From: Aurantiochytrium sp. KH105
Taxonomy: Eukaryota > Sar > Bigyra > Thraustochytrida > Thraustochytriidae
Length of the DNA: 64,000 nucleotides
Assembly: GCA_003116975.1 (NCBI GenBank)
Contig: BGKB01000098.1
Coordinates: 183,389 to 247,388 of the forward strand
Direction: 5' to 3'
Made by a program: the position numbers and the translations under genes. Shown here piece after piece: positions 1 to 64,000 of this stretch. The number at the start of each line of letters is the position of its first letter. Position 1 is the stretch's first letter. Below the pieces are notes generated by a model. That model was given only the letters and a program-made list of their open reading frames with translations. It was not told the origin of the DNA and did no database searches.

Positions 1-2690
1 GGGTATGCCCCGCAGTGCAACTCGCGAACGGGACGCGCGTCGTTCTGATAAAAGTACTTTGTCACTTGGTGCGCATTGAGAATTTCGGACGCACTCAGAT
101 ATGCGTTCCAATGAATAAAGCCTCCATAGACTGCATCAGACATGTCGCGACCGTACTCTACCGACACTGTGCTTCCTGCGAGGACACCACGGTCTGCGCC
201 ATTGTCGTTCTGGCTCCACATCAACTTGGGCGCGAGGTCCGTCGGACTCGCCATGTAGGCTTCTGCTGTCCCTCCATTACCGCCCGAAGCGAGGCAATAA
301 AAGATCCATTCGTTGCTTGCCACCACAAAGCTTTCAGATCCATATCCGCCCAATGTCGGGCCCGCACTTGCATAAATGCGATCCCGATGTGACCAATGCG
401 TGCCCACAAAAAAGTAGTCGTTTTCAGCCTCGTCCTTGCGGAGACCGTCAATGCCGAAAATGTAAGAGGACTTGAACTTTTTCCAAAAACACATGGTTTT
501 CGGCCCTGCGTCCGGTCGCCAACCCGACTGCAGCGTCTCATTGCTCGCATCTTCGCGCATGTTCTCATCGCTGGAGCGCGAGCGGAAGCCAAGTTCCTCG
601 GAATCCCAGCGTAGCGAATTTGCAATCTCGTATCTGCCAATGTTCGCATGAGCGAGGTCCCAAGAGGAAACGTCAAACTCCCTGCGAGCGCCAATAATGG
701 AAAACTCGAGGAATTGCTCGGGGTAGACGTCCAAAAGATGGACCACGCAGGAATCATCTGCAACGTTGTTGGCGCGAAACGTCTGGTCGTCAGTGGTCAA
801 CGCCAAGGCATCGCGACACGTCCATGTATCGTTCACGACAGTTCCCTCGGGACAAAAGTAACCAGCAGGACAGGATCCAGCGCACGCCGCGCTGGTCAAG
901 GCGGCCTGATCGCCGAAAGTGCCACCAGGGCAAGCTCTCTTGACACCGTCTTTACAGTAGTTGCCCGGCTCGCATTCATATTCGTTCGAGCGTTCCGCCT
1001 TGGTGTAGTATCCTGGACGTGTTGTTCGAGGTTCGCCAGAGCCCACAGGGCAGAATACAGCAGGGCTTAAGCATGCGTTCGCTCGTGCCTCTGTCGAGCC
1101 TTCGGGGCAATAGAAGCCCGCCGGACATCGGCCGGAACACAATGGACCTGTAAGGCCTTCTTCGCCGCCGAAAGTTCCTGCCGGGCAGACTCGTTTCACC
1201 CCGCGCACACAAAAGTGTCCAGGCTCGCAAATGTGCTCGCTGGCGCGATCATCCGATGAATAGTAGCCCGTTTGCACGGGATACGGCGTCCCTGTTCCTT
1301 CTGGGCAGTACCATGCGCCGGATGGGCACTCGATTTGCGTACTTACGATCGAGGCAGCAGGACAGTAGTATCCTGGGCTGCAAAGACCAGAACACGCTTG
1401 CGTGGTGAGACCCTCTGAGGCTCCGTATCGCCCCGGGGCGCACTCGAAACGGGCTCCTTCAATGCAGTAATGTCCGCGCTCGCAGACTTTGGCCACGCTT
1501 CGGTACAGAGGATCCCCGACAATCGTAAAGCTCTGATACAAGAGCGCATCGTAGCCATAGAGTCTGCACGACGGTTCTGTCAAGCTGTGATCACACTCTG
1601 TTCGGGTAGTCTTTCGCGCCGCGCCATCGACAGTGTCGCTGTAGTAGCCTTCGGGAACTGCCAATGGATTCTTGGCGTCGCCTGCGGGGCAGCACTGGTG
1701 CGGGCCGCCGCAATTCTGTGCAAGATCTGCATAACACACATAGCCTGCTGGACACTGCGAACATTGTGACCTGTCGTGCAAGCCTGTGCGGTCCGTGTTA
1801 GCACTGCCTGCTGGACATGGAATCTTCATGCCGCTCACGCAGTACGAGCCAATCGGGCACTCGATTTGCATGGTTCGATTTCTTGGCGTGTAGTATCCGA
1901 GGTCCGTAACCTGAGGAGCAGCAGAGGCGTCGGGGCAATAATCCGCGGCCCCGACGCAGGGTTCTTGTTCGGGACTGATGCTGCCATCAGGACAGAAAAA
2001 GCCCGCCGTGCAATTTCCAGAGCAAGCAGCATCGCTCAAGCCGCGTGTTTCTCCGAATGTACCGCCGGGACATGGTGTTCGCACGCCCTGCGTACAGTAG
2101 AACCCTCGTTCGCAAATGCGCTCTTCTTGGACTTCCGCATCCACGTAGCGACCCTCGCCTACAATTTGCGGAGACGAAGACCCTTCGGGGCAAAAGCTGA
2201 CAAGGTCTGCCGGGCACGGCTTGGGAATGCCATCCGCGCTGTCGCAGTAATACCCGCGAGGGCAGACTTGGAGGACCCCATTGACGCAATAGAAACCCAG
2301 CTTGGGCGCGCAGGTTACTTGTGCGTTAGATTCCATCTCAAGATCACCAGCAACGCTTGCAACGACGCTAGTATGCGCAGTAGTAAGTGTCGTTTGCATG
2401 GAACGACGAGGTGTGATGCTGCCAAGAGGACATGTTGCATCAGCGGGGCATGACTGGCACGCTGCGCTACCGACATTCGCATTGTACGTCCCTGCTGCGC
2501 ATGGTGTCTTTACGTTCTGTACACAGTAGTGTCCAGGAGGACAGACCCTCGTCTGGCGGGTCTCGTCAATATAGGTTGCGACGGTGCGCGCTTCCCCATT
2601 GCTAATGAACAGCAGCGCTGCGACAAAGAAGAACATTTGGCGGACATGCACCATCCTGCTTGCAGCTGTCAGTTTGTCCGCACCCTTCAT
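1..2690 (-). CDS. Cysteine-rich GCC2/GCC3 (ephrin-receptor-like) surface protein with LamG-like C-terminus, partial
   Basis: The frame is open from the ATG at 2690 to the window edge, so at least 896 residues are seen and the C-terminus is missing. A hydrophobic signal peptide follows a short basic start (about residues 13-34; a second in-frame Met is residue 13). From residue 50 to about 620 there are many spaced modules of the form C-P-x-G-x-[YF]-C, for example VCPPGHYC at residues 49-56 and CPAGYFCPEG near position 860. This is the pattern of GCC2/GCC3 or TNFR/ephrin-receptor-like repeats, which are disulfide-rich and extracellular. From about residue 630 the repeats stop and a glycine/aromatic beta-rich segment follows that resembles a LamG/concanavalin-like domain, including a motif like the usual 'LSADEI' strand (YLSASEI). 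I infer a secreted or surface-anchored adhesive or receptor-like protein. No kinase or membrane segment is visible in the part present. Confidence 0.85.
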   Translation of the reverse strand, partial: MKGADKLTAASRMVHVRQMFFFVAALLFISNGEARTVATYIDETRQTRVCPPGHYCVQNVKTPCAAGTYNANVGSAACQSCPADATCPLGSITPRRSMQTTLTTAHTSVVASVAGDLEMESNAQVTCAPKLGFYCVNGVLQVCPRGYYCDSADGIPKPCPADLVSFCPEGSSSPQIVGEGRYVDAEVQEERICERGFYCTQGVRTPCPGGTFGETRGLSDAACSGNCTAGFFCPDGSISPEQEPCVGAADYCPDASAAPQVTDLGYYTPRNRTMQIECPIGSYCVSGMKIPCPAGSANTDRTGLHDRSQCSQCPAGYVCYADLAQNCGGPHQCCPAGDAKNPLAVPEGYYSDTVDGAARKTTRTECDHSLTEPSCRLYGYDALLYQSFTIVGDPLYRSVAKVCERGHYCIEGARFECAPGRYGASEGLTTQACSGLCSPGYYCPAASIVSTQIECPSGAWYCPEGTGTPYPVQTGYYSSDDRASEHICEPGHFCVRGVKRVCPAGTFGGEEGLTGPLCSGRCPAGFYCPEGSTEARANACLSPAVFCPVGSGEPRTTRPGYYTKAERSNEYECEPGNYCKDGVKRACPGGTFGDQAALTSAACAGSCPAGYFCPEGTVVNDTWTCRDALALTTDDQTFRANNVADDSCVVHLLDVYPEQFLEFSIIGARREFDVSSWDLAHANIGRYEIANSLRWDSEELGFRSRSSDENMREDASNETLQSGWRPDAGPKTMCFWKKFKSSYIFGIDGLRKDEAENDYFFVGTHWSHRDRIYASAGPTLGGYGSESFVVASNEWIFYCLASGGNGGTAEAYMASPTDLAPKLMWSQNDNGADRGVLAGSTVSVEYGRDMSDAVYGGFIHWNAYLSASEILNAHQVTKYFYQNDARPVRELHCGAY

Positions 2691-3204
2691 GTGACGCCCC
2701 TGAGGCAGCCTCGCCATCGCCGACGAAGCGAGCTTACAGCTCGTGAGTGCAGTGGCTTTGGTGTTCACATGCGGCATTCTGCGAAACTCAAGTTGAAGAT
2801 GGACGGCCAACGTTGACTATTCACATTACAAGGGGGCTAAGAACATCATCAAAAAGAGAAAAACTTCTTCGCAACTTGCTTATTCTGGACTCAGTCAAAC
2901 AATTTTCCCTTTCTTCACTACTGTATCAGCGATTTGCAAGCCTGCCCGTGCCCTTTTTGCATGAACTCACGTTTAAGTGGTCTATCAACGAGTAAAGTGG
3001 CCGAACGGCTCTGGGTTTTCCGATTCGGCCGAAAGACATCATCATGTGGGCCGATGAAGGAAGTCTGTGAGTCCAAGATAAGGGAATGACAATGACCACC
3101 ACCGGGCGCCTTTGTGGGTGAGGTCAATCTTTCCGCAGAAAAAATAAAGAATAAGTTCACAACTAGGCCTATTTTGTTTTTAAGTAGCCTGCCGCGGACT
3201 CTGG
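2691..3204. other. Spacer between the surface protein and the bestrophin-like gene
   Basis: No credible gene is seen. It holds the promoter side of the leftmost gene and the 3' side of the next minus-strand gene. It is more AT-rich than the flanking coding DNA. Confidence 0.5.
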
Positions 3205-4557
3205 CTAAGCCTTTTTAGCGGCTTCTGCGCTGAGGCGTATTTCCTCGGCGCGGTCAAAGTGAAAGTCAATGGTCTGAATGAGCAAGGCAATGTCATGCTT
3301 GAGTTTGATATTGTCGAAGCCATTTTCCTGCAAAAAGGGATCCTCGAGCGCGCGACCCGCGGTGATCAGACCCAAGAGAACGAGAAATGTAAGACACGAA
3401 ATAGCAAGCGCCATGCCGTAGTTCTCAGTTTCTTCGTAGACCCAAGCAAAATAGGGGCCAAGAAACCAGGGCAAAACAAAAAGATAGACGCGGCCAAAGG
3501 ATCGCGTGGCCTGCGGCGTGCGATAAATCTTCTGGTTGCGCAACAGATTGATGCGCTGTTGCAAGAACCAAACGTATTGGTTAATGCGCGAGGACTCATT
3601 GCCTGGCATGCCTGTAGCCTTCATGGTTTCCACGATACCGTACAGTTGGCGAAAAAGAATTGCGAATCGCTGCTCGATTTCCAAACGAACCGCCACGACT
3701 TCCTGCACGCGTTGGCTATCATGACGAAAGACAAAGTTGCGAGCACGCCCGACGAGCCATGGAATGGAAAGGTATTGATAAAGAATCTCCGCCATTTCAA
3801 CACCCGTGTCGCGCACCAAACGATTATGCGTGCTCGGCAGCTCCGCGCGACCACCCCAGTTCTTGGTGATGGCGCTCGGAAAGTCCCAGGTCAGGTCGGC
3901 GCAGACAATGGATGTCAGAATGGAGCGAAAGTCTGCGGCGTGCTGAAGCGCCTGCTCCCTTCTCCCAAAGGCCTGGCCCAACAGATATGTAAGCGGAAAG
4001 GTCACAGAAAAGGCCAAAAAAGACATGTCGAGCTTGGCTGCAATGAGTTCGCCGCTTCGGTCGTCCTCGTACTCTAAAAAGAAGATTGTTGCACCGACGG
4101 CGTTTGCCATGACGATAAGGGCCTCAAAGGTGACAGTGAGGCGAATATATATGTAAAAGGCAGCAATTTGGTCCTGCAAGGTGGTTTTGATCCGTTTGCG
4201 CATCATGTTGAGCATGCTTTCCTTTGCTGGGCTGCCCTCGAACTGCTCATTCACGAGATTCCTCTCGTAATCGGAAAGTCGTCGAAAGAGCATGCCATCG
4301 TTCGCTCCGTTCTCGGACGAAGGCGTTTGCTCTTCTGTCGGCAGCTCTTTCTCGAGGTCCTCGTTCGTCATCTTGGGCGACATGTCCATGGCGCGAGAGC
4401 TGTTACTCATGTTGCTGCTCCACCCGCTCGCCTGCACGCCGGACGTCGTCGTCTCCAGGCTCGGCTGCGCATCCTCCGCCGCCTTCGTCTCTGTCTCTGG
4501 CACCGCGCCGGCCTGCGACTCCTCCTTTGCCGGCGGCGGCGGCGGCGGCGACGACAT
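3205..4557 (-). CDS. Bestrophin/RFP-TM-like membrane protein
   Basis: About 450 residues from the first in-frame ATG at 4557. An acidic, proline-rich N-terminal 100 residues is followed by a membrane domain with about four hydrophobic segments: FEALIVMANAVGATIFF, LAFSVTFPLTYLLGQAF, VYLFVLPWFLGPYFAWVY and LAISCLTFLVLLGLI. After the last helix comes ALEDPFL and then IKLKHDIALL, which resembles the conserved acidic 'E-N/D-P-F' end of bestrophin and UPF0187 anion channels. The family assignment is tentative; the gene itself is convincing. The frame stays open upstream of the ATG through a Lys/Gln tract (CAG/AAG repeat) to a stop at 4702-4704 without another ATG. A well-placed ATG at 4705 lies in a different frame, so the true N-terminus may involve a small intron or a repeat-length error. 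A chloride or other anion channel role is inference. Confidence 0.75.
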   Translation of the reverse strand: MSSPPPPPPAKEESQAGAVPETETKAAEDAQPSLETTTSGVQASGWSSNMSNSSRAMDMSPKMTNEDLEKELPTEEQTPSSENGANDGMLFRRLSDYERNLVNEQFEGSPAKESMLNMMRKRIKTTLQDQIAAFYIYIRLTVTFEALIVMANAVGATIFFLEYEDDRSGELIAAKLDMSFLAFSVTFPLTYLLGQAFGRREQALQHAADFRSILTSIVCADLTWDFPSAITKNWGGRAELPSTHNRLVRDTGVEMAEILYQYLSIPWLVGRARNFVFRHDSQRVQEVVAVRLEIEQRFAILFRQLYGIVETMKATGMPGNESSRINQYVWFLQQRINLLRNQKIYRTPQATRSFGRVYLFVLPWFLGPYFAWVYEETENYGMALAISCLTFLVLLGLITAGRALEDPFLQENGFDNIKLKHDIALLIQTIDFHFDRAEEIRLSAEAAKKA

Positions 4558-5410
4558 TGCGCGGCCCTGTTCCGTGTTTGGTGTCTGTTTCGGGGCCGGA
4601 GCCTCTGGAACCGCGATTTGTCCGGGCTGCTTCTGCTGCTGCTGCTGCTGCTTCTTCTTCTTTCTTCGAGTTTTGTGAGACAACCCCGAACAAACCTCGT
4701 TTCATGGTCGGCCCCAGCGGAGGTCTTCATGAACCGCGATCGTTTCCACAAACTTCTGACGCGATCCGCCCAGCCAGGGGATGTTCGCTCCGCGGAGAGC
4801 GAGCAGCGCGGCGCGCAACGGTGATCGAGAAGGAGGAAAAGGCCGGCCATGTCGAAATAATCGTCATTTGGGACGACCTTTTCTGCTCAAGTTGCTTCTC
4901 TTCAGTGGCCTCCCTCGTGTCATTCGGCCGCGCGTCGTGCAGAGATAGATGCTTCCGCCAGCCAGGCCAAGAGAGACCTTCTCTCGCACGCGGCCCGGCT
5001 GAGACGCGCGAGCTCTCACGCTGCTGCGGCGCTCCGCTCTCGAGGGACGATTCCTGATCTGGGATGGGCCTCGCCACGAAGAGTCGAAGTCGCGCACGTG
5101 CAGGTCGAGGGCCGAGAGCACGATGCGCGGCAGATGAGCAACGGCCGCGGCCGAGCCTTGCGCTGCCAGGCTGAAGGCTCGGCTCGGCTCGGCTTGGCTT
5201 GGCTTGGCTTGGCTTGGCTTGGCTTTCAGAAATCAAGGCTGCTTGGCTTGCTGCCTGCGCCGGTCGTCTTCGCCGTGGAGCGAACCGGGCTGGTCCGAGG
5301 AGGACGGGATCTCGGAAAGATAGAAAGCTCGATGGAAAGATAGGAGTCGCAGCAGATCAGCAACCAAGTGACTGCGCGCGCGAGCACGGGCGACGGGGCG
5401 GAGGAGGACG
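4558..5410. other. Divergent promoter region with GGCTC/GGCTT repeat
   Basis: Spacer between the minus-strand bestrophin-like gene and the plus-strand HINT gene. It contains a pentanucleotide run (GGCTC then GGCTT) at about 5176-5225. The open frames here are short and low in complexity; none resembles a protein. Confidence 0.5.
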
Positions 5411-5962
5411 ATGATGTCGGCAGCCGCGAGACGCATCGGCGTCCTGCAACGCACGCTCGGCAGCAGCGGCGCCGTGCGGCGAGAGCTCGTGGATGTGCGG
5501 CAGCAGCAGCTGCAGCAGCGGCGAGGGGTTCATGGAGCGGACTGCGGCGGCGAGGCCAAGAAGCACGACGAGGCGGCGGCGGCGCGCGCGGCGGCGAAGT
5601 CAGCGAGCGAGGGAGGCCCGACCATCTTTGATAAGATCATCAAGCGTGAAATTCCTGCGACGGTGGTCTTTGAAGATGAACTCTGCATGGCCTTTCGCGA
5701 CGTGAACCCGCAGGCGCCCACGCACCTTTTGGTGATCCCAAAGGAGCGCGGAAATCTTTCACAGCTCAGCAAGGCTCAGGAAGACGACAAGAGCATGCTG
5801 GGTCATTTGCTTTACACGGCGAATCGCGTTGCTGCCCAAGAGGGTCTCGACAAGACCGGATATCGCGTAGTCATCAATGACGGCGTCGAAGGGTGCCAGA
5901 GTGTCTACCATTTGCATCTTCACGTTATTGGTGGTCGCCAACTTACGTGGCCGCCCGGCTGA
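5411..5962 (+). CDS. HINT1: HINT1-type histidine triad nucleotide-binding protein, probably organellar
   Basis: A 183-residue HIT-superfamily protein that hydrolyses nucleoside phosphoramidates and acyl-adenylates. The C-terminal 110 residues are a full HINT domain: [13 protein letters not shown], then [18 protein letters not shown], then the catalytic triad HLHLHV (His167, His169, His171) and the family-typical end [10 protein letters not shown]. The first 70 residues are Arg/Ala/Gln-rich without acidic clusters at the very start, suggesting a mitochondrial presequence (inference). The start has two adjacent ATGs at 5411 and 5414. A possible polyadenylation signal AATAAA lies at 6114. HINT proteins are normally about 115-160 residues, so the extra length is the leader. 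Confidence 0.95.
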
Positions 5963-6432
5963 TCTTCTTTTGTACCCTTCAAAGGAGGGAAATTTCTTCA
6001 GAAGATGCCGCCAATCAGTTTATAATTGGCAATTTTGTAAGACATGATTTCGAAACTTTTAGTCTTTGCGTTCCACACGAACGACACGTTTTACTGTTGT
6101 TGCTCTCCCTAAGAATAAAACACCTTTGTTGACTTTCGTTCAGGCAAAAGCGCAAAGTTTGTGTGCGCAATAGCACTATGACAGGCTCAACACTGAATAC
6201 GATCGCCTTCTGCTCACACAACCTCATGCCAGTCATCCTCTGTTCACCTCATTAAGCTCGGCTGAGGCTGCCAACGCAGAGTGGTGTCAATAAAGAAGAA
6301 GAAGAAGAAGAAGAAGAAGAAGAAGAAGAACGGTGATGATGCAAGTGATGATGCAAGTGATGATGATGACGCTTTCTTGGCTTGCTTGGCTTGCTTGGCT
6401 TGCTTACTTCGAACAAAGACGAAACAAACAAA
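5963..6432. repeat. Microsatellite-rich spacer, (GAA)n and (TTGGC)n-like
   Basis: Between HINT1 and MCAT there is a (GAA)n run at about 6294-6330, a GATGATGCAAGT-type run to about 6370, and a TTGGCTTGC run at about 6376-6413. Open frames through them encode only Lys, Asp or Leu/Ala/Trp runs, and I do not regard them as genes. The MCAT start lies just after the last run. Confidence 0.7.
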
Positions 6433-7353
6433 ATGGCAGTCCCTTCCGACTCGAGCGAGGCGACGACGGCGCGAGTGGTCTTCGTGCTCGTGCCGGGCCA
6501 AGGCACGCGCAGCGAAGGCGTCGCGCCGCTGCAGAGCGCGCGTGTTGCCTCGTGTGCCCAGGATGAGCTTGGATTAGACGTGACGCGGCTCACGGCAGAG
6601 CAGCTCAGCGGCAACACCTACTACGCGCAGCTGGCAGTAGGCGTGCGCGCGTTGGACCGCATCGATAGGCTGCGCAAGGAACGCAGCGACCTCTTTGCAC
6701 AGCCAGGTACGCAGACGTGCTTTGCCGGCTTTTCTGTAGGCGAGATCCCGGCCCTTGTCGGCGCTGGGAAACTCAGCCTCCGTGATGGCTTGCGTGTCCT
6801 CCGCGCGCGAGCTGCAGCAATGCAATCCGCGTGTGAGGCTGTCCCGGGAACAATGGTCACCTTGCAAGGCGTGCAAGACGAGACGGCGCTGTTGGCGCAC
6901 GGCAGTATCGCATCCAAATTGTACCCCGGATGTTGTGTCGTGGCGGGCCCAAGTGCCAAATTGACCAAAGTGAACTGGGTCCCAGAGCTAGCTGAGCGAG
7001 CCAGAGTCCGTACAGACCTTGCAGGTGCCTTTCACACCGAACAAATGACTCCTGGCGCCGATGCTATCCGCAATTTACGCGGTAAAGTCATGCCGGCTCG
7101 CGGACGCCCCGATAGCGTCATCTTCGCCAATCTATCTGGCAAACTCTACACTGACACTGATGATGTGCTCGAGTGCCTTGCGAACCAGGTCGTATCCACG
7201 GTGCAATGGGAGAGCATTTTGCAGTCAATTGTCGCTGATTCGCGCCCAAAGGTCATCGTTGATCTTGCGTCAAAGGGACAATTTCGTGCAATGCTTCGTT
7301 CGATTGACCCCAACCTCGTCGAAGATGAGTCTCTTTTTGTCGAGTTCCAATAA
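6433..7353 (+). CDS. MCAT: Malonyl-CoA:ACP transacylase (MCAT/FabD family)
   Basis: 306 residues, the normal length for a stand-alone malonyltransferase that moves malonyl from CoA to the acyl carrier protein for fatty-acid or polyketide synthesis. Visible motifs are VPGQGTR near the N-terminus, GFSVGE with nucleophile Ser101 (the same variant of GHSxGE as in animal mitochondrial MCAT), GAFHTEQM with catalytic His201, and the QFRAMLRSI end motif. The reading frame extends a little upstream through a repeat, but the first ATG is at 6433 with A at -3 and G at +4. There is no obvious targeting peptide with this start. It lies 2.2 kb from the 3' end of the AT-KS-ACP megasynthase, so it could serve that enzyme as well as, or instead of, mitochondrial type II fatty-acid synthesis (inference). 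Confidence 0.93.
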   Translation: MAVPSDSSEATTARVVFVLVPGQGTRSEGVAPLQSARVASCAQDELGLDVTRLTAEQLSGNTYYAQLAVGVRALDRIDRLRKERSDLFAQPGTQTCFAGFSVGEIPALVGAGKLSLRDGLRVLRARAAAMQSACEAVPGTMVTLQGVQDETALLAHGSIASKLYPGCCVVAGPSAKLTKVNWVPELAERARVRTDLAGAFHTEQMTPGADAIRNLRGKVMPARGRPDSVIFANLSGKLYTDTDDVLECLANQVVSTVQWESILQSIVADSRPKVIVDLASKGQFRAMLRSIDPNLVEDESLFVEFQ

Positions 7354-7903
7354 TTAGGGGCTACATCAACTGCGACCCGTCAGCTATCTGAAGATTTCTC
7401 GGAATCGCAATCAGCTTCTTCATCGAGATTGTCTTGCGTGAAAGTTCGATTTCACGATGACACCTTGACTGAGAATTAAAGATGTTCCGAAAGGGACAAA
7501 CATGGCTCGATTCACCGGCGCGAGAGGAGTTCTTCCATTTACGAGCCCACTCATAGCAAGGAAAAAAGAAAGCTTGTGTCGGAGAAAAAAATAATAATTA
7601 TCCGTTGAGTCGTCGCTTTTGTTTTGGCCCCTCTTTCCTTTTCACACAGAAGTAACGTCCAGGCCTACTTTTGATAAGGCGTAACGGACCAAAAAGTAAG
7701 CGCTTCGCTCGTAGACAATCCAACGAGAAGGATCTAGTAGTTTTTCCAACCTCTGCGCTTCGACTGTGAAAGAAACCGTCTGGACGTTGGTCACGGCAGA
7801 CCAACGAATATAATGCTGTCTCGATGTAAATCAAAACGGAAAGCCAAACACCAATTGCAGTTTTCGGCCAGTGCTACAACGTGAAGCTCTGCTACGAGGA
7901 ACG
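7354..7903. other. Spacer, no gene seen
   Basis: AT-richer DNA between MCAT and the next plus-strand gene. Short open frames only, none with recognisable composition. Confidence 0.5.
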
Positions 7904-9250
7904 ATGGGACCAATAGAGATCCCACTCGCAGATCCCGCGCAGGCGAGTTATTGCAGTAGTGGTGTCTATTCTGTATCAAGTTCGTGCTGCTACAATGAGT
8001 GCTCGAGGTATTATTATGACTTTTGCAAGCTGTCCTGGTACAGTAGCTATGGCAGCGTTGAATGCTATTCGTCTTCTGACTACAATTGGTATGGCATCTC
8101 ACCCACGGCATCGAGTCCAACAGTCAATGATGATTGGTACGATTCAACTCCAACACGAGTTTACACAAGTGACAGCATTGTTAGCGTGACCAACGAGCAC
8201 ATAATTGCTTCTATGCTTATCTTGCTCTACGCAATGCCACTCGTGTGCATCATTCCCGCCTTTTTCGCAATGAAGGGGAAGGAAAGCAAATTGTCAAAGT
8301 ATGCTCCTCCAATGATGAATTGGGAGGTCTTGTGTATTTGGATTTTCGCAACAATCTTCTTCAGCTGGATCGGTTATTTAATCGTTGGCGTTGTGCTTCG
8401 GTTTGTCCTCAGTCTCAAGGAAGAAATGCATTTTGAATTCAAGCTTGTACAAAAGCAAATGAAAGAATTGGAAGGAGTCTCCGAATCGGCATCAGATCAG
8501 GGGAATGCAGGTGAAGAGGAAAGAGTCAGCGATGATAGTCTCGAACAAGCTACAGCACAGGTCTTGTCGGCGCCAGGACATCATTATTACGGGTCAGAAC
8601 AAGTCCATGAGCAAGAACCTATTCGAGCGCAGACAGAGGAGCTTCAGCACACACAATCTAATCGGAGGGCAGTGATGCCGGAAGCTGCTCACGCAGCCAC
8701 CACCACAAGCCTTGAGGTCTCTCCACCAACTCGAGGAGCTGGCTTGTCTGTTCACTCTGCATTCACACAACGTGGTGCAGCGATCTCAGGTCCCAATCCC
8801 ACTACTGTTTTCGATCAGTCTCTTGCTGCACAAGAGATCCAATTTCTTCAGCAACAGCAACAGCTTTTTCAGCATTATCGTTCGCTTGTACACCAGCAGC
8901 TCTTGAATCAAGTTCAAAGTGTTCCGCCTGCGAGCGCAAATTTCTCACATGGATTTTCAACGCCCATAACTCAGCAGTTCGTGAGTCTTCAACCTGCCAG
9001 CCCAAGCCTTTTGCAAGAAGTTTCAACCTCCGCAGCTCAGCAGTTCGAAAGCGCAGCGCAGACCTCTCAAACTGCGAACACGAATTTGTCAGAGGAATTT
9101 TCAACCTCCGCTCAGCAGTTCGTAAGCGCAGCGCAGACCTCTCACACTGCAGACTCGCAACCGTCGCAAGATCGCCAAGATACGTTCGAATCGTCGGAGC
9201 AAACGTTTGACGACCCGAGCCCAGCAGCGAATGCTCCCGGGGCCTCTTAA
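7904..9250 (+). CDS. Two-pass membrane protein with Cys/Tyr-rich N-terminus and Gln-rich tail, unknown function
   Basis: 448 residues from the ATG at 7904; the frame upstream has no ATG. The first 90 residues are rich in Cys, Tyr and Ser (for example SSSCCYNECSRYYYDFC) without a signal peptide. Two hydrophobic segments follow at about residues 100-125 and 142-170, then a long, polar, acidic then Gln-rich tail. In the tail a motif like 'STSA-QQF-SAAQTS' recurs about three times (residues ~360-430), so the tail has an internal repeat of about 35 residues. The layout (short Cys-rich segment, membrane anchor, long low-complexity tail) recalls Shisa-like adaptors, but I see no diagnostic match. 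Function is unknown. The gene ends 278 bp before the end of the convergent megasynthase gene. Confidence 0.8.
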   Translation: MGPIEIPLADPAQASYCSSGVYSVSSSCCYNECSRYYYDFCKLSWYSSYGSVECYSSSDYNWYGISPTASSPTVNDDWYDSTPTRVYTSDSIVSVTNEHIIASMLILLYAMPLVCIIPAFFAMKGKESKLSKYAPPMMNWEVLCIWIFATIFFSWIGYLIVGVVLRFVLSLKEEMHFEFKLVQKQMKELEGVSESASDQGNAGEEERVSDDSLEQATAQVLSAPGHHYYGSEQVHEQEPIRAQTEELQHTQSNRRAVMPEAAHAATTTSLEVSPPTRGAGLSVHSAFTQRGAAISGPNPTTVFDQSLAAQEIQFLQQQQQLFQHYRSLVHQQLLNQVQSVPPASANFSHGFSTPITQQFVSLQPASPSLLQEVSTSAAQQFESAAQTSQTANTNLSEEFSTSAQQFVSAAQTSHTADSQPSQDRQDTFESSEQTFDDPSPAANAPGAS

Positions 9251-9527
9251 TGAAAGAGTAGTCTTTTAGAGACTCCAATTTGCGGGCAGCCCGCAGCGGG
9301 TGATAGCACTAAAATAATCGATGTTCCCACTGGTCTTCTCATCTTTCTCTCGAAAAACAAGTCGTAGGTTGACAGACCTGGAGAGAATCTCGTGGGGTGG
9401 TGCGTACGACTTTGATTGTTTGTTTGTTTGTTTTACAGAAAAGGTATTACATACAGTATAATTTACGTATCATAATTCCCCAGACGTTCTTTCAGCGCAC
9501 GCAAAGTTGCGAGTTTTCAAAGGCTGT
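9251..9527. other. Convergent 3' spacer
   Basis: Short region between the stop codons of the membrane protein and the megasynthase. Contains a GTTT repeat at about 9418-9432 and a small GC hairpin (GCGGGC and GCCCGC arms) near 9285. No gene. Confidence 0.5.
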
Positions 9528-12500
9528 TTAGGCCTTCCAGTCAGGGTAGGGCAGTGCGCAAGACTCGTCAATGATGCCCTGAGAGAGAATGTCGTGCAGC
9601 TCCTGCCACTCGCGACGGTTGGCTGCAATATACTCTTCGACCGACTGAGAATCGACAAAGTCGTCCCGACGGCTGCGAAGGAGCGCATTAGCCTTCTCTC
9701 GGATACCAGGGACCTTGTCCACGAGAAATTCGGCGCCGCGAATGTAGTCCGTCCACTTGCGATCCTGCACATCAACATTGTTGGCGAGCTCGGCGCTGTC
9801 AAGAATGGCCGCGTCGTTGCCCTTGAAAAAGTGCAGGTAAACCATGACGTAGAACTTGGACATTTCGACAACGCTGGAGCCAAAGAAGGAGTTGAAGGCG
9901 TCGTCGTCAATAAAGGCGTCCGCCAGGTACATGACGTTGGTGTCAAGGTAGTTGATGGCGTTCATGTGCGTGTAGGGCGTAAGGTCGGGCACAAGACTGG
10001 CGTTACGCTCAAAGCCAGTGCAGCGAACCACAATGTCCGCCTCGATCACATCGTCCGCGCTGCCGCCACGCACGACGACACCGTTCTCGACAAAGTGGTC
10101 GATCTCGCCGACGCAGGTCTCGAGCTTACCGAGAAAGTGGCCCACGAACCAGACGTCCGAGACGCTAATGGTGTGGCCTGTGTGCTTGATGAGGTCGAGC
10201 CAGCACTCGGGCATGGTCGAGTTGCTCGATGCGTAAAGCTGACGCCAGAGAAACATGTTCTTGCTGTTGTGGGTGGCGTTCATCTCGTCGCCAATGTCAT
10301 CGACGCTTGCGCGGTGCACAAAGTTAATGTAATCAATGTACTTGGGGCAAATGGTGCCATGGCGACGCGCCAGGACGACTACGTTCTTGGCACCGTGTTC
10401 AAGCGCAGTACGCGCGTTCTCGACGGCGAAGGCGCCCATGCCAACAACGACGACCCGCTTGCCAGCCCAGTCAATGTTTTTGTTCTCGGCGTCGCCTCCA
10501 AAACCATCGACAATCTGGCCCGAGAACATCTCGTGCTGCTTCCAGACAATGGGACGAGGGGTACCGACGCGATCGTTAATGGCGAGAATGACTCCCGTCG
10601 CGGTGATCTTGGCCCCGGTCTTTTCGAGGCTCACAGAGTACGAGGAACCCGAGGCGCCGGAGCGCTCGACGTTTGCAACGCGGGTACTCGTGAAGAGGCG
10701 GCCCTGGGCGTTGAGCTCGCGTGCCAGCTTGAGAATATCGGCGCGAACCTCGGCCGTGGTACTGTGATCGCGGTTCGGGCGCGAGCGGTAGTCGTGGACG
10801 ACGCGGTACGAGCCCTCGGAGCTGTTGACCTGGCTCTTGGCGTTGGCAAAGGTGGTCCAGATGCCGCCGCAAAACTCCTCCTTCTCAAGGACGACAACGT
10901 CAACGCCCTCGTCCATGAGGCGCTTGGCGGCGAGCAGACCGACCACACCAGCGCCGACGACGACCACCTCATAAGAGTCCCGCGGAACGCCAGACGTTGA
11001 GACAACCATGTCTTCCTTGGTGAGCAGGCCGACAGCCTCATCGTCCTCGACAGGGTAGGCCGGGGAGTTGCGACGCTTGCCGTCGGCGAGGTATGCCTTG
11101 ACACGCTTGACAAAGTCCTCGGACTGGGCGGAACCGTCCGTGGCAAAGCGCACGGGAACGTCAACAAAGAGACGGACATGGGCCGCAAAGCGGGCAGCAT
11201 CCTGTTCAGGGTCAAGATGTCCGGTAAGCACGATCCGCGTCTCTTCGCTGCCACCGTCGGCAGGATCCGGCTGCACGGCATCGAGCACCTTAGCGGACGC
11301 ATCCTGGGCAAAGTAGAAACGGCGGCGGGCGGGGCGAAGGACAAAGTCCGGGACGACCTTGGGGAAGAAGGCGCGAGAGGCCATGCGGGCGCCGGCAACG
11401 AGGGCGCGCATCTTGAGCATGGCGACCTGGCCCGGGATGCCCTGGGTCTCCGCCGTAGTGGAGAACCCACAGTCGGTACCGGCGATGACCCGCTCGGGAC
11501 CCACAACGCGGGCATAGCGGCAGATGCGCTCGCAGACCACCGAGGGATCCTCGACGCTCGAGGAGCAGGTGTCGATGACGCCCGGGTACAAATCAACGTC
11601 CTTGGGAATGTCCACGTCCAGAAGCGCGCCGGCGTCGGCGTTGTGGCGGTGGTTGGCGGTCTCAAATCCGAAGCCACCAGCATTGATACCAAAAGCAATG
11701 GGCATAACCTCGCGCGCGCTCACGTCGCGGTGATGCGTGCCCGGGTAGTTACCCCAGCAGACGTGGACGCGGACAGCCTCGCGAGGAATACCTTCGAGCG
11801 CACGGTTGAGCATCTTGACGTGCATGCGGGCGATGCGCTTCCAGGCCATGAGGCCAAGGTGCTTGAAGCGCGTGTGACGCGACATGGCAAGATCGGGGCA
11901 GTCGACCTGGAGCGTGAAACCGTGACGCACGATCGTGGCGTACTCGACATGCATCGCATCGGCCACCGCGCCGAGGTACTCCTCGTAGGTGGGGTAGACC
12001 TCAGGGGCATCATTGTTGAAAAACATGGCGAGCGTGCCGGGGGAGGGCGCAGAGTAAAAGGCCTGACCGGGAAGTCCAGCGTTGCAGAGGCGCATGGCGC
12101 GCTGTACGGTCTGGAGCTCGCGCTCGAGGGCCTTTTGGCCCGTGTAGGTGACCTCGCCGATGCAGTGCGGGTTGCACGTGCGCACGCTCTTGTTGAGCGT
12201 GATGAGACCCGCGCGAACGAGGAAGCGGCGCGCGAGGCAGGGCAAATCCTCGAGGTCGAGCGGCTGCGGCGCGACGGATTCGTCCTGCTCTTCGAAGCCG
12301 GACATGCGCGTGAGCGCCGAGGTGACGTAGTCCATGCGGCCGGCCTCGCCATCATTGATGATGCTAATACCGATGCTGAGCTGGGTCTGGATGATCTTGT
12401 GGAGCTCCTTGTACTGCTGCTCGGGCTCACGGGGACGCGGAAGCGAGCCGACGTGCGTAGTCCGGATGAGACCATCGAAACGCGGGACAGCCCAGGTAAA

Positions 12501-15500
12501 AGCATCCGGCACGGAATCTTCGCGCTCGGATTCGGGTGCGCGGGCCGACTGACGTTTGGCCTGCGGCGCGACGGCGGGAACAGGGGTCGGCGCAGCAGTG
12601 GCCTGCGCGCGTGAGATCTCACTGGGGGCGATCTTGGCAGACTGCATGATCTTCTCACGAAGGTCGGCCCAGGTATAGCCACCGCCGAGAAAGTCGCTGA
12701 GCGAGGAAGCCTCGACGGCCATCTTTTGCTCGATGCGCAAGAAAAGTTCGGTGAGGCCAAGCGAGTCGACGCCGCTCTGAAGAATCTGCGCCTCGGGGGA
12801 GACCTGGCCAGCGACGGAGCTCACAACGTCCCAGAAAATCTGCTCCATGACGGTCTGCTGCATGCTCGCATCCTCGTGGGCGGCGGAGGAAACCTGCTGC
12901 GCGGGTTCGTGCTGCAATTGCATTTGTTGCAGTTTCTGCATTTGCTGCTGCAGCTGCTGCTGCTCGAGAATCTGGGCGCGTTGCTGCGTACGGTCAAAGA
13001 CAAAGACCTTGCTGTTGCTGTTGCGCTCCTTGGCGGGGGCGGCAACGGGCGGGAGCGGCTTGGGCAAGAGCTGCTGCGGCGCGGCACGAAGCAAGATGTG
13101 GACGTTGCTGCCGCCAAAGCCAAAGGAGGAGACGCCGGCGACACGGAGTGGCTGGTCAGGGCGGACGTTGGCGTCGGCGGCGAGGCGAAGACCCTCGCAG
13201 GGTTCGAGAAGCGGGTTGGCCTCGACAAAGTTGGCCATGCGCGGAACTTCCTGGCGCGAGAGCACCATGGCTGCATGCACCAAACCTGCGACGCCGGCGG
13301 CGGCCTCGAGATGGCCGAGGCTGCTCTTGACGCTCGCCAGGTAGCAGGGACGGTCCGCCGACCGGGAAGTGCCCACGGCAGCCTTGAGAGCGCTCCATTC
13401 GATCGGATCGCCGAGCTTCGTGCCGGTACCGTGGCACTCGACGAAGTCCACCTCGCCAGCATCCACGCGCGACGCGCGCAGAGCCGCCGCAATGCACTCC
13501 TCCTGAGCGGCCGGGCTGGGCGCGGTCAGGCTCGCGCCGCGGCCACCATTCTGGTTCGAGGCGCCGCCGAGCACCTCGGCGTAGTACGGCTCGCAGTCGT
13601 CATTGTTGACCTTGCCGGCGTCAGAGCCGTTGAGAGCATCCGAGTTCTTGGGCTCGCGGCGCTGGAGCAGCACGAGCGCGGCGCCTTCACTGCGCACGTA
13701 GCCGTCGGCGCTAGAGTCAAAGGAGCGGCAGCGCTCACCGGGGGCGAGGAAGCCGGACTGCGCCATGCAGGTGGAGAAGGCGGGGTCCCAGAGCAGGTTG
13801 ACGCCACCGGCAATGGCGGCATCGATGGTGCCGGCGGCGAGGTCGCGCTGGGCCTCGAGCACAGCGTCGAGCGAGGAGGCGCAGGCGGAGTTGATGACCT
13901 TGCAAGGACCGTGGAGGCGGTAGACGTGGCTGACGCGCGCGGCGATGATGCTCGGGTTGGTGCCTGTCGGGTAAAAGACCGAGGAGCGGTCGCCGGCAAA
14001 CTCCGAGTTCCAGGCGCCAATGTAGACGCCGGTGCGCGCGGGAAGCTGCTCGATACCATGCTCAGTGAGAAGCTTGTCCACGCACGAGAGCACGAGTGCC
14101 TGTTGCGGGTCCAGAGTCTGGGCCTCGCCTTGCGAGATTCCGAACTTGGCGCAGTCCAGCGTCAGATCCCCGAGAAAGGCAGCTGCGCGCTTGCCGCCGT
14201 CAAAGCCCGCGTCGAAGCGCACAGCGTCGCCCTGCGACGACGTGAAAGCGAACAGCTGTGCCGGCGACTTGATGTTGGCCGGCAGCAGGCAGCTCATGGC
14301 GCGGATGACCACACGAGGACGAGCGCCTGAAGCAGAGATGGCGCTCTCAGAGGCACTCTCGGCAGCAGCGGATGTACCCTCGGTAGTCTTGGCACCGGCA
14401 ACCTCGCCAAAGCGTTCAATGAGGTCTTGCGGGGTCACGTGCCGGTAAAAGTCGTGGGCCTTGAGTCCCACGAAGACGCCGCTGCGGTGCAGCTTGGCGG
14501 CGCCCTGCACAATGTCGGCGCTGGCGAGCCCACTCTCGAGCCAGGTGGCGTCCATGTCGAGGGCCACGGGAAAGGCCTCGCGGAGTGCAGCCAGCACACC
14601 GGCACCCTGCGTGGCGCCAACAATCTCGCGCCAGGCGTCGAGGTGGAGACCGCGCTGGCGGTCGACCATGGCACGCGGAGCAGGACTGTCGGGTCCAAAA
14701 GCACGGCGCAGGGAGGGCGCGAGAATGGGGTGCGCGCCGAGCTCTACGACGCGGGCGATTTTGCCGGCGCAGCGCTCCTGGACAGCCGCAAGGGTCTTGG
14801 CCAAATCAACGCCCGTGTGGGTCCAACGGGCCCAGTACTCATCGTCAAAGAGCGTCTTGTTCTCTTCGTCATTTCCGAATCCACCGAGCAAGGAAAGCGC
14901 CAGCGGTAGGGTCTTGCCATCGGCCGACCCAGCTGGGCGCGCAGGCAGCTTGCGCCACTCGTGAGACTCGTAGATGGAGGCGTGCCAGGGAAATCCGGTA
15001 TGCACCTTGGAGCGGCTGTCGGCCTCGATTGCGGCCTCGTCGCCGAGGATGATGGCAGCGCCAACGTCGGCGCCGTCCTCGTCAACGTGGTTGAGAGAAG
15101 CGACCTGGTCCTGGGGGCCGAGGGTGCCGTAGACGAGGCCTCCTTGCTCGGATCCGGTCACGTGGGCGAGGCAGACGGCGGCGTCGACGGCCTCGGCGGG
15201 CGAGAGGTGGCCGGCCACAACGGCGGCAGCGAGCTCTCCGATGCTATGGCCGACGACGACAATCTCGGCCTCGGGTCCGAGGGCGCTGCGGGCAATTTGG
15301 GCGGCGCCGAGCTGCACGACGAGCTGCGCCACGATTTCTTCGAGGGCGGTAAGGCTTTCGGGCGCCGTGCGCACGCGCTGGAGCACCTCGCGGAGCTGCA
15401 CGCCGTGCTCCTGCTCGAGGCGCTCTGCAACGGCATCAACGTGCTCGACGCCGAGCATTTTTTCCATGACTTGCGCCGTCTCGGCGCTGACGCTGCCCAC

Positions 15501-15527
15501 GCCGGAGAACACGAGTACGCTCGTCAT
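9528..15527 (-). CDS. AT-KS-ACP-MetE-FMO fusion megasynthase
   Basis: One uninterrupted frame of 1999 residues from the ATG at 15527. Domains in order: acyltransferase, about 4-275 (GHSIGE, Ser95); ketosynthase, about 405-815 (SACASS with Cys549, CHGTGT with His699, LGHLE with His739, normal triad spacing); Gln-rich linker, about 840-880; acyl carrier protein, about 885-960 (GVDSLGL, phosphopantetheine Ser922); cobalamin-independent methionine synthase C-terminal-like domain, about 1010-1385, with all zinc ligands (HVC His1255/Cys1257, Glu1289, GTDCGF Cys1353); linker; flavin monooxygenase, about 1512-1999 (GAGVVG for FAD, GMGAFA for NADPH). No ketoreductase, dehydratase, enoylreductase or thioesterase is visible. 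AT precedes KS, the reverse of usual type I order. The parts predict loading, one condensation, zinc-dependent thiol alkyl transfer and oxygenation; the product is unknown. Strong codon bias makes long antisense frames across it. Confidence 0.95.
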   Translation of the reverse strand: MTSVLVFSGVGSVSAETAQVMEKMLGVEHVDAVAERLEQEHGVQLREVLQRVRTAPESLTALEEIVAQLVVQLGAAQIARSALGPEAEIVVVGHSIGELAAAVVAGHLSPAEAVDAAVCLAHVTGSEQGGLVYGTLGPQDQVASLNHVDEDGADVGAAIILGDEAAIEADSRSKVHTGFPWHASIYESHEWRKLPARPAGSADGKTLPLALSLLGGFGNDEENKTLFDDEYWARWTHTGVDLAKTLAAVQERCAGKIARVVELGAHPILAPSLRRAFGPDSPAPRAMVDRQRGLHLDAWREIVGATQGAGVLAALREAFPVALDMDATWLESGLASADIVQGAAKLHRSGVFVGLKAHDFYRHVTPQDLIERFGEVAGAKTTEGTSAAAESASESAISASGARPRVVIRAMSCLLPANIKSPAQLFAFTSSQGDAVRFDAGFDGGKRAAAFLGDLTLDCAKFGISQGEAQTLDPQQALVLSCVDKLLTEHGIEQLPARTGVYIGAWNSEFAGDRSSVFYPTGTNPSIIAARVSHVYRLHGPCKVINSACASSLDAVLEAQRDLAAGTIDAAIAGGVNLLWDPAFSTCMAQSGFLAPGERCRSFDSSADGYVRSEGAALVLLQRREPKNSDALNGSDAGKVNNDDCEPYYAEVLGGASNQNGGRGASLTAPSPAAQEECIAAALRASRVDAGEVDFVECHGTGTKLGDPIEWSALKAAVGTSRSADRPCYLASVKSSLGHLEAAAGVAGLVHAAMVLSRQEVPRMANFVEANPLLEPCEGLRLAADANVRPDQPLRVAGVSSFGFGGSNVHILLRAAPQQLLPKPLPPVAAPAKERNSNSKVFVFDRTQQRAQILEQQQLQQQMQKLQQMQLQHEPAQQVSSAAHEDASMQQTVMEQIFWDVVSSVAGQVSPEAQILQSGVDSLGLTELFLRIEQKMAVEASSLSDFLGGGYTWADLREKIMQSAKIAPSEISRAQATAAPTPVPAVAPQAKRQSARAPESEREDSVPDAFTWAVPRFDGLIRTTHVGSLPRPREPEQQYKELHKIIQTQLSIGISIINDGEAGRMDYVTSALTRMSGFEEQDESVAPQPLDLEDLPCLARRFLVRAGLITLNKSVRTCNPHCIGEVTYTGQKALERELQTVQRAMRLCNAGLPGQAFYSAPSPGTLAMFFNNDAPEVYPTYEEYLGAVADAMHVEYATIVRHGFTLQVDCPDLAMSRHTRFKHLGLMAWKRIARMHVKMLNRALEGIPREAVRVHVCWGNYPGTHHRDVSAREVMPIAFGINAGGFGFETANHRHNADAGALLDVDIPKDVDLYPGVIDTCSSSVEDPSVVCERICRYARVVGPERVIAGTDCGFSTTAETQGIPGQVAMLKMRALVAGARMASRAFFPKVVPDFVLRPARRRFYFAQDASAKVLDAVQPDPADGGSEETRIVLTGHLDPEQDAARFAAHVRLFVDVPVRFATDGSAQSEDFVKRVKAYLADGKRRNSPAYPVEDDEAVGLLTKEDMVVSTSGVPRDSYEVVVVGAGVVGLLAAKRLMDEGVDVVVLEKEEFCGGIWTTFANAKSQVNSSEGSYRVVHDYRSRPNRDHSTTAEVRADILKLARELNAQGRLFTSTRVANVERSGASGSSYSVSLEKTGAKITATGVILAINDRVGTPRPIVWKQHEMFSGQIVDGFGGDAENKNIDWAGKRVVVVGMGAFAVENARTALEHGAKNVVVLARRHGTICPKYIDYINFVHRASVDDIGDEMNATHNSKNMFLWRQLYASSNSTMPECWLDLIKHTGHTISVSDVWFVGHFLGKLETCVGEIDHFVENGVVVRGGSADDVIEADIVVRCTGFERNASLVPDLTPYTHMNAINYLDTNVMYLADAFIDDDAFNSFFGSSVVEMSKFYVMVYLHFFKGNDAAILDSAELANNVDVQDRKWTDYIRGAEFLVDKVPGIREKANALLRSRRDDFVDSQSVEEYIAANRREWQELHDILSQGIIDESCALPYPDWKA

Positions 15528-17039
15528 CGTCTTGGCTGGGGTTCTCTCTCGCTCTCTCACGAGACCAATCTCAATCTCAACCTCCGTCTCTTCTCTTGTG
15601 CTCCTCCTCCTCTCCTTCGCAAAGCTCGCCGTCGCCGTCGCGGTCGCGTCAGCTACGATCAAGCAGGTTTGCTTCGCCCTCGCCGGTTGATCTGCGGCCG
15701 ATGGATTTCGATTGTCCTACTTTATGTAAGCGCCGGCCAAAGGTGACCTGGAAATGTAAGGCGCCCCACCGCGGCCTGAGTCCTCCCTCTCTTCCGAGAT
15801 CCTCTTCCTCGCCCTGTCCTGCGCTGCGCTGCACTGCAAGCCATTGCCCAGCCGGCCTGGCTGGCTGGCTGGCTGGCTGGCAGGCAGGCAGGCGGGCGGT
15901 GGCTGGTTGTTGCAAGCCACGAGCCCCGCGAGCAACGGATGATCGCTCGAAAGCTCGGCCGGGGCAGCGAATGGATGGACGGTCGCTCGCAGTGGTCGGT
16001 GGTGGACGAATCTATGAAGGAAACCCGGCGGAGGATCAACAAGCAGACGAACGAACACCGCCTCTTTCTCCACCTCTCTCTCACTGTCAGGTCAGTACCT
16101 GCCTCTCCAGCGCACACGCTCGCACGCGCTGCGCAGACCTGCGGACGCGGACGGAGGAGGCGCGAGACGAGTGAGTCGCGAGGCGAGGCGAGGCGAGGCG
16201 AGGCGACGCGAGGCGAGTGAGAGTCGCGAGGTGAGCGAGGGTCGCGTAGCGTCGCGCGGCGTCGCGCCGCGAGTGCGGTCCCGAGGAGACTCGTTCCACG
16301 AACGATGACGCCCCGCAGCGGCGTCGCTGTGGGCGCCGCTCGCCTCGCAGGCAGCACCCGCGAGTTTCGATTTTTTCTCAGATTCCATTCCATGCCATTC
16401 CATTCCTCTCTATTCCACTCGATTCCGAGGCGAGAAGAGGCGAGGCAAGAAGAGGCAGGCAGGCAGGCAGACAGGCAGGCGCGCGCGAAGGAAGAAAAAG
16501 AAGAAACCTGCGTGCCTCTCGCGGGCGGCCTGCATCGCGCAGCTGCGTCGTCCGGTCCGGGTATCTCGTTAGGCTGGAAAGCCCCTATTAGCGGCGCGTA
16601 ACGCGCTAACAAAGAATAACGCGCCTGCTCGCTCCACCCGCCCCGACTCGTGCGACTCGGCCGCATTTCCCGCGTCCTTTCTCCCCCATCCCCGAGGCCG
16701 GCATCGCGGCGAGGAGCGCGCGCCTTGCCTGGAGAGGAGCGAGCGGGAAGCGCGCGCGGCTGCGAGGGATATGAAAGGGAGAGGAAGAAACTCCTTCGCC
16801 ACGCAGAAAGGAAAGAAAAAAGGCAGGTGCGCGCTAAAAGGAAGTCGCGCAGACAAGAACGGGTGGCTGTCGGCGAGGCCGGTACTGCGAGCCCGCGACC
16901 CGACTCGACGCGACGCGACGCAACGCGACGCAACTCGACGCAACTCGACGCAACTCAACTCGAGGCGCCTCGAGGCGAGGCCAGGGCGCGGGGAAGAGCA
17001 GGAGGAGACGCGCGAGAGGCGGCGGCGAGGCGAGGTCAT

Positions 17040-17640
17040 TTCTTCAGTCCTTCGTCCTGCGACCGAGGGTCATGGAAAAGTGCGGAGATGCGATGGATCT
17101 AACTTTGAGCAAGATGCGAAGCGTCGATGCCGCCGCGCGTGGTGTGGACGGTGAGACCCAGCAGCAGCCGAGCTCGCTGGTGCAGGACGGATGCTTTCGG
17201 CCAGGGCGAGGTGCTCGAGGACGACGAAGAACATGCAGATCGCGACCGCGACGTGCTCAAGTCGGACGTGGCGTCGGCGAGGCGAGCGAGGGACGCGGCC
17301 CTCGAGCCGCTGAAGCGTGGAAGCGGAGGCCTCGAGATGGAATGCGAAGGCGGCCCGCGTCAGCGAGTCGCGCGAGCCTGGTTGGAAAGCCGCGTCTGAG
17401 TTGCTGCGCTGGGCGAGGCGAGCGAGGAAGGCGGCGAGGCCTCGGCCGTCGAACGTCGAATGCATGAACGGAAAATCCAAATCTCGCGGCCTTGGTTGCC
17501 TATGAGGTGACCGACGAGCATCACGATGATGGTGGAGCGAATCTTGGCCAGGCCGAGCCTCGCGGACGTCGGGCATGGTTGATCTTGATCTTGATCCTGA
17601 TCTTGATCTTGCAGCGCTGGCGCTTGCTCACATGCTCGCT
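17040..17640. other. Ambiguous coding-like segment, possible gene relic
   Basis: Codon-like GC periodicity appears here in more than one frame. The minus strand contains short plausible pieces, such as KIRSTIIVMLVGHLI near 17.55 kb and HVAVAICMFFVVLEHL near 17.25 kb, but they lie in different frames and no splice pattern joins them convincingly. It could be a degraded or multi-exon gene, or chance frames in GC-rich repeats. I do not assign a gene. Confidence 0.2.
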
Positions 17641-18289
17641 GCGAGTCTCGAGCGCAGCCGCCGCAGCGCGAGCGAGGGTGGAGGGAGGGAGATATGAAGC
17701 GAGAGGGGGGGCGGAGGCGCGGGCCCTGGAGTCGTGCTGTCCCTGGTCAGCGCGCGCAGAAGGACGTAATCCCTCAACAATAGTGAGATGCTGACGATGG
17801 CGTCGCGATAGGACAATGATTGCGCAATGTCTGGCCGCCCGGCAAGCCTCGTTAGACTGCCAGGCCTGACCAGACCAGGTGGCCGTGACAGCGCCCAGAC
17901 GTGGGGGGCTGTGGCTGGGCAAGCGGTCAGCATGAGGAGCCATTGGGATTGATCATCAATCGCAGATGTCGGATGATGAGACCAGCGGTGGGGTGGCGTG
18001 CTGCGCGGGGTGATGCGAGGAGCATTAAAGTTTAGTCAATGGGCAGAAGAGGTCGAGGTCAACACGCGCTTTTATGCAATGCAAGGACTGAGGCTTGTTG
18101 TTTGACTCGAAGTAGCTCAACGTGCTTTTTACAAGGCTGCGAGGTTCGCCTCATTCGTCGCACACGCTACAAAATGATACGAAAGCGCGCCATTCGAATG
18201 CTCGGAGATCTCATGGCAAGCTCTATGCAACGTCAAAGTCGTTCACCTTCTGATGATCAGACATGCAGACGTGTTCAAGTTGTGATCTC

Positions 18290-18750
18290 GAGGGTGTGTT
18301 CGAGTTGTGATGATCTCGAGTCGTGTGCTTGAATTCTGCTGTCGAATAGTCTTGTGAATCTGTGTGCTTGAGTTATGCGCCCGAGTTAGAAACTTGAGTC
18401 GTGTGCACACAGTCAAGTCGCGTGCTCGCTCTGATCGTGTAGTTCGTCATCTTGCTTACTTGTTTGTTTTTCGCCGTTGCCCGCACATCATGCATGTTTG
18501 CTGGATCAAATGTCCTGGCGCCTATTCGCCAAATGAAACGAAATTGCACTCGATCGAACGCGGCACTTGCATATATGATCAGAGGCCTCATCGACAAAAT
18601 GGACGAAGTCGTTTGCATTCATGTGTAAACATCTGTGTTCCGAAAATGTTGTGTTTGAGTCGTGTGCTCGCTCTCGAATGTGAGGTGGGTGGTCTTGCTA
18701 GCTTGTTCCGTTTCGTTGCCTGCACTGCACTGCATGCATGCATGCATACC
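18290..18750. repeat. Diverged direct repeats of a ~90-bp unit
   Basis: A segment at about 18411-18497 recurs imperfectly at about 18652-18740. Both read AGTCG(C/T)GTGCTCGCTCT, then a CATCTTGCT or GGTCTTGCT segment, a T-rich stretch, CGTTGCC, and end in a CATGCATG run. Shorter copies of GAGTCGTGTGC occur at about 18308 and 18394. No coding potential is apparent. Confidence 0.5.
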
Positions 18751-19304
18751 TGAAGGAGATCGATTGTTCTGGCACCCCAACACGGCGAGGCCTGGATCTT
18801 TGAACAAAATATTTTACCTTGCTCTTGATCCTGATCTGCAAAAGAGCAAATATATCTATCTCGCCATGCAAAGGCAAATCAGGTCTCTCTTTTTTCAATC
18901 AATGTAAAACACCAGTTGAGCCTGTACGGCACGCACTGTCAAAAGGCAGTTTGAGACCAAAGAGCGTATGGGTCGTTCACGGGCGACGAATCATTGACCC
19001 TTGCACGTCTCGACATGTAAGCCCAGAATTAATCTAGGCAAAAGGAGCCCCGTAGAGTGCGGAGCTTCTTCACGCCGTCGCCCTTGCGGTACATGACAGC
19101 AAGCACTTTGCATCCGTTCGGATGACCGATTGTACGTGATATCGTCTATGAAGCACGACCGGTTTTGTCATTCTCAGCGAATTCCATTACATTTGCGCGG
19201 CAATTTATTGCGCGGCAAATTGTTGGCTGAACAAATTTTACGATCCTGTTTTCATCTTCAACATTGGGTGGCGTTCTTGTCTTGCAATAAAGTGTGACCT
19301 GGGA

Positions 19305-19352
19305 ATGTTCGTGTGCATACATACGCGTTTCGTGTGCATACATACGCGTACC
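19305..19352. repeat. Tandem duplication containing GTGTGCATACATACGCGT
   Basis: Two adjacent near-identical copies of the motif separated by a few bases. Just downstream (19.46-19.50 kb) CGACGCCACTTTTG is also duplicated. Small non-coding duplications, function unknown. Confidence 0.6.
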
Positions 19353-20625
19353 ATGCTCGTGCTCCCTTTCGCGTTATTCTCTTGAAACTACGAGTGAAAC
19401 GGGCCGCAAGGTCTTGCAGTGACTGTCAAGAGAGGCAAAAGACGACAAAATCTGAAGTCACGTCGACGCCACTTTTGTCGCCGACGCCACTTTTGACCGA
19501 GGTAGGGAAAGTCAATCCATCTTGCAAAGCACGTGCTCGGGAGTAATCGGTCAGAGTGGCTTCATCGATTCAAGAGAGCATTACCGGCGCAAACTCCTGT
19601 TCAGGAAGTTAAAGATTAAGATTTTGACAGTTCTTCCATCCCGGAAAAATCTCGCACGCAAGCTCGAAGCGAGGTGCATGCGCACCACTGACTGTGAGCA
19701 TACTCTTTCTGCCTCTCTCTCTCTGTCTTGGCACCGTCCCACCTCCACTCGCCAGCTCGTGCGGAGGCAATCAGCCGCGCGGCAGCGGAAAGCAGAGCAG
19801 TTCCGAAATCTATCGCAGCAGTACCAAAAGCGTTCCGCCCAGCTTAGTCGCAACACACGGCCGGTAATAGCGACGCCGACGCCGACGCCGACGCTGACGC
19901 CGACGCTGACGCCGACGGCGCGCTCGAGGCGGGACGAGGCGAGGCAAGACGTCAAAATAGAAGGCACAGACGGACTGGTCTTCTGGCTAGATCGCACACG
20001 CGATAAATTGCGCGGTGTGTGCTCTCGTACCTGAGGTAGGCGAAAAATGTATGTGCTCACGGCCGCGGCGCAGCGCAGCACACCGCGGCGCTACGCAATT
20101 TGCGGCTGCGCTGGGCTGAGCCGAAAAAGGGAAACTGAACAAAGGCAAATGGGCCGGACGCCTATGACTGTGCCACGGCCTTTGCTTGCATTTTTAATGG
20201 ACGGCAAGTTCCGCATTCCGCCATACCACGAGCCAGCATGAACAGAGCGTCCGTGACCCTCTTTCCAATCTCTCTTTTATGCTTGAAGCTGGGCATTTGG
20301 GAGGCGAGCCGATTTCCTTGACCAGCATTCTTTTCTCGCAGCAAGAAATGAACTCGCGCACGAGCTAGATCATGTTGCGATTCTCGACGGACCGAGAAAC
20401 AGGACGAAGTCACGTAAATTCTCCGTAGCTCTGCGCAGCTTTTGAGATAGAGAATGTACAAAAAAACGCGCATGCACGTTGTTACACATACCTTCGCAGC
20501 ATGGCTTTTCTTGCTCGTGGAGAAGGATGGCAGGCGTTGCCGGCAAAGCAAACCTGCAACAGAGAAAGACATACGACCTGACCAAGACCAAGCAAGCCAA
20601 CCACAAGCGTAAGCACAAACACACC

Positions 20626-22716
20626 ATGGTTTGCGCGCTTCGCTTCGTAGGCGTGCTTGCGAGCATCGTAGCCGCGTCTGCGGCGACGGTGGACGAATAC
20701 AGAAAGCTTACCGCCAAGAAATGCTACAACCCAAACAACAAGTACATCATCGGCACCGCCAAAGAGCAGGCAGTGGAAATCTGCCTTGAAGAGTGCCACG
20801 CTAATGATGACTGCATGGCCGTTGTAGAGAATGACGCAGGCAAGTGCGCCAAGTTCAAGTTTTGCGACTTGATAGATGCCAGCGACGACTCCTTTGTGTG
20901 GGCCCGGGATACCTTTGACAGCGGAGACGAGGACCTCATTCCGCACCTCAGCTCCACCTGCAAGGAAAGCCCGTATTCAACTTCAGGTCGAGACAAGACC
21001 GTCGCCGAGTGCCTCGAGCTCTGTCGCAAAGACTCCAAGGACTGCAAGTTCATTCGACTGAACAGAGTCCGCAAGTGCTCGCGTTTCGCCAAGTGCACAA
21101 TCAAAGATGCTACAGGCAAGCAAAAGACGTCTGTTCTCTATGAAGTGACAGAGGCATCCGAGCCCATCGACAGCGACCTCCCGAATTTGCCGGCCACCAC
21201 CTTCGACTCCGTTCTCAACAAGTACATTTTTAAGGACTCCACATGCCAAGGACAAGATGTGCTTGCCTCGAGTATCGTAACCTCCGAAGCCGCGTGCCAC
21301 GCTCTGGAGGAAGACACTGCCAAGGCTTGGATGTGGACGCCATCGACAGGACTATGCGAGACCTTTGCCAAGTGCGACGCCACGACATCATCCGAAAACT
21401 CGTATCTCTTTGTGGATGCTGTGAGCAAACGCCCTGGGCGCGGGTGGAGTTCCTGGAATGCATTCTTTCGGGAAGCCACAGAAGATCTCATCATGGAGCA
21501 GGTCGATCTTGTCGAGGAACATTTTCTGAGCTCTGGGTATGACATCATCCATACAGATGGTCTCTGCACCTTTGCTAACATGGCGAGTGATGGCGTGACG
21601 GCCTTGCGCACGAATATGAACGGGCTTGACTACACAGCCAACTCGGAGCTCGTCGAACCAACGGACTGCATCGTATCTGGCATGACAGGACCGAATGGCT
21701 ACGTTGAAAAACTTCACAACAAGGGCTTTCGGGTATCTTGGTACACTCCTGGATCCCTCACTTCCTGTGCGAATCACAACTTTCGTAGCAAGGCCAACTA
21801 TAAAGCTCTTGTGGTAAACGACGTCAAGACATACAAGTCCTGGGGTATTGACATTCTTAAAATCGATCGCTGCGGACTGCTTCCTCGGACAGACAAATTG
21901 AATACCGAACTCAAGGTCATCAAGTACTGGGGCCAAGTGATTGAAGAGCACTTTCCGGATCTTGAGGTTGAGAACTGCCGCTTTGCCTGCAACAACATTG
22001 ACGGTTGGATCAACGAAGCGCATCCTGATGCAGAGGTGAAGGTCTTTGATTACACCGCGTTGGGCAAGTTAAACTTTCAGGGTGCGTGTCCTGACGCGGC
22101 GCGCTTCCATCGCTCGTACGTCGATGTGCGGCCCTGGGCCTCTCGCATTAAGATGGCAATGAAGGCATTCTCCATGTTTCAAGAGGAGACCGGGCCGATG
22201 TTTGGCTGGTCGTATGGCGACACGCTCGAAGTCTGCAACACCGATTACAACAATAACCCGTACCGAATTGCGAGTGGGGTGCAGCCATCGACAGCGGCGG
22301 GCCCTCTGACCCGAAATCTCGAATTTCTGATGATCGGCGCGTGGGCAATCGCTTCGCAGCCGCTCTTTGTCTCAACTGACATCAGCAATTGCGCCGAGGA
22401 AATCATTGATGCCCTCACAGACAGCGCGCTTCTTGCCGTGAATGGCGAGTGGTCCGGAGACTCTGGAAAGATTGTTGACATTGAAGATGACGTCTGGACC
22501 TGGAAAAAGGTCGTCGAGACGCGTGACGCGAAGAAAACGCACGTCCTTCTCGCCGACATGAACCTGGAGACGGCCGCCGGTGATGCATGGGATCAAGCTG
22601 CTCTTGTCGCTCTTCATTGCGGCGAAGCTGAGGGTCTAAGTGTGCACACCTTTTGGTCCCGACCTAAAAAGCTCCAGCGTTCGATCTTCTTCACCTGCTC
22701 AGAGCCGCGCAGCTAG
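20626..22716 (+). CDS. GH27 alpha-galactosidase-like secreted enzyme with N-terminal PAN/apple-like modules (copy 1)
   Basis: 696 residues from the ATG at 20626 (context ACACCATGG; the frame upstream has no better start). A signal peptide (about residues 1-20) leads into roughly 300 residues of cysteine-rich modules with the spacing of PAN/apple repeats (C-x-E-x-C, K-C-x-x-F), about three copies. The glycoside hydrolase family 27 barrel follows: GRGWSSWNAF, GYDIIHTDG, YTPG, WGIDILKIDRCG with nucleophile Asp414, HRSYVDVRPW with the likely acid/base Asp500, GWSYGDTLEVCN and GAWAIASQPLFVSTD. The family hydrolyses terminal alpha-galactosides or alpha-N-acetylgalactosaminides of glycans, secreted or vacuolar. 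The N-terminal modules may bind carbohydrate or protein (inference). A close paralogue lies 2.7 kb downstream on the same strand. Confidence 0.95.
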   Translation: MVCALRFVGVLASIVAASAATVDEYRKLTAKKCYNPNNKYIIGTAKEQAVEICLEECHANDDCMAVVENDAGKCAKFKFCDLIDASDDSFVWARDTFDSGDEDLIPHLSSTCKESPYSTSGRDKTVAECLELCRKDSKDCKFIRLNRVRKCSRFAKCTIKDATGKQKTSVLYEVTEASEPIDSDLPNLPATTFDSVLNKYIFKDSTCQGQDVLASSIVTSEAACHALEEDTAKAWMWTPSTGLCETFAKCDATTSSENSYLFVDAVSKRPGRGWSSWNAFFREATEDLIMEQVDLVEEHFLSSGYDIIHTDGLCTFANMASDGVTALRTNMNGLDYTANSELVEPTDCIVSGMTGPNGYVEKLHNKGFRVSWYTPGSLTSCANHNFRSKANYKALVVNDVKTYKSWGIDILKIDRCGLLPRTDKLNTELKVIKYWGQVIEEHFPDLEVENCRFACNNIDGWINEAHPDAEVKVFDYTALGKLNFQGACPDAARFHRSYVDVRPWASRIKMAMKAFSMFQEETGPMFGWSYGDTLEVCNTDYNNNPYRIASGVQPSTAAGPLTRNLEFLMIGAWAIASQPLFVSTDISNCAEEIIDALTDSALLAVNGEWSGDSGKIVDIEDDVWTWKKVVETRDAKKTHVLLADMNLETAAGDAWDQAALVALHCGEAEGLSVHTFWSRPKKLQRSIFFTCSEPRS

Positions 22717-23995
22717 TTTTCTCCTTGCGCACGACATGCGCATTGCCTGCACAAACTGAATAAGTCATCATTTTCCATACATTAAACTCCCAAGAATGGT
22801 CAACCCACTTGATTGCCTCGCGAATCAGTGGCTTTTACGGCCGATGCACTTCATTTATGAGACGAGGCCTCACTGTCAATGCCGACGTTTCTTGATAGAT
22901 CAAGTCATCTCTGCCGAAGGCTTTCTCGGGACTTTTGGATCCAAGACGGAGAGATTCGTGAAGGTGCCGGCATGGCTGCTGCGGCTGCAGTTGCAGACAG
23001 TACGGCTGAGAAAGAGAAGGAAAAATTCACTGCAGAGCACAACTGACTGTGACTGTGAGTGACGGCCGATTGGACTTTCTCGACAAGATGCTGCGTTGCA
23101 CTACATGCATGTCACGGCTCTGCGGAATCTTCCATCAAGTTTAGACGAGCTCTATCAAGCAACACCCGGCCTATCTCTATTGAGCATCGTGAAGCTTCCG
23201 AATCCTCTCTGGGATGCCTCGGCACGGGCGATCTTCCATGTGCTCAGGAAACGTCATTGCTGAGTTTGTTCTCGCCGTGGCGATCTCCACCAGGCTACGA
23301 GGTGCAACAAGGTTGCAGCTTTATGGGGCCGCGGACAACCAATCATTCGAGCGAGTTCGAATGATTACTTTTCTGGAAGAGTGCTGCGTTGTTCTACTCC
23401 GTCAGGCGAGACTAGTCTTCTTCCAAAAAAGCGTCCATACTGAATCGAACTGCTTCTCTCGAATGGTGGCCACGCTTGCGGCAGGCTGAAGCGTGCCGGG
23501 TATCGATGAAGTCTCTTTCATTCTCTCAATTTCAACTTGATAGACGGGTCTTTCCGACGGCTTTATTCGCCATGTGCACACGCCATAGGCCAAGTTTGTC
23601 TGGCTGGTCCAAGAAGAAATTGGGTCTCGCCAAGGCTTTTGCGAGGCCAGGAGAGACGTGATTGTGGTGCGTGGTCGCGCTGGGTTGATCCATTCATCTT
23701 CCCACCTTCGACGTGCAGCTGCAGATGCACCTATACTCCAGCTCAAGCCAGAATAACCCGCCGTGCCTCCGACCCCTCCGGACAGACCGGAGTCAATCTC
23801 TTCTTGAGTCGAATCGACTTTCGTGTGCTGGCTGCCAGCTGTAGACCGAAGCGGAATGGAAATAGCTGCAGCCGAGCGCAACGCAGCAAAAAAGGGCAGC
23901 CGGTGCTGTCGAGCCGGTGCTTTACGTGGCTGGCTGGCTGGCTGTACTTCGCAGTTTATCCAGGCGGGCTCTGCCATGCAATAAAAGACTTCTTG

Positions 23996-24033
<38 letters not shown>

Positions 24034-25421
24034 TGTCTGCCTGTCTGTTTGTCTGCTGATGATGCCTTGACCAACATCCATTTGCGTCTCTCACTCTCTC
24101 TCCCTCTCTCTCCCTCGATGGCCGACGTCAAAATTAGCCGCGTGCACTCGCGTGCAGTGTCTGTCAGATCAGTCTGGCTCGATCAATACGGCCTGTGGCC
24201 AACTCAAATCTGCAGCTGATGCCAAGAACAGCCGACCCGACCCCGAGGTCGGCTTGGCTGGTCGGTCGAGTCGCGTCGCGTCGCCCCGCGTCGCCCGCAA
24301 TGTCGCGCATTCGCATTGCATCGAACCGTCTCGCGTTCGCATCGCATCGCATCGCATCCGCATCGACCTCGCGTCACTTCCCGTGCGCGGCGCGCGTGCT
24401 GGCCGCAAGGAGACTCTTCCCGCAAGTCATGGTCGGCACGCCGTGCCGCCCGGGCCGATCATACTTTCTCCCCGCGACTCGCGTGGCACGAGCCGCCCCT
24501 CTCCGCCTGTGCTCTGCGGCCATGACGAGACGATGGCGACGCAGAGTTGCCGTGGCGCTCGCTCGCGATGGCGCCCCTGACGGATGGGGCGAGATAGAGC
24601 CATCACATCGCTTTGCTTTGCTTTGCTCCGCTCTGCTCGGCTTTGCTTTTCTCCGTGTTGCATCGCACGTGCGCAAGAGCCCGCTGGCGGCAGAAGGTGA
24701 GAGCCTGCCGCGGGAGACCATTGGTTAGCTGGCTGTGAGGGAGACCAGTCTCGGCCTGCCGAAGCTGGCAAGCAAGTATACGAGAGAGAGGAAGCGATGG
24801 TGAGTCACGTGTGATTGATCGATCAACTTGATGAGCACACACTTGTGATGGCATGTGGATCGAATCACCTCCGACTCGCGCTATGCCGCTGCAGGTAGAA
24901 GCGAGTGCTTTCAAGTTGTTTTGGTTTCCAAGGCCGTGGCTACCATCCATCGCGAGCGACTGACGTGAGACCAACGTCGTGGTACGCAAGCAGACGGTCA
25001 GAACCAGGCAGGAATAGGCACAGGCCGACCTTCGAATCGAACTGAAGTCTGCACACGACATGCATCAGCAAGCTGCGCTGCGCTGCATGCAAGCCCGCTG
25101 CAAGCGCAGGCAATGGTGGAGCCAAAGCAATGACAGTGACTGCCACCAGCCGGCCGGTTTGGAGCCAGTCAGCCACTATGATCACGTGCGGGGCTGGTGG
25201 TGCCTGCACTTCCATTGACATTCCAGGCTGCTTTGTTATCTTGATGGTCAGAGTCGGTCCACCAAGACATCGAGAGCACGCGCACATTACGGCGAGGTGA
25301 ATGAGGTGAGCGGACGTCGCCCCACCCTCTTTGGCCAGTAGTAGTCGAGGCAAGTGCGGCGCGCGCAAAAACGAGCAGACCCGAGACGATCGTTGGCGAG
25401 ACACCGCTGCCTCGCTGCTGC
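22717..25421. other. Spacer between the GH27 paralogues, no gene seen
   Basis: 2.7 kb without a convincing gene. It holds GGCT and GCCT tetranucleotide runs at about 23926-23942 and 23992-24056, and GCATC/GCGTC-type runs at about 24.27-24.37 kb. Open frames are low complexity. The right end contains the promoter of the second GH27 gene. Confidence 0.55.
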
Positions 25422-27614
25422 ATGAGTACTACATTGGCGTGGTCTCGAGGATCGAGGCGTGGAATGGCTAGAATGGACCGAGGAGGCCTCCGGGCGCTGG
25501 GGCCCGTATGGTTCTCCATGTTGGCCAGCCTGATTGGAGCGGCGGCAGCAGCTTCATCCATCGCGGACTTCTTCACGGAAATGCCGGGGATGAAGTGCTA
25601 CAATCCGAACAATAAGTACATCCTTCGTCCTGCTACGGAGCAGACAGTCGATGAATGCTTGACCGAGTGCTATAGCGATAGCGAATGCGTGGCTGCTGTT
25701 CACAACGAGCTTGGATTCTGCGCCTTGTACAAGTACTGCGATCTGCAAGATGGAGTACAGGGCGGCTCCGTCTTTGCGCGCGAGAGCTTCGACGGTCTGA
25801 GTAACCTCACTTCTTACTTGAGCTCGACTTGCAGACGAAAGGAGTATGCGAGATCCGGGAAGGGCAAGACTGTCGCCGAGTGTCTCGAGTACTGCTATGA
25901 GGACTCGGCAAACTGCAAGTATATTCGCCTTGACCAGAAAAGTAGGTGCTCGCGGTTTACGGATTGCTCCGTTCGGGATGCCACGAGAAACCAAAAGACA
26001 TCTGTGGTGTACAAGGTCCCCGAGCATGAGGGCTCTTCAACATCAGATACTACAGAAACAGTTCTTGAGTCATTTCCCGATGTGACGTTCGACTCGGAGC
26101 GCAATTTGTACATTTTCAAGAACACCAAGTGCAGCGACAAGGGTGATACTCTTGGCCATATGCTAACAAGCGACGAGTCCGAGTGTTTCAATCTCGTCAA
26201 CGCGAGTACGAAAGCAGCTGTATGGCAGTCAAAGACGGGCTCGTGCACTTTACTGAGTGATTGCAAGACAACAAAGTCGAAGAAAAAGACATATCTCTTC
26301 GTCAATGCTGAAAGAAAGCGTCCTCCGCGCGGTTGGAGCTCGTGGAACGCCTTCTATCGCTACGCAAGTGAGAGTCTCATCATGGAGCAAGTCGATCTTC
26401 TCGAAGAGTACGGTCTTCAGGACGCCGGCTTCAATATTGTTCATACGGACGGGCAGTGTACCTTTGCTTCGGTCGACGCGACCAACACATTTGCATTGCG
26501 AACCAACTTGAAGAAAGGTACTTCATACACTTCCGAATCAGACATGCTCGAACCAGTTGGCTGTATTACTTCCGGAATGACCGGCCCGAACAACTATGTT
26601 TCCCAGCTGCACAATAGAGGATTTCTTGTCTCGTGGTATACTCCAGGGGCGAAGACTACATGCTCCGGGCTTCGATTCCGGGATGATGACAACTTTAAAA
26701 AACTCGTGGTACGAGATGTGAAAATGTACAAGAAGTGGGGCATCGATTTTCTTAAAATTGACGCCTGTGGCAAACTTCCCAAAAAGTATACGCCGGGAAA
26801 GGAAGGCAAACTCATCCAATTCTGGCGCGACACGATCGAAGACCATTTTCCGGAGCTCGAAGTTGAGAATTGCCGGTACCAGTGTAACAACATCGTCAAG
26901 TCTGAAAATTCAGATATTGATGGCACGCTTGAGGTATTCAACTACGAGAACTTGAACAAGGAGAATTTCAATTCATTCTGTTCGAGTGTCGCCCGGTACC
27001 ATAGATCTTTCGTGGATATTCGCCCGTGGGTTTCGCGCATCTTGGATGCTATGAAGGCCTTTAGTATGTTCCAAGAAGAGACAGGACCATTTTCTGGATG
27101 GTCGTATGGTGATGTGCTCGAAATCTGCAACTATGATTACGACACAAACACGTACCGACTGATGAGCGGTATCAAACCTGAACTGTCTCCATCTCCAATG
27201 ACCGAAAATCTCGAGTATGTTATTTTAGGGACCTGGGTCATCGCTTCCCAGCCGCTCTTCATTTCGACGGAGCTTAACAAATGCAACGCCAGTATCATTG
27301 GTCTGCTCACGAATCCCGATTTTATAGCGATCAATGGCGAGTGGTCCGGCGATTCTGGCAAAATTTATAGCATCGAGGACGAGGTTTGGTATTGGAAAAA
27401 GGTTGTCGAAACACGGACAGCGACCAAAACTCATATTCTCGTCGCGGACATGAATTTGGACGAGCCTGGCGGAGCAGAATGGGACGAAGAGGATATCAAG
27501 TCAAGCTTCTGTCCGGATGTGGACGAGAGTAACATCATTACGTACTGGTCAAGACCTGATGGGCTTCAGCGCTCCCTCATGTTTTCATGTCTATCTCCGC
27601 GAAGCAGCGAATGA
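25422..27614 (+). CDS. GH27 alpha-galactosidase-like secreted enzyme with PAN/apple-like modules (copy 2)
   Basis: 730 residues from the ATG at 25422. A later in-frame ATG at 25464 would shorten an unusually long basic leader before the hydrophobic signal segment (about residues 26-46). The architecture is the same as copy 1: cysteine modules beginning KCYNPNNKYI, then PRGWSSWNAF, FNIVHTDG, YTPG, WGIDFLKIDACG (nucleophile Asp447), HRSFVDIRPW (acid/base Asp532), GWSYGDVLEICN and WVIASQPLFIST. Similarity to copy 1 runs the full length, so the pair arose by whole-gene duplication; clear divergence and no shared flanking DNA suggest it is not recent. Both copies keep the catalytic aspartates, so both are probably active. 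Confidence 0.95.
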   Translation: MSTTLAWSRGSRRGMARMDRGGLRALGPVWFSMLASLIGAAAAASSIADFFTEMPGMKCYNPNNKYILRPATEQTVDECLTECYSDSECVAAVHNELGFCALYKYCDLQDGVQGGSVFARESFDGLSNLTSYLSSTCRRKEYARSGKGKTVAECLEYCYEDSANCKYIRLDQKSRCSRFTDCSVRDATRNQKTSVVYKVPEHEGSSTSDTTETVLESFPDVTFDSERNLYIFKNTKCSDKGDTLGHMLTSDESECFNLVNASTKAAVWQSKTGSCTLLSDCKTTKSKKKTYLFVNAERKRPPRGWSSWNAFYRYASESLIMEQVDLLEEYGLQDAGFNIVHTDGQCTFASVDATNTFALRTNLKKGTSYTSESDMLEPVGCITSGMTGPNNYVSQLHNRGFLVSWYTPGAKTTCSGLRFRDDDNFKKLVVRDVKMYKKWGIDFLKIDACGKLPKKYTPGKEGKLIQFWRDTIEDHFPELEVENCRYQCNNIVKSENSDIDGTLEVFNYENLNKENFNSFCSSVARYHRSFVDIRPWVSRILDAMKAFSMFQEETGPFSGWSYGDVLEICNYDYDTNTYRLMSGIKPELSPSPMTENLEYVILGTWVIASQPLFISTELNKCNASIIGLLTNPDFIAINGEWSGDSGKIYSIEDEVWYWKKVVETRTATKTHILVADMNLDEPGGAEWDEEDIKSSFCPDVDESNIITYWSRPDGLQRSLMFSCLSPRSSE

Positions 27615-28779
27615 ATGGTACACTGTGCCCTTAGGGTAATGTAGAAAGTTCCTGTGCATTGTATTGTCTGCTATGAAAGGAAAGCGAAAGAGTGGAAAAG
27701 AAGGAGGATTCGCGAAAAGGAGAGATGAAGCAGTCGAGCGGCTCTAATTGCGCGTACCGGGTCGGACTCTGGTGTTTCGTTGAAGTGTCCGACGCAACGT
27801 GCAAGCTCTTGGGCATTCATTTGTTCTGGTCGAGACTGTGACGTTGATGCGGCTATGTATTGGCAATTTTTCTTCTTGAATGAACACGGTGGTCTTCGCC
27901 GATTAGCGAAAGCAACGCAGATGGCCCACCAGTATCAAATTTCATTTTTTTTGTTGTCAGTCTCGAAAGAAATACCTCGTACCACTTAATTATCTTTCCT
28001 CTAACAGCGATATGAATGCTTGCTTGAACACCAGCGTGACAGGAGTTTGAAGGGAAAGTCCAATCGCATTTTAAGGGTTGCCGAGAATCGGTTCGGAAGC
28101 ATCTCCTCTGACTGAGAATTATTTTCTGCTGATGGCGAGCTAAAGTGTCTTCTTCGAATGATCAATCGCATTTGATAAGATCATCATCATTCCCGAGTAT
28201 TCTCTCTCTCTCCCTCCCTCTTTCTCTCTACGTGCGGTTATCACCTTTGCGCGCCTTTTCACTCCATCCCCGCGTCCTCGTCTTCTCGCGAGCTTTGCAA
28301 CACAGTCGCAGGGATCCTCGACACCGACGGTCCTTCCCTCCTCCTCTTATCCCTCTTTTCTCTTCCGCACTCCATGTCGTCGCATGCCACGGCAATCCCA
28401 ATGGACGTGGAGTGCCTGCCCGCTGAGAGCGGTGCTTCTGCGGCCAGAAAGTTGGATGGCCATGGTGGATGGAAGAGAGGCCCAGGAGCGAATCTAGGTC
28501 CCCGCTGCTGGGTGCGGGCCTGCGTCCCGGGGCTCCACCCCGCGGCGAGCGAGGCCGCGTGCGCGGAGCAAGCAGCCAGACCCAAACAAACACGCACGCG
28601 CTGGCAGATCAGATCGGAGCCCGCCCGCGCCTGCGTCTCCCCGCGCCTGCGTCTCCCCGCGCCGCCGCCCGCGCGCCCGCAGGCCCGCCCGCCCGCCCGC
28701 ACGCGCGAAGGCAGCGGCTGGCTGGTTGGATCGGTGGCACATACGTGGAGTGGAGGAAGGCCGAGCGAAGCCAAGAAAG
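27615..28779. other. Spacer upstream of VTC1
   Basis: No gene seen. The left part is AT-rich. The right part (about 28.2-28.4 kb) is strongly pyrimidine-rich on the plus strand, as often found before start codons in this window, followed by a very GC-rich leader up to the VTC1 ATG. Confidence 0.5.
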
Positions 28780-29148
28780 ATGCCCTCTATTGACCCCAAG
28801 GTCTTCTTCTCCAATGAGCGCACGTACCTGCACTGGCTCAACATGGGCGTGACTATTGGCAGCATCGGCAGCGCCCTGCTCGGCTTCTCCGGCATGGCCT
28901 CTGCGAGCTCGGATAACAACTCGTTTGACGCCCTCAGGCTCATTGGTCTTATTATGCTCGGTCTCTCCATCATGTTCACGATCAACGCCATGTACCAGTT
29001 CAGGCGACGGAGTATTCTCTTGCGCAAGCTCTCTGGCACTGGCTACGAGGACTCCTTTGGTCCCGTTGCGCTTTCTGTGGTTCTCGTCCTTTCCCTTGGC
29101 GGTATCTACGCGACATATATTACCAAGGGCGTTGCCGTGCATCCATGA
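28780..29148 (+). CDS. VTC1: VTC1-like vacuolar transporter chaperone subunit (DUF202)
   Basis: 122 residues from the ATG at 28780; the frame continues upstream but without ATG. It starts with DPKVFFSNERTYLHWLNMG, the conserved cytosolic motif of VTC transmembrane (DUF202) domains, followed by three hydrophobic segments: VTIGSIGSALLGFSGMA, LIGLIMLGLSIMFTINAM, and VALSVVLVLSLGGIYATYI. Yeast VTC1 is 129 residues with three helices, so this is a stand-alone VTC1 rather than a VTC2/4 tail. VTC1 forms the pore of the polyphosphate polymerase complex in acidocalcisome or vacuole membranes. The catalytic SPX-containing subunit is not in this window. Confidence 0.95.
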   Translation: MPSIDPKVFFSNERTYLHWLNMGVTIGSIGSALLGFSGMASASSDNNSFDALRLIGLIMLGLSIMFTINAMYQFRRRSILLRKLSGTGYEDSFGPVALSVVLVLSLGGIYATYITKGVAVHP

Positions 29149-29451
29149 TGCGATGCAAGACAAACGCTCAGTCAAAAAGTATCCCTCGTTGCTGCCCGCG
29201 CACGAAGGCGGCTTGACACGTGTTCTCCTTTCCAAATGTTCCTTTCCTCCTTCTTCTCCCCAACAGAGGTCTCGCGTGTCAACAAAATTGTCTCTTGCCT
29301 TGTCTGTCACGTCCAGCACACGCAAACACCGCATCACAAAAAAAACAAACGCACACCAACGCATAAAAGTAGTTTTACAATTTTTTGTTAGTCCCTTTGC
29401 TCATTGCGATGCACGAAATTAGGTGAGATGGGCGCAAGAAAAGTAAAAGTC

Positions 29452-30294
29452 CTACCTGAGATCTAGCAGTGCCCGCGCCAGTCCGACAACAAGTGTAGCA
29501 AAAACATGAGATCCGGGGCGAGCACGAATGCTAAGCGCATCGTTCTTAAGACTTGGAGTGCATACGACAATTGGGGTTTCTTCGTCTTCCTCAAATTGAT
29601 TTGCGCGAAAGGGCTGGCCCGGGAAGAAGGAGCGCAGAAAATACTGCGTCCCATTCTCGTCGTAGCCCTCCACATCGAGTTCGAGACCCTCCTTGAAAAG
29701 CAATGGATCCTCGAGTCCGATGCCGTTAAGAAGTGCCGAGCTCTCGCAGCGCCACATTTCCTCGGCATATCCGCAAGCCTTGAAGTAGTTTTCGCAAACG
29801 GACCTGCACATCATAAGACTCTTGTCCTCTTCGTCGCAACGAGGAAAGTTGGCCCAGCAGAAAAAGTTTCTGTACGCTTGCGCACATTCGTTCATAAAGT
29901 TCCATGCGTCCTCCTCGCCCTCGGCGTAGAAGCGCATCACCACTGAGCCTTCGTCGCCGTTCTCGTCGACGCCCAGCTCCTGCAACGTTAGATTCGTCTC
30001 TGCTGTTTTCCGGATGCCCCACTCTTTCTGAAAGGTTTCTTCGACCCAGGCATCCTTGGTTCGCACGGAGTGCTCGCTCCACCTGCTCACCGACGAGCCC
30101 TGGTACCGCGGCATACACGCTCTGTACGTGACGAGGTCAGAGCAGAACGACATCTCGGCTTGAAAGTCGTCAGGGTCTCTACACTCGCCAGAGTCGTACC
30201 CTTGGATCTCGCACGCCTCGCTTGGCGCATTGTGCAGGCACAACGCTGCGCACGCACAGACGCACGCCCACGCCCACCTCGTCGCGACCCGCAT
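29452..30294 (-). CDS. Secreted or GPI-anchored cysteine-rich protein with Frizzled-like CRD spacing
   Basis: 280 residues from the ATG at 30294, chosen because it begins a clean signal peptide (MRVATRWAWACVCACAALCL); the frame upstream has another ATG at 30375 that would place a polar leader first. The body has about a dozen cysteines, including CAQAYRNFFCWANFPRC and CRSVCENYFKACGYAEEMWRC, a spacing that recalls Frizzled-type cysteine-rich domains. The C-terminus has a moderately hydrophobic end (HVFATLVVGLARALLDLR) that could be a GPI signal. Function unknown; extracellular ligand binding is inference. Confidence 0.75.
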   Translation of the reverse strand: MRVATRWAWACVCACAALCLHNAPSEACEIQGYDSGECRDPDDFQAEMSFCSDLVTYRACMPRYQGSSVSRWSEHSVRTKDAWVEETFQKEWGIRKTAETNLTLQELGVDENGDEGSVVMRFYAEGEEDAWNFMNECAQAYRNFFCWANFPRCDEEDKSLMMCRSVCENYFKACGYAEEMWRCESSALLNGIGLEDPLLFKEGLELDVEGYDENGTQYFLRSFFPGQPFRANQFEEDEETPIVVCTPSLKNDALSIRARPGSHVFATLVVGLARALLDLR

Positions 30295-30580
30295 CGCGCG
30301 CGCGCTCTGTCCCTTGCTTTCGAGGTCTGTCTGGGCTGCCTGCCTCAAACGTCCGTTCCAGTCCGTTAAAGTCATCTGTGCCACATTTGTCAAGGTCTCG
30401 GAGGTAGAGCCCAAAGACGACAACTTGGTAGAAGAAGATAGAAAGGAAAGCGATGAGAAAGAAGAAGGCGAAGTAAATCGCAGCACCAAGCATTGGTTGG
30501 CGGTCTTTCAAAAAAAAAAGTGAGACTGACAGCGTGCTTGGAGATGAATAAATTATGATGATGATGATGATAATGAGCTA

Positions 30581-32491
30581 TTACAACTTTGACTGCTGGT
30601 CCTGCAGCTGGCGCAGGAAATCAGCAAAGCGCGAACCCTTGTCGCCATCTTCCTGATCGGGTCGAGAAGGTGACTTTTCGGGAGGCGAGGCACCTGCCTC
30701 GAGCCGCCAAAGCGAAAGAAGCGTTGGGTCCGGGCGGTCGTATGTATCAAAGATCATGGCTTGCACACTCGGATCCTTGGAAATGGCCGCGAGGAGCGGG
30801 CGAAGCACATGAATGGGAATGACAAAGTTAATTTCTGGAATGATGCTTCCGTTTGAGTGGCGTGCATTGCTCGTCAACACACCGATGAAGCGACCATGAG
30901 AGTCCGCCAAGAGGCCGCCACTGTGACCGCGAAAGACACTTGCGCATGTCTGCACAATCGCAGGCTCCCGAGGCTGCGAAGGACTGGGAACGATGCGCGA
31001 GACAACTCCAGCTGACACGGTGGCCTGCAGCTGGGTCGAAGGGTCGAAAATGGCATGGCCCATGGCAACGCAGGCTTGACCCGGACCCGGGATAGGCATT
31101 CCCTCTGGGAGAAGTGGGACGGGCGGAGGACAGAGATCGCGCGTGGGACCCACGAGCTGCAAGAGCGCAACGTCTACGGCGCCCCTGGAGCAGAAAATGA
31201 GACGAGCAGAGCATTCTACGCGGCGGCTATGATCCCGAAAGCTAACGCGAATTCGGGTCTTGGCGTGACGCATTTGCAGACGCTTCGTCTGCGGATTTAC
31301 TTGCGTGAACGGTCGAAAGAGGTGCGCGCAAGAGACAATATGCCCCTCTTCGGAAACAATTATGCCTGAGCCCCACGACGTGTTGACCTGAATAAGCACC
31401 ACCGAAGCTGCCGCACACTTTACAGCCTCTTCGGCGCTGGATAATTTCGGAAAGAATTGTTTTTGATGAGGTGCCGTCGCACGCAGGGGTAGCGGCGCGC
31501 CGGCGGCGAGCAATTCGTTTCCACCACTTTCGCGGCCCACGGTATGTGCGCCTTCACAGGCTGTTTCTTGCGCAAAGATGCCGTTGTCGGCGTACCTTGT
31601 TGCATGTTCACCGGGGCCTTCGTCGGAGCCATCTGTGGCGGTGACAGGTCCGTCGGGGAGAAGGTCAAGCGCGAGAGCAGGGGCAAAAACCCGCCATGGG
31701 ATGATTGCACCAAGCTCTACGTTGCTTTGGTCCATGCGCTGCAAGCTAGGCGCGATCATTCCAATGACATGACCAGAGGCATCAAAGACCGCTCCGCCTT
31801 CGGAGCCTGGAAGGCAGCGCGCGTCTGTGAGGTACAAGCTCGACTGTTCTTGGGCGACAAAGGATCGCACCACATTGCTAATGACACCAGTTGTAAGACT
31901 GTTTTGGAAAACGGCCGGGGATACGAGACCAAAGGGCGAGCACACGACCATGACACCCTCGCCACGGACGAGCTCGCGGGACGTCGGGATGTCGGGGACG
32001 CGCACCAGGGGCGCCGGGGCTGCAGAGACCCCTGGTGCACGGAGCAGGGCAATACATCCTACATCAATGCCTCGCACAGATTGGGCTCGCCAATTAGCAA
32101 GGCGCGTTCCGGCCTCGGTCACCTCCTTGCAGCGCACGATGGTAGCGAGCTCACAGCGCGTCCACGCCCCGGACTCAAGGAGCATATCAACGGTGCAATT
32201 GGCCATGAGTTCTTCCAAGGGCTCTTGCGTTACTTCGTGAAGCTTCATGAAGGGGGCAAACAGCATGGCGCTCGTGACGACGGCCCAGCCCTCTGCGACG
32301 GCGCCGCAGGGGCAGAGGAACCCTGATGCCGACAATGTGGTCTTGCCTGCCTCCATGGAATAGAAGGGCCTCCCATCTGCCTTGATTCCCTTCGGGTCTG
32401 GGCCTGTCACGCGCACCAGGACGCCCGTCTTGGTCAGCGCGGGCGCCTCGGCGAGGTCGCCCCGGTCGGACTCGCTAGGTCCGCGCCCCAT
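30581..32491 (-). CDS. TYSND1: Peroxisomal processing protease (TYSND1/DEG15)
   Basis: 636 residues from the ATG at 32491, ending in ...QQSKL, a canonical type 1 peroxisomal targeting signal. The C-terminal half is a trypsin-like fold with the triad His390 (VSCAHLF), Asp440 (AVDVALLQL) and Ser524 (RGHSGGLL). The N-terminal half looks like a second, degenerate protease-like domain with GSEGGAVFD, as in animal TYSND1 and plant DEG15. The family removes PTS2 presequences and processes PTS1 beta-oxidation enzymes in the peroxisome matrix. Human TYSND1 is 566 residues and Arabidopsis DEG15 is 709, so the length fits. The open frame extends upstream to 33040 but has no ATG and is low complexity. 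It is divergent from the B12D gene. Confidence 0.95.
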   Translation of the reverse strand: MGRGPSESDRGDLAEAPALTKTGVLVRVTGPDPKGIKADGRPFYSMEAGKTTLSASGFLCPCGAVAEGWAVVTSAMLFAPFMKLHEVTQEPLEELMANCTVDMLLESGAWTRCELATIVRCKEVTEAGTRLANWRAQSVRGIDVGCIALLRAPGVSAAPAPLVRVPDIPTSRELVRGEGVMVVCSPFGLVSPAVFQNSLTTGVISNVVRSFVAQEQSSLYLTDARCLPGSEGGAVFDASGHVIGMIAPSLQRMDQSNVELGAIIPWRVFAPALALDLLPDGPVTATDGSDEGPGEHATRYADNGIFAQETACEGAHTVGRESGGNELLAAGAPLPLRATAPHQKQFFPKLSSAEEAVKCAAASVVLIQVNTSWGSGIIVSEEGHIVSCAHLFRPFTQVNPQTKRLQMRHAKTRIRVSFRDHSRRVECSARLIFCSRGAVDVALLQLVGPTRDLCPPPVPLLPEGMPIPGPGQACVAMGHAIFDPSTQLQATVSAGVVSRIVPSPSQPREPAIVQTCASVFRGHSGGLLADSHGRFIGVLTSNARHSNGSIIPEINFVIPIHVLRPLLAAISKDPSVQAMIFDTYDRPDPTLLSLWRLEAGASPPEKSPSRPDQEDGDKGSRFADFLRQLQDQQSKL

Positions 32492-32989
32492 CCTGCGACC
32501 AGCACCTTGCGCGCTCTGCCCGAGGGCCGTCGTCGCGCGCCGACCTGAGTGGCCGAGTCGCGCGCAGCCGAGGTGAGGTGAGCCGGCCCGGGCGCAGCCT
32601 CGCGAGTCGATCGAAGCCGAGCCGGCCCCGAGCGAGCGTAGACGAGCCGAGCCCTGGTCTCGCTCGAACAGGGTCGAACAGGGTCTGCTGCCTGGCTGCT
32701 GTTTGCTGCGGCTTGCTGTTTGCTGCTGCTGCCGCTGCTGCTTTGTAATAACACTAGGCCTGGCGCCTACCTCACTCTCGCGAGCGAGCTCGTTCTCTCT
32801 CGCACGTCGCCGATCGGTCGGCCCAGCATGATATCCTCGATGCTCTTCCCTTCGCCTCGCCTCGCCTCGCTGCCACGACGGCACGCTGCGGTCCTGCACG
32901 TTGTGCCCGGCGCTCGTGACGGTCGTAAAAACTGTGCACCATGCGAACGCAGCAAACGCAAAGTGGGTTTTTGCAAATTCATCCCATCT

Positions 32990-33096
32990 CCGCAACCCTT
33001 TTTGGCGCAACCCTTTTTGGTGAAACCCTTTTGTGAACAACCCCTTTTAGAACAACCCTTTTCTGTTACAAAAGGCAAACGAGCGCAACCCTTTTC
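32990..33096. promoter_or_regulatory. Six copies of AACCC(C)TTTT in a divergent promoter
   Basis: The motif occurs at about 32994, 33009, 33024, 33039, 33054 and 33087, mostly spaced by 15 bp, all in the same orientation. The array sits between TYSND1 (start 32491, minus) and the B12D gene (start 33234, plus), 140 bp upstream of the latter. The regular spacing and position suggest a cis-element array or a minisatellite; regulatory function is inference. Confidence 0.45.
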
Positions 33097-33233
33097 GCGC
33101 GCTGCATGCCGATTGTGCCGAGCAAGCAGTCCCGCCCGGCAGCTGCAGATCTCCAAGGAGCCAGAGCTGGAAGCGTGCGCGCGCGGGGCGGGAGAGTGCG
33201 GGTGGCAGCTGGAGCGGGAGAGGCCAGGAGAAG

Positions 33234-33730
33234 ATGGCGCCCAGGAAGAAGAACGTGTGGATCAACCCACATCTCGTAAGTTTTCTCCCTCCCTTGCTTT
33301 TTCTCGCGTCGGGCCGGCGGGAGGCGGCGATTCCGGGGCCCGCTCCTGCGCGTTTGCGGCGAACACTGTCGAGCTAGAGGCTCGCTTACTAACCTTGCGC
33401 TCTACCCTTGATGAGCGGGCCATGCTATCTGGGTTGTAGATCTTTCCAGTGGTTTGTGGCAGTGCAATGCTTTTGGGTGCTGCAGTACTCACGTACAGAA
33501 AAATCATGTACGATCCTGAACTTAAGCTCAACGCAGCAGCACGCAACAGCCCGATCATGGACAACAGGGAAAAAGCACTACAGTACCAGGCGCACAGAAG
33601 TCGATTCGGCAAGTGGGACACTTATATCAAGCATCCAGAAAAGACCGCAACCCTTCCCAGCAAGGAAACAGAGGGCACTGAAGACAAGAAAATTGATTCT
33701 CAGGCTTCGACGGACTCCGAAACGTCGTAA
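33234..33730 (+). CDS. B12D/NDUFA4-family small mitochondrial membrane protein, two exons
   Basis: Exon 1 is 33234-33275 (MAPRKKNVWINPHL) and ends at a consensus donor GTAAG. Exon 2 is 33440-33730, after acceptor TTGTAG, in the same phase. A second AG ten bases on would break the frame. The joined product is about 110 residues: NPHLIFPVVCGSAM and a hydrophobic helix, then YRKIMYDPELKLNAAARNS and MDNREKALQYQAH. This matches B12D/NDUFA4 (MLRQ) proteins, which have a helix followed by NPEVR...N...DN-x-E-x-x-x-x-Y-x-x-H. Family members are single-pass inner-membrane proteins linked to complex I or complex IV. The intron is 164 bp. The C-terminal 25 residues are a polar extension. Confidence 0.85.
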
Positions 33731-33918
33731 AGTGGGCTTGTCCTATGACGTAGGTGCCAAAGGTCCGAAGTCGAGAGCGAAAATTCGTTCGTATTGGTTC
33801 TGGACCGTTTTGGAAAAGTGAAACATGGTCAAGCATCGCGATGGTCCTTTGGAGAAGAGGAACACTTTCCATGTTCCATCACACATACATAGATTACAGT
33901 GATGATACAATAACTAGC

Positions 33919-35070
33919 CTATCGCGCAGCGTATCCCGCCTCGAGTCCAAGAATTATTCGGTAAAGTCCTTCGAGCGTGGGCGCGAGGACGCCATGCTGG
34001 TGCGCGCGCCGCACCAAAAAGCCATTGATGGCTTCGATCTCCGTTTGGCGCCCAGACTGCACGTCGGCAAGCATTGAAGAAGTATTGCGACCTGTCTGCC
34101 TTGCTACATGGACAACAAAGTCCACGGCCGAAGCGTGCTCACCCAAAAGTAGTTTTACTCCTTTTTCGTGCTTCATTATTCTTTCAAATTCGGCACATGC
34201 TTCCGTCACAAGAGGTCGTAGCCCCTGACGTGCGACGCACTCGTTTTTATCTCGTAGCATCGCGGTCACTGGGTTGATGACCGCGTTCGCGAGCAGCTTG
34301 GTCCAGACCATTGACGCAACATCATCGCTCAGCACGACGGCTTCCTCCACTCTCTCCCGACTCCCTTGGCTCTGATCTGGACTTGCACGATTGCAAGAGC
34401 GTTCCATGCGCTCTGCGAATGTTCGCAAAACAGGATCCTCTGCCGGGCCGACACACGTGCGGCCTGAGCCGTTCAGTCGCACATATTGGTCATCCACGAC
34501 GCTCGCGCCCAAATAAGTAAGTCCTTGGTAAACACGCAAGCCTGGATATCCGTCTAGCGCAGAGCGCAGGACGTCTGCATTGCCCATACCATTTTGCAAC
34601 GAAAGGATAACGCTCTCGTCAGGCACCAGGAGTCCGTGGGCCGCAGCCTGCGCGAGTTGAGTGCCAACTTGTTCGGTATCTTTGCTCTTGACGGTGACCA
34701 GCGTCAGGTCAAAGGGCCAAAGGTCTCGATCAAGCTCAGCACTGTGCTCCCAGCCGCGCAGGACTTGGGCCACTTCGGTCTGCACCGCTTTCCCGTCCGG
34801 CAAGTCCACGCGCACGACTCGTCGCGCGGGCCCGGCATGAGTCGAAGTCGATGCGCCGCCTCCTCGTCGAATGAGCGTGACGGCCGTATTCTCCGAGGCT
34901 GCAAGCCTTGCGGCAAAGTAGGTGCCCAGGGACCCTCCGCCCACCACGCAAACGCGAAACATCGGCTTCTCAATCTCTCTCACGCCGCACACGGAGTTGA
35001 CGGGTCGTGTCGTGGTCTCCCTTGGTCGCTTGCACGACGAAGAGAAAGAGTTTTGTTTTCTTGTTTTCAT
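33919..35070 (-). CDS. Ketopantoate reductase-like (ApbA/PanE) oxidoreductase
   Basis: 383 residues from the ATG at 35070. The first 36 are basic and Ser/Thr-rich and may be a leader; a second Met at residue 37 starts the Rossmann fold directly. Visible motifs: FRVCVVGGGSLGTYFA (NADPH), VTVKSKDTEQ, LQNGMGN, KLLANAVINPVTAML (catalytic Lys region) and the C-terminal SMLADVQSGRQTEIEAINGF typical of 2-dehydropantoate 2-reductases. The reaction would be NADPH reduction of 2-dehydropantoate to pantoate in coenzyme A synthesis, although related 2-hydroxyacid reductases share the fold. A 30-residue acidic/polar insert (about residues 230-265) sits between the domains. Confidence 0.93.
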   Translation of the reverse strand: MKTRKQNSFSSSCKRPRETTTRPVNSVCGVREIEKPMFRVCVVGGGSLGTYFAARLAASENTAVTLIRRGGGASTSTHAGPARRVVRVDLPDGKAVQTEVAQVLRGWEHSAELDRDLWPFDLTLVTVKSKDTEQVGTQLAQAAAHGLLVPDESVILSLQNGMGNADVLRSALDGYPGLRVYQGLTYLGASVVDDQYVRLNGSGRTCVGPAEDPVLRTFAERMERSCNRASPDQSQGSRERVEEAVVLSDDVASMVWTKLLANAVINPVTAMLRDKNECVARQGLRPLVTEACAEFERIMKHEKGVKLLLGEHASAVDFVVHVARQTGRNTSSMLADVQSGRQTEIEAINGFLVRRAHQHGVLAPTLEGLYRIILGLEAGYAAR

Positions 35071-35409
35071 TCGTTTTCATCGATTTTCATGCAATTTTCA
35101 TGCGATTTTCGATCCATTGTGTGGTCCTTTGTGTGGTCCTTCGCGCGCGACAGCAGGTCTCGCTTTCAATGCTGACTGTTTGAACGAATGGACTCCATCA
35201 TTCGATAAAAAAGTTGGATTCGGAGGCCAAAGTTGAAAGTTGGCGGCTGCCGCGAGCAAGTCACTTGCAAGAGAGATTGGAAGAGACCAAATGTGGGTGC
35301 AGGCCTTGCGAGTGTAAGCTTCAAGCTACGTGTCAGCATGCAAACGAGCCAGAGCCACACTTGTAGCGAAGTTCGAAATCAAGGACGGCAAAAATCAATG
35401 TAAAGCATT
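35071..35409. other. Spacer 5' of the reductase
   Basis: AT-richer DNA with TTTTCAT repeats near 35060-35110. No gene seen up to the ankyrin 3' relic. Confidence 0.45.
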
Positions 35410-35580
35410 CTAATAATAATCGTCCATTCGCACTCTTTTCGAAGGGTTGCCATCTTCCAGCATCAGGTTTCGCTTAGCATTTCCTTCTCGAGAGTCTGCG
35501 ACAATTTTCAAGGCAGAGTTGGACATCCTGGGCGCAGTGAACAGGTCGACGACCTCCACGAACCCAGCATCATAAGTATT
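35410..35580 (-). pseudogene. Duplicated 3' end of the ankyrin gene
   Basis: Immediately after the stop of the ankyrin gene the minus strand again encodes YDAGFVEVVDLFTAPR...LKIVAD, a diverged copy of that gene's own end YDAGFVEVLDLITAPR...LHIVAD, running to its own stop TAG at 35410-35412. The copy is in the same frame as the intact gene but separated from it by two stop codons (35614-35616 and 35584-35586), and it has no start or upstream part. It is best read as the remnant of a tandem paralogue or, less likely, an alternative last exon; no clear acceptor site lies at its left end. Confidence 0.7.
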
Positions 35581-35613
35581 CAATCATTCCTTTCTCCTCA
35601 TAGGGGACCCGCT

Positions 35614-38600
35614 CTAGTCTTTGTGTGCATCGTGGGTTTTCCGCTTGGGTCCTGAAGTAATTTTTTCAACGTCCGCAACAATGTGCAGGCCTGAACCATG
35701 CGTTCTTGGAGCTGTGATCAGATCGAGGACTTCCACAAACCCAGCATCGTAGGCAATCTTGAGCGCAGTCTGAGCCTTGCTGCTTTTGAGGCATGAAAAA
35801 TCCATGTAGGCTCCGCGGTTGAACAACCATGATATCATCTCCTCCGCGCGGGATGTAGAGTGACGTCTGAATTCCAAAGCAACATCAAAGAGCGACACCT
35901 GGGCGTCGTGCATGTCCAAGCTGGCGCCATCTTGAATGAGTTTTTCGACAATGTCGGAATGCAAGTTCCGAATCGCATGCATCAGAGCTGTTCTACCTGA
36001 CAAGTCTTTCATGTTCGAGTCGACTCCTTGCTGTAAAAGAAAGCGCACCACAACGGCAGCGCCTCGAGAGCAAGCTTGCATGAGAGGTGTCATGCCCAAT
36101 CTGTCTTGTACGTTTGGATCAGCACCTCGCTCCAGCAGAAATTTTGCCAATTCCTCTGAGTGCTCCCGGGTCGAACTTGAGCTTGGGGCCCGGGGAGAAG
36201 GCGCCGATGTGTCATCGGAAGAGGACGCCGGTTCTGGCTCCGTGTCATCGCAACCGAATTGACGCACATTGCAATCTAAGATGCTTAGCATGATTGACAA
36301 AGGTGTCGCGCCATTATTGTCTCGAGCGTGCAAATCAGCGCCGCGATCGATCAAAGCTTGTGCACCAGCAGGCAACAATCGGGATGTCGAGGTTCTTTCG
36401 CAAACCGTCATCAACGCAGTTCGGCCTCTTGCATCTGAAAAATTTAAGCCAATGCCTCTGCGATGAAATATATCTGCCAGTGAAAACTTTCTGAAAATGT
36501 AGGGAATCGCGAGATCTGAAGCACCACTCACCTGCACAACGTCTGCATGCGAGACAAGCAGCTGGACGATCCTCTCGTGACCAGCTTCGCACGCAACTGA
36601 GAGTGCTGTGCATATTTTCCCGTGAGGTAAATGGAAAAACGGGTAGTGGCGGATACATATAAAGTGCTTGAGGCTGTCGAAACTAGATTTCAGCTTCTCT
36701 TCTGTGCCAGACAAGGCAACTGTGCGGTCGGCACCGCTCTCTAGTAAAACATTCACAGTCTCGATACTGCCACTGCAGCATGCCGACATGAGCGACGTCC
36801 AGTGACATGTCGCGAGAGAATTCACTGAGGCGCCTTGTTTCAAAAGCAATCGAACGAGATTTACGTCCTTGTAGGAACTTGCCAAATGGAGCGCAGTCCA
36901 GCCGAAAGACGTCCCATGGTTGACATTTGCGCCGTGCTCAATGAGTAAGGTAGCAATAGCGCTTTGATGTGCGCAACAAGCTATAATGAGCGCCGTCCAG
37001 CCATTCTCGCTTTGCATATCTATGGACGCGCCATGCTCTAGCAGCCAGCGAACGGTATCGAGATGCCCTTCTTTGCAGGCCCGCATCAAGCATGTCAACG
37101 CCTCGTATGAAGGTGAATACGACGACGGCAGTAGATTGACGTCAGCGCCGTGCCGAACGAGCAGCCCTGCAATTGGTAATAAGCCATTACCACACGCGTG
37201 CTGCAAAGCTTTACTCAAGTAGCCCAACTTTTGATCGTCTCGGAAACCTTGATTTATTTGCAGCAGAAGATTTACGATGTCCCACTGCTCCTTACTTGGC
37301 TCCCCAGAGCAAATAGAATACAGATGTTCAACCCCCAAGTACCTTTCACTTCTTTCATATCTAGACCCCAAGAATCTCTCCCTTCTTTGGGCGTCATGGT
37401 TGAGAAGTATTTTCACGATCTCTGTCCTACGATGTTTGCAGGCTGTTTCGAGATAAGGATATACTCTGGGGCCTCTCTCGAATCTGCGAAGGAGCGTCCG
37501 AGTAAGTTTTGCGCATCCGCATTTGCAAGCGTTTCGTAAAATCGTAGCGTGACGTCTGAGGTTCGGGTCAAATGTTGCACCTTGATCGATCAGGAAGACA
37601 GCAAAGTCCTCCATTTCATTGATAATTTTCTTGAGACTAAAATCCCAAGAACCCCAATCGAAAGTGCCACCTCGAGGGACAGGCTCTGGAAAGCGAATAC
37701 CACCAAGATTCTCGAAAGCCGTCAGTCCCTGTCGATCCACCGCATTGACTTCCGCGCCTCTACTGACGAGAAGTTTGGCAATAAGCAGAAGTTGCGTGAA
37801 GCGCGACTTCTCTATATCCTGGTCGGATCTGTTACAAGCTGCATTTAAAAGAGGTGTCTTGCCATGAGAATCCCTGCAATTCGCATCGCCTCCTTCCTTG
37901 AGAATTCGTTCTACTATTCTCGACCATCCACGCAAGCAAGCGGTGTGCAGAAGTTTCTCACCGCTGCTGCCTCGTGGGTCATATGTTACGCCATGGTCAA
38001 GGAGATACTCGGCACAGAGCTCGCTGCGAGGAAATGCTTCCGTCAGATAATCTGAATCGGCCACTGCACCATTTTCGATAAAATACTTGACCATATCCAG
38101 GTTGGAGGCACCGCAAGCGGAACGAAGCGCCATCTGAAGATATGTCTGCATATGCTCGTTGGATTTCGTCAACACCCCCCTTTCGAGAAGAATCTTGGTC
38201 ATACCAAAGTGACTCGGTACGCAATCCATATCGAAGGCCGTACTTCCAATGCCCGGCGCGTGCAAATTGACGCCATAATCGAGGAGTCTTTGAAAACAGG
38301 CCATGGCCCCTGTCTCACATGTGATGGCCAGCAATGAGCCTCTTTCATTATCTTTCACAATATGATTACCATCAGCACCGTGTCGAAGAAGCAGGTCGAC
38401 TATGGGGGCTTGATTCCGTTCACAAGCGGCCGCCAGCGGCGTAAAGAAAGAGTATGTTTCAATTTCAAAGTTCACGTCGGCTCCACGGCTGATAAGTAGT
38501 TGAGCAAGTTCCATATCTCCATGTAAGGACGCTTGTATGAGCACTGACTGCCCATGTTCATTGATGTCATCCACCTTGCCTCCACCATGATCAAGGAGAA

Positions 38601-39165
38601 GCTCAATCATGTCTGCGCTGCGCGTTTTTGGATGAGACAATCCAACAGGCGTAAGTTCTCGCTTGCCTTCGTCCAAAAACTTGTCTATTTGATCGAAATA
38701 TCGAGGAGGCGTTCGCAGAAAGATGAAATCCATGCCGTGCTCCACAAAGAGGCGAGCAAGGTTTACATTATTCTTTTGGACAGCGAGTTGCAGGGCCTTT
38801 TCGCGAACCTTGAGCTCAACATCACGGCTGAGGAGCATTCGAACAACCTCGACTTGATTTTCGCGACACGCTTCCACAAGAGGGTACTTGTCGGAGTATC
38901 CACTGTAATTTACGTCTGCTCCACGATCAAGGAGCAAGCGCGCGGCGTTCACGTGTCCATTTGTGCAAGCCACGGAAAGGGCGGTGATGCCGTTCTCCTC
39001 GGAAGCAACATCCGCGCCGAGGTCCATGAGCACATCCATGACTTGCACAAGGCCCTCGCGGCTCGCATGATGCAGCGGCTTGGGGATCCATTCCAGCAAC
39101 TTGGCGTCCTGCCGTACAGCGGCGCGGATCCCGTCGAGGTCCTGATTCGTGACGAGCGCCTCCAT
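35614..39165 (-). CDS. Large ankyrin-repeat protein
   Basis: 1183 residues from the ATG at 39165. Nearly the whole length is ankyrin repeats of about 33 residues, some 25-30 of them, with the usual pattern GxTALxxAxxxGHxxxVxxLLxxGAdxN; good examples are ENGITALSVACTNGHVN, GWTALHLASSYKDVN and DLSGRTALMHAIRNLHS. An acidic Ser-rich insertion (about residues 975-1005) interrupts the array late. No kinase, SOCS box or other enzymatic domain is seen, so a scaffold or protein-binding role is inferred. The C-terminus is a short basic tail. The last 50 residues are duplicated just downstream. Confidence 0.95.
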   Translation of the reverse strand: MEALVTNQDLDGIRAAVRQDAKLLEWIPKPLHHASREGLVQVMDVLMDLGADVASEENGITALSVACTNGHVNAARLLLDRGADVNYSGYSDKYPLVEACRENQVEVVRMLLSRDVELKVREKALQLAVQKNNVNLARLFVEHGMDFIFLRTPPRYFDQIDKFLDEGKRELTPVGLSHPKTRSADMIELLLDHGGGKVDDINEHGQSVLIQASLHGDMELAQLLISRGADVNFEIETYSFFTPLAAACERNQAPIVDLLLRHGADGNHIVKDNERGSLLAITCETGAMACFQRLLDYGVNLHAPGIGSTAFDMDCVPSHFGMTKILLERGVLTKSNEHMQTYLQMALRSACGASNLDMVKYFIENGAVADSDYLTEAFPRSELCAEYLLDHGVTYDPRGSSGEKLLHTACLRGWSRIVERILKEGGDANCRDSHGKTPLLNAACNRSDQDIEKSRFTQLLLIAKLLVSRGAEVNAVDRQGLTAFENLGGIRFPEPVPRGGTFDWGSWDFSLKKIINEMEDFAVFLIDQGATFDPNLRRHATILRNACKCGCAKLTRTLLRRFERGPRVYPYLETACKHRRTEIVKILLNHDAQRRERFLGSRYERSERYLGVEHLYSICSGEPSKEQWDIVNLLLQINQGFRDDQKLGYLSKALQHACGNGLLPIAGLLVRHGADVNLLPSSYSPSYEALTCLMRACKEGHLDTVRWLLEHGASIDMQSENGWTALIIACCAHQSAIATLLIEHGANVNHGTSFGWTALHLASSYKDVNLVRLLLKQGASVNSLATCHWTSLMSACCSGSIETVNVLLESGADRTVALSGTEEKLKSSFDSLKHFICIRHYPFFHLPHGKICTALSVACEAGHERIVQLLVSHADVVQVSGASDLAIPYIFRKFSLADIFHRRGIGLNFSDARGRTALMTVCERTSTSRLLPAGAQALIDRGADLHARDNNGATPLSIMLSILDCNVRQFGCDDTEPEPASSSDDTSAPSPRAPSSSSTREHSEELAKFLLERGADPNVQDRLGMTPLMQACSRGAAVVVRFLLQQGVDSNMKDLSGRTALMHAIRNLHSDIVEKLIQDGASLDMHDAQVSLFDVALEFRRHSTSRAEEMISWLFNRGAYMDFSCLKSSKAQTALKIAYDAGFVEVLDLITAPRTHGSGLHIVADVEKITSGPKRKTHDAHKD

Positions 39166-40024
39166 CCTTCTTGGTATACTCGTGCTGATTGCGAGCCCTG
39201 AGCTCGCGCTTCGGGCGAAGGGTTTCAGGGGGCGGAGGGGGAGAGAGCCGAGGGCCGGGCTTAGATCGATGGCGTCTCGCCCTTGGGTAAACTGAAGTGT
39301 TCGTAAGAAGCCTGGGCGCTTCCGACGCCGTAGCCGCTTGCGCGTTTGCTGCAGCGAGCTCAGCTATGCTCCATCCCTGCGCACTGGCAGCCTGAGCTGC
39401 GGAACCCAAGTGGTTGCGGAACACAAGTGAGGTGCGAAACCCAAATTATCGGTGCACGGTGACAGGCTGCGGCGCAGGCAGGCTCCGAGTCAGCTGCAGC
39501 TGCAGATGCTTGCCGAAGATCCGGCAGCCGGCGGAGTGCGATTCTCTGCGGTGTGCCACAGTGTGTGTGAGCGCTATTGTCGGAGATCGTATCGAAATCA
39601 CGGACGGAGTCGGAGTCACTTCCTGCAATCGCCGACTCGGAGAATGAGAACGGCAAATTCTCGAGGCATCCTCTTGAGCACAAGCACAAGCACGAGCGCG
39701 AGCGCGAGCACGGGGTGTCTGACCTCTCAAAGCCAGGCCAAGCTTTGACAAGCGCAAGCACGAGCGCGAGGATACGCCAATTCTGATACGCTTGGTTGGT
39801 CGCGGTACACACCTTTTTCTCTCAAAAAAAATGTTGGGGAGATTCGTTTCGTCTTGTCTCGTTTCGCTTCGTTTCGTTTCGTTGCGGACTCAGACTCGGA
39901 TCCGACTTGTGAGACAAATTTGACAAGGCGGAGAGAGAGAGAGAATGAAAGATAAACCCCCAAAAAGACGCTCGACGAAGAGGCCCGTGAGCTGTCGTCG
40001 TAATAAGGGAGGACGCGCGAGGCG
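39166..40024. other. Spacer between ankyrin and coiled-coil genes
   Basis: No gene seen. It contains CACGAGCGCGAGC-type and GTTTCGTTTC-type short repeats and serves as divergent promoter DNA for both neighbours. Confidence 0.45.
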
Positions 40025-40615
40025 ATGATGGACGAGGCAGCGAGAGGGTCTGAGACCAACCCCATGGAGATGCTCAAGTCTGCGCTCGAAAATACACACG
40101 TTGATGCCGAAGTCATACGCCTTCTTCGTCAAGACCCCTCCAAGCACGTCTGGCAACCATGGGAAGACACCCTTGAGGCGAAAGAGGCAGGCGCAAAGGC
40201 CAAGGTTGCTGCGAGGCTAGCGCAAGGAAAGTCAAACCAAAATAATGACAAAAGCCCTCAATCGCGCGACCCTTCGTGGCTCGAACGATGGACAGGATCG
40301 ACATACGTTGACGCGCCAGAGGTCGGCGATCTTCGAAAAGAAATTGAATCGCTCGATGTCGATGCTGCTCGTGATGCAGCCTTCGACGCAATATTAGAGC
40401 TGCGAAAAGTTCGAGAGATTTTTCGTCAAGAGTTTAACGAAGGCTTTGCAGGTCTTCGTGGTGAAAACGAACAACTTCGCGCCCAGCTCGAGCGCGCCAA
40501 CCTTGCAGTGCCCTCTACAGGCGGCTCACCAAGTGCTGTCGCCAATGAACTTGAGGCTCTCATTTGCCGAAGTACGCAGGAAATGAACCTCTGGGCCCCG
40601 ACTACGTGGCGATGA
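40025..40615 (+). CDS. Small coiled-coil protein, unknown function
   Basis: 196 residues from paired ATGs at 40025 and 40028. The N-terminal third is acidic and helical (ETNPMEMLKSALENTHVDAEVIRLLRQDP), the middle is Lys/Gln-rich, and a strong coiled coil spans about residues 110-165 (DLRKEIESLD...RKVREIFRQEFNEGF...ENEQLRAQLERA). The end is a short hydrophobic/polar tail ending LWAPTTWR. There is no recognised domain. It is convergent with the MYB gene, with stop codons 314 bp apart and a TGGC run between them. Confidence 0.75.
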   Translation: MMDEAARGSETNPMEMLKSALENTHVDAEVIRLLRQDPSKHVWQPWEDTLEAKEAGAKAKVAARLAQGKSNQNNDKSPQSRDPSWLERWTGSTYVDAPEVGDLRKEIESLDVDAARDAAFDAILELRKVREIFRQEFNEGFAGLRGENEQLRAQLERANLAVPSTGGSPSAVANELEALICRSTQEMNLWAPTTWR

Positions 40616-40628
40616 TTCCAACTGGGCT

Positions 40629-40660
<32 letters not shown>

Positions 40661-40928
40661 CCTGCCAGTGAAGTGAAGTGAAAATAAAAATGATGAGGGA
40701 AATTTTTTTGGTTTGTTTTGAAGTTGTCAGCGTGAAACGCTCGTACATTCGTGATCCAGGGTAATGCCTTGCAGTGTGTGTTTTTTCTTGTTTTCTTCTT
40801 TCATTGGACTGACTGACAGTGTCTTCCTCCGCCACAAGGTGGTGGACTTGTGCGCAAATCTTGGTCCAACATCAATGAACTATCGCGCATGCTCGCGAGC
40901 CAGCCTTTTTCGTTTTGGACGCTTTTGT
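40616..40928. repeat. Convergent spacer with (TGGC)n run
   Basis: A GCTGGCTGG run occupies about 40625-40660 just after the coiled-coil stop. The rest is AT-rich and holds the 3' ends of both convergent genes. Confidence 0.7.
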
Positions 40929-42722
40929 TCATCGTTGCAGGGCCCGCACAACATTGTCATAGTAGAAAGCCTCTCCAAACTTTGCATGACCGCTACCTGA
41001 AGGGGCGGTGTTCATTCCGACAACCTCGAGGGTAGCGTCAGAGTCAGAGGGTGACAGGTTTGGAAAATTATTGTGATGGGCTGCAGGCTCCCGCAGGTAC
41101 GCCTTGGCTTGTTCATACAACGCGTGGCCAATCACTTCAAACGGAGGAGAGTAGTTTTGGAGGTCCGAAGGGTCGCGCTGACTCTGTGGATGGTGCTTGT
41201 TCTGAAAGGAAGAGGGTACGTCGCACATCGCTCCCGTTTGGCTCTCGCTCTTTCGCACCGTTTGAGGACCGTTCCAGAGTCCGAGCGTGTTTCGCGGCGG
41301 CTGGTCTGCGATGTTGTTCCCGCTCCCGGAGCTGCGCGAAAGAACAAAGGGCATGTCGGGTCCCGAGAAGGAACTTCCCGAGGGAGAGCCTGAGGAAGTC
41401 CGAAACGCGCGCGTGCCTTGCGTGAAACTGAAGTCGTTGCTCCCGGGTGTGTTTTGCTTGTCCGCGCCCTGGCTGCTCGCAAACGGTGGGCCAGAGAAAA
41501 AGTCCATTTCTCCGCCGCTAAGCGGTGGCGAAAGCGAGCTCAGTCCGGACCCAAGCAGCGACGACGATGTCTGAAAGAGTCCCGACGGGAGGCTCGGAAA
41601 GCTGGAAAACGGAGTGCTGAATGCAAAGAAATCGGTAGAGCCTTTGCCTGCTGAAGCCGAAGTCAACGGCCCGGCGCTCGACTCGGGCGAGTCTGCTGAC
41701 GACGACGAGGAGGAGGAGGAGGAGGTCAATGTCGAAAGAGGCATTGGTGCTCCAGACGAGGGAAAATCCGAGGAAGCAAAGCCAAATGAAGGAGGGGGAG
41801 GGGGCGGCGGCGGCGGGGCACCCATGGCGTTAAAATCGATCGAGAATTGAGGCAGCGGGGGCCCCGAGGACAACGTGGGAACGGGCGGCGGTCCAGATGT
41901 GTCGATGTGCTGAGCAACCTGACCAGAAGAAATCGGGGACGGAGGCTCGGAGGCCGATGCCGGTTTTGCGCGCGCGCGCGTTCCCGCGTTGCTACCAGAG
42001 CCACCACGTTTGGCGCGTTTACCTGCTTTGACGCGCTTCGACTTTGACGATTTCTTGTCGCTGGCCCCGCTGTCTCCGCGCGCAGCTTCAGCCATCGCAG
42101 CCTCGGAGCGCTTGCGCTTGCGACGTGCCGAGTTCCATCGGTTTTTCACAGAGTTCTCGGAGCGGCCTGGGAGGTGCGCTGCGATCTCACGCCATTTGTT
42201 GCCCAAGAGAGCCTGTTGTTCGAGCAGAATTCGATCCTCCTGTTCGCTCCACGGATCCTTGCGGAGGTCAGGGTCGAGATGATTCACCCATCGTTCGCGA
42301 CATTGTTTGCCAAGACGGCCGGGCAAAGAGGCAGCAATTTCACTCCACTTGATGTTGCCCAAGCCGTGCGCGCTGATGAGATCGATGATGACGCGGTCTT
42401 CTGATTCCAACCAAGGACCCTTGACGAGGCCTGGTCGCAGGACCTTTTGCCATCGATGAAGACATTGCACGTCACTACGGGATCCATCAAAGGCGATTTT
42501 CGAGATCACCTTCCAGTTCTTCGGGCCAAGCTCTTTCACCACTGCCTTGAGGCGCTCATCCTCGTCCGGATTCCACTTGCCCCCAGAGGGTCCCTTCTTC
42601 TTGGCTCGCTCGTTAGTCATTCCACCAGCGGCACCACCAAGAATTTGTGTTGCTCCATTCTGCATTGATTTTTCCACAAAATTGCTCGTGTCAACAAGCG
42701 GGCCGGATTGTGCAAGCTCCAT
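40929..42722 (-). CDS. Three-repeat MYB transcription factor
   Basis: 597 residues from the ATG at 42722. Three tandem MYB repeats lie at about residues 45-205: KWNPDEDERLKAVVKELG...NWKVISK (R1), KGPWLESEDRVIIDLISAHG...WSEIAASLPGR (R2) and KDPWSEQEDRILLEQQALLGNKWREIAAHLPGR (R3), each with regularly spaced tryptophans. R2 ends in GKQCRERWVNHLDP and R3 in VKNRWNS, the DNA-recognition helices of c-MYB/MYB3R proteins. Basic clusters RRKRKRSE and KSKRVKAGKRAKR follow as likely nuclear signals. The C-terminal 350 residues are Pro/Ser/Gly-rich and disordered, as in activation domains. 3R-MYBs commonly regulate G2/M genes; the targets here are unknown. Confidence 0.95.
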   Translation of the reverse strand: MELAQSGPLVDTSNFVEKSMQNGATQILGGAAGGMTNERAKKKGPSGGKWNPDEDERLKAVVKELGPKNWKVISKIAFDGSRSDVQCLHRWQKVLRPGLVKGPWLESEDRVIIDLISAHGLGNIKWSEIAASLPGRLGKQCRERWVNHLDPDLRKDPWSEQEDRILLEQQALLGNKWREIAAHLPGRSENSVKNRWNSARRKRKRSEAAMAEAARGDSGASDKKSSKSKRVKAGKRAKRGGSGSNAGTRARAKPASASEPPSPISSGQVAQHIDTSGPPPVPTLSSGPPLPQFSIDFNAMGAPPPPPPPPPSFGFASSDFPSSGAPMPLSTLTSSSSSSSSSADSPESSAGPLTSASAGKGSTDFFAFSTPFSSFPSLPSGLFQTSSSLLGSGLSSLSPPLSGGEMDFFSGPPFASSQGADKQNTPGSNDFSFTQGTRAFRTSSGSPSGSSFSGPDMPFVLSRSSGSGNNIADQPPRNTLGLWNGPQTVRKSESQTGAMCDVPSSFQNKHHPQSQRDPSDLQNYSPPFEVIGHALYEQAKAYLREPAAHHNNFPNLSPSDSDATLEVVGMNTAPSGSGHAKFGEAFYYDNVVRALQR

Positions 42723-44259
42723 GTTGCGTTTGTGACGTCTTTCTTGCTGTTTGTTTTTTTGCCTTGGCGCAATGCAAATGGGAAAAGGAGAGAGGGCTTT
42801 TCTTTACGTTGCTCGGCGTCTTTTGAGAGCGACGAGGGTTGCGGGACTCGTTTCGTTGTTGCGATTCTCGCCGCCACAAGGTCGTCGACCGCACGATTCC
42901 TTTGCGCGGGTCTCTTCTCCCTTCCTTTGGTGTTTGCGATTCTCCAGCGTTCGATTTGTCTCGGGTCGCTGGCAAGCTAGCTAGCTCGCTCGCTCGTGTG
43001 CCAGCTCGCTCGCCCGCCCGCTGCCCTTGGTGCCGCTGCCGGGCGTCTTGGGTCTGTCTCAAGTTGCCGCTGGGCTGGCCCGGTCCCCCTTGTGCGCTTC
43101 TTACCAGACCCTTCAGCAATTAATTCTAATTTATATGACAATAGTGCGGTGTCCGTTAGAGGAACGCGAGTGTCTGTTCAACGGTCCTCTCTTTCCCTGC
43201 TCGAAGGAGGACTGTCAGGGCGGTACCAGGTAGCAAGCATGCTAGGCAGGGCCGGAAGCGAGAGCGCACAAGGTCAAGGCGGCCCCGGCAGTGCGTCCTT
43301 GCTAGATCAATACATTCAGAGTCAACTTGGTGTGATTATTTGGTGCGGAAATCGTGTTATACTACCCGCGTAGCGTTCGTGCTCCGTTGGGTCTGTTGTA
43401 CGCAAAGTTTGGGCTTGTGCTGCATCCGAGCCTGCATGCTATGAAGGTTGGTTGCTTCCATGAGCCGGGCCGAGCTCGGCTACGCTGCCAAACATGACCA
43501 TTCCGAAACATTGAAACAAACGACTCTCTGGCTGGCCCACCCGGCTTCTGGCTCGAGATAGAAAGAAACGAGAGGTCATCATCAGTCATCTCTCTCGGCC
43601 TAGTCAATACGTGTAAAATGTGCTGTCATCAATCCGTTGCGTAGAGCAAGAGACCAGCCGCGTTAGCTTTGTTAGGCAAGTGGCATGGTAGTCGCAGTCG
43701 ACCTTGCAGTCCTTAATACCGTTGCAGCGGCACCAAGTTCGCTGGAGGTCGCCAGGAATATTTCTTCGATCTAACAGTAAACATACGATTAGATAGGACG
43801 CGCTGTCTCACTCCGTCTTGGCTTTTGCAGAGCCATTGCAGCCAAGAAGATAAAAATTAATGACGCACCACCACTCGTCTCTTGCAGAGTCAGGTTAGCC
43901 TCACGATCGTTTGCCCAGCACTCCTGGGCTCTGGGGCCGACCGTTCGACAAATGTGACCGAGAACGTGATGTCCTCGCAGAGCAGCAAAATAGTGAAGAT
44001 AGGCCTAGGTCCTGCAACCAGCAGCAGCGTGCCCTTTGGAGATACCTAATAGCAGCTGCAGCAGCACAGTGTGGTGTGTGCAACCGTTTGATCGAACGTT
44101 GCGCATGCTCGGCGCCCGCCCCAGAGTCTCTAGTTTTGCTTGCTTTGCTTTGCTTTCCGCAAGCGTGACTGCGCCAGACCGACGAGCGTACGGACGTGCA
44201 GAGAAGACAGGCTTCCCAACGCTTGACCAGCTTGCCCGCGCGCACGGCGTGCGAGGACC
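42723..44259. other. Spacer between the MYB gene and the next plus-strand gene
   Basis: 1.5 kb without a convincing gene. It includes a GCTAGCTAGCTCGCTCGC run near 42975-43015 and AT-rich DNA to 43.9 kb. Open frames are Arg/Ser-rich shadows. Confidence 0.5.
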
Positions 44260-45351
44260 ATGATGAGACCCCGCGAGCTCGCTGACAGGACCAACACGGG
44301 CACACGAGGAGGGTCCTTGGCACAACCGGGACCCGGCGGCGGCGATGGCGACGTGAAGACGCGCAAAGCTATAAAGCCCAGACGCGCGCGATCACAAGAG
44401 GCGAAATCCAAGCCAAGGTCACAGCAGAGCCGCGGAAAGCAATCCAATCCCAAGTCCCAACCCAAGTTGGAGGAGGATGAAGGTCTCGCACAGCCAAAGT
44501 TTGTGCATGCATTCGGGACCAAACTTGGCCAACAGGGCAGCATCGGTGACGCGGAGAATGAGCTCTTAAAAATGTGCTTCGACAGTGCCATTGTATGCGG
44601 TGCAGCGGGCCTTGATTCAGAAACTTTTGACGATGCTGCGTGCCAAATGCTCCAGCGCGCTGGAGGATGCGATGATGCCGACGTCGTAAGTCATCTCGTT
44701 CAGTACTGCTTGGATGCATGTGCCAAATCCGAGCGGACGAGTCGTGCCCAGGCTGCGCAGTTGCATAAGCTCGCCCTTATGCACGAGCGGAGCGCGCGCC
44801 GCGCCGAGGTTGCCCGCCTCAAGACGATCATTGACGCCCTATGGCATGGCCACAATGACGATACATCGACGGACATGGAGGTCGAGCTCTTTCGCTTCTT
44901 GAAGCGCAAGCATGCAGGTGACAAGCCACGCATGGCTGCAGAAGCCACGCAAATCGTATCGAGCATGGCGCGACTGAGCGCTTTCGATGCGGACATTGCA
45001 ATATTCTTCCGGATCCTCCGCAACGAAATCGACCAAGGTTTTTGGAGAGTACGCACCAGGCTTCTACAAACACTGCGTGAACTCTCTGCACAGGGAATGG
45101 GCCCACAGGAGATCGTTGCGCACATGTACAATGACGCGGACGCGACCGAATTACTGCAATGTCTGGAGGCCCGGCACGAACCTGCCCTCCAGGACGTCTT
45201 ATTGCGCTTCCACCTCGAACGGCATGCAACGCTCATTGCACCCATGCAAACGGCATATGCCTCTCTCGACGCAGCAGAACGGCAGGAGATAAGTTTTTCA
45301 GACTACGTACGCGCGGCGCTTGTGCCGCCCTCATCGGCGGCGTCTGACTGA
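44260..45351 (+). CDS. Helical protein with basic N-terminus, unknown function
   Basis: 363 residues from tandem ATGs at 44260 and 44263. Residues 1-75 are Lys/Arg/Gln/Pro-rich and disordered (KTRKAIKPRRARSQEAKSK), like a nucleic-acid-binding or nuclear-localising tail. Residues 80-355 are predicted largely alpha-helical with regular Leu/Ala spacing and few glycines, perhaps a HEAT/MIF4G-like helical repeat fold, but I recognise no specific motif. It is divergent from the MYB gene. Function unknown; an RNA-related scaffold role would be a guess from composition only. Confidence 0.75.
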   Translation: MMRPRELADRTNTGTRGGSLAQPGPGGGDGDVKTRKAIKPRRARSQEAKSKPRSQQSRGKQSNPKSQPKLEEDEGLAQPKFVHAFGTKLGQQGSIGDAENELLKMCFDSAIVCGAAGLDSETFDDAACQMLQRAGGCDDADVVSHLVQYCLDACAKSERTSRAQAAQLHKLALMHERSARRAEVARLKTIIDALWHGHNDDTSTDMEVELFRFLKRKHAGDKPRMAAEATQIVSSMARLSAFDADIAIFFRILRNEIDQGFWRVRTRLLQTLRELSAQGMGPQEIVAHMYNDADATELLQCLEARHEPALQDVLLRFHLERHATLIAPMQTAYASLDAAERQEISFSDYVRAALVPPSSAASD

Positions 45352-47051
45352 AAAATATTGGCAACGCATTGGCGTTGCTCTATTACTGGCGTCCACGCGA
45401 GAGGAAGACAAAGGAAAAGACTAAAACAAGACGAAGAACGAACGAACGAAAAAAGAAGGGGAAAGAGCAGATCAACTTGAGTGTACACTAGCAAGCCAAG
45501 AAACCAGGACGAAGCGCGAAGGCAAGGCTACATCTCGCATGCGCCGAACGAATCGTGGCTCCGGAACTTGATGTTCGCAACAACGCGAATCAAGGAGTAA
45601 GAAAGTACACTCTCCTCGAGATCCTTTTGCAAAGGTTTACTCGTGCTTTCGCACAAGTAATTGACTCATTGAATCGATCGTCGTGTTTGGGATGGTGAAA
45701 TTGTGGCAAATCTAATAGCAGGTTCGACAGCCCGGTCCCGATCACCCGGAATAGAACGAAACACAGGCTTGTCCGGCGCGCGCCGTGCGCGACATGCGAG
45801 GCAGAGAAGTCCTCTCCCCAGCAACATCGCACAAGCGGTGCGCGCCAAAGAAAGATGTTCATTGGGTGTGACTGGAGTGGATTGGAATAGCTTGAGTTGG
45901 CTTTTCTCTCGCCAAATCGACTCGACACGCAACTCTACTCTGCGTGAGGCAGAGTGCGCGACGATGCCTCGAGCAGGCGCGCAAGCTATCTAACTGGGCA
46001 AAGCAAAAGCGCACGTGTGTAAAAGGAAAAGCAGGACCTAAAAGTGAGTTAACTGGACGAGCATGAATCATTTCCCCCCATATTTTCTGCCTGGCTGCTG
46101 TCTTTGACTTTTCTTTCCCCTTTTACCCGGCGCACGAAGCAGCGATGGGGTCGATCAACACAGAAAGGGGTGAGGAAAAGCAATCGACGACGACTTCGAC
46201 GTGTAAGGACTCCACGTCAATGCGTTTTTGCTACCGTCTGACCCGCTCTCAACGGAGTTGCAAGCAGCCAAGCCACGCCAAGGTCAAGGCCAAGGTAAGG
46301 CCAAGGTAAGGCCAAGCCAAGCCAAGCCAAGCCAGAACAACAGCACCAAGCAAGCGGCCAACCTACTTACGTTCCATCGTCGTCCTCGCCGGTGGCCACG
46401 GCGAGAGCATCGACGCCGTCGAGGAGGCCCGCAAAGGCGCTCACCGTGGGCGTCGTGGCCGTGGCCATGGCCAGCGCCGGCGCGGGCCTTGGCGCAAACC
46501 TCAGCGCCGCCGCGCGCCTGGTGGCCACCGCCTCCTGCGGCGCGAGCTCCCGCGCCACCAGAGGCCGCGCCGCGCGCGCGCGGCCCACCGCTGCGCTCGC
46601 CGCGCGCCGCAGCATCTTCGCGGCTGTCGGCCGCGAGCGAGATCCACGGACGGACGGCTGGCAGGCAGGCCGGCAGCGAGGCACGCTCGCTCGCTCGCTC
46701 GCTCGCTCGCAGGCAGACGCGCGCGCTCGCCTCCCCAGGCCCGCGCCCGCCGCGCCCGCCGCCGCTCCCGCGCGCCGCGCTCGCCGCACGCTCCTCGCTC
46801 GCCGCTCGCCGCACGCAAGCCCGCGCCGCGCGAGACTCCGCGAAGCTGCTCTGCCCGCGCTCGGGCTCGAGCGCGCAGAGACAGAGCGCAGGCGGCGCGA
46901 CCCTTGCACGGGTCGCGCCCCGACCCTTGCACGGGTCGCGTCCCGACCCTTGCACGGGTCGCGTCCCGACCCTTGCACGGGTCGCGTCCCGACCCTTGCA
47001 CGGGTCGCCGAGGATAAGAAGGAAGGAAGAAAGAAAGAGAGAGAGAGAGAA

Positions 47052-47097
<46 letters not shown>

Positions 47098-47198
47098 GCG
47101 AAGGAGGCGGGCGCGGAGAGAGGGAGAGCGCGGGCAGAGCAAGCAAGACGAACTCGTGGACGCGGCGGCGGCGAGCGGGCGGCAGGAGCGGCGGCAGC
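45352..47198. other. GC-rich low-complexity spacer with several repeats
   Basis: No convincing gene to the small ORF at 47199. From 46.3 kb onward the DNA is extremely GC-rich with CCAAG (46.31-46.34 kb) and GCTC (about 46.68-46.71 kb) runs, the 23-bp array, and a GA-rich run at about 47022-47095. Several 200-370-codon frames overlap on both strands here; all are Arg/Ala/Ser-rich without domains. Confidence 0.55.
46898..47009. repeat. Five tandem copies of a 23-bp unit with internal palindrome
   Basis: Copies start at 46898, 46921, 46944, 46967 and 46990. Each carries GCGACCC and GGGTCGC arms around TTGCAC, so each unit can fold as a hairpin. They are contiguous with no variable spacers, so this is not a CRISPR array. 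It ends 190 bp before the small ORF at 47199 and may be a promoter element array or a minisatellite. Confidence 0.85.
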
Positions 47199-47486
47199 AT
47201 GCTGGGCGCGAGGGGCGCGGCGGCGGCGGCGCGGGCGGCGGCGCGGGGCGCGGCGCGGAGGGCCGGCGCGGGGCAGAGGGATGCCGCGGCGAGGATGCTG
47301 AGATTCGCGGAGGCGCCGGCGCCGGCGGCGAGGCGAGCGAACTTCGCGCTGCCGGGGAGGAGAATCCACGCCGCGGTGCCGACGGGGCCAGTAGTGGTCC
47401 CGGTGGCCGCGCACATGCCCGCTGTCGATCTTGGCACGCTGCTTGAGCAGCTTATGTGCTCGTCGGCACCTATCAAAGATAGGTAA
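47199..47486 (+). CDS. Small putative mitochondrial protein (or first exon)
   Basis: 95 residues from the ATG at 47199. The first 60 residues are Arg/Ala-rich without acids, the signature of a mitochondrial presequence ([21 protein letters not shown]), followed by PVVVPVAAHMPAVDLGTLLEQLM and a basic end. The stop TAA overlaps a perfect donor-like AG/GTAAGT, so this could be the first exon of a longer gene, but no acceptor and continuation is evident before the convergent gene. A possible AATAAA signal is at about 47590. No family is recognised. Confidence 0.4.
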   Translation: MLGARGAAAAARAAARGAARRAGAGQRDAAARMLRFAEAPAPAARRANFALPGRRIHAAVPTGPVVVPVAAHMPAVDLGTLLEQLMCSSAPIKDR

Positions 47487-47660
47487 GTCGCGGATGGCGC
47501 GTGGCGACTCGACTCGACTCGACTCGACGCGACTCGCAGCGGCGGCGGGTCAGGGATTGTGTGTGTGTGAGCGAGCGAGCGACCGCGTGAATAAACGAAC
47601 GAATGAACAAAGGAATAAGAAACGACTTCGTCAATGACAGAGTCGAATGGTAGAAACGAA

Positions 47661-47724
47661 TCAGTTCTCCATTCTCACAAACCCTGTTTTGCGAGCAATG
47701 ACCTACCTCCTTTCTGTCTGACTG

Positions 47725-47760
<36 letters not shown>

Positions 47761-48617
47761 CTTGCTCGCTTGCTCGCTTGCTTACCTTTTGCCTCGTGTC
47801 CCGCAACCTCACGGCAACCCTTGCGAAAAGGTCTGCTTGCAAACGTGCCCGCTCGCTTCGCTCGATACCAAGTGAACACATTGAACTGACAGCATGCGCG
47901 AGTGCCTGCGAACCCGCCGCTCCGTTCATTTTATGCTTTCTACTATCAATCACGAAGATGACATACGCATACATTTTGCCTTTCGCCCGCTTTCCTTTGA
48001 GGTGAGCTCCTCTGACTGCAGACTTTCCTTATTAGGTGGTATACCCTTACTTATGATGAAGACTTATGTGAGAAAACGTTGACGCCTGGCAAACCTACCT
48101 TGCGCTTGATCTCGACGCAATCCCCTCTGGCAATGCAATCGCAAATTCGCGCAGCGTCGTCGAGCGGACTTCCACCAAGTGTGGCGACGAGAAGACTTGG
48201 AGCAGGCGCTGGTGCGCCTCGCGCAGCGCCGTCATGGCGGCGAAGTCTCCCGTGCGGCCTCTGTCGATCAGCGTCGCGCTGACAGGCCACCTGGATAAGC
48301 CAGCGAATACTTTGCTCCCCGGGCCCACACGAGATCATCATTGCTTTTTCACCAAGGAGTCTCACTTGCACTGTCAGGGCTTCTTCAACATCATTTTGGA
48401 GGATATGTGACCCTGGTGAATTTGCCTCTGTAAACGAGCGACGGCCAGCATTTGCGTTGGCTACGTTTGAGGATCCGCGCTTCATTCCAAGACCTAGCTG
48501 TCCCAGTGGGAGTGCGTCATCGTACTCATGCATCGATGAGGCTGACAAGCGTCGCCCATTGAAGCCAACAATCTCGACATCAGCGCCGAGGTCCCCTGTG
48601 CTGTCATCCCGTTGCAT
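47661..48617 (-). CDS. Three-exon gene, possible ubiquitin-like fold, unknown function
   Basis: Exon 1 is 48099-48617 (ATG at 48617) and ends at donor AAG/GTAGGT. Exon 2 is 47786-47935 (acceptor ...GAAAG, donor AAG/GTAAGC) and exon 3 is 47661-47702 (acceptor GGTAG, stop TGA). All junctions are phase 0 and give 236 residues. The exon 2 acceptor is the least certain, with other AGs a few bases upstream. A GTTTTC hexanucleotide run at about 47728-47760 falls inside intron 2. Residues about 80-173 show a possible ubiquitin-like pattern: LTVQVRLLGEKAMMI, a helix, then LVATLGGSPLDDAARICDCI and GDCVEIK, the position of the L-D-D...L-x-D loop in ubiquitin folds. The exon 2 product is a basic amphipathic helix. 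Function unknown. Confidence 0.55.
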
Positions 48618-49032
48618 GGTTTATAATGGTGTTTAGTTCCCCGGCAGCGTCGTTCGTTTCGTCAAGCTAGTTCTACGCTGCAGGAAAAGTCATCGGGCAA
48701 GCTTCTTTGCATCGTGGTATGCTTTTTTGCGAGAGAAAGAAGGCGTCTTGATTTCATTTGAGTCCTCTCAGGGCTCTTGTCCCGGTATCAATCAATTTAC
48801 CGGATCATTTTTTATTTTATTTTTTCATTTTCGACCTCTCCATCTTTTCGATGAGGCGCAATCCCATTCCAACCCCCAAAGCTTTTCTCACCAATCGTGA
48901 CCTTGAGGTTTGAAAAAATTAATGGGCCTCAACCTCGAATTCACAGCCCCCGACAAGAGAATGCTAGGTATCTCATTATTTGTTTTTGTTTTTGTTTTTG
49001 TTTTTGTNTTTTGTTTTGTTTTGTTTTGTTTT
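48618..49032. other. Spacer with (GTTTTT)n run and one undetermined base
   Basis: AT-rich DNA with no gene. A GTTTTT/GTTTT run at about 48979-49032 contains an N at 49008, so repeat length and sequence are uncertain here. It lies immediately 3' of the TTC29 stop codon. Confidence 0.8.
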
Positions 49033-50241
49033 TTACGAGGTTGCAACGCTAGGAAACTCGCGACCAACACGCCAGTCTAGCAGCGAGGGAACATCAGTCT
49101 GCACCATACGTAAAAGATCAGCAGCACGAGCGTTACGCATGGCTACACCAACAAGAACACGCGCATCGTCAATCACGCGGTTGTCGTCGCTTTGATGCTT
49201 GCGCACCAGATCAAAATTTTGCTCGAAACATTGCACGGCCGCATCATGGTTTCCAGCTTGGGCATGAACGAGACCAAGGCTGCGGCACGCAGAAGCCTCC
49301 ATGGCTTGGTTGTAGGTCTGACGAGCGATCTCCAACGCTTTGTTCAGGCACTCGACCGCTTTGGCAGTCTTGCCATCCATTTGAAGGTACGCCTGTGCAA
49401 GTAACTCACAGACACTGCCCATGTCCGCGAGCTTGTTCGATTTCTCGAAATAGTCCAAGCTTTGCGAGAGCGCAACAATGGCCCGCTCCGGCTTTCCAAG
49501 CGCGCAAAATGCGCGGCCTAAGCGGGCATTTCCTTGTGCCTTGGCCGCAGGATTCTTTTCTTCCGAGGCGATGCGAACAACGCGGTCCAAGTAGTCGACA
49601 ATGGCATCTCGGTCCTGAGACATCGGATTGCGTGAGTCCTCGAGCTCCTGGGCGCGCTTGTCGTACACGATCGCAAGCTGTTGGCGCCCCTTGAGCGCCG
49701 CGCCGGCGTCCTCGACTTGCGTGGCAAGCTCCACATAGCGCTCAAGATGTGAAATGGCTTCGGCCGTCTTGTTTTGCAGGCGCTGCAACGTTGTGCCGAG
49801 GCAAAAGCGAGCTTCCTTTTCGCTGGCCGCGTCACTGACAAGCTGCGCGATTTTAAGGCCCTTTTCGTAGAATACAGTTCCCGTCTCAAAATCACCTTTG
49901 TCGCAGAATGCGACGGCCAAGTCGCGGTAATTCTCAAAGACGATTGTCGGTGCACCTCCTCGACGGGCCTTTTCAGCCCCAGTCAGCTTTTCTTGAATAA
50001 AGGCAAGGTCCACCTTGGCTTCCTCCGCGTCTGCCGGTGTCGCTGTGGCACTTGCTTTTTCGTTTTTCTGCGGCTTGAGTTGTCCTTGCTGCGAGCTCGA
50101 AGAAGAAGATGAAGAACCATTGGTTACGTCGTTCTTGTGCTGCAAGTAGAAGAAGTCCACGTAGGACTGCACAAACCCCCTCGTGAGGATCTCCACGCAG
50201 TAGGCGAGCTCCTCCGGCTCCTTGGCGTTGGTCGCGGCCAT
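49033..50241 (-). CDS. TTC29: TTC29-like tetratricopeptide protein (flagellar)
   Basis: 402 residues from the ATG at 50241. After an N-terminal helix with AYCVEILTRGFVQSYVDFFYL, a feature of TTC29 proteins, and a Ser/Gln-rich linker, there are about six TPR motifs, for example NYRDLAVAFCDKGDFETGTVFYEKGLKIA, GNARLGRAFCALGKPERAIVALSQSLDYF, and ACRSLGLVHAQAGNHDAAVQCFEQNF. TTC29 is an axonemal protein required for sperm and ciliary motility in animals and is found in flagellated protists. Its presence fits an organism with motile zoospores. The assignment rests on overall layout; generic TPR proteins are the alternative. Confidence 0.82.
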   Translation of the reverse strand: MAATNAKEPEELAYCVEILTRGFVQSYVDFFYLQHKNDVTNGSSSSSSSSQQGQLKPQKNEKASATATPADAEEAKVDLAFIQEKLTGAEKARRGGAPTIVFENYRDLAVAFCDKGDFETGTVFYEKGLKIAQLVSDAASEKEARFCLGTTLQRLQNKTAEAISHLERYVELATQVEDAGAALKGRQQLAIVYDKRAQELEDSRNPMSQDRDAIVDYLDRVVRIASEEKNPAAKAQGNARLGRAFCALGKPERAIVALSQSLDYFEKSNKLADMGSVCELLAQAYLQMDGKTAKAVECLNKALEIARQTYNQAMEASACRSLGLVHAQAGNHDAAVQCFEQNFDLVRKHQSDDNRVIDDARVLVGVAMRNARAADLLRMVQTDVPSLLDWRVGREFPSVATS

Positions 50242-50777
50242 GGCGAGAAGTGAACAAGAAAGGTCTGCTTGGTCTAGTCGGCTTTAAAAGGGGGAGAGAA
50301 AGCGATCGAGAATCTGCGCTCGACGACAGCTCACGCGGCTCGACGCGCAGTGCGCTGCCTCGCGTAGCGCGCCGCCTTTTCAGCTCGGCGCACGTAGAAA
50401 GTAAGCCTTGAGTACTTTTTCTTGCAAACGACCTTGACACTCACCTTTTCGCTCGAAGATACAATAAACGATCCGTTGGGTTCCCCGTCGGCTACCTATT
50501 CAAAAGGGGGGGGGAGAAGTGTCAAGTCAAGCCACTGTGGTGGTGATATGTAGACTATCACCGGTGTACGTTCGTAGAATGGCCAAAAGCACAAGAGGTG
50601 CCAAGACTATGTATACCGACATGATTCTGTAAGCATCTGCATTCGCTTATTGTTGGCGAACAAGTCGACCGAATAAAGCATGCACCCGAACCTTATACCA
50701 CACTAGTACGCACCCAGTCCTGCATCCTTGGCTTTTCCGTGGTGCTGGCTAGCTAGCTGCTTGGCTAGCTAGCAAGG
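50242..50777. other. Divergent promoter between TTC29 and the polytopic membrane protein
   Basis: No gene. It contains a G-run near 50508-50516 and CTAGCTAGC palindromic runs just before the plus-strand start at 50778. Confidence 0.5.
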
Positions 50778-52565
50778 ATGAAGAACATCGACCATGGCAC
50801 CAGCGCTACGGAAGCACCGCAAGCCGGCGAGGAGGAGACCAGTGCTCACGTGCCGGAGCCGCGCAGAGTGCGCTTTGTCTTCCCGGAGATTCGGCCGACC
50901 CTTGTCGATCCAACGCGGACTCTCGCGAGAGTCCTTGGGCATCCAAACTTTGCAATACGGCATACAAAGACGAAGCCATTCAAGTCTGTTCTCGTCCTAG
51001 TATGTCTTATTGGTTTTGTTGTTGCCCGCTTCCTCGAGCAAGACCGCGCAGCCTTGGCAATGCAGCTGCCAGCACTCTATCTTGTCTCTCGTGCTCCGCT
51101 GAGTTACAGAATCGATATTACGGCTCGCCTGAGTGAGTCCTTTTGCGTATTCTACGCGGCAGCAAATCTCTTTGGCTTTTGGATTTGCTACGTGCTAGTT
51201 TCGCGCAGAGACGCAATACGAGCTGCAGGCTCGGCGATTTTCTTTCTCACACCTTCCATGGCCTTTTTAGATGCCTTGCCCTTTGCGCTTCGGTTCAGGG
51301 TTGCTAAGCTCTGTTTCTGCTTTGTTGGCATCTTTGTTGTCTTTGCAGTGGCCATTTCGATTGGGCACATCTCTGTCTCTCCTGGTGAAGGGAATATCGT
51401 CAATCAAGGCGGCATTGAAGACGGGAAATCCAACCTCTCTGCCGTTGCAGCCTCTTTCGGCACGAATGCCGCCATCTTCCTCTTCAAGTTTGCATACTCG
51501 GTGCACATGCGTCCGCATCAGCTGAGCATGGCTGCAGCGCCCATGCGTTCCGTCGAAATGGACCATCGGGAGCTGCAAGCTCTTCACGCCAAACTTCAGG
51601 ATTTGCGCAGTCGTGTCGCGAATGGAGCCGAGGCACCCAATTCCGCCCACGCAGTCGCGCGGGGCACCATCGTGGTTCCTGACCAAGGCAAGAGCGCAGC
51701 GACCAACGCCGGACATCAGGTCACAGCAATGGTGTCTCTCATGGCACCTGTGCCACTGTTTCGCCGGCGTAAGCTGATGCCATCGTGGTGCGTGCGAACG
51801 TCGCGGGCTATCCGCCGATCTTTACCTTTGCCAGGCCCGACATTGCTCACAATGACCTTCGTGAGCCATGCCTTGACGCTCGTAGGTCTCACTGGCAGGC
51901 TCGACGATCATCTTTCATGGGTGTACGGCGTGGTTCTTGGGATCAACGTGATTTGCGCTGTCGCTACGCTGGGTTCGGTGAACCGGGATGTGGGCCGTTT
52001 GCTGTTGCAGCACTTTGAGATCAGATTTCTATTACTTGCATTGACCGGCACCTGCGTCACCTTAACCATGGTTCTTCCCCTTCGTCGCTGGTTTCTCGTT
52101 CCCGCAGATTCTCTAATTGCCACCTCGAGCGTGTTCACGGACGCCTCCCCGCTAATGCTCGCTCACTCGAGAACTCTGGTTGGTTGTGTTTTGAGCAACC
52201 TTGTCCTCTTTGTTGGCTGCATGGTGTTGCTTTATTCGTGGAAGAGTCTCGCCCCAAACATGTTTGATGGAGGCCATCCCATCGAGTGGGTTGTGGGCAC
52301 CTTTCGCGCGAGTCCGCATCAACTGGCGCTCAGTTCGCTCTGGGTCCTCTTCGTTTTCCACGTCAAGTATCTTTATCACGCGATTGCCAGGCCAACCCGC
52401 TGCTTAGTTTTCGAGGCTCCTATCGCACTACTGAAACTGTCCAAGACAGACTTTGAGGCCCTCTGCGTTCTCTACGACGATGCGTTGCACAAGGCAGTCA
52501 ACCTTCCCGCCGCATCATCCACACCAAACCCTGCGGCCAACTCATCGACTCCGTCTAAGAGCTGA
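50778..52565 (+). CDS. Polytopic membrane protein, unknown function
   Basis: 595 residues from the ATG at 50778. A polar 65-residue N-terminus precedes about ten hydrophobic segments in two blocks: five between residues 68 and 250 (VLVLVCLIGFVVARFL, FCVFYAAANLFGFWICYVLV, FCFVGIFVVFAVAISIG) and five between 350 and 540 (TLLTMTFVSHALTLVGL, LLLALTGTCVTLTMVLPL, LVGCVLSNLVLFVGCMVLLY, SLWVLFVFHVKYLY). A 90-residue hydrophilic loop separates them. The tail is short and Ser/Pro-rich. I recognise no transporter or receptor signature; a lineage-specific membrane protein is likely. The continuous hydrophobic frame without breaks makes the gene secure. Confidence 0.85.
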   Translation: MKNIDHGTSATEAPQAGEEETSAHVPEPRRVRFVFPEIRPTLVDPTRTLARVLGHPNFAIRHTKTKPFKSVLVLVCLIGFVVARFLEQDRAALAMQLPALYLVSRAPLSYRIDITARLSESFCVFYAAANLFGFWICYVLVSRRDAIRAAGSAIFFLTPSMAFLDALPFALRFRVAKLCFCFVGIFVVFAVAISIGHISVSPGEGNIVNQGGIEDGKSNLSAVAASFGTNAAIFLFKFAYSVHMRPHQLSMAAAPMRSVEMDHRELQALHAKLQDLRSRVANGAEAPNSAHAVARGTIVVPDQGKSAATNAGHQVTAMVSLMAPVPLFRRRKLMPSWCVRTSRAIRRSLPLPGPTLLTMTFVSHALTLVGLTGRLDDHLSWVYGVVLGINVICAVATLGSVNRDVGRLLLQHFEIRFLLLALTGTCVTLTMVLPLRRWFLVPADSLIATSSVFTDASPLMLAHSRTLVGCVLSNLVLFVGCMVLLYSWKSLAPNMFDGGHPIEWVVGTFRASPHQLALSSLWVLFVFHVKYLYHAIARPTRCLVFEAPIALLKLSKTDFEALCVLYDDALHKAVNLPAASSTPNPAANSSTPSKS

Positions 52566-53383
52566 CCATTGGCGACCACTCATTTTCACTCAAGTTGTTA
52601 GATTATCCCGTTGACGAAATGCAGGCAAGCAAGCAGGTGGCGCAGCAATCCAAGCAAACCAGGAGCATAACCTCAATCGCCGCTGCGTGTCGCCGCGCGG
52701 CGGCGCAGCGGCGCGGCGTTTCCCCCCATCCCGCGCGGGGGTAGCGCCGCGCCGTCTACATGCACGACGTTGTGCCACCAAGCAAGCATGCACGGCCGAG
52801 AACATCGCTGGCCTTCACGGAGTGGTTTGTGTGGCTAGTTGTTTGGGATTGGCTGGGTTAATTGGTTGGCTGGCTGGCTGGCTGGCTGGCTGTCGGGACA
52901 CGCAAGCGACGAAGAGCATCAGCGGGGTCTACGTTGCTTGCTCGCTTTCAGGCTGTGTTTGCAGCTTGCTCAAGCTGTTTCTGTATCGTAAGTGAGCATG
53001 TGGTGGTGACGAAGAAGAAGAAGATGGAGATGATGATGATGATGAAAGTGAAGGGGAAAAAAAGGAGGTCCATGATGCTATTTGAAAAGTTATCCCTGTC
53101 TGAGAAAAAACTCGTGCGGAGGAAACAACACACTGAAAATGCTGAGACTGTTCACGCGCCGCGGGTGCCATCATTATCTTCTTCTTTTCGGCTCGAGAGA
53201 GAATGAAAAGAAGCAAGCATACTAACGCACGTTTTTTTCTCTCCATTTTGCGTTTTTGCCTCTCGACCGACAGCTTCTCATCACGAAAGATTTCGATTCC
53301 GTCTGTACATAAAGATCTGTAACTTTTATACGCATTCGACTGGTAGATAAAATTGTAAGGGTGCTGCTCTTTTGTGACTTTGA
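52566..53383. repeat. Spacer with (GGCT)n and GAT/GAA runs
   Basis: Contains a GGCTGGCTGG run at about 52862-52892 and GAAGAAGAAGATGGAGATGATGAT-like microsatellites at about 53010-53045. No gene. Confidence 0.65.
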
Positions 53384-54562
53384 TTAGCAAAGAAAAGCGC
53401 GAGAGCGCGCAAAGCCAGCGACCGAGATGAGGGTATCCATGGTCATCTCCGGAACGGACCCGGAGCAGCCCATTGCGGTGGAAGCGTGCACCGCGCCGAT
53501 AAGGACCTTGCAGGTAGCGCGCACGCCAGCCTCCATGAGTCGTCGCGAAAAGAGAATGCCTTCATCGCGGAGGGGGTCGAGCTCCGAAACCTGAATGGTG
53601 GTCCGGGGGAACTGCTTGATGTCCTCATCCGTAGCGAAAGCAGCCCAGGAAAGCGGATCCTTCTTGCGAAAGGCATCAATGCTGTACTCGATCGCAGCCA
53701 CCTCGTTGTCCGGCAAGTTGAGAAAGACCTGGTTGCATTCGCTGTTGAGGTGGCTCGTGCCGAGGATGCCATTGTCCTGAACATCCTGCGGCCACTGACC
53801 CGCAATGTATGGGCAGAGGGGGTAGATGCCATGCTGGACAAGGTAGCGCTCACCGTCGCGGATGGCCTTGAGCGCAATGGTGAGAGTGAGGTTGCCGCCG
53901 CCACTGTCGCCCGAGACGACGATGCGCTCGTCAATGCCGAGGGACTCCTTGCTTGCATGGATCCACTTGAGCGCGCTGTAGCAGTCGTTGAGACCAGCAG
54001 GAAAGGGTGCGGTCTCGCTCTGGTGTTCTGTGGGCACCGTGGTGTTGCGGTACTCGGCCATAACGACCACCACGCCTTGACGCGCAAGAACCTTGCAGAG
54101 GGTAAAGTATTCTGGGTTGTAGATGCTGTTGAAGGCCATGCCTCCACCATGAATGTACATGACGCAGGGCAGGGGACCTTCTCCGAATTCAGATCTGTCT
54201 TTGGGCTTGATGACGCAAATGGGGACGGTGTTTCCGTCCGGTTCGGAGGTAATCTTATCCGTGGAGATCTCCAAGTCGTCTTCCTTTGCCATGGCCTTGA
54301 CTTCTTCGGGCAGATCAATCGGCTTTTCCTTGGCAACGATGGCCATAAACTTGGGCACATCTCTTTCCAAGCGCGACTTGACCAGCTCCTTGTACGTGGT
54401 CTCGTCGTGGTTGTAGCTGAGGAGCAAGCTCACTGCGAACACGGGAAGACGCATCGTGTCCTTCTTATATCCCGGATGCACCTTGGGGTTCTCCTTGAGC
54501 ACATCGAGAGCTTTCAAGAGGCGCTCATCCACCTCGGGGTTCGACTCATGACGCAGACTCAT
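53384..54562 (-). CDS. HSL-family alpha/beta hydrolase (esterase/lipase), copy 1
   Basis: 392 residues from the ATG at 54562. Hormone-sensitive-lipase-type hydrolase: oxyanion motif HGGGMAFNS, nucleophile elbow GDSGGG (Ser220), acid region ELDPLRDEG and the C-terminal VHAST region with the catalytic His. An N-terminal 100-residue helical cap precedes the fold. The family cleaves esters of short to medium acyl chains or lipids; the substrate here is unknown. It ends in ...RSRAFLC with no organelle signal. A paralogue of the same length lies 1.1 kb upstream on the same strand. Confidence 0.95.
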   Translation of the reverse strand: MSLRHESNPEVDERLLKALDVLKENPKVHPGYKKDTMRLPVFAVSLLLSYNHDETTYKELVKSRLERDVPKFMAIVAKEKPIDLPEEVKAMAKEDDLEISTDKITSEPDGNTVPICVIKPKDRSEFGEGPLPCVMYIHGGGMAFNSIYNPEYFTLCKVLARQGVVVVMAEYRNTTVPTEHQSETAPFPAGLNDCYSALKWIHASKESLGIDERIVVSGDSGGGNLTLTIALKAIRDGERYLVQHGIYPLCPYIAGQWPQDVQDNGILGTSHLNSECNQVFLNLPDNEVAAIEYSIDAFRKKDPLSWAAFATDEDIKQFPRTTIQVSELDPLRDEGILFSRRLMEAGVRATCKVLIGAVHASTAMGCSGSVPEMTMDTLISVAGFARSRAFLC

Positions 54563-55656
54563 CGTCCTTGTCTCTCTCTACTCTCGTCTCGCCTCGCCTT
54601 GGTCTGCGATCTGTCTCGCTCCTCGTCAATTCCAATTCAGATTTGCATTATCTCACACCAGTCCCGGCGGTCGATCTTCGTTCGTTCGATCGTTCATTCT
54701 CGCCTTCCCAACGCCTGCCCGATCCTGAGATCCTACTACTACTCTACTCATGGTCCACATCAATCATCAAGATCTTGCGCAGGATTCACAAGGGTCGCGC
54801 GTCCAGGCGGCGCCGCCAGACGCCGGTCGGTCCTACGGAGCGCGCCGGATCCGACCCCGTCGCCGTCCAGGATCCTGCGCCAGCCGTGGGAGCAGAACAA
54901 GGGCGTCCCGTTCGGCCGCACCGTCGCCGTCTGACCGGGAAGTCCGCGCCGCGTCGCCATCGCGCAGGCGCTGGCTGACGACGAACTGGGCCCCTTCGTG
55001 CCACGAGATCGTCTTTCTGCGTCCGTTCGACCCTGGCGCGACGGACTGACTGCGACTTGACTTGCCTTGACTGTGCGTGTGATGGAAAAGGAAGACGCGC
55101 CCCGCGGGAAGTAAGGAAGGAAGGAAGTCTTCGTTTTGGGGGTGTGAGTTGAGGAGTCTGGCCCGGGTCCGGGCGATCGATGGACGGGAGGAAAAGACGA
55201 GCTCGGGCGACGCGCAGTCGAGGCGCGGCGTACGAGCGGTGGATTGGAAAAAACGGAATGCAAGTGTATAATTTCAGATTCGTTGCTGAATGAAGACGGA
55301 AAAAATCCTGTTTCAACTTCGTTGCCCGCATCGCTGGAGAGGACGATGGAGCAGATGAAGCTGATAGAGAAGAGTACAGAACCTATACTACTACACGCCT
55401 GCCAGAGCATACTTTGGAATTTTTTTAGAAAATGAGGAGCTGTGGCACGCAAAAGGAACTCAAACTTGGGGATGCCAATGTCGACGACGGACGCAACACT
55501 CGCATCAGCGGCGGCTGTCGAGGTGCGAGAGCACATGGGTGCCGACTCGTATAACTTAGAATAAAATGAAGTTGTATGGTAGTGCTACGCGTGACAGAGA
55601 GGCCAGTGTATCACAGGCCTTGGCTGGTGTGGGCTGCGGCGAAAGGACAGAAAGAC
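54563..55656. other. Spacer between the two esterase paralogues
   Basis: 1.1 kb without a recognisable gene; open frames on both strands are Arg/Ser/Pro-rich. A pyrimidine-rich stretch precedes the copy 1 ATG. Confidence 0.5.
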
Positions 55657-56835
55657 TTAGAGCTTAGGAGACGACCCAAGGGGACGCATCTTGGCCATGG
55701 CGGCGATAGACGCACAGGTGTCGAGTGTGACCTCGGGAACGGCCGTGACCATGACGCTGGCGCCGTGAATGGTGCCACGGAGCTCTTTGCAGGTGGCGCG
55801 CACGCCGGCGTTCACAAGGCGACGGTAAAAGACGATGCCTTCGTCACGCAAGGGATCGAACTCGTTGACCTGGATGACGGTACGCGGAAAAGCCTTGAGG
55901 TCCTCGTCGGCAGCAAAAGCAGGCCACGCGAGTGGGTCCTTGCGACGCAGAGCCTCGATGCCGTAGCCGAGAGCCGGAATGTTGTTGCCGGCCATCTCGA
56001 GAAAGATGCCGTTGTTGACGCTGTTAAGATGGCTAGTTCCCAGGATACCATTGTTCGTGACATCCTGAGGCCAGCGGCCCGCGATGTAAGGGCACATGGC
56101 ATAGATGCCGTGTTGCACAAGGTCGCGGCGGCCTTCCTTTAAGGCCTTGAGGGTGACGGCCAAGGTAAGGTTGCCGCCCCCGCTCTCGCCAGCAACAATG
56201 ATGCGATCGTCGATTCCAAGCGCAGCTTTATTGTCATGAATCCATTGAAGGGCGCTATAGCAGTCGTTGAGACCCGCAGGGAAGGGCGCAACCTCGGGGT
56301 TGGACGGTGTCGGCATTTCGCAGTTCCGAAAGTCGGGAAGAACCACAACGAGGCCCTGCTTGGCCAAAATGCGCCCAAGAACCTGGTATTCCGGGTTGAA
56401 GGCGCTGTTGGTCGCCATGCCGCCGCCGTGAATGTACATGACGCAGGGTAAAGGACCTTGGCTTGCGGAGGCGGCCGAAGGTTTGATGACCGACAATTTG
56501 ATGGAGTTACCGTCCGGTTGAGAGACGATTTCCTCCTGAGATTGCTCGATGTCGTTGCCAGCCCAGAGCGCGCGGATCTCCTGAGGGGGCTTAGGGGGCT
56601 TCTCCATGGACTTTACAATCTTGGCCAGCTTGACCAAATCCTGCATGCGTCGCTCGAGAAGATCCTCGCGTGTGGAAACATCAATATTGGAGTTCATGAT
56701 CAAGGCGAAGGCCGGGAGCAGGGCCCGCATCATGTCATTCTTGTACCTCGAGTCCACCTCCGGGTGCTCGAAGAGCCGCTTGCGAAATTTTTCTATGCGC
56801 GCCTTGTCGGCCTCGTCGGCGCCGCCGCCGCTCAT
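55657..56835 (-). CDS. HSL-family alpha/beta hydrolase, copy 2, with PKL C-terminus
   Basis: 392 residues from the ATG at 56835, the same length as copy 1; the frame extends upstream but without a better start. Motifs: HGGGMATNS, GESGGG (Ser218), NEFDPLRDEG and TIHGAS with the catalytic His. The last residues are GSSPKL; PKL is a minor but functional PTS1 variant in some eukaryotes, so this copy could be peroxisomal while copy 1 is not (inference). It is divergent from the quinone oxidoreductase, which ends AKL, across a 465-bp promoter region with TCTGC repeats. Confidence 0.95.
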   Translation of the reverse strand: MSGGGADEADKARIEKFRKRLFEHPEVDSRYKNDMMRALLPAFALIMNSNIDVSTREDLLERRMQDLVKLAKIVKSMEKPPKPPQEIRALWAGNDIEQSQEEIVSQPDGNSIKLSVIKPSAASASQGPLPCVMYIHGGGMATNSAFNPEYQVLGRILAKQGLVVVLPDFRNCEMPTPSNPEVAPFPAGLNDCYSALQWIHDNKAALGIDDRIIVAGESGGGNLTLAVTLKALKEGRRDLVQHGIYAMCPYIAGRWPQDVTNNGILGTSHLNSVNNGIFLEMAGNNIPALGYGIEALRRKDPLAWPAFAADEDLKAFPRTVIQVNEFDPLRDEGIVFYRRLVNAGVRATCKELRGTIHGASVMVTAVPEVTLDTCASIAAMAKMRPLGSSPKL

Positions 56836-57299
56836 GGTACTTGGTATAGGCTTACTTGCTTGTCCTTTCCCTTGCCTTGACCCGTGCCGTACACCTCTGC
56901 TAGCCGACGCTCGGCGCCGGGTGTCGCTGGCGCGTTTTTTATGGCGGACAGTCGGGTCTGCGTCCGTCTCCGCGCACGACGGTCGCCCCACGTTTGCGGT
57001 ATGAACTCGCGCTGCGGCTGCCTGCTCCACGCTCTGCAGCTTTCTGCTCTGCTCTGCTCTGCTCTGCTCTGCATGCGCTATGTGAGTTGCTCTGCACGCG
57101 ACGAGGGCTCGAGGTCGGACGTTGGGTCGGACTCGAGCGAGCGCGGTCAACTCGACCCGCTCGACTCGACTTGGACCCGTTCTTGCAGGAGGTGTATACC
57201 CGTATCTTTGGCGCGAGCGAGAGCAAGCGAGCAAGCAAGCAAGGGCAAGCGCGTGGGCGAGGGTCAAGGCGCAGGGCAGAGCGGGGCGGAAAGCAGAAG

Positions 57300-58382
57300 A
57301 TGGCGGGCCCGAGGCAGCAGCGCGCGGTGATCCGCAAGCCGGCGGAGTCCTTTGAGGATGCCTTGCAGCACATGGAGGTGGCGGACGATGACCGCGGGCT
57401 GGAGACCAAGACGCTCGGGCCGCAAGAGGTCCTCTTGAACGTCAAGGCGTGCTGCATCAACTACCCTGATCTCTTGCAGACGACCAATGGGTACCAGCAC
57501 AAGCAGACCTTTCCGTACACGCCGGGTCTCGAGGTATCAGGGGAAGTTGTCCGTGTTGGCGAGGGTGTCAAGGTTGATGAGCTCAAGCCAGGTTCGCAGG
57601 TCATGATCATGTGCGGCGGCCAAGGATTGGCCGCCCAGCTCATAGTTGATGCTAAGCAGTGTGTTGCGATGCCCCCGAACATGAGCTTTGCGGAGGCCGC
57701 GGCGTTTCGGATCGGATACGAAACGGCCTGGCATTGCCTCTTTGAGCGGGGAAACATCCACAGCGACGACGTCGTTCTCGTGACTGGAGCCACCGGAGGC
57801 ATGGGTCTTGCCGCGGTCCAGGTGGCGAAAAAAGTGTTTGGATGCACGGTGATTGCGGCCGGAGGATCGGACGAAAAGCTGGCCGAGGTGCAGCGCGTGG
57901 GTGGCGCCGACCACGTCGTCAACTACAACACCGATCCTCAGTTTAGTAAGACTGTCAAATCGCTGACGGGAGGCAATGGCGTGAGTTTGTACTTTGATAC
58001 GGTTGGCGGCGAGATTTTCCAGCAGGGTCTGCGATCGACAGCCTTTGCTGCCCGCGTCTTGATTGTTGGATTCACCAGCGGTGAGCGACCCAAGATTCCT
58101 GCCAACTACGTGCTCATCAAGTGCCTTGCAGTATTTGGATGCCGTGCAGGCGAGGTTTTGCAGCGTCTTCCCGACGCAGCGAACGCAATTGCTGGCCCGC
58201 GCAGGACGCGCCTGAACCAGTACGCGGAGCGTGGCTGGCTCAAGCCTCACGTCTCGCACAAGTTTCCCCTCACAACCGAGGGCGTTCGCGGGGCATACAA
58301 GGCTCTCATGGACCGCCAGGTCGTTGGTCGCGTCTGTGTGATTTGCGACGAGACCTCTTCTGCATCCAGCGCCAAGCTTTGA
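57300..58382 (+). CDS. Quinone oxidoreductase (zeta-crystallin-type MDR), probably peroxisomal
   Basis: 360 residues from the ATG at 57300, where an AAGATGG context starts the conserved part; the longer upstream frame is low complexity. Zinc-free medium-chain dehydrogenase/reductase: NYPDLLQTTNGY, FPYTPGLEVSGEVVRVG, GATGGMGLAAVQVAKKVFG (NADPH-binding) and YFDTVGGEIFQQGLR. It ends in SSAKL, so the last three residues AKL match the PTS1 consensus. The reaction would be NADPH-dependent reduction of quinones or reactive enones. It is convergent with the DDI1 gene. Confidence 0.95.
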   Translation: MAGPRQQRAVIRKPAESFEDALQHMEVADDDRGLETKTLGPQEVLLNVKACCINYPDLLQTTNGYQHKQTFPYTPGLEVSGEVVRVGEGVKVDELKPGSQVMIMCGGQGLAAQLIVDAKQCVAMPPNMSFAEAAAFRIGYETAWHCLFERGNIHSDDVVLVTGATGGMGLAAVQVAKKVFGCTVIAAGGSDEKLAEVQRVGGADHVVNYNTDPQFSKTVKSLTGGNGVSLYFDTVGGEIFQQGLRSTAFAARVLIVGFTSGERPKIPANYVLIKCLAVFGCRAGEVLQRLPDAANAIAGPRRTRLNQYAERGWLKPHVSHKFPLTTEGVRGAYKALMDRQVVGRVCVICDETSSASSAKL

Positions 58383-58727
58383 TTTCTAAATTTTGACGCA
58401 GGCAGGGCACGCAGGCAGAACACAGGCAGGCAGGCAGGCAGGCGCAACATCAGAAAAAAAGAGAAGGGTGTCATGAGCCCCTTCCAAGATAGCCAATCCG
58501 CCTTTTTGTAAAAATCGGTTTTGGGGATTAGCACAAGCGAGCAAGCATATCATCCTCTGATTCTGAAGAAAGTATGCGTTGATTTTGAAACTTTGAATAT
58601 CCGGAACAAACATAGAGGTATCCATCATGGAAAAGCGTAAATAATAGTTTTCTTCCTTGTGTAAAAGCGTTTCGCCAGAATGCCCTTTTCCCCTCTTTTG
58701 CCATGAGCTCATCGTGCAGTACCACAA
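58383..58727. repeat. Convergent spacer with (CAGG)n run
   Basis: A GCAGGCAGGCAGG run lies at about 58400-58442 just after the oxidoreductase stop. The rest is AT-rich, without a gene. Confidence 0.6.
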
Positions 58728-60020
58728 TTAGGAATTTTTCTCTCCAGAGCTCTTCGGCTCGCCTTCTCCGGCTTCGTCAGAGTTGGGCTGCTTGTTGGGA
58801 TTATACCCGAGCGTCCCGCCCTTGGTTTCGGGAAGGTCTTTTTCATGCAAAAAGGGCGTCGAGACGCGACCCGAGGCGCCCTCAAAGTAGAGTTTACCGT
58901 CGGCGAGATCGATGCTGCAGCGATGGCGCTTGAGCATATCGAGGCCGAGAAGCATTTCCATGTTGGAGTCACCAAGCCCCTGTGAATCGTCCATGACGGT
59001 GAGGGTAATGGTAAAGTTATCGGTCCCGATTTTACACATGGCCAGATGGACGCGTCCGAGCGTCCGACCCGTGCCGACGCCGACTACCTGACCAGCAAAG
59101 CGCTTGTCAATGTCCTTGTACAGGTTACATTTCTCGGCGCACTTGCCGCTCATGACTGACGATTGCGCGCCGCTATCCACGAAGGCCTGAAGAGCGACGC
59201 CGTTAATCTCCACCTCGATGTAAAGCATGAGAACGCGCGAGAGGGACTCTGGGTAATATTGCATCATTTGCATGTACTGCTCCTGAATGCGTTCCTTTTG
59301 AATCTTTTCACCGAAATATTTGTTCGCTTCCTCGTCCATAGGGTTCGTGCGAAGTCGAGCCTCCATCTCGCGATCCTTGCGATCCGATGTGAGTTTTGCA
59401 ATGGTGGACTCGGTTGCGTTCATCATCATAAAAGTGCGAAGTTCCCGCACAGCTGTTGCGCGATCCTTGCGCATGTGCGCAGCAAGTTCTTCGTTGTGAA
59501 AGTTGAGCTCTTGCAGCACCTTGGGGTTCGCCTGGAGGATATCGACAATGTGCGCCGGATTGGTATTGTGCGCCATGACCTCGTCGACGGACATGCCTTC
59601 CCAGAAAACGGGCCCGGAGGCCTGGGCACCAGCTTGCCCGAGACTAGCGCCAAGGCCCGCGCTTGCGCCACGTGCGCCCGAGGAGGCCGGCGGCGAAGCG
59701 CCTGCCGGCAAAGATAGTCCCTGACGTTGGGGCAAGGCCGCCGCCGACGATGACGACTGTTGCTGGCCTTGCCGGCCTTGTTGTTGCTGCTGTGACTGGA
59801 GAGCATTATTGTTCGTCACCAGCACAAAGTCATTGTTCTGCAACCCCGCCGAGGACAGCGAGCCTTCGGTGGGCAAGACCCTGCCGTTGACGACGAGGAC
59901 CATGTCGGTCTGGGGCACGCCTAAGAGTGCCTCGACGAAGCCGCGAACCTCGGATAGGGCCATGGAGTCCGCCAGCTCGAGCGACTCCACGCGCCCATCC
60001 GCGCTAAAGGTCAGCTGCAT
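58728..60020 (-). CDS. DDI1: DDI1-type ubiquitin-like aspartic protease
   Basis: 430 residues from the ATG at 60020. An N-terminal ubiquitin-like domain (MQLTFSADGR...LVVNGRVL...LQNNDFVLV) is followed by a Gln/Ser-rich linker, a helical HDD-type region ending before 260, and a retroviral-type aspartic protease fold with FVDSGAQSSVMS (catalytic Asp282) and NMEMLLGLDMLKRHRC. The tail is acidic and has no UBA domain, as in several DDI1 orthologues. DDI1 is a cellular, dimeric protease or shuttle that handles ubiquitylated proteasome substrates. All signature motifs are intact. Confidence 0.97.
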   Translation of the reverse strand: MQLTFSADGRVESLELADSMALSEVRGFVEALLGVPQTDMVLVVNGRVLPTEGSLSSAGLQNNDFVLVTNNNALQSQQQQQGRQGQQQSSSSAAALPQRQGLSLPAGASPPASSGARGASAGLGASLGQAGAQASGPVFWEGMSVDEVMAHNTNPAHIVDILQANPKVLQELNFHNEELAAHMRKDRATAVRELRTFMMMNATESTIAKLTSDRKDREMEARLRTNPMDEEANKYFGEKIQKERIQEQYMQMMQYYPESLSRVLMLYIEVEINGVALQAFVDSGAQSSVMSGKCAEKCNLYKDIDKRFAGQVVGVGTGRTLGRVHLAMCKIGTDNFTITLTVMDDSQGLGDSNMEMLLGLDMLKRHRCSIDLADGKLYFEGASGRVSTPFLHEKDLPETKGGTLGYNPNKQPNSDEAGEGEPKSSGEKNS

Positions 60021-60559
60021 GCTTGCGTCGAGAGCGAACTAGTCTTTCGTCGCGCGGCACCGAGAGTTTCTGTCGAAGTTGCCAATCTCGCTTTGCTATG
60101 CTTTCCTTTTTTGCCAGGCCTTCTCCTCCTCTCTCTCCACTGCAAGAGAGACGAAGAACCCCAGGCCTGACTCTCCAGTCAGCAGCAGCCAGGCGGCCAG
60201 CAGCTCCGCGGGTAAGCGCGCAAGCCAGCAGGCAACCGGGGGACGAAGCAAGACAGTGTCCCTTTTGCCAGAGCGATACGCGTGACGAGGCAAAGGACAG
60301 ATCAATAGCGACGCTGGATTCGTCCGAACACATTGCGTTCCGCAACATCGTGGTGACCGGCCATTGGGGGTTCCCGTGCTGGCTTGTGTAAGGTTGAAGC
60401 AAGGTGGCAGATTGCAGCGTTGGTGCTAATGGGCGGCGCATGTTGGAAAAAAAGGAGGCAGGGCTGTATGAAGCAAGCAAAAGCAAGGCAAAAGCAAAGC
60501 AAAGCAAAGAAATGCAACAAGTAAGAAAGCCAAAAGACTAGTGGAATCATGTTCATATG
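60021..60559. other. Spacer between DDI1 and the FGYE-repeat gene
   Basis: No gene seen. An AAAGCAAAGC run lies at about 60476-60512 near the 3' end of the next minus-strand gene. Confidence 0.5.
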
Positions 60560-61228
60560 CTAGTCATAGCCAAAGACGATGTTGGTCTTTTGTTGTGCCT
60601 GCTTGGTGCTGAGCAAGCCAGGAGGCGGCCTTTTCGTGACATCATGACCAGGCAATCGACTTGACGTAGAGTACGATGCGGGCTCGACACCAAACGTGAC
60701 GGCTGTGGTCTTGAGCGTGTCGACAAACTCCTTGATGCGACGCTTCTCCTGTTTGCGAGAGACAGAGTCGGTGCCAGGATTTACGAATGCAGACTGCGCC
60801 TGTGACTGCGCTACGCTATTTTCGTAGCCCCAGGTAATATTTGAGGTTGCCGTCCTCTTGACCTTTTTGTTTTCCTCAATGAAGCGCGCTGTGTGATGAG
60901 CCATCTCGTCAAAAGAGGGGCCTGTCTCGCGCTGATAATCGGGTTTCTCGTACCCGAGCACAAAATTTGTCTTTTTCAGTTCTTCGCCCCTGTTCACCTT
61001 GACGACGGCATTGCCCGAGGTGCGCGGATCTGGCAGCCCGTTGCTGGTAGTGTATTCGAGGCGCTCCGTGCCGAATCCCCAGTGCACAGTCTTGTTATCT
61101 GGGTTGACTTTTTCCGTAAAGTGTTCGGGGCCGTGTTGTCGCACGCTGTCTTTGGTCGCTTCCATGCAACTTCCCGTGGTCGTCGTCCAGTCAGGCTCCT
61201 CGTAGCCAAAGACGATGCGCCGCGCCAT
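60560..61228 (-). CDS. Protein with six FGYE-type repeats, possible axonemal protein
   Basis: 222 residues from the ATG at 61228 (upstream frame lacks ATG). A motif of the form x-[IV]-x-[FW]-G-[YVF]-E-x-P-x-[YW]-x-x-x-[TS] recurs about six times with roughly 40-residue spacing: RRIVFGYEEPDW, VHWGFGTERLEY, NFVLGYEKPDYQ, NITWGYENSV, AVTFGVEPASY and the terminal NIVFGYD. Basic, helix-poor linkers separate them. Short regularly spaced aromatic motifs are typical of microtubule inner proteins of flagella, but I recognise no named family. Function is inference. Confidence 0.75.
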   Translation of the reverse strand: MARRIVFGYEEPDWTTTTGSCMEATKDSVRQHGPEHFTEKVNPDNKTVHWGFGTERLEYTTSNGLPDPRTSGNAVVKVNRGEELKKTNFVLGYEKPDYQRETGPSFDEMAHHTARFIEENKKVKRTATSNITWGYENSVAQSQAQSAFVNPGTDSVSRKQEKRRIKEFVDTLKTTAVTFGVEPASYSTSSRLPGHDVTKRPPPGLLSTKQAQQKTNIVFGYD

Positions 61229-61262
61229 TGTGGCGCTCGGGTGTGCCTCCGACACGCAAGAT

Positions 61263-61429
61263 TTAGTTGATCAGCAGCAGCACAATATTTATGTCCACAA
61301 GGACCAGCGGGCTGCCGGCGGCAAGCAGTAGGAGCGCCCCCAATGACGAACGTAGCTCGAGCCTCTTCACTTCTGGCTGATTGACCTCGACCTGCTCAAA
61401 GGAAACCTTGCGTTCGTCGCGCTCCGACA
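61263..61429 (-). CDS. Possible small tail-anchored ORF or exon
   Basis: The minus strand from about 61429 to the stop at 61263 reads ERDERKVSFEQVEVNQPEVKRLELRSS followed by a hydrophobic end LGALLLLAAGSPLVLVDINIV, like a tail-anchored protein. No ATG starts this frame; an in-frame start would need an upstream exon (a CATACAG acceptor lies just before) or an indel in the A8 run at about 61454-61461. It ends only 35 bp before the next gene's ATG. Confidence 0.25.
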
Positions 61430-61934
61430 CTGTATGTAGCAAACGTCTACTCCTTTTTTTTGCACGCCGCAAAGGTTTCCATATTTAGCCTATGCATGTA
61501 CTACGTGCATGGGTCTCGAGGTGCAATGCCGAAGCTGAATTCAAGCTGCCTAAACTTGAAGTCCCAGACTCACAACGGATCTAACTGCCCTATTTCTCTT
61601 TATAGACCACATTGTTTTCATCGATTTTCAAGCTCGGAGTTAGCTGCCGCGCCAGAAAGAGAGGCGCATACGTACGGAGCGTATACCCGAGCCACGTTCT
61701 CGCTTTTGCTCGCCCATCAAATGCTTGTGAACAACGAGAAGTAGCAAGAGAGGGGATAGGATCAAGGCGCTGACTGAGAGCGAGTCAAGAGTTCGGGCTT
61801 TGCTGGAACGGCATGTAAAGCAAACAGAATCACGGTCTCAGCGAAAATCTGATTCGTGAAGTATACCATTAGTGAGGGTTCGAAAAGAATTGTACAATGT
61901 CGTCGTTGCTGAAGTTTTGCGCAAGGCACTAAAG

Positions 61935-63107
61935 TTAGCGTGTGAAAGGCTCTGTGAAATGGAACGAAACAAATTTGCGCCCGGGCTTGGCAAAAGCGTC
62001 GGGGAGCCACTCGTCAAGCGTCAAGACAGGCACGAGCGAGGCATCGGCCCAAACGCCGCCGTACCTGCATACCAGCTCGAGACGCAAAAGGTCCGAAAGA
62101 TGCCAGATGCCACGATGGTCCTTGGGCCACGAGGCCGCCGTGAGCGGAGCAAACTTGGCGAGGGTATTGGCATCGACAACGGTGATGTTCCAGTCGGGAT
62201 GAAGCTTGCGCCATCCGTCAATGGCTGCGGAGTTGAGTTTGCTGTGTTTGCGCATGTGCTCTTCGCCCTGAAGCCAGAGTAGCCAAAGGTTACGTGGCAT
62301 GGGCATCTCGGGTTGCTTCTCCAAGTCGCGTTCCAAGCCAGCAGCCTTTTTGTCGAGGTAGGAAAGGTATGGTTTGATTTTGAGATGGCGCGGGCGCTTG
62401 TAGACGGGCACGCCGCTCTTGTAGGAGAGTCTACCCACCTGGGGTCCGGGTTTTCTTGCGTCCGCAGGAAGCTCGCCAAGCGCGTCGATCGCGTTGCGGG
62501 TCTCTTCGTCATGAAGGTACAAGTAGTTTTGCACGTAGTGCACTTGAAAGTAGTTCCACGACGAGCACGAGTTGAACGCGCAGTGGAAGTGGTTAAACCA
62601 CTTGCAGATTTCGCGATTACCTTTGTCCGCGGCGATGAACCACGAGGGCGTGCGGCGCAGCGTCTTGCTGCAGAGGGCTCCAGCTGCCTTCTTTCGCCGA
62701 CGTCGTCGAAGGTTGCGTCCAAGGTTGCGCGGGGTGCTCACCGCGTCGGTCGCGTCTGGTGGCGTTGTGAGTGCGACGCAATCGAGTTCGGGATCGAGGA
62801 TGTCGTCTCCCCAATTCGTGTCGGTGGTCTTGGCCGCCTCTGACAAGCCCTTTTCGAGAGCGATCGTATCGTCGGTCTCCGAGCCGACATCATCCTCGTG
62901 GTAGGGGTCCTCCTCGGCCTCGGGCCTTGCGACCTCGAGATTTTCGTTGAGCGTTCCTCCTACGTCCGCCATTGAGATGTACCCGACCATGACCAGCGTC
63001 AGAACGAATCCTAGCAGAAATGCGCGTCTCGTCACTGGCGAGAGGGCAAGCATAGACGCGCCATGGTTGTGACCGCGGCCGCGCACGGGATTGTTCGCAG
63101 CCTTCAT
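61935..63107 (-). CDS. Caps_synth-type glycosyltransferase, type II membrane protein
   Basis: 390 residues from the ATG at 63107. A basic N-terminus and a single hydrophobic segment (about residues 29-50) give a Golgi type II layout. After an acidic stem and a basic RRRRRKK cluster, the C-terminal domain has NLWLLWLQGEEHM, a long middle, then SDLLRLELVCRYGGVWADASL, where the DxD-like metal site is Asp355. This matches the Caps_synth (capsular polysaccharide synthesis) and GT32-like families. Only about 27 residues follow the YGGVWAD motif before the stop, whereas family members usually continue for 100 or more, so the fold may be C-terminally truncated or extended by an unseen exon. It probably adds a sugar to a secreted glycan or glycoprotein. 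Confidence 0.85.
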   Translation of the reverse strand: MKAANNPVRGRGHNHGASMLALSPVTRRAFLLGFVLTLVMVGYISMADVGGTLNENLEVARPEAEEDPYHEDDVGSETDDTIALEKGLSEAAKTTDTNWGDDILDPELDCVALTTPPDATDAVSTPRNLGRNLRRRRRKKAAGALCSKTLRRTPSWFIAADKGNREICKWFNHFHCAFNSCSSWNYFQVHYVQNYLYLHDEETRNAIDALGELPADARKPGPQVGRLSYKSGVPVYKRPRHLKIKPYLSYLDKKAAGLERDLEKQPEMPMPRNLWLLWLQGEEHMRKHSKLNSAAIDGWRKLHPDWNITVVDANTLAKFAPLTAASWPKDHRGIWHLSDLLRLELVCRYGGVWADASLVPVLTLDEWLPDAFAKPGRKFVSFHFTEPFTR

Positions 63108-63754
63108 GCTCAAGACCACGTCTTGAGCAAGTGCTGCTGCTATTGCTATTGCTACTACCGTCGCTGGCGGATGTGTTTGCAGTATGCAGTTTTAAGTTTG
63201 CCTGGATGGACTTCGCATGGAGCAGCACACTGCTCAACCCACTCTGTGCCTGGGCCGGCCGCCACTGCTTCCACTTTCTTTTCGACTAGCTTTCTACTCG
63301 TGGCAGGCTAGCTAGCCGCGATGCTAAACTCGTGCACACGTGCGTTGACGGTCGCCCCTCTGCGTCCCGCCAAGCGAAGCAGCGCGTTGGCTGCAGCCCA
63401 TGCGCGCCAGGCCTATCAGGCCAGGTCACCTGCCGCGCACGCTCCGATGCGAGGCGTGGTGATGCGATGCGATGCGAGGCGTGGTGATGCGATGCGAGGC
63501 GAGGCGTGGTGATGCGATGCGATGCGAGGCGTGGTGATGCGATGCGAGGCGTGGCGATGCGAGGCGTCATCTCCGCTGAGATCACTTCCCTCGAGAGTCA
63601 GTCTGCACGTGGGCCGGAGAGGAAGAGTAACGGCTAGGCACGTCTACGTGGGCCTACCCCCGCACCGGCGGACCAACTCGGCTTTTATTCTCTCTTCCCT
63701 TCCCTTCCAAGCAGCCGCGGGCTTTTCACTTTTTTTTCTTTTGTTTTCTTTCAG
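63108..63754. repeat. Spacer with GATGCGATGCGAGGCGTGGT-type repeats
   Basis: Tandem permutations of GATGCGATGCGAGGCGTGGT occupy about 63440-63570. No gene. A long pyrimidine tract ends at the AG at 63753-63754. Confidence 0.65.
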
Positions 63755-64000
63755 CTTTGTGACTGCCGCCATAGTCACTGCTCCATCGGCGCTGCCTGCG
63801 CTGCTCGTTAGGCTCACGGCCACTGCCGCTGCGAGCTCGAGCTGCAGGGCCCGACGGCGCGACTGGTCTGCGCATCAGGTCGCAGTCCGCAGGTGTCGCT
63901 CAGCTCTGCAGCGTGCCGCTCAGCGCGCCGCTGAGCTGGCTGTGGCTGTCGCGGCTGCGCTGCAGACCAACGCGGTGACGCGCAAAATTCGCGACAATAC
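63755..64000 (+). CDS. Possible coding exon, truncated by the window edge
   Basis: An excellent acceptor (T-rich tract ending TTTCAG at 63754) is followed by a frame open to the window end. It reads FVTAAIVTAPSALPALLVRLTATAA and later SALQRAAQRAAELAVAVAAALQ, then TNAVTRKIRDNT, with helical character and coding-like third-position GC. No start codon or domain is visible, so it could be chance in GC-rich DNA. Confidence 0.3.

Follow-up and report, generated by a model that had tools for sequence, protein, structure and literature searches.

An open reading frame (ORF) in the Aurantiochytrium sp. KH105 window (the whole stretch of 64,000 nucleotides that was analysed) is a real gene, in which acyltransferase (AT), ketosynthase (KS), acyl carrier protein (ACP), core-MetE-like and flavoprotein domains are joined in a single chain. 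The protein is best explained as a version, fused into one polypeptide, of a three-protein system that is largely self-contained and made up of AT-KS-ACP, core-MetE-like and flavoprotein components. We tentatively propose that it acts as a zinc-dependent homocysteine S-alkyl (probably methyl) transferase with an ACP-tethered donor, independent of folate and vitamin B12. The ORF appears to correspond to a Schizochytrium gene for which one paper reports a link with EPA production. What is new here is the presence of the fusion in further protists, its bacterial three-gene form, the kept zinc and homocysteine residues, and the replacement of an AT arginine.

Results

The sequence-only reading of this DNA had described a single-ORF, five-domain fusion with named catalytic motifs, and that description holds: the ORF is intact, Pfam finds the AT, KS, ACP, MetE-like and flavoprotein domains in it (Table 1), and contig C89 of the assembly (approximately 76 Mb, with paired contigs) carries an intact second allele that differs by 16 residue changes and no gaps. 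The two alleles are separated by 83 synonymous and 17 non-synonymous base changes (pN/pS 0.065), which, together with the intactness of the second allele, rules out an assembly artefact or pseudogene. An in-frame stop lies 5′ of the ATG, and the N-terminal motif FSGVGS is common to homologues. Bacterial contamination is ruled out by the presence of both alleles in the 76-Mb genome, by a GC3 of 0.78 and by the 99 % match annotated in Hondaea. A viral origin is unsupported, as 15 pattern matches in viral_contigs included no relatives and the BFVD fold matches were weak. Of the 24 genome-wide matches that were scored, only those of the two alleles were to the MetE part; the eight others to the flavoprotein part showed 26–30 % identity.

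Table 1. Domain layout of the ORF, with positions counted from the first nucleotide of the window
Feature	Residues	Positions	Strand	Residues of interest or evidence
Whole ORF, AT-KS-ACP-MetE-like-flavoprotein	1999 aa	9528..15527	(-)	Pfam domains and second allele
AT domain	1–330	14538..15527	(-)	Ser95, His182; Cys119-Leu120 at the place of the malonyl Arg
KS domain and C-terminal extension	400–875	12903..14330	(-)	Cys549, His699, His739, Lys734
ACP	885–965	12633..12875	(-)	Phosphopantetheine Ser922
Core-MetE-like zinc domain	1015–1395	11343..12485	(-)	Zn H1255/C1257/E1289/C1353; homocysteine site S1028/E1061/D1209
Linker, counterpart of the N-terminal extension in bacterial flavoproteins of about 600–640 aa	1396–1512	10992..11342	(-)	
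Flavoprotein, class-B-monooxygenase-like	1513–1999	9531..10991	(-)	FAD GxGxxG 1525, NADP GxGxxA 1696, N1568, C1727

In the alignments, the Cys/His/His set of the KS, the Ser of the ACP and the Ser and His of the AT are all present. The Arg that serves malonyl binding in ATs is replaced, with Leu120 in its column and Cys119 just before it. An aliphatic residue occupies this column in all 36 family ATs (the window, 25 of 47 homologues and 10 readable bacterial ATs), and Arg in 4/4 controls, which include the AT-like gene of the same window; residues were assigned by visual inspection of the alignment. Five of the 36 (P0003, L010, L014, L015 and L019, the window not being among them) carry Arg at the preceding position, and HMMER put that of L019 on the control Arg with one gap, an alignment caveat for these five ATs. 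No thioesterase or release domain was found in the ORF, and neither a polyketide synthase (PKS) DH nor an ER matched among the families listed (25 of 27); the KR match was below the cut-off and the ACP count was one.

The MetE-like domain keeps its zinc ligands H/C/E/C in 55, 55, 54 and 54 of 55 aligned rows (the window, 10 bacterial and 44 of 45 fused rows), and the homocysteine residues S1028, E1061 and D1209 in 54, 55 and 55 of them. As described in PMC7857596, the homocysteine residues of canonical MetE are S433, E484 and D599. The N-terminal folate-binding domain PF08267 is absent from the ORF among the families listed (25 of 27) and had no match in the whole host genome, the same search being positive in 9/14 controls. 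A DIHSP-type His is also missing from the domain, which scores far under the cut-offs of the named NCBIfam methionine synthase models. MetH is present in the host genome, in which canonical MetE had no match; because the genome search with PF01717 missed the MetE domain of the fusion itself, that negative bears on canonical MetE only.

Two Rossmann motifs and a GGxW motif are found in 97–99 of 99 flavoprotein rows, a set with overlaps in which the window counts twice, alongside 42 further sequences from alignment A4, the 12 bacterial loci and 43 of 45 fused proteins (P0003–P0047). Class B and Baeyer–Villiger monooxygenases carry the fingerprint FxGxxxHxxx(W/Y/F). The His of this FMO/BVMO fingerprint is not in place: Asp1674 holds its position in the window, and D, S, N, A or T stands at the column in 85/99 rows, these being the rows whose residues were printed (the other 14 were not). 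F-x-G-x-x-x-H occurs anywhere in the sequence in 5/99 rows.

With the MetE-flavoprotein half as query, 47 proteins were found in searches that scored the 7997–8000 candidates sharing most words and gave up to 120 rows each; one of them, from Hondaea fermentalgiana, is 99 % identical over that half. The same architecture, which the sequence-only reading had suggested seeking in other thraustochytrid proteomes, was recovered: AT, KS, MetE and FMO occur together in 26/47 (BLAST, 1e-3), a count that overlooks some ATs (P0009 and P0013 have one in alignment A1). The remaining proteins are shorter, partial or have one part below threshold (P0046 and P0048 without MetE, P0047 without FMO). Named carriers are Hondaea, Amoebophrya A25 and A120, Symbiodinium, Cladocopium, Polarella, Effrenium, Chrysophaeum and a pedinellid; Emiliania huxleyi P0024 has the carrier, MetE and flavoprotein parts only, and P0010, P0011, P0012 and P0014–P0016 are metagenomic fused proteins. 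The fusion reaches beyond thraustochytrids, to dinoflagellates, Amoebophrya, a pelagophyte and a pedinellid.

The suggestion that no known protein has such an architecture did not survive, nor is the architecture unpublished. As described by Ma et al. (2022, PMC9734096), a ‘MetE-like’ gene of Schizochytrium encodes AT, KS, cobalamin-independent methionine synthase and CzcO flavoprotein domains, with zinc ligands at 233/235/267/330, a spacing of +2/+32/+63 compared with +2/+32/+64 in the window. The ACP, which Pfam found in the window ORF, is missing from the four-domain list of that paper. The ORF and the Schizochytrium gene (A0661) are matched by described domains and zinc spacing, not by sequence. 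Among the papers listed in the literature searches, none was recognised as treating the family outside thraustochytrids, and the parts of PMC9734096 drawn on here mention no homologues beyond that group.

In bacteria the architecture is split. Separate queries with the flavoprotein and MetE parts matched mostly proteins of 600–640 aa and of about 380 aa, respectively, the named ones being bacterial, and at least 10 flavoprotein/MetE-like pairs lay on contigs of equal size among the matches listed. Twelve loci emerged when 84,980 species genomes were scanned, and their titles name deltaproteobacterial or Desulfo- groups in 11 cases and just ‘Proteobacteria’ in one. AT-KS-ACP, MetE-like and flavoprotein genes are neighbours in 11/11 readable loci, in a gene order that is the domain order of the window ORF (L016 and L018, which end at contig edges, are uncounted; L053, found later, completes the 11). 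In the first 10 readable loci the AT-KS protein has 805–995 residues and the flavoprotein 608–640, and the MetE-like gene is inverted in four. A small peptidase-like gene lies between the AT-KS and MetE-like genes of L010, and in each of the two AT-KS proteins tested by Pfam (L010 and L019) there are at least two ACP stretches. Of 20 neighbouring genes scanned from nine loci, most are unrelated (glycosidase, LysE, transposase, GcpE, Dus and others); over the 12 loci, an ABC-transporter-like cluster (one member by Pfam) recurs in four, at differing places, an alpha/beta hydrolase lies immediately upstream in two, and one further cluster recurs in two. The three components thus make up a unit that is largely self-contained and that protists carry as a single chain.

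The cassette is rare, being present in 9/389 genomes of one class (eight of the nine already known). A PF02574-type S-methyltransferase is found in 8/12 carrier genomes and a stronger core-MetE match elsewhere in the genome in 6/12, so the cassette can hardly be the essential methionine synthase of its carriers; the MetH activation domain gave just short partial matches, in 6/12.

A flavoprotein tree of the window, 32 other fused proteins, 19 of the 120 listed stand-alone matches, the 12 loci and three own-genome outgroups has three groups: the bacterial loci with 15/19 stand-alone matches (support 98); the dinoflagellate, E. huxleyi, pelagophyte and pedinellid fusions (100); and the thraustochytrid and Amoebophrya fusions with the other four stand-alone matches (81), P0049, P0050, P0051 and P0133, which are placed among fused rows. 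Because the outgroup branch is about five changes per site long, the root is unplaced, and the tree does not show whether fusion happened once or which way any transfer went.

Discussion

The homocysteine S-alkyl transferase that we tentatively propose builds on the set of domains with the residues they conserve, on a folate domain that is missing and an AT Arg that is replaced, on a search that found no release domain, and on the bacterial counterpart. From these we infer the donor chemistry, the direction of transfer and the product; an alkyl or acyl group other than methyl would fit the computed data too. The starter-type AT would load a monocarboxylic acyl group, the KS would make a short beta-ketoacyl chain attached to the ACP at Ser922, and this bound chain would be modified by the flavoprotein. 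The ACP-bound product could then give an alkyl group, most likely methyl, to the zinc-held homocysteine thiolate, after which methionine or S-alkyl-homocysteine would leave and the carrier be recycled. With the ACP-bound acyl group as the electrophile for the thiolate, release would occur by alkyl transfer, not by hydrolysis.

In Schizochytrium, as reported in PMC9734096, the MetE-like transcript rose 4.21-fold without cobalamin and fell in the presence of methionine (by 36.2 %), riboflavin (1.8 %) or the two together (49.5 %); the genome is stated to lack any other MetE domain. Methyl transfer yielding methionine would fit this published response, and the regulation by B12 and methionine points to homocysteine/methionine metabolism at least as well as to a secondary metabolite. 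The medium described there contained yeast extract, so B12-independent methionine synthesis was not demonstrated in that work.

It is distinctly improbable that the protein is an oxygen-dependent methionine synthase taking its methyl group from acetyl-CoA without a one-carbon carrier. In such a route the AT would load acetyl, the KS and malonyl-ACP would yield acetoacetyl-ACP, and the flavin enzyme would insert oxygen beside the methyl group (a Baeyer–Villiger step), producing malonyl-ACP methyl ester; the O-methyl group would pass to the homocysteine thiolate on the zinc, releasing methionine and regenerating malonyl-ACP. This chemistry would account for an AT without the malonyl Arg, for the presence of one KS and no thioesterase, and for the loss of the folate domain, as well as for three bacterial genes that suffice by themselves and for the regulation by B12 and methionine.

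It is also possible that the protein makes a sulphur-containing small molecule, the AT-KS-ACP chain being joined to a homocysteine- or cysteine-type thiol through the zinc domain and the flavoprotein oxygenating C or S. Epoxyalkane:coenzyme M transferase, which joins a thiol to an epoxide, offers a model for the zinc-domain step. The sequence-only reading had likewise envisaged a sulphur-containing product, together with a putative S- or Baeyer–Villiger oxidation for which the BVMO fingerprint His is not in place. In 19 haptophyte species METH alone was found and B12 auxotrophy assumed (PMC6557843), yet E. huxleyi P0024 has the carrier-MetE-flavoprotein part, so the system may not free haptophytes from B12. 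This, with the other methionine candidates in the bacterial carriers, makes a sulphur metabolite nearly as likely as methyl transfer. Set against it, most bacterial cassettes have no conserved tailoring, export or release gene beside them, the ligand site retained is that of homocysteine, and the regulation described for Schizochytrium tracks B12 and methionine.

Compatible with the other readings, though unlikely, is a flavoprotein that works without oxygen, as an NADPH-dependent reductase of an ACP- or homocysteine-bound disulphide or thioether. Least probable is the interpretation of Ma et al. (2022), whose claim a 2024 review restates, that the protein is a PUFA-synthase regulator or off-loader releasing EPA, with an ordinary cobalamin-independent methionine synthase as its MetE domain. 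EPA did rise from 1.26 to 7.63 % on cobalamin omission, alongside the MetE-like transcript, but as presented in PMC9734096 the link rests on correlation; the MetE domain has neither the folate domain nor the DIHSP-type His, the fusion is also found in dinoflagellates and a pelagophyte, and the 20 genes scanned beside the bacterial cassettes include no PUFA synthase gene. A DMSP/gonyol route, in which a PKS would lengthen a sulfonium acid, was weighed because the hosts are marine and then dropped, gonyol being tied to Burkholderia chemistry in the papers found and nothing here lending support.

If the zinc domain does alkylate homocysteine from an ACP-bound donor, this would be a new kind of methyl transfer, with a bearing on B12 dependence in marine protists. 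In the bacterial cassette, what is in protists an enzyme of some 2000 residues and awkward to handle is divided among three ordinary proteins that can be studied in E. coli.

Comparison with known systems

In contrast to PUFA synthases, the ORF has no KR/DH/ER set and no tandem ACPs, and in contrast to an extender-type PKS module it keeps the KS, ACP and AT catalytic residues without the malonyl-binding Arg. The Ox-ACP of LbmA from lobatamide synthase (PDB 8odw) shares 18 % identity, and LbmA has no MetE domain.

Epoxyalkane:coenzyme M transferase and other single-domain MetE relatives perform zinc-thiolate chemistry on a lone barrel, and one bacterial homologue is annotated as that transferase; compared by description, the domain studied here differs in keeping the homocysteine amino-acid site and in being ACP-linked. 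Canonical MetE (EC 2.1.1.14) has the same zinc and homocysteine residues, together with the folate domain that is missing here. The core folate-independent enzymes MesA–MesD, as described in PMC7857596, share the lone barrel, the zinc and homocysteine residues and the lack of a folate domain, and MesD likewise requires a partner protein and oxygen. By that description the difference lies in the company kept: the MetE-like core described here is fused to, or encoded beside, AT-KS-ACP and a class-B-like flavoprotein, and not DUF1852.

Variant forms of the fusion protein

Six homologues of the MetE-flavoprotein half (P0010, P0011, P0012, P0014, P0015 and P0016) were themselves single-ORF fusions, encoded on metagenome contigs of approximately 9 to 246 kb, and none of the six was recovered in either the viral or the GTDB scan. 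Four further homologues of 1238–1387 residues (P0023, P0024, P0036 and P0039) contained the MetE and flavoprotein domains and, according to precomputed Pfam annotation, a carrier domain, without the AT and KS. These four proteins were placed on the branch of the E. huxleyi protein in the flavoprotein tree. Either their sequences are partial, or they represent another split of the system. The 2225 aa metagenomic protein P0007 carried both the HxCxGN zinc motif and the GGxW motif twice; from its sequence, P0007 is probably a tandem pair of MetE-flavoprotein units.

Genomic context of the fusion and of the bacterial cassettes

A distance of approximately 2 kb separates the fusion from the free-standing AT gene, which may act in trans as a source of malonyl-ACP or may be a neighbour by chance. 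Other ORFs of the window are listed in the table, including a pair of neighbouring Abhydrolase_3 ORFs. Elsewhere in the host genome assembly, four ketosynthase matches fall within a single very long open frame on each of the contigs C27 and C56 (L001–L006), the frames measuring 5708 and 5831 aa; the two contigs are probably the two haplotypes.

Among the bacterial loci that encode the system as a three-gene cassette, two (L011 and L017) had an alpha/beta hydrolase gene immediately before the cassette; this hydrolase is a candidate release enzyme. The MetE-like gene lay between the other two cassette genes and was inverted in 4 of 10 loci (L010, L013, L020 and L021) with its position unchanged, so that the order of the genes is kept but not their orientation.

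Features of the window and of two bacterial cassette loci
Location	Strand	Feature	Residues	Remarks
Window 6433-7353	+	Malonyl-transacylase-like (AT), free-standing	306	Arg in malonyl position
Window 20527-22716	+	Weak alpha-galactosidase A (Melibiase_2) match	729	
Window 25422-27614	+	Weak alpha-galactosidase A (Melibiase_2) match	730	PAN domain
Window 35614-39165	-	Numerous ankyrin repeats	1183	
Window 53384-54562	-	Alpha/beta-hydrolase (Abhydrolase_3)	392	
Window 55657-56835	-	Alpha/beta-hydrolase (Abhydrolase_3)	392	
Window 58728-60020	-	Aspartyl protease domain (PF09668)		
L011:4763-5533		Alpha/beta hydrolase		Immediately before cassette
L017:4820-5620		Alpha/beta hydrolase		Immediately before cassette
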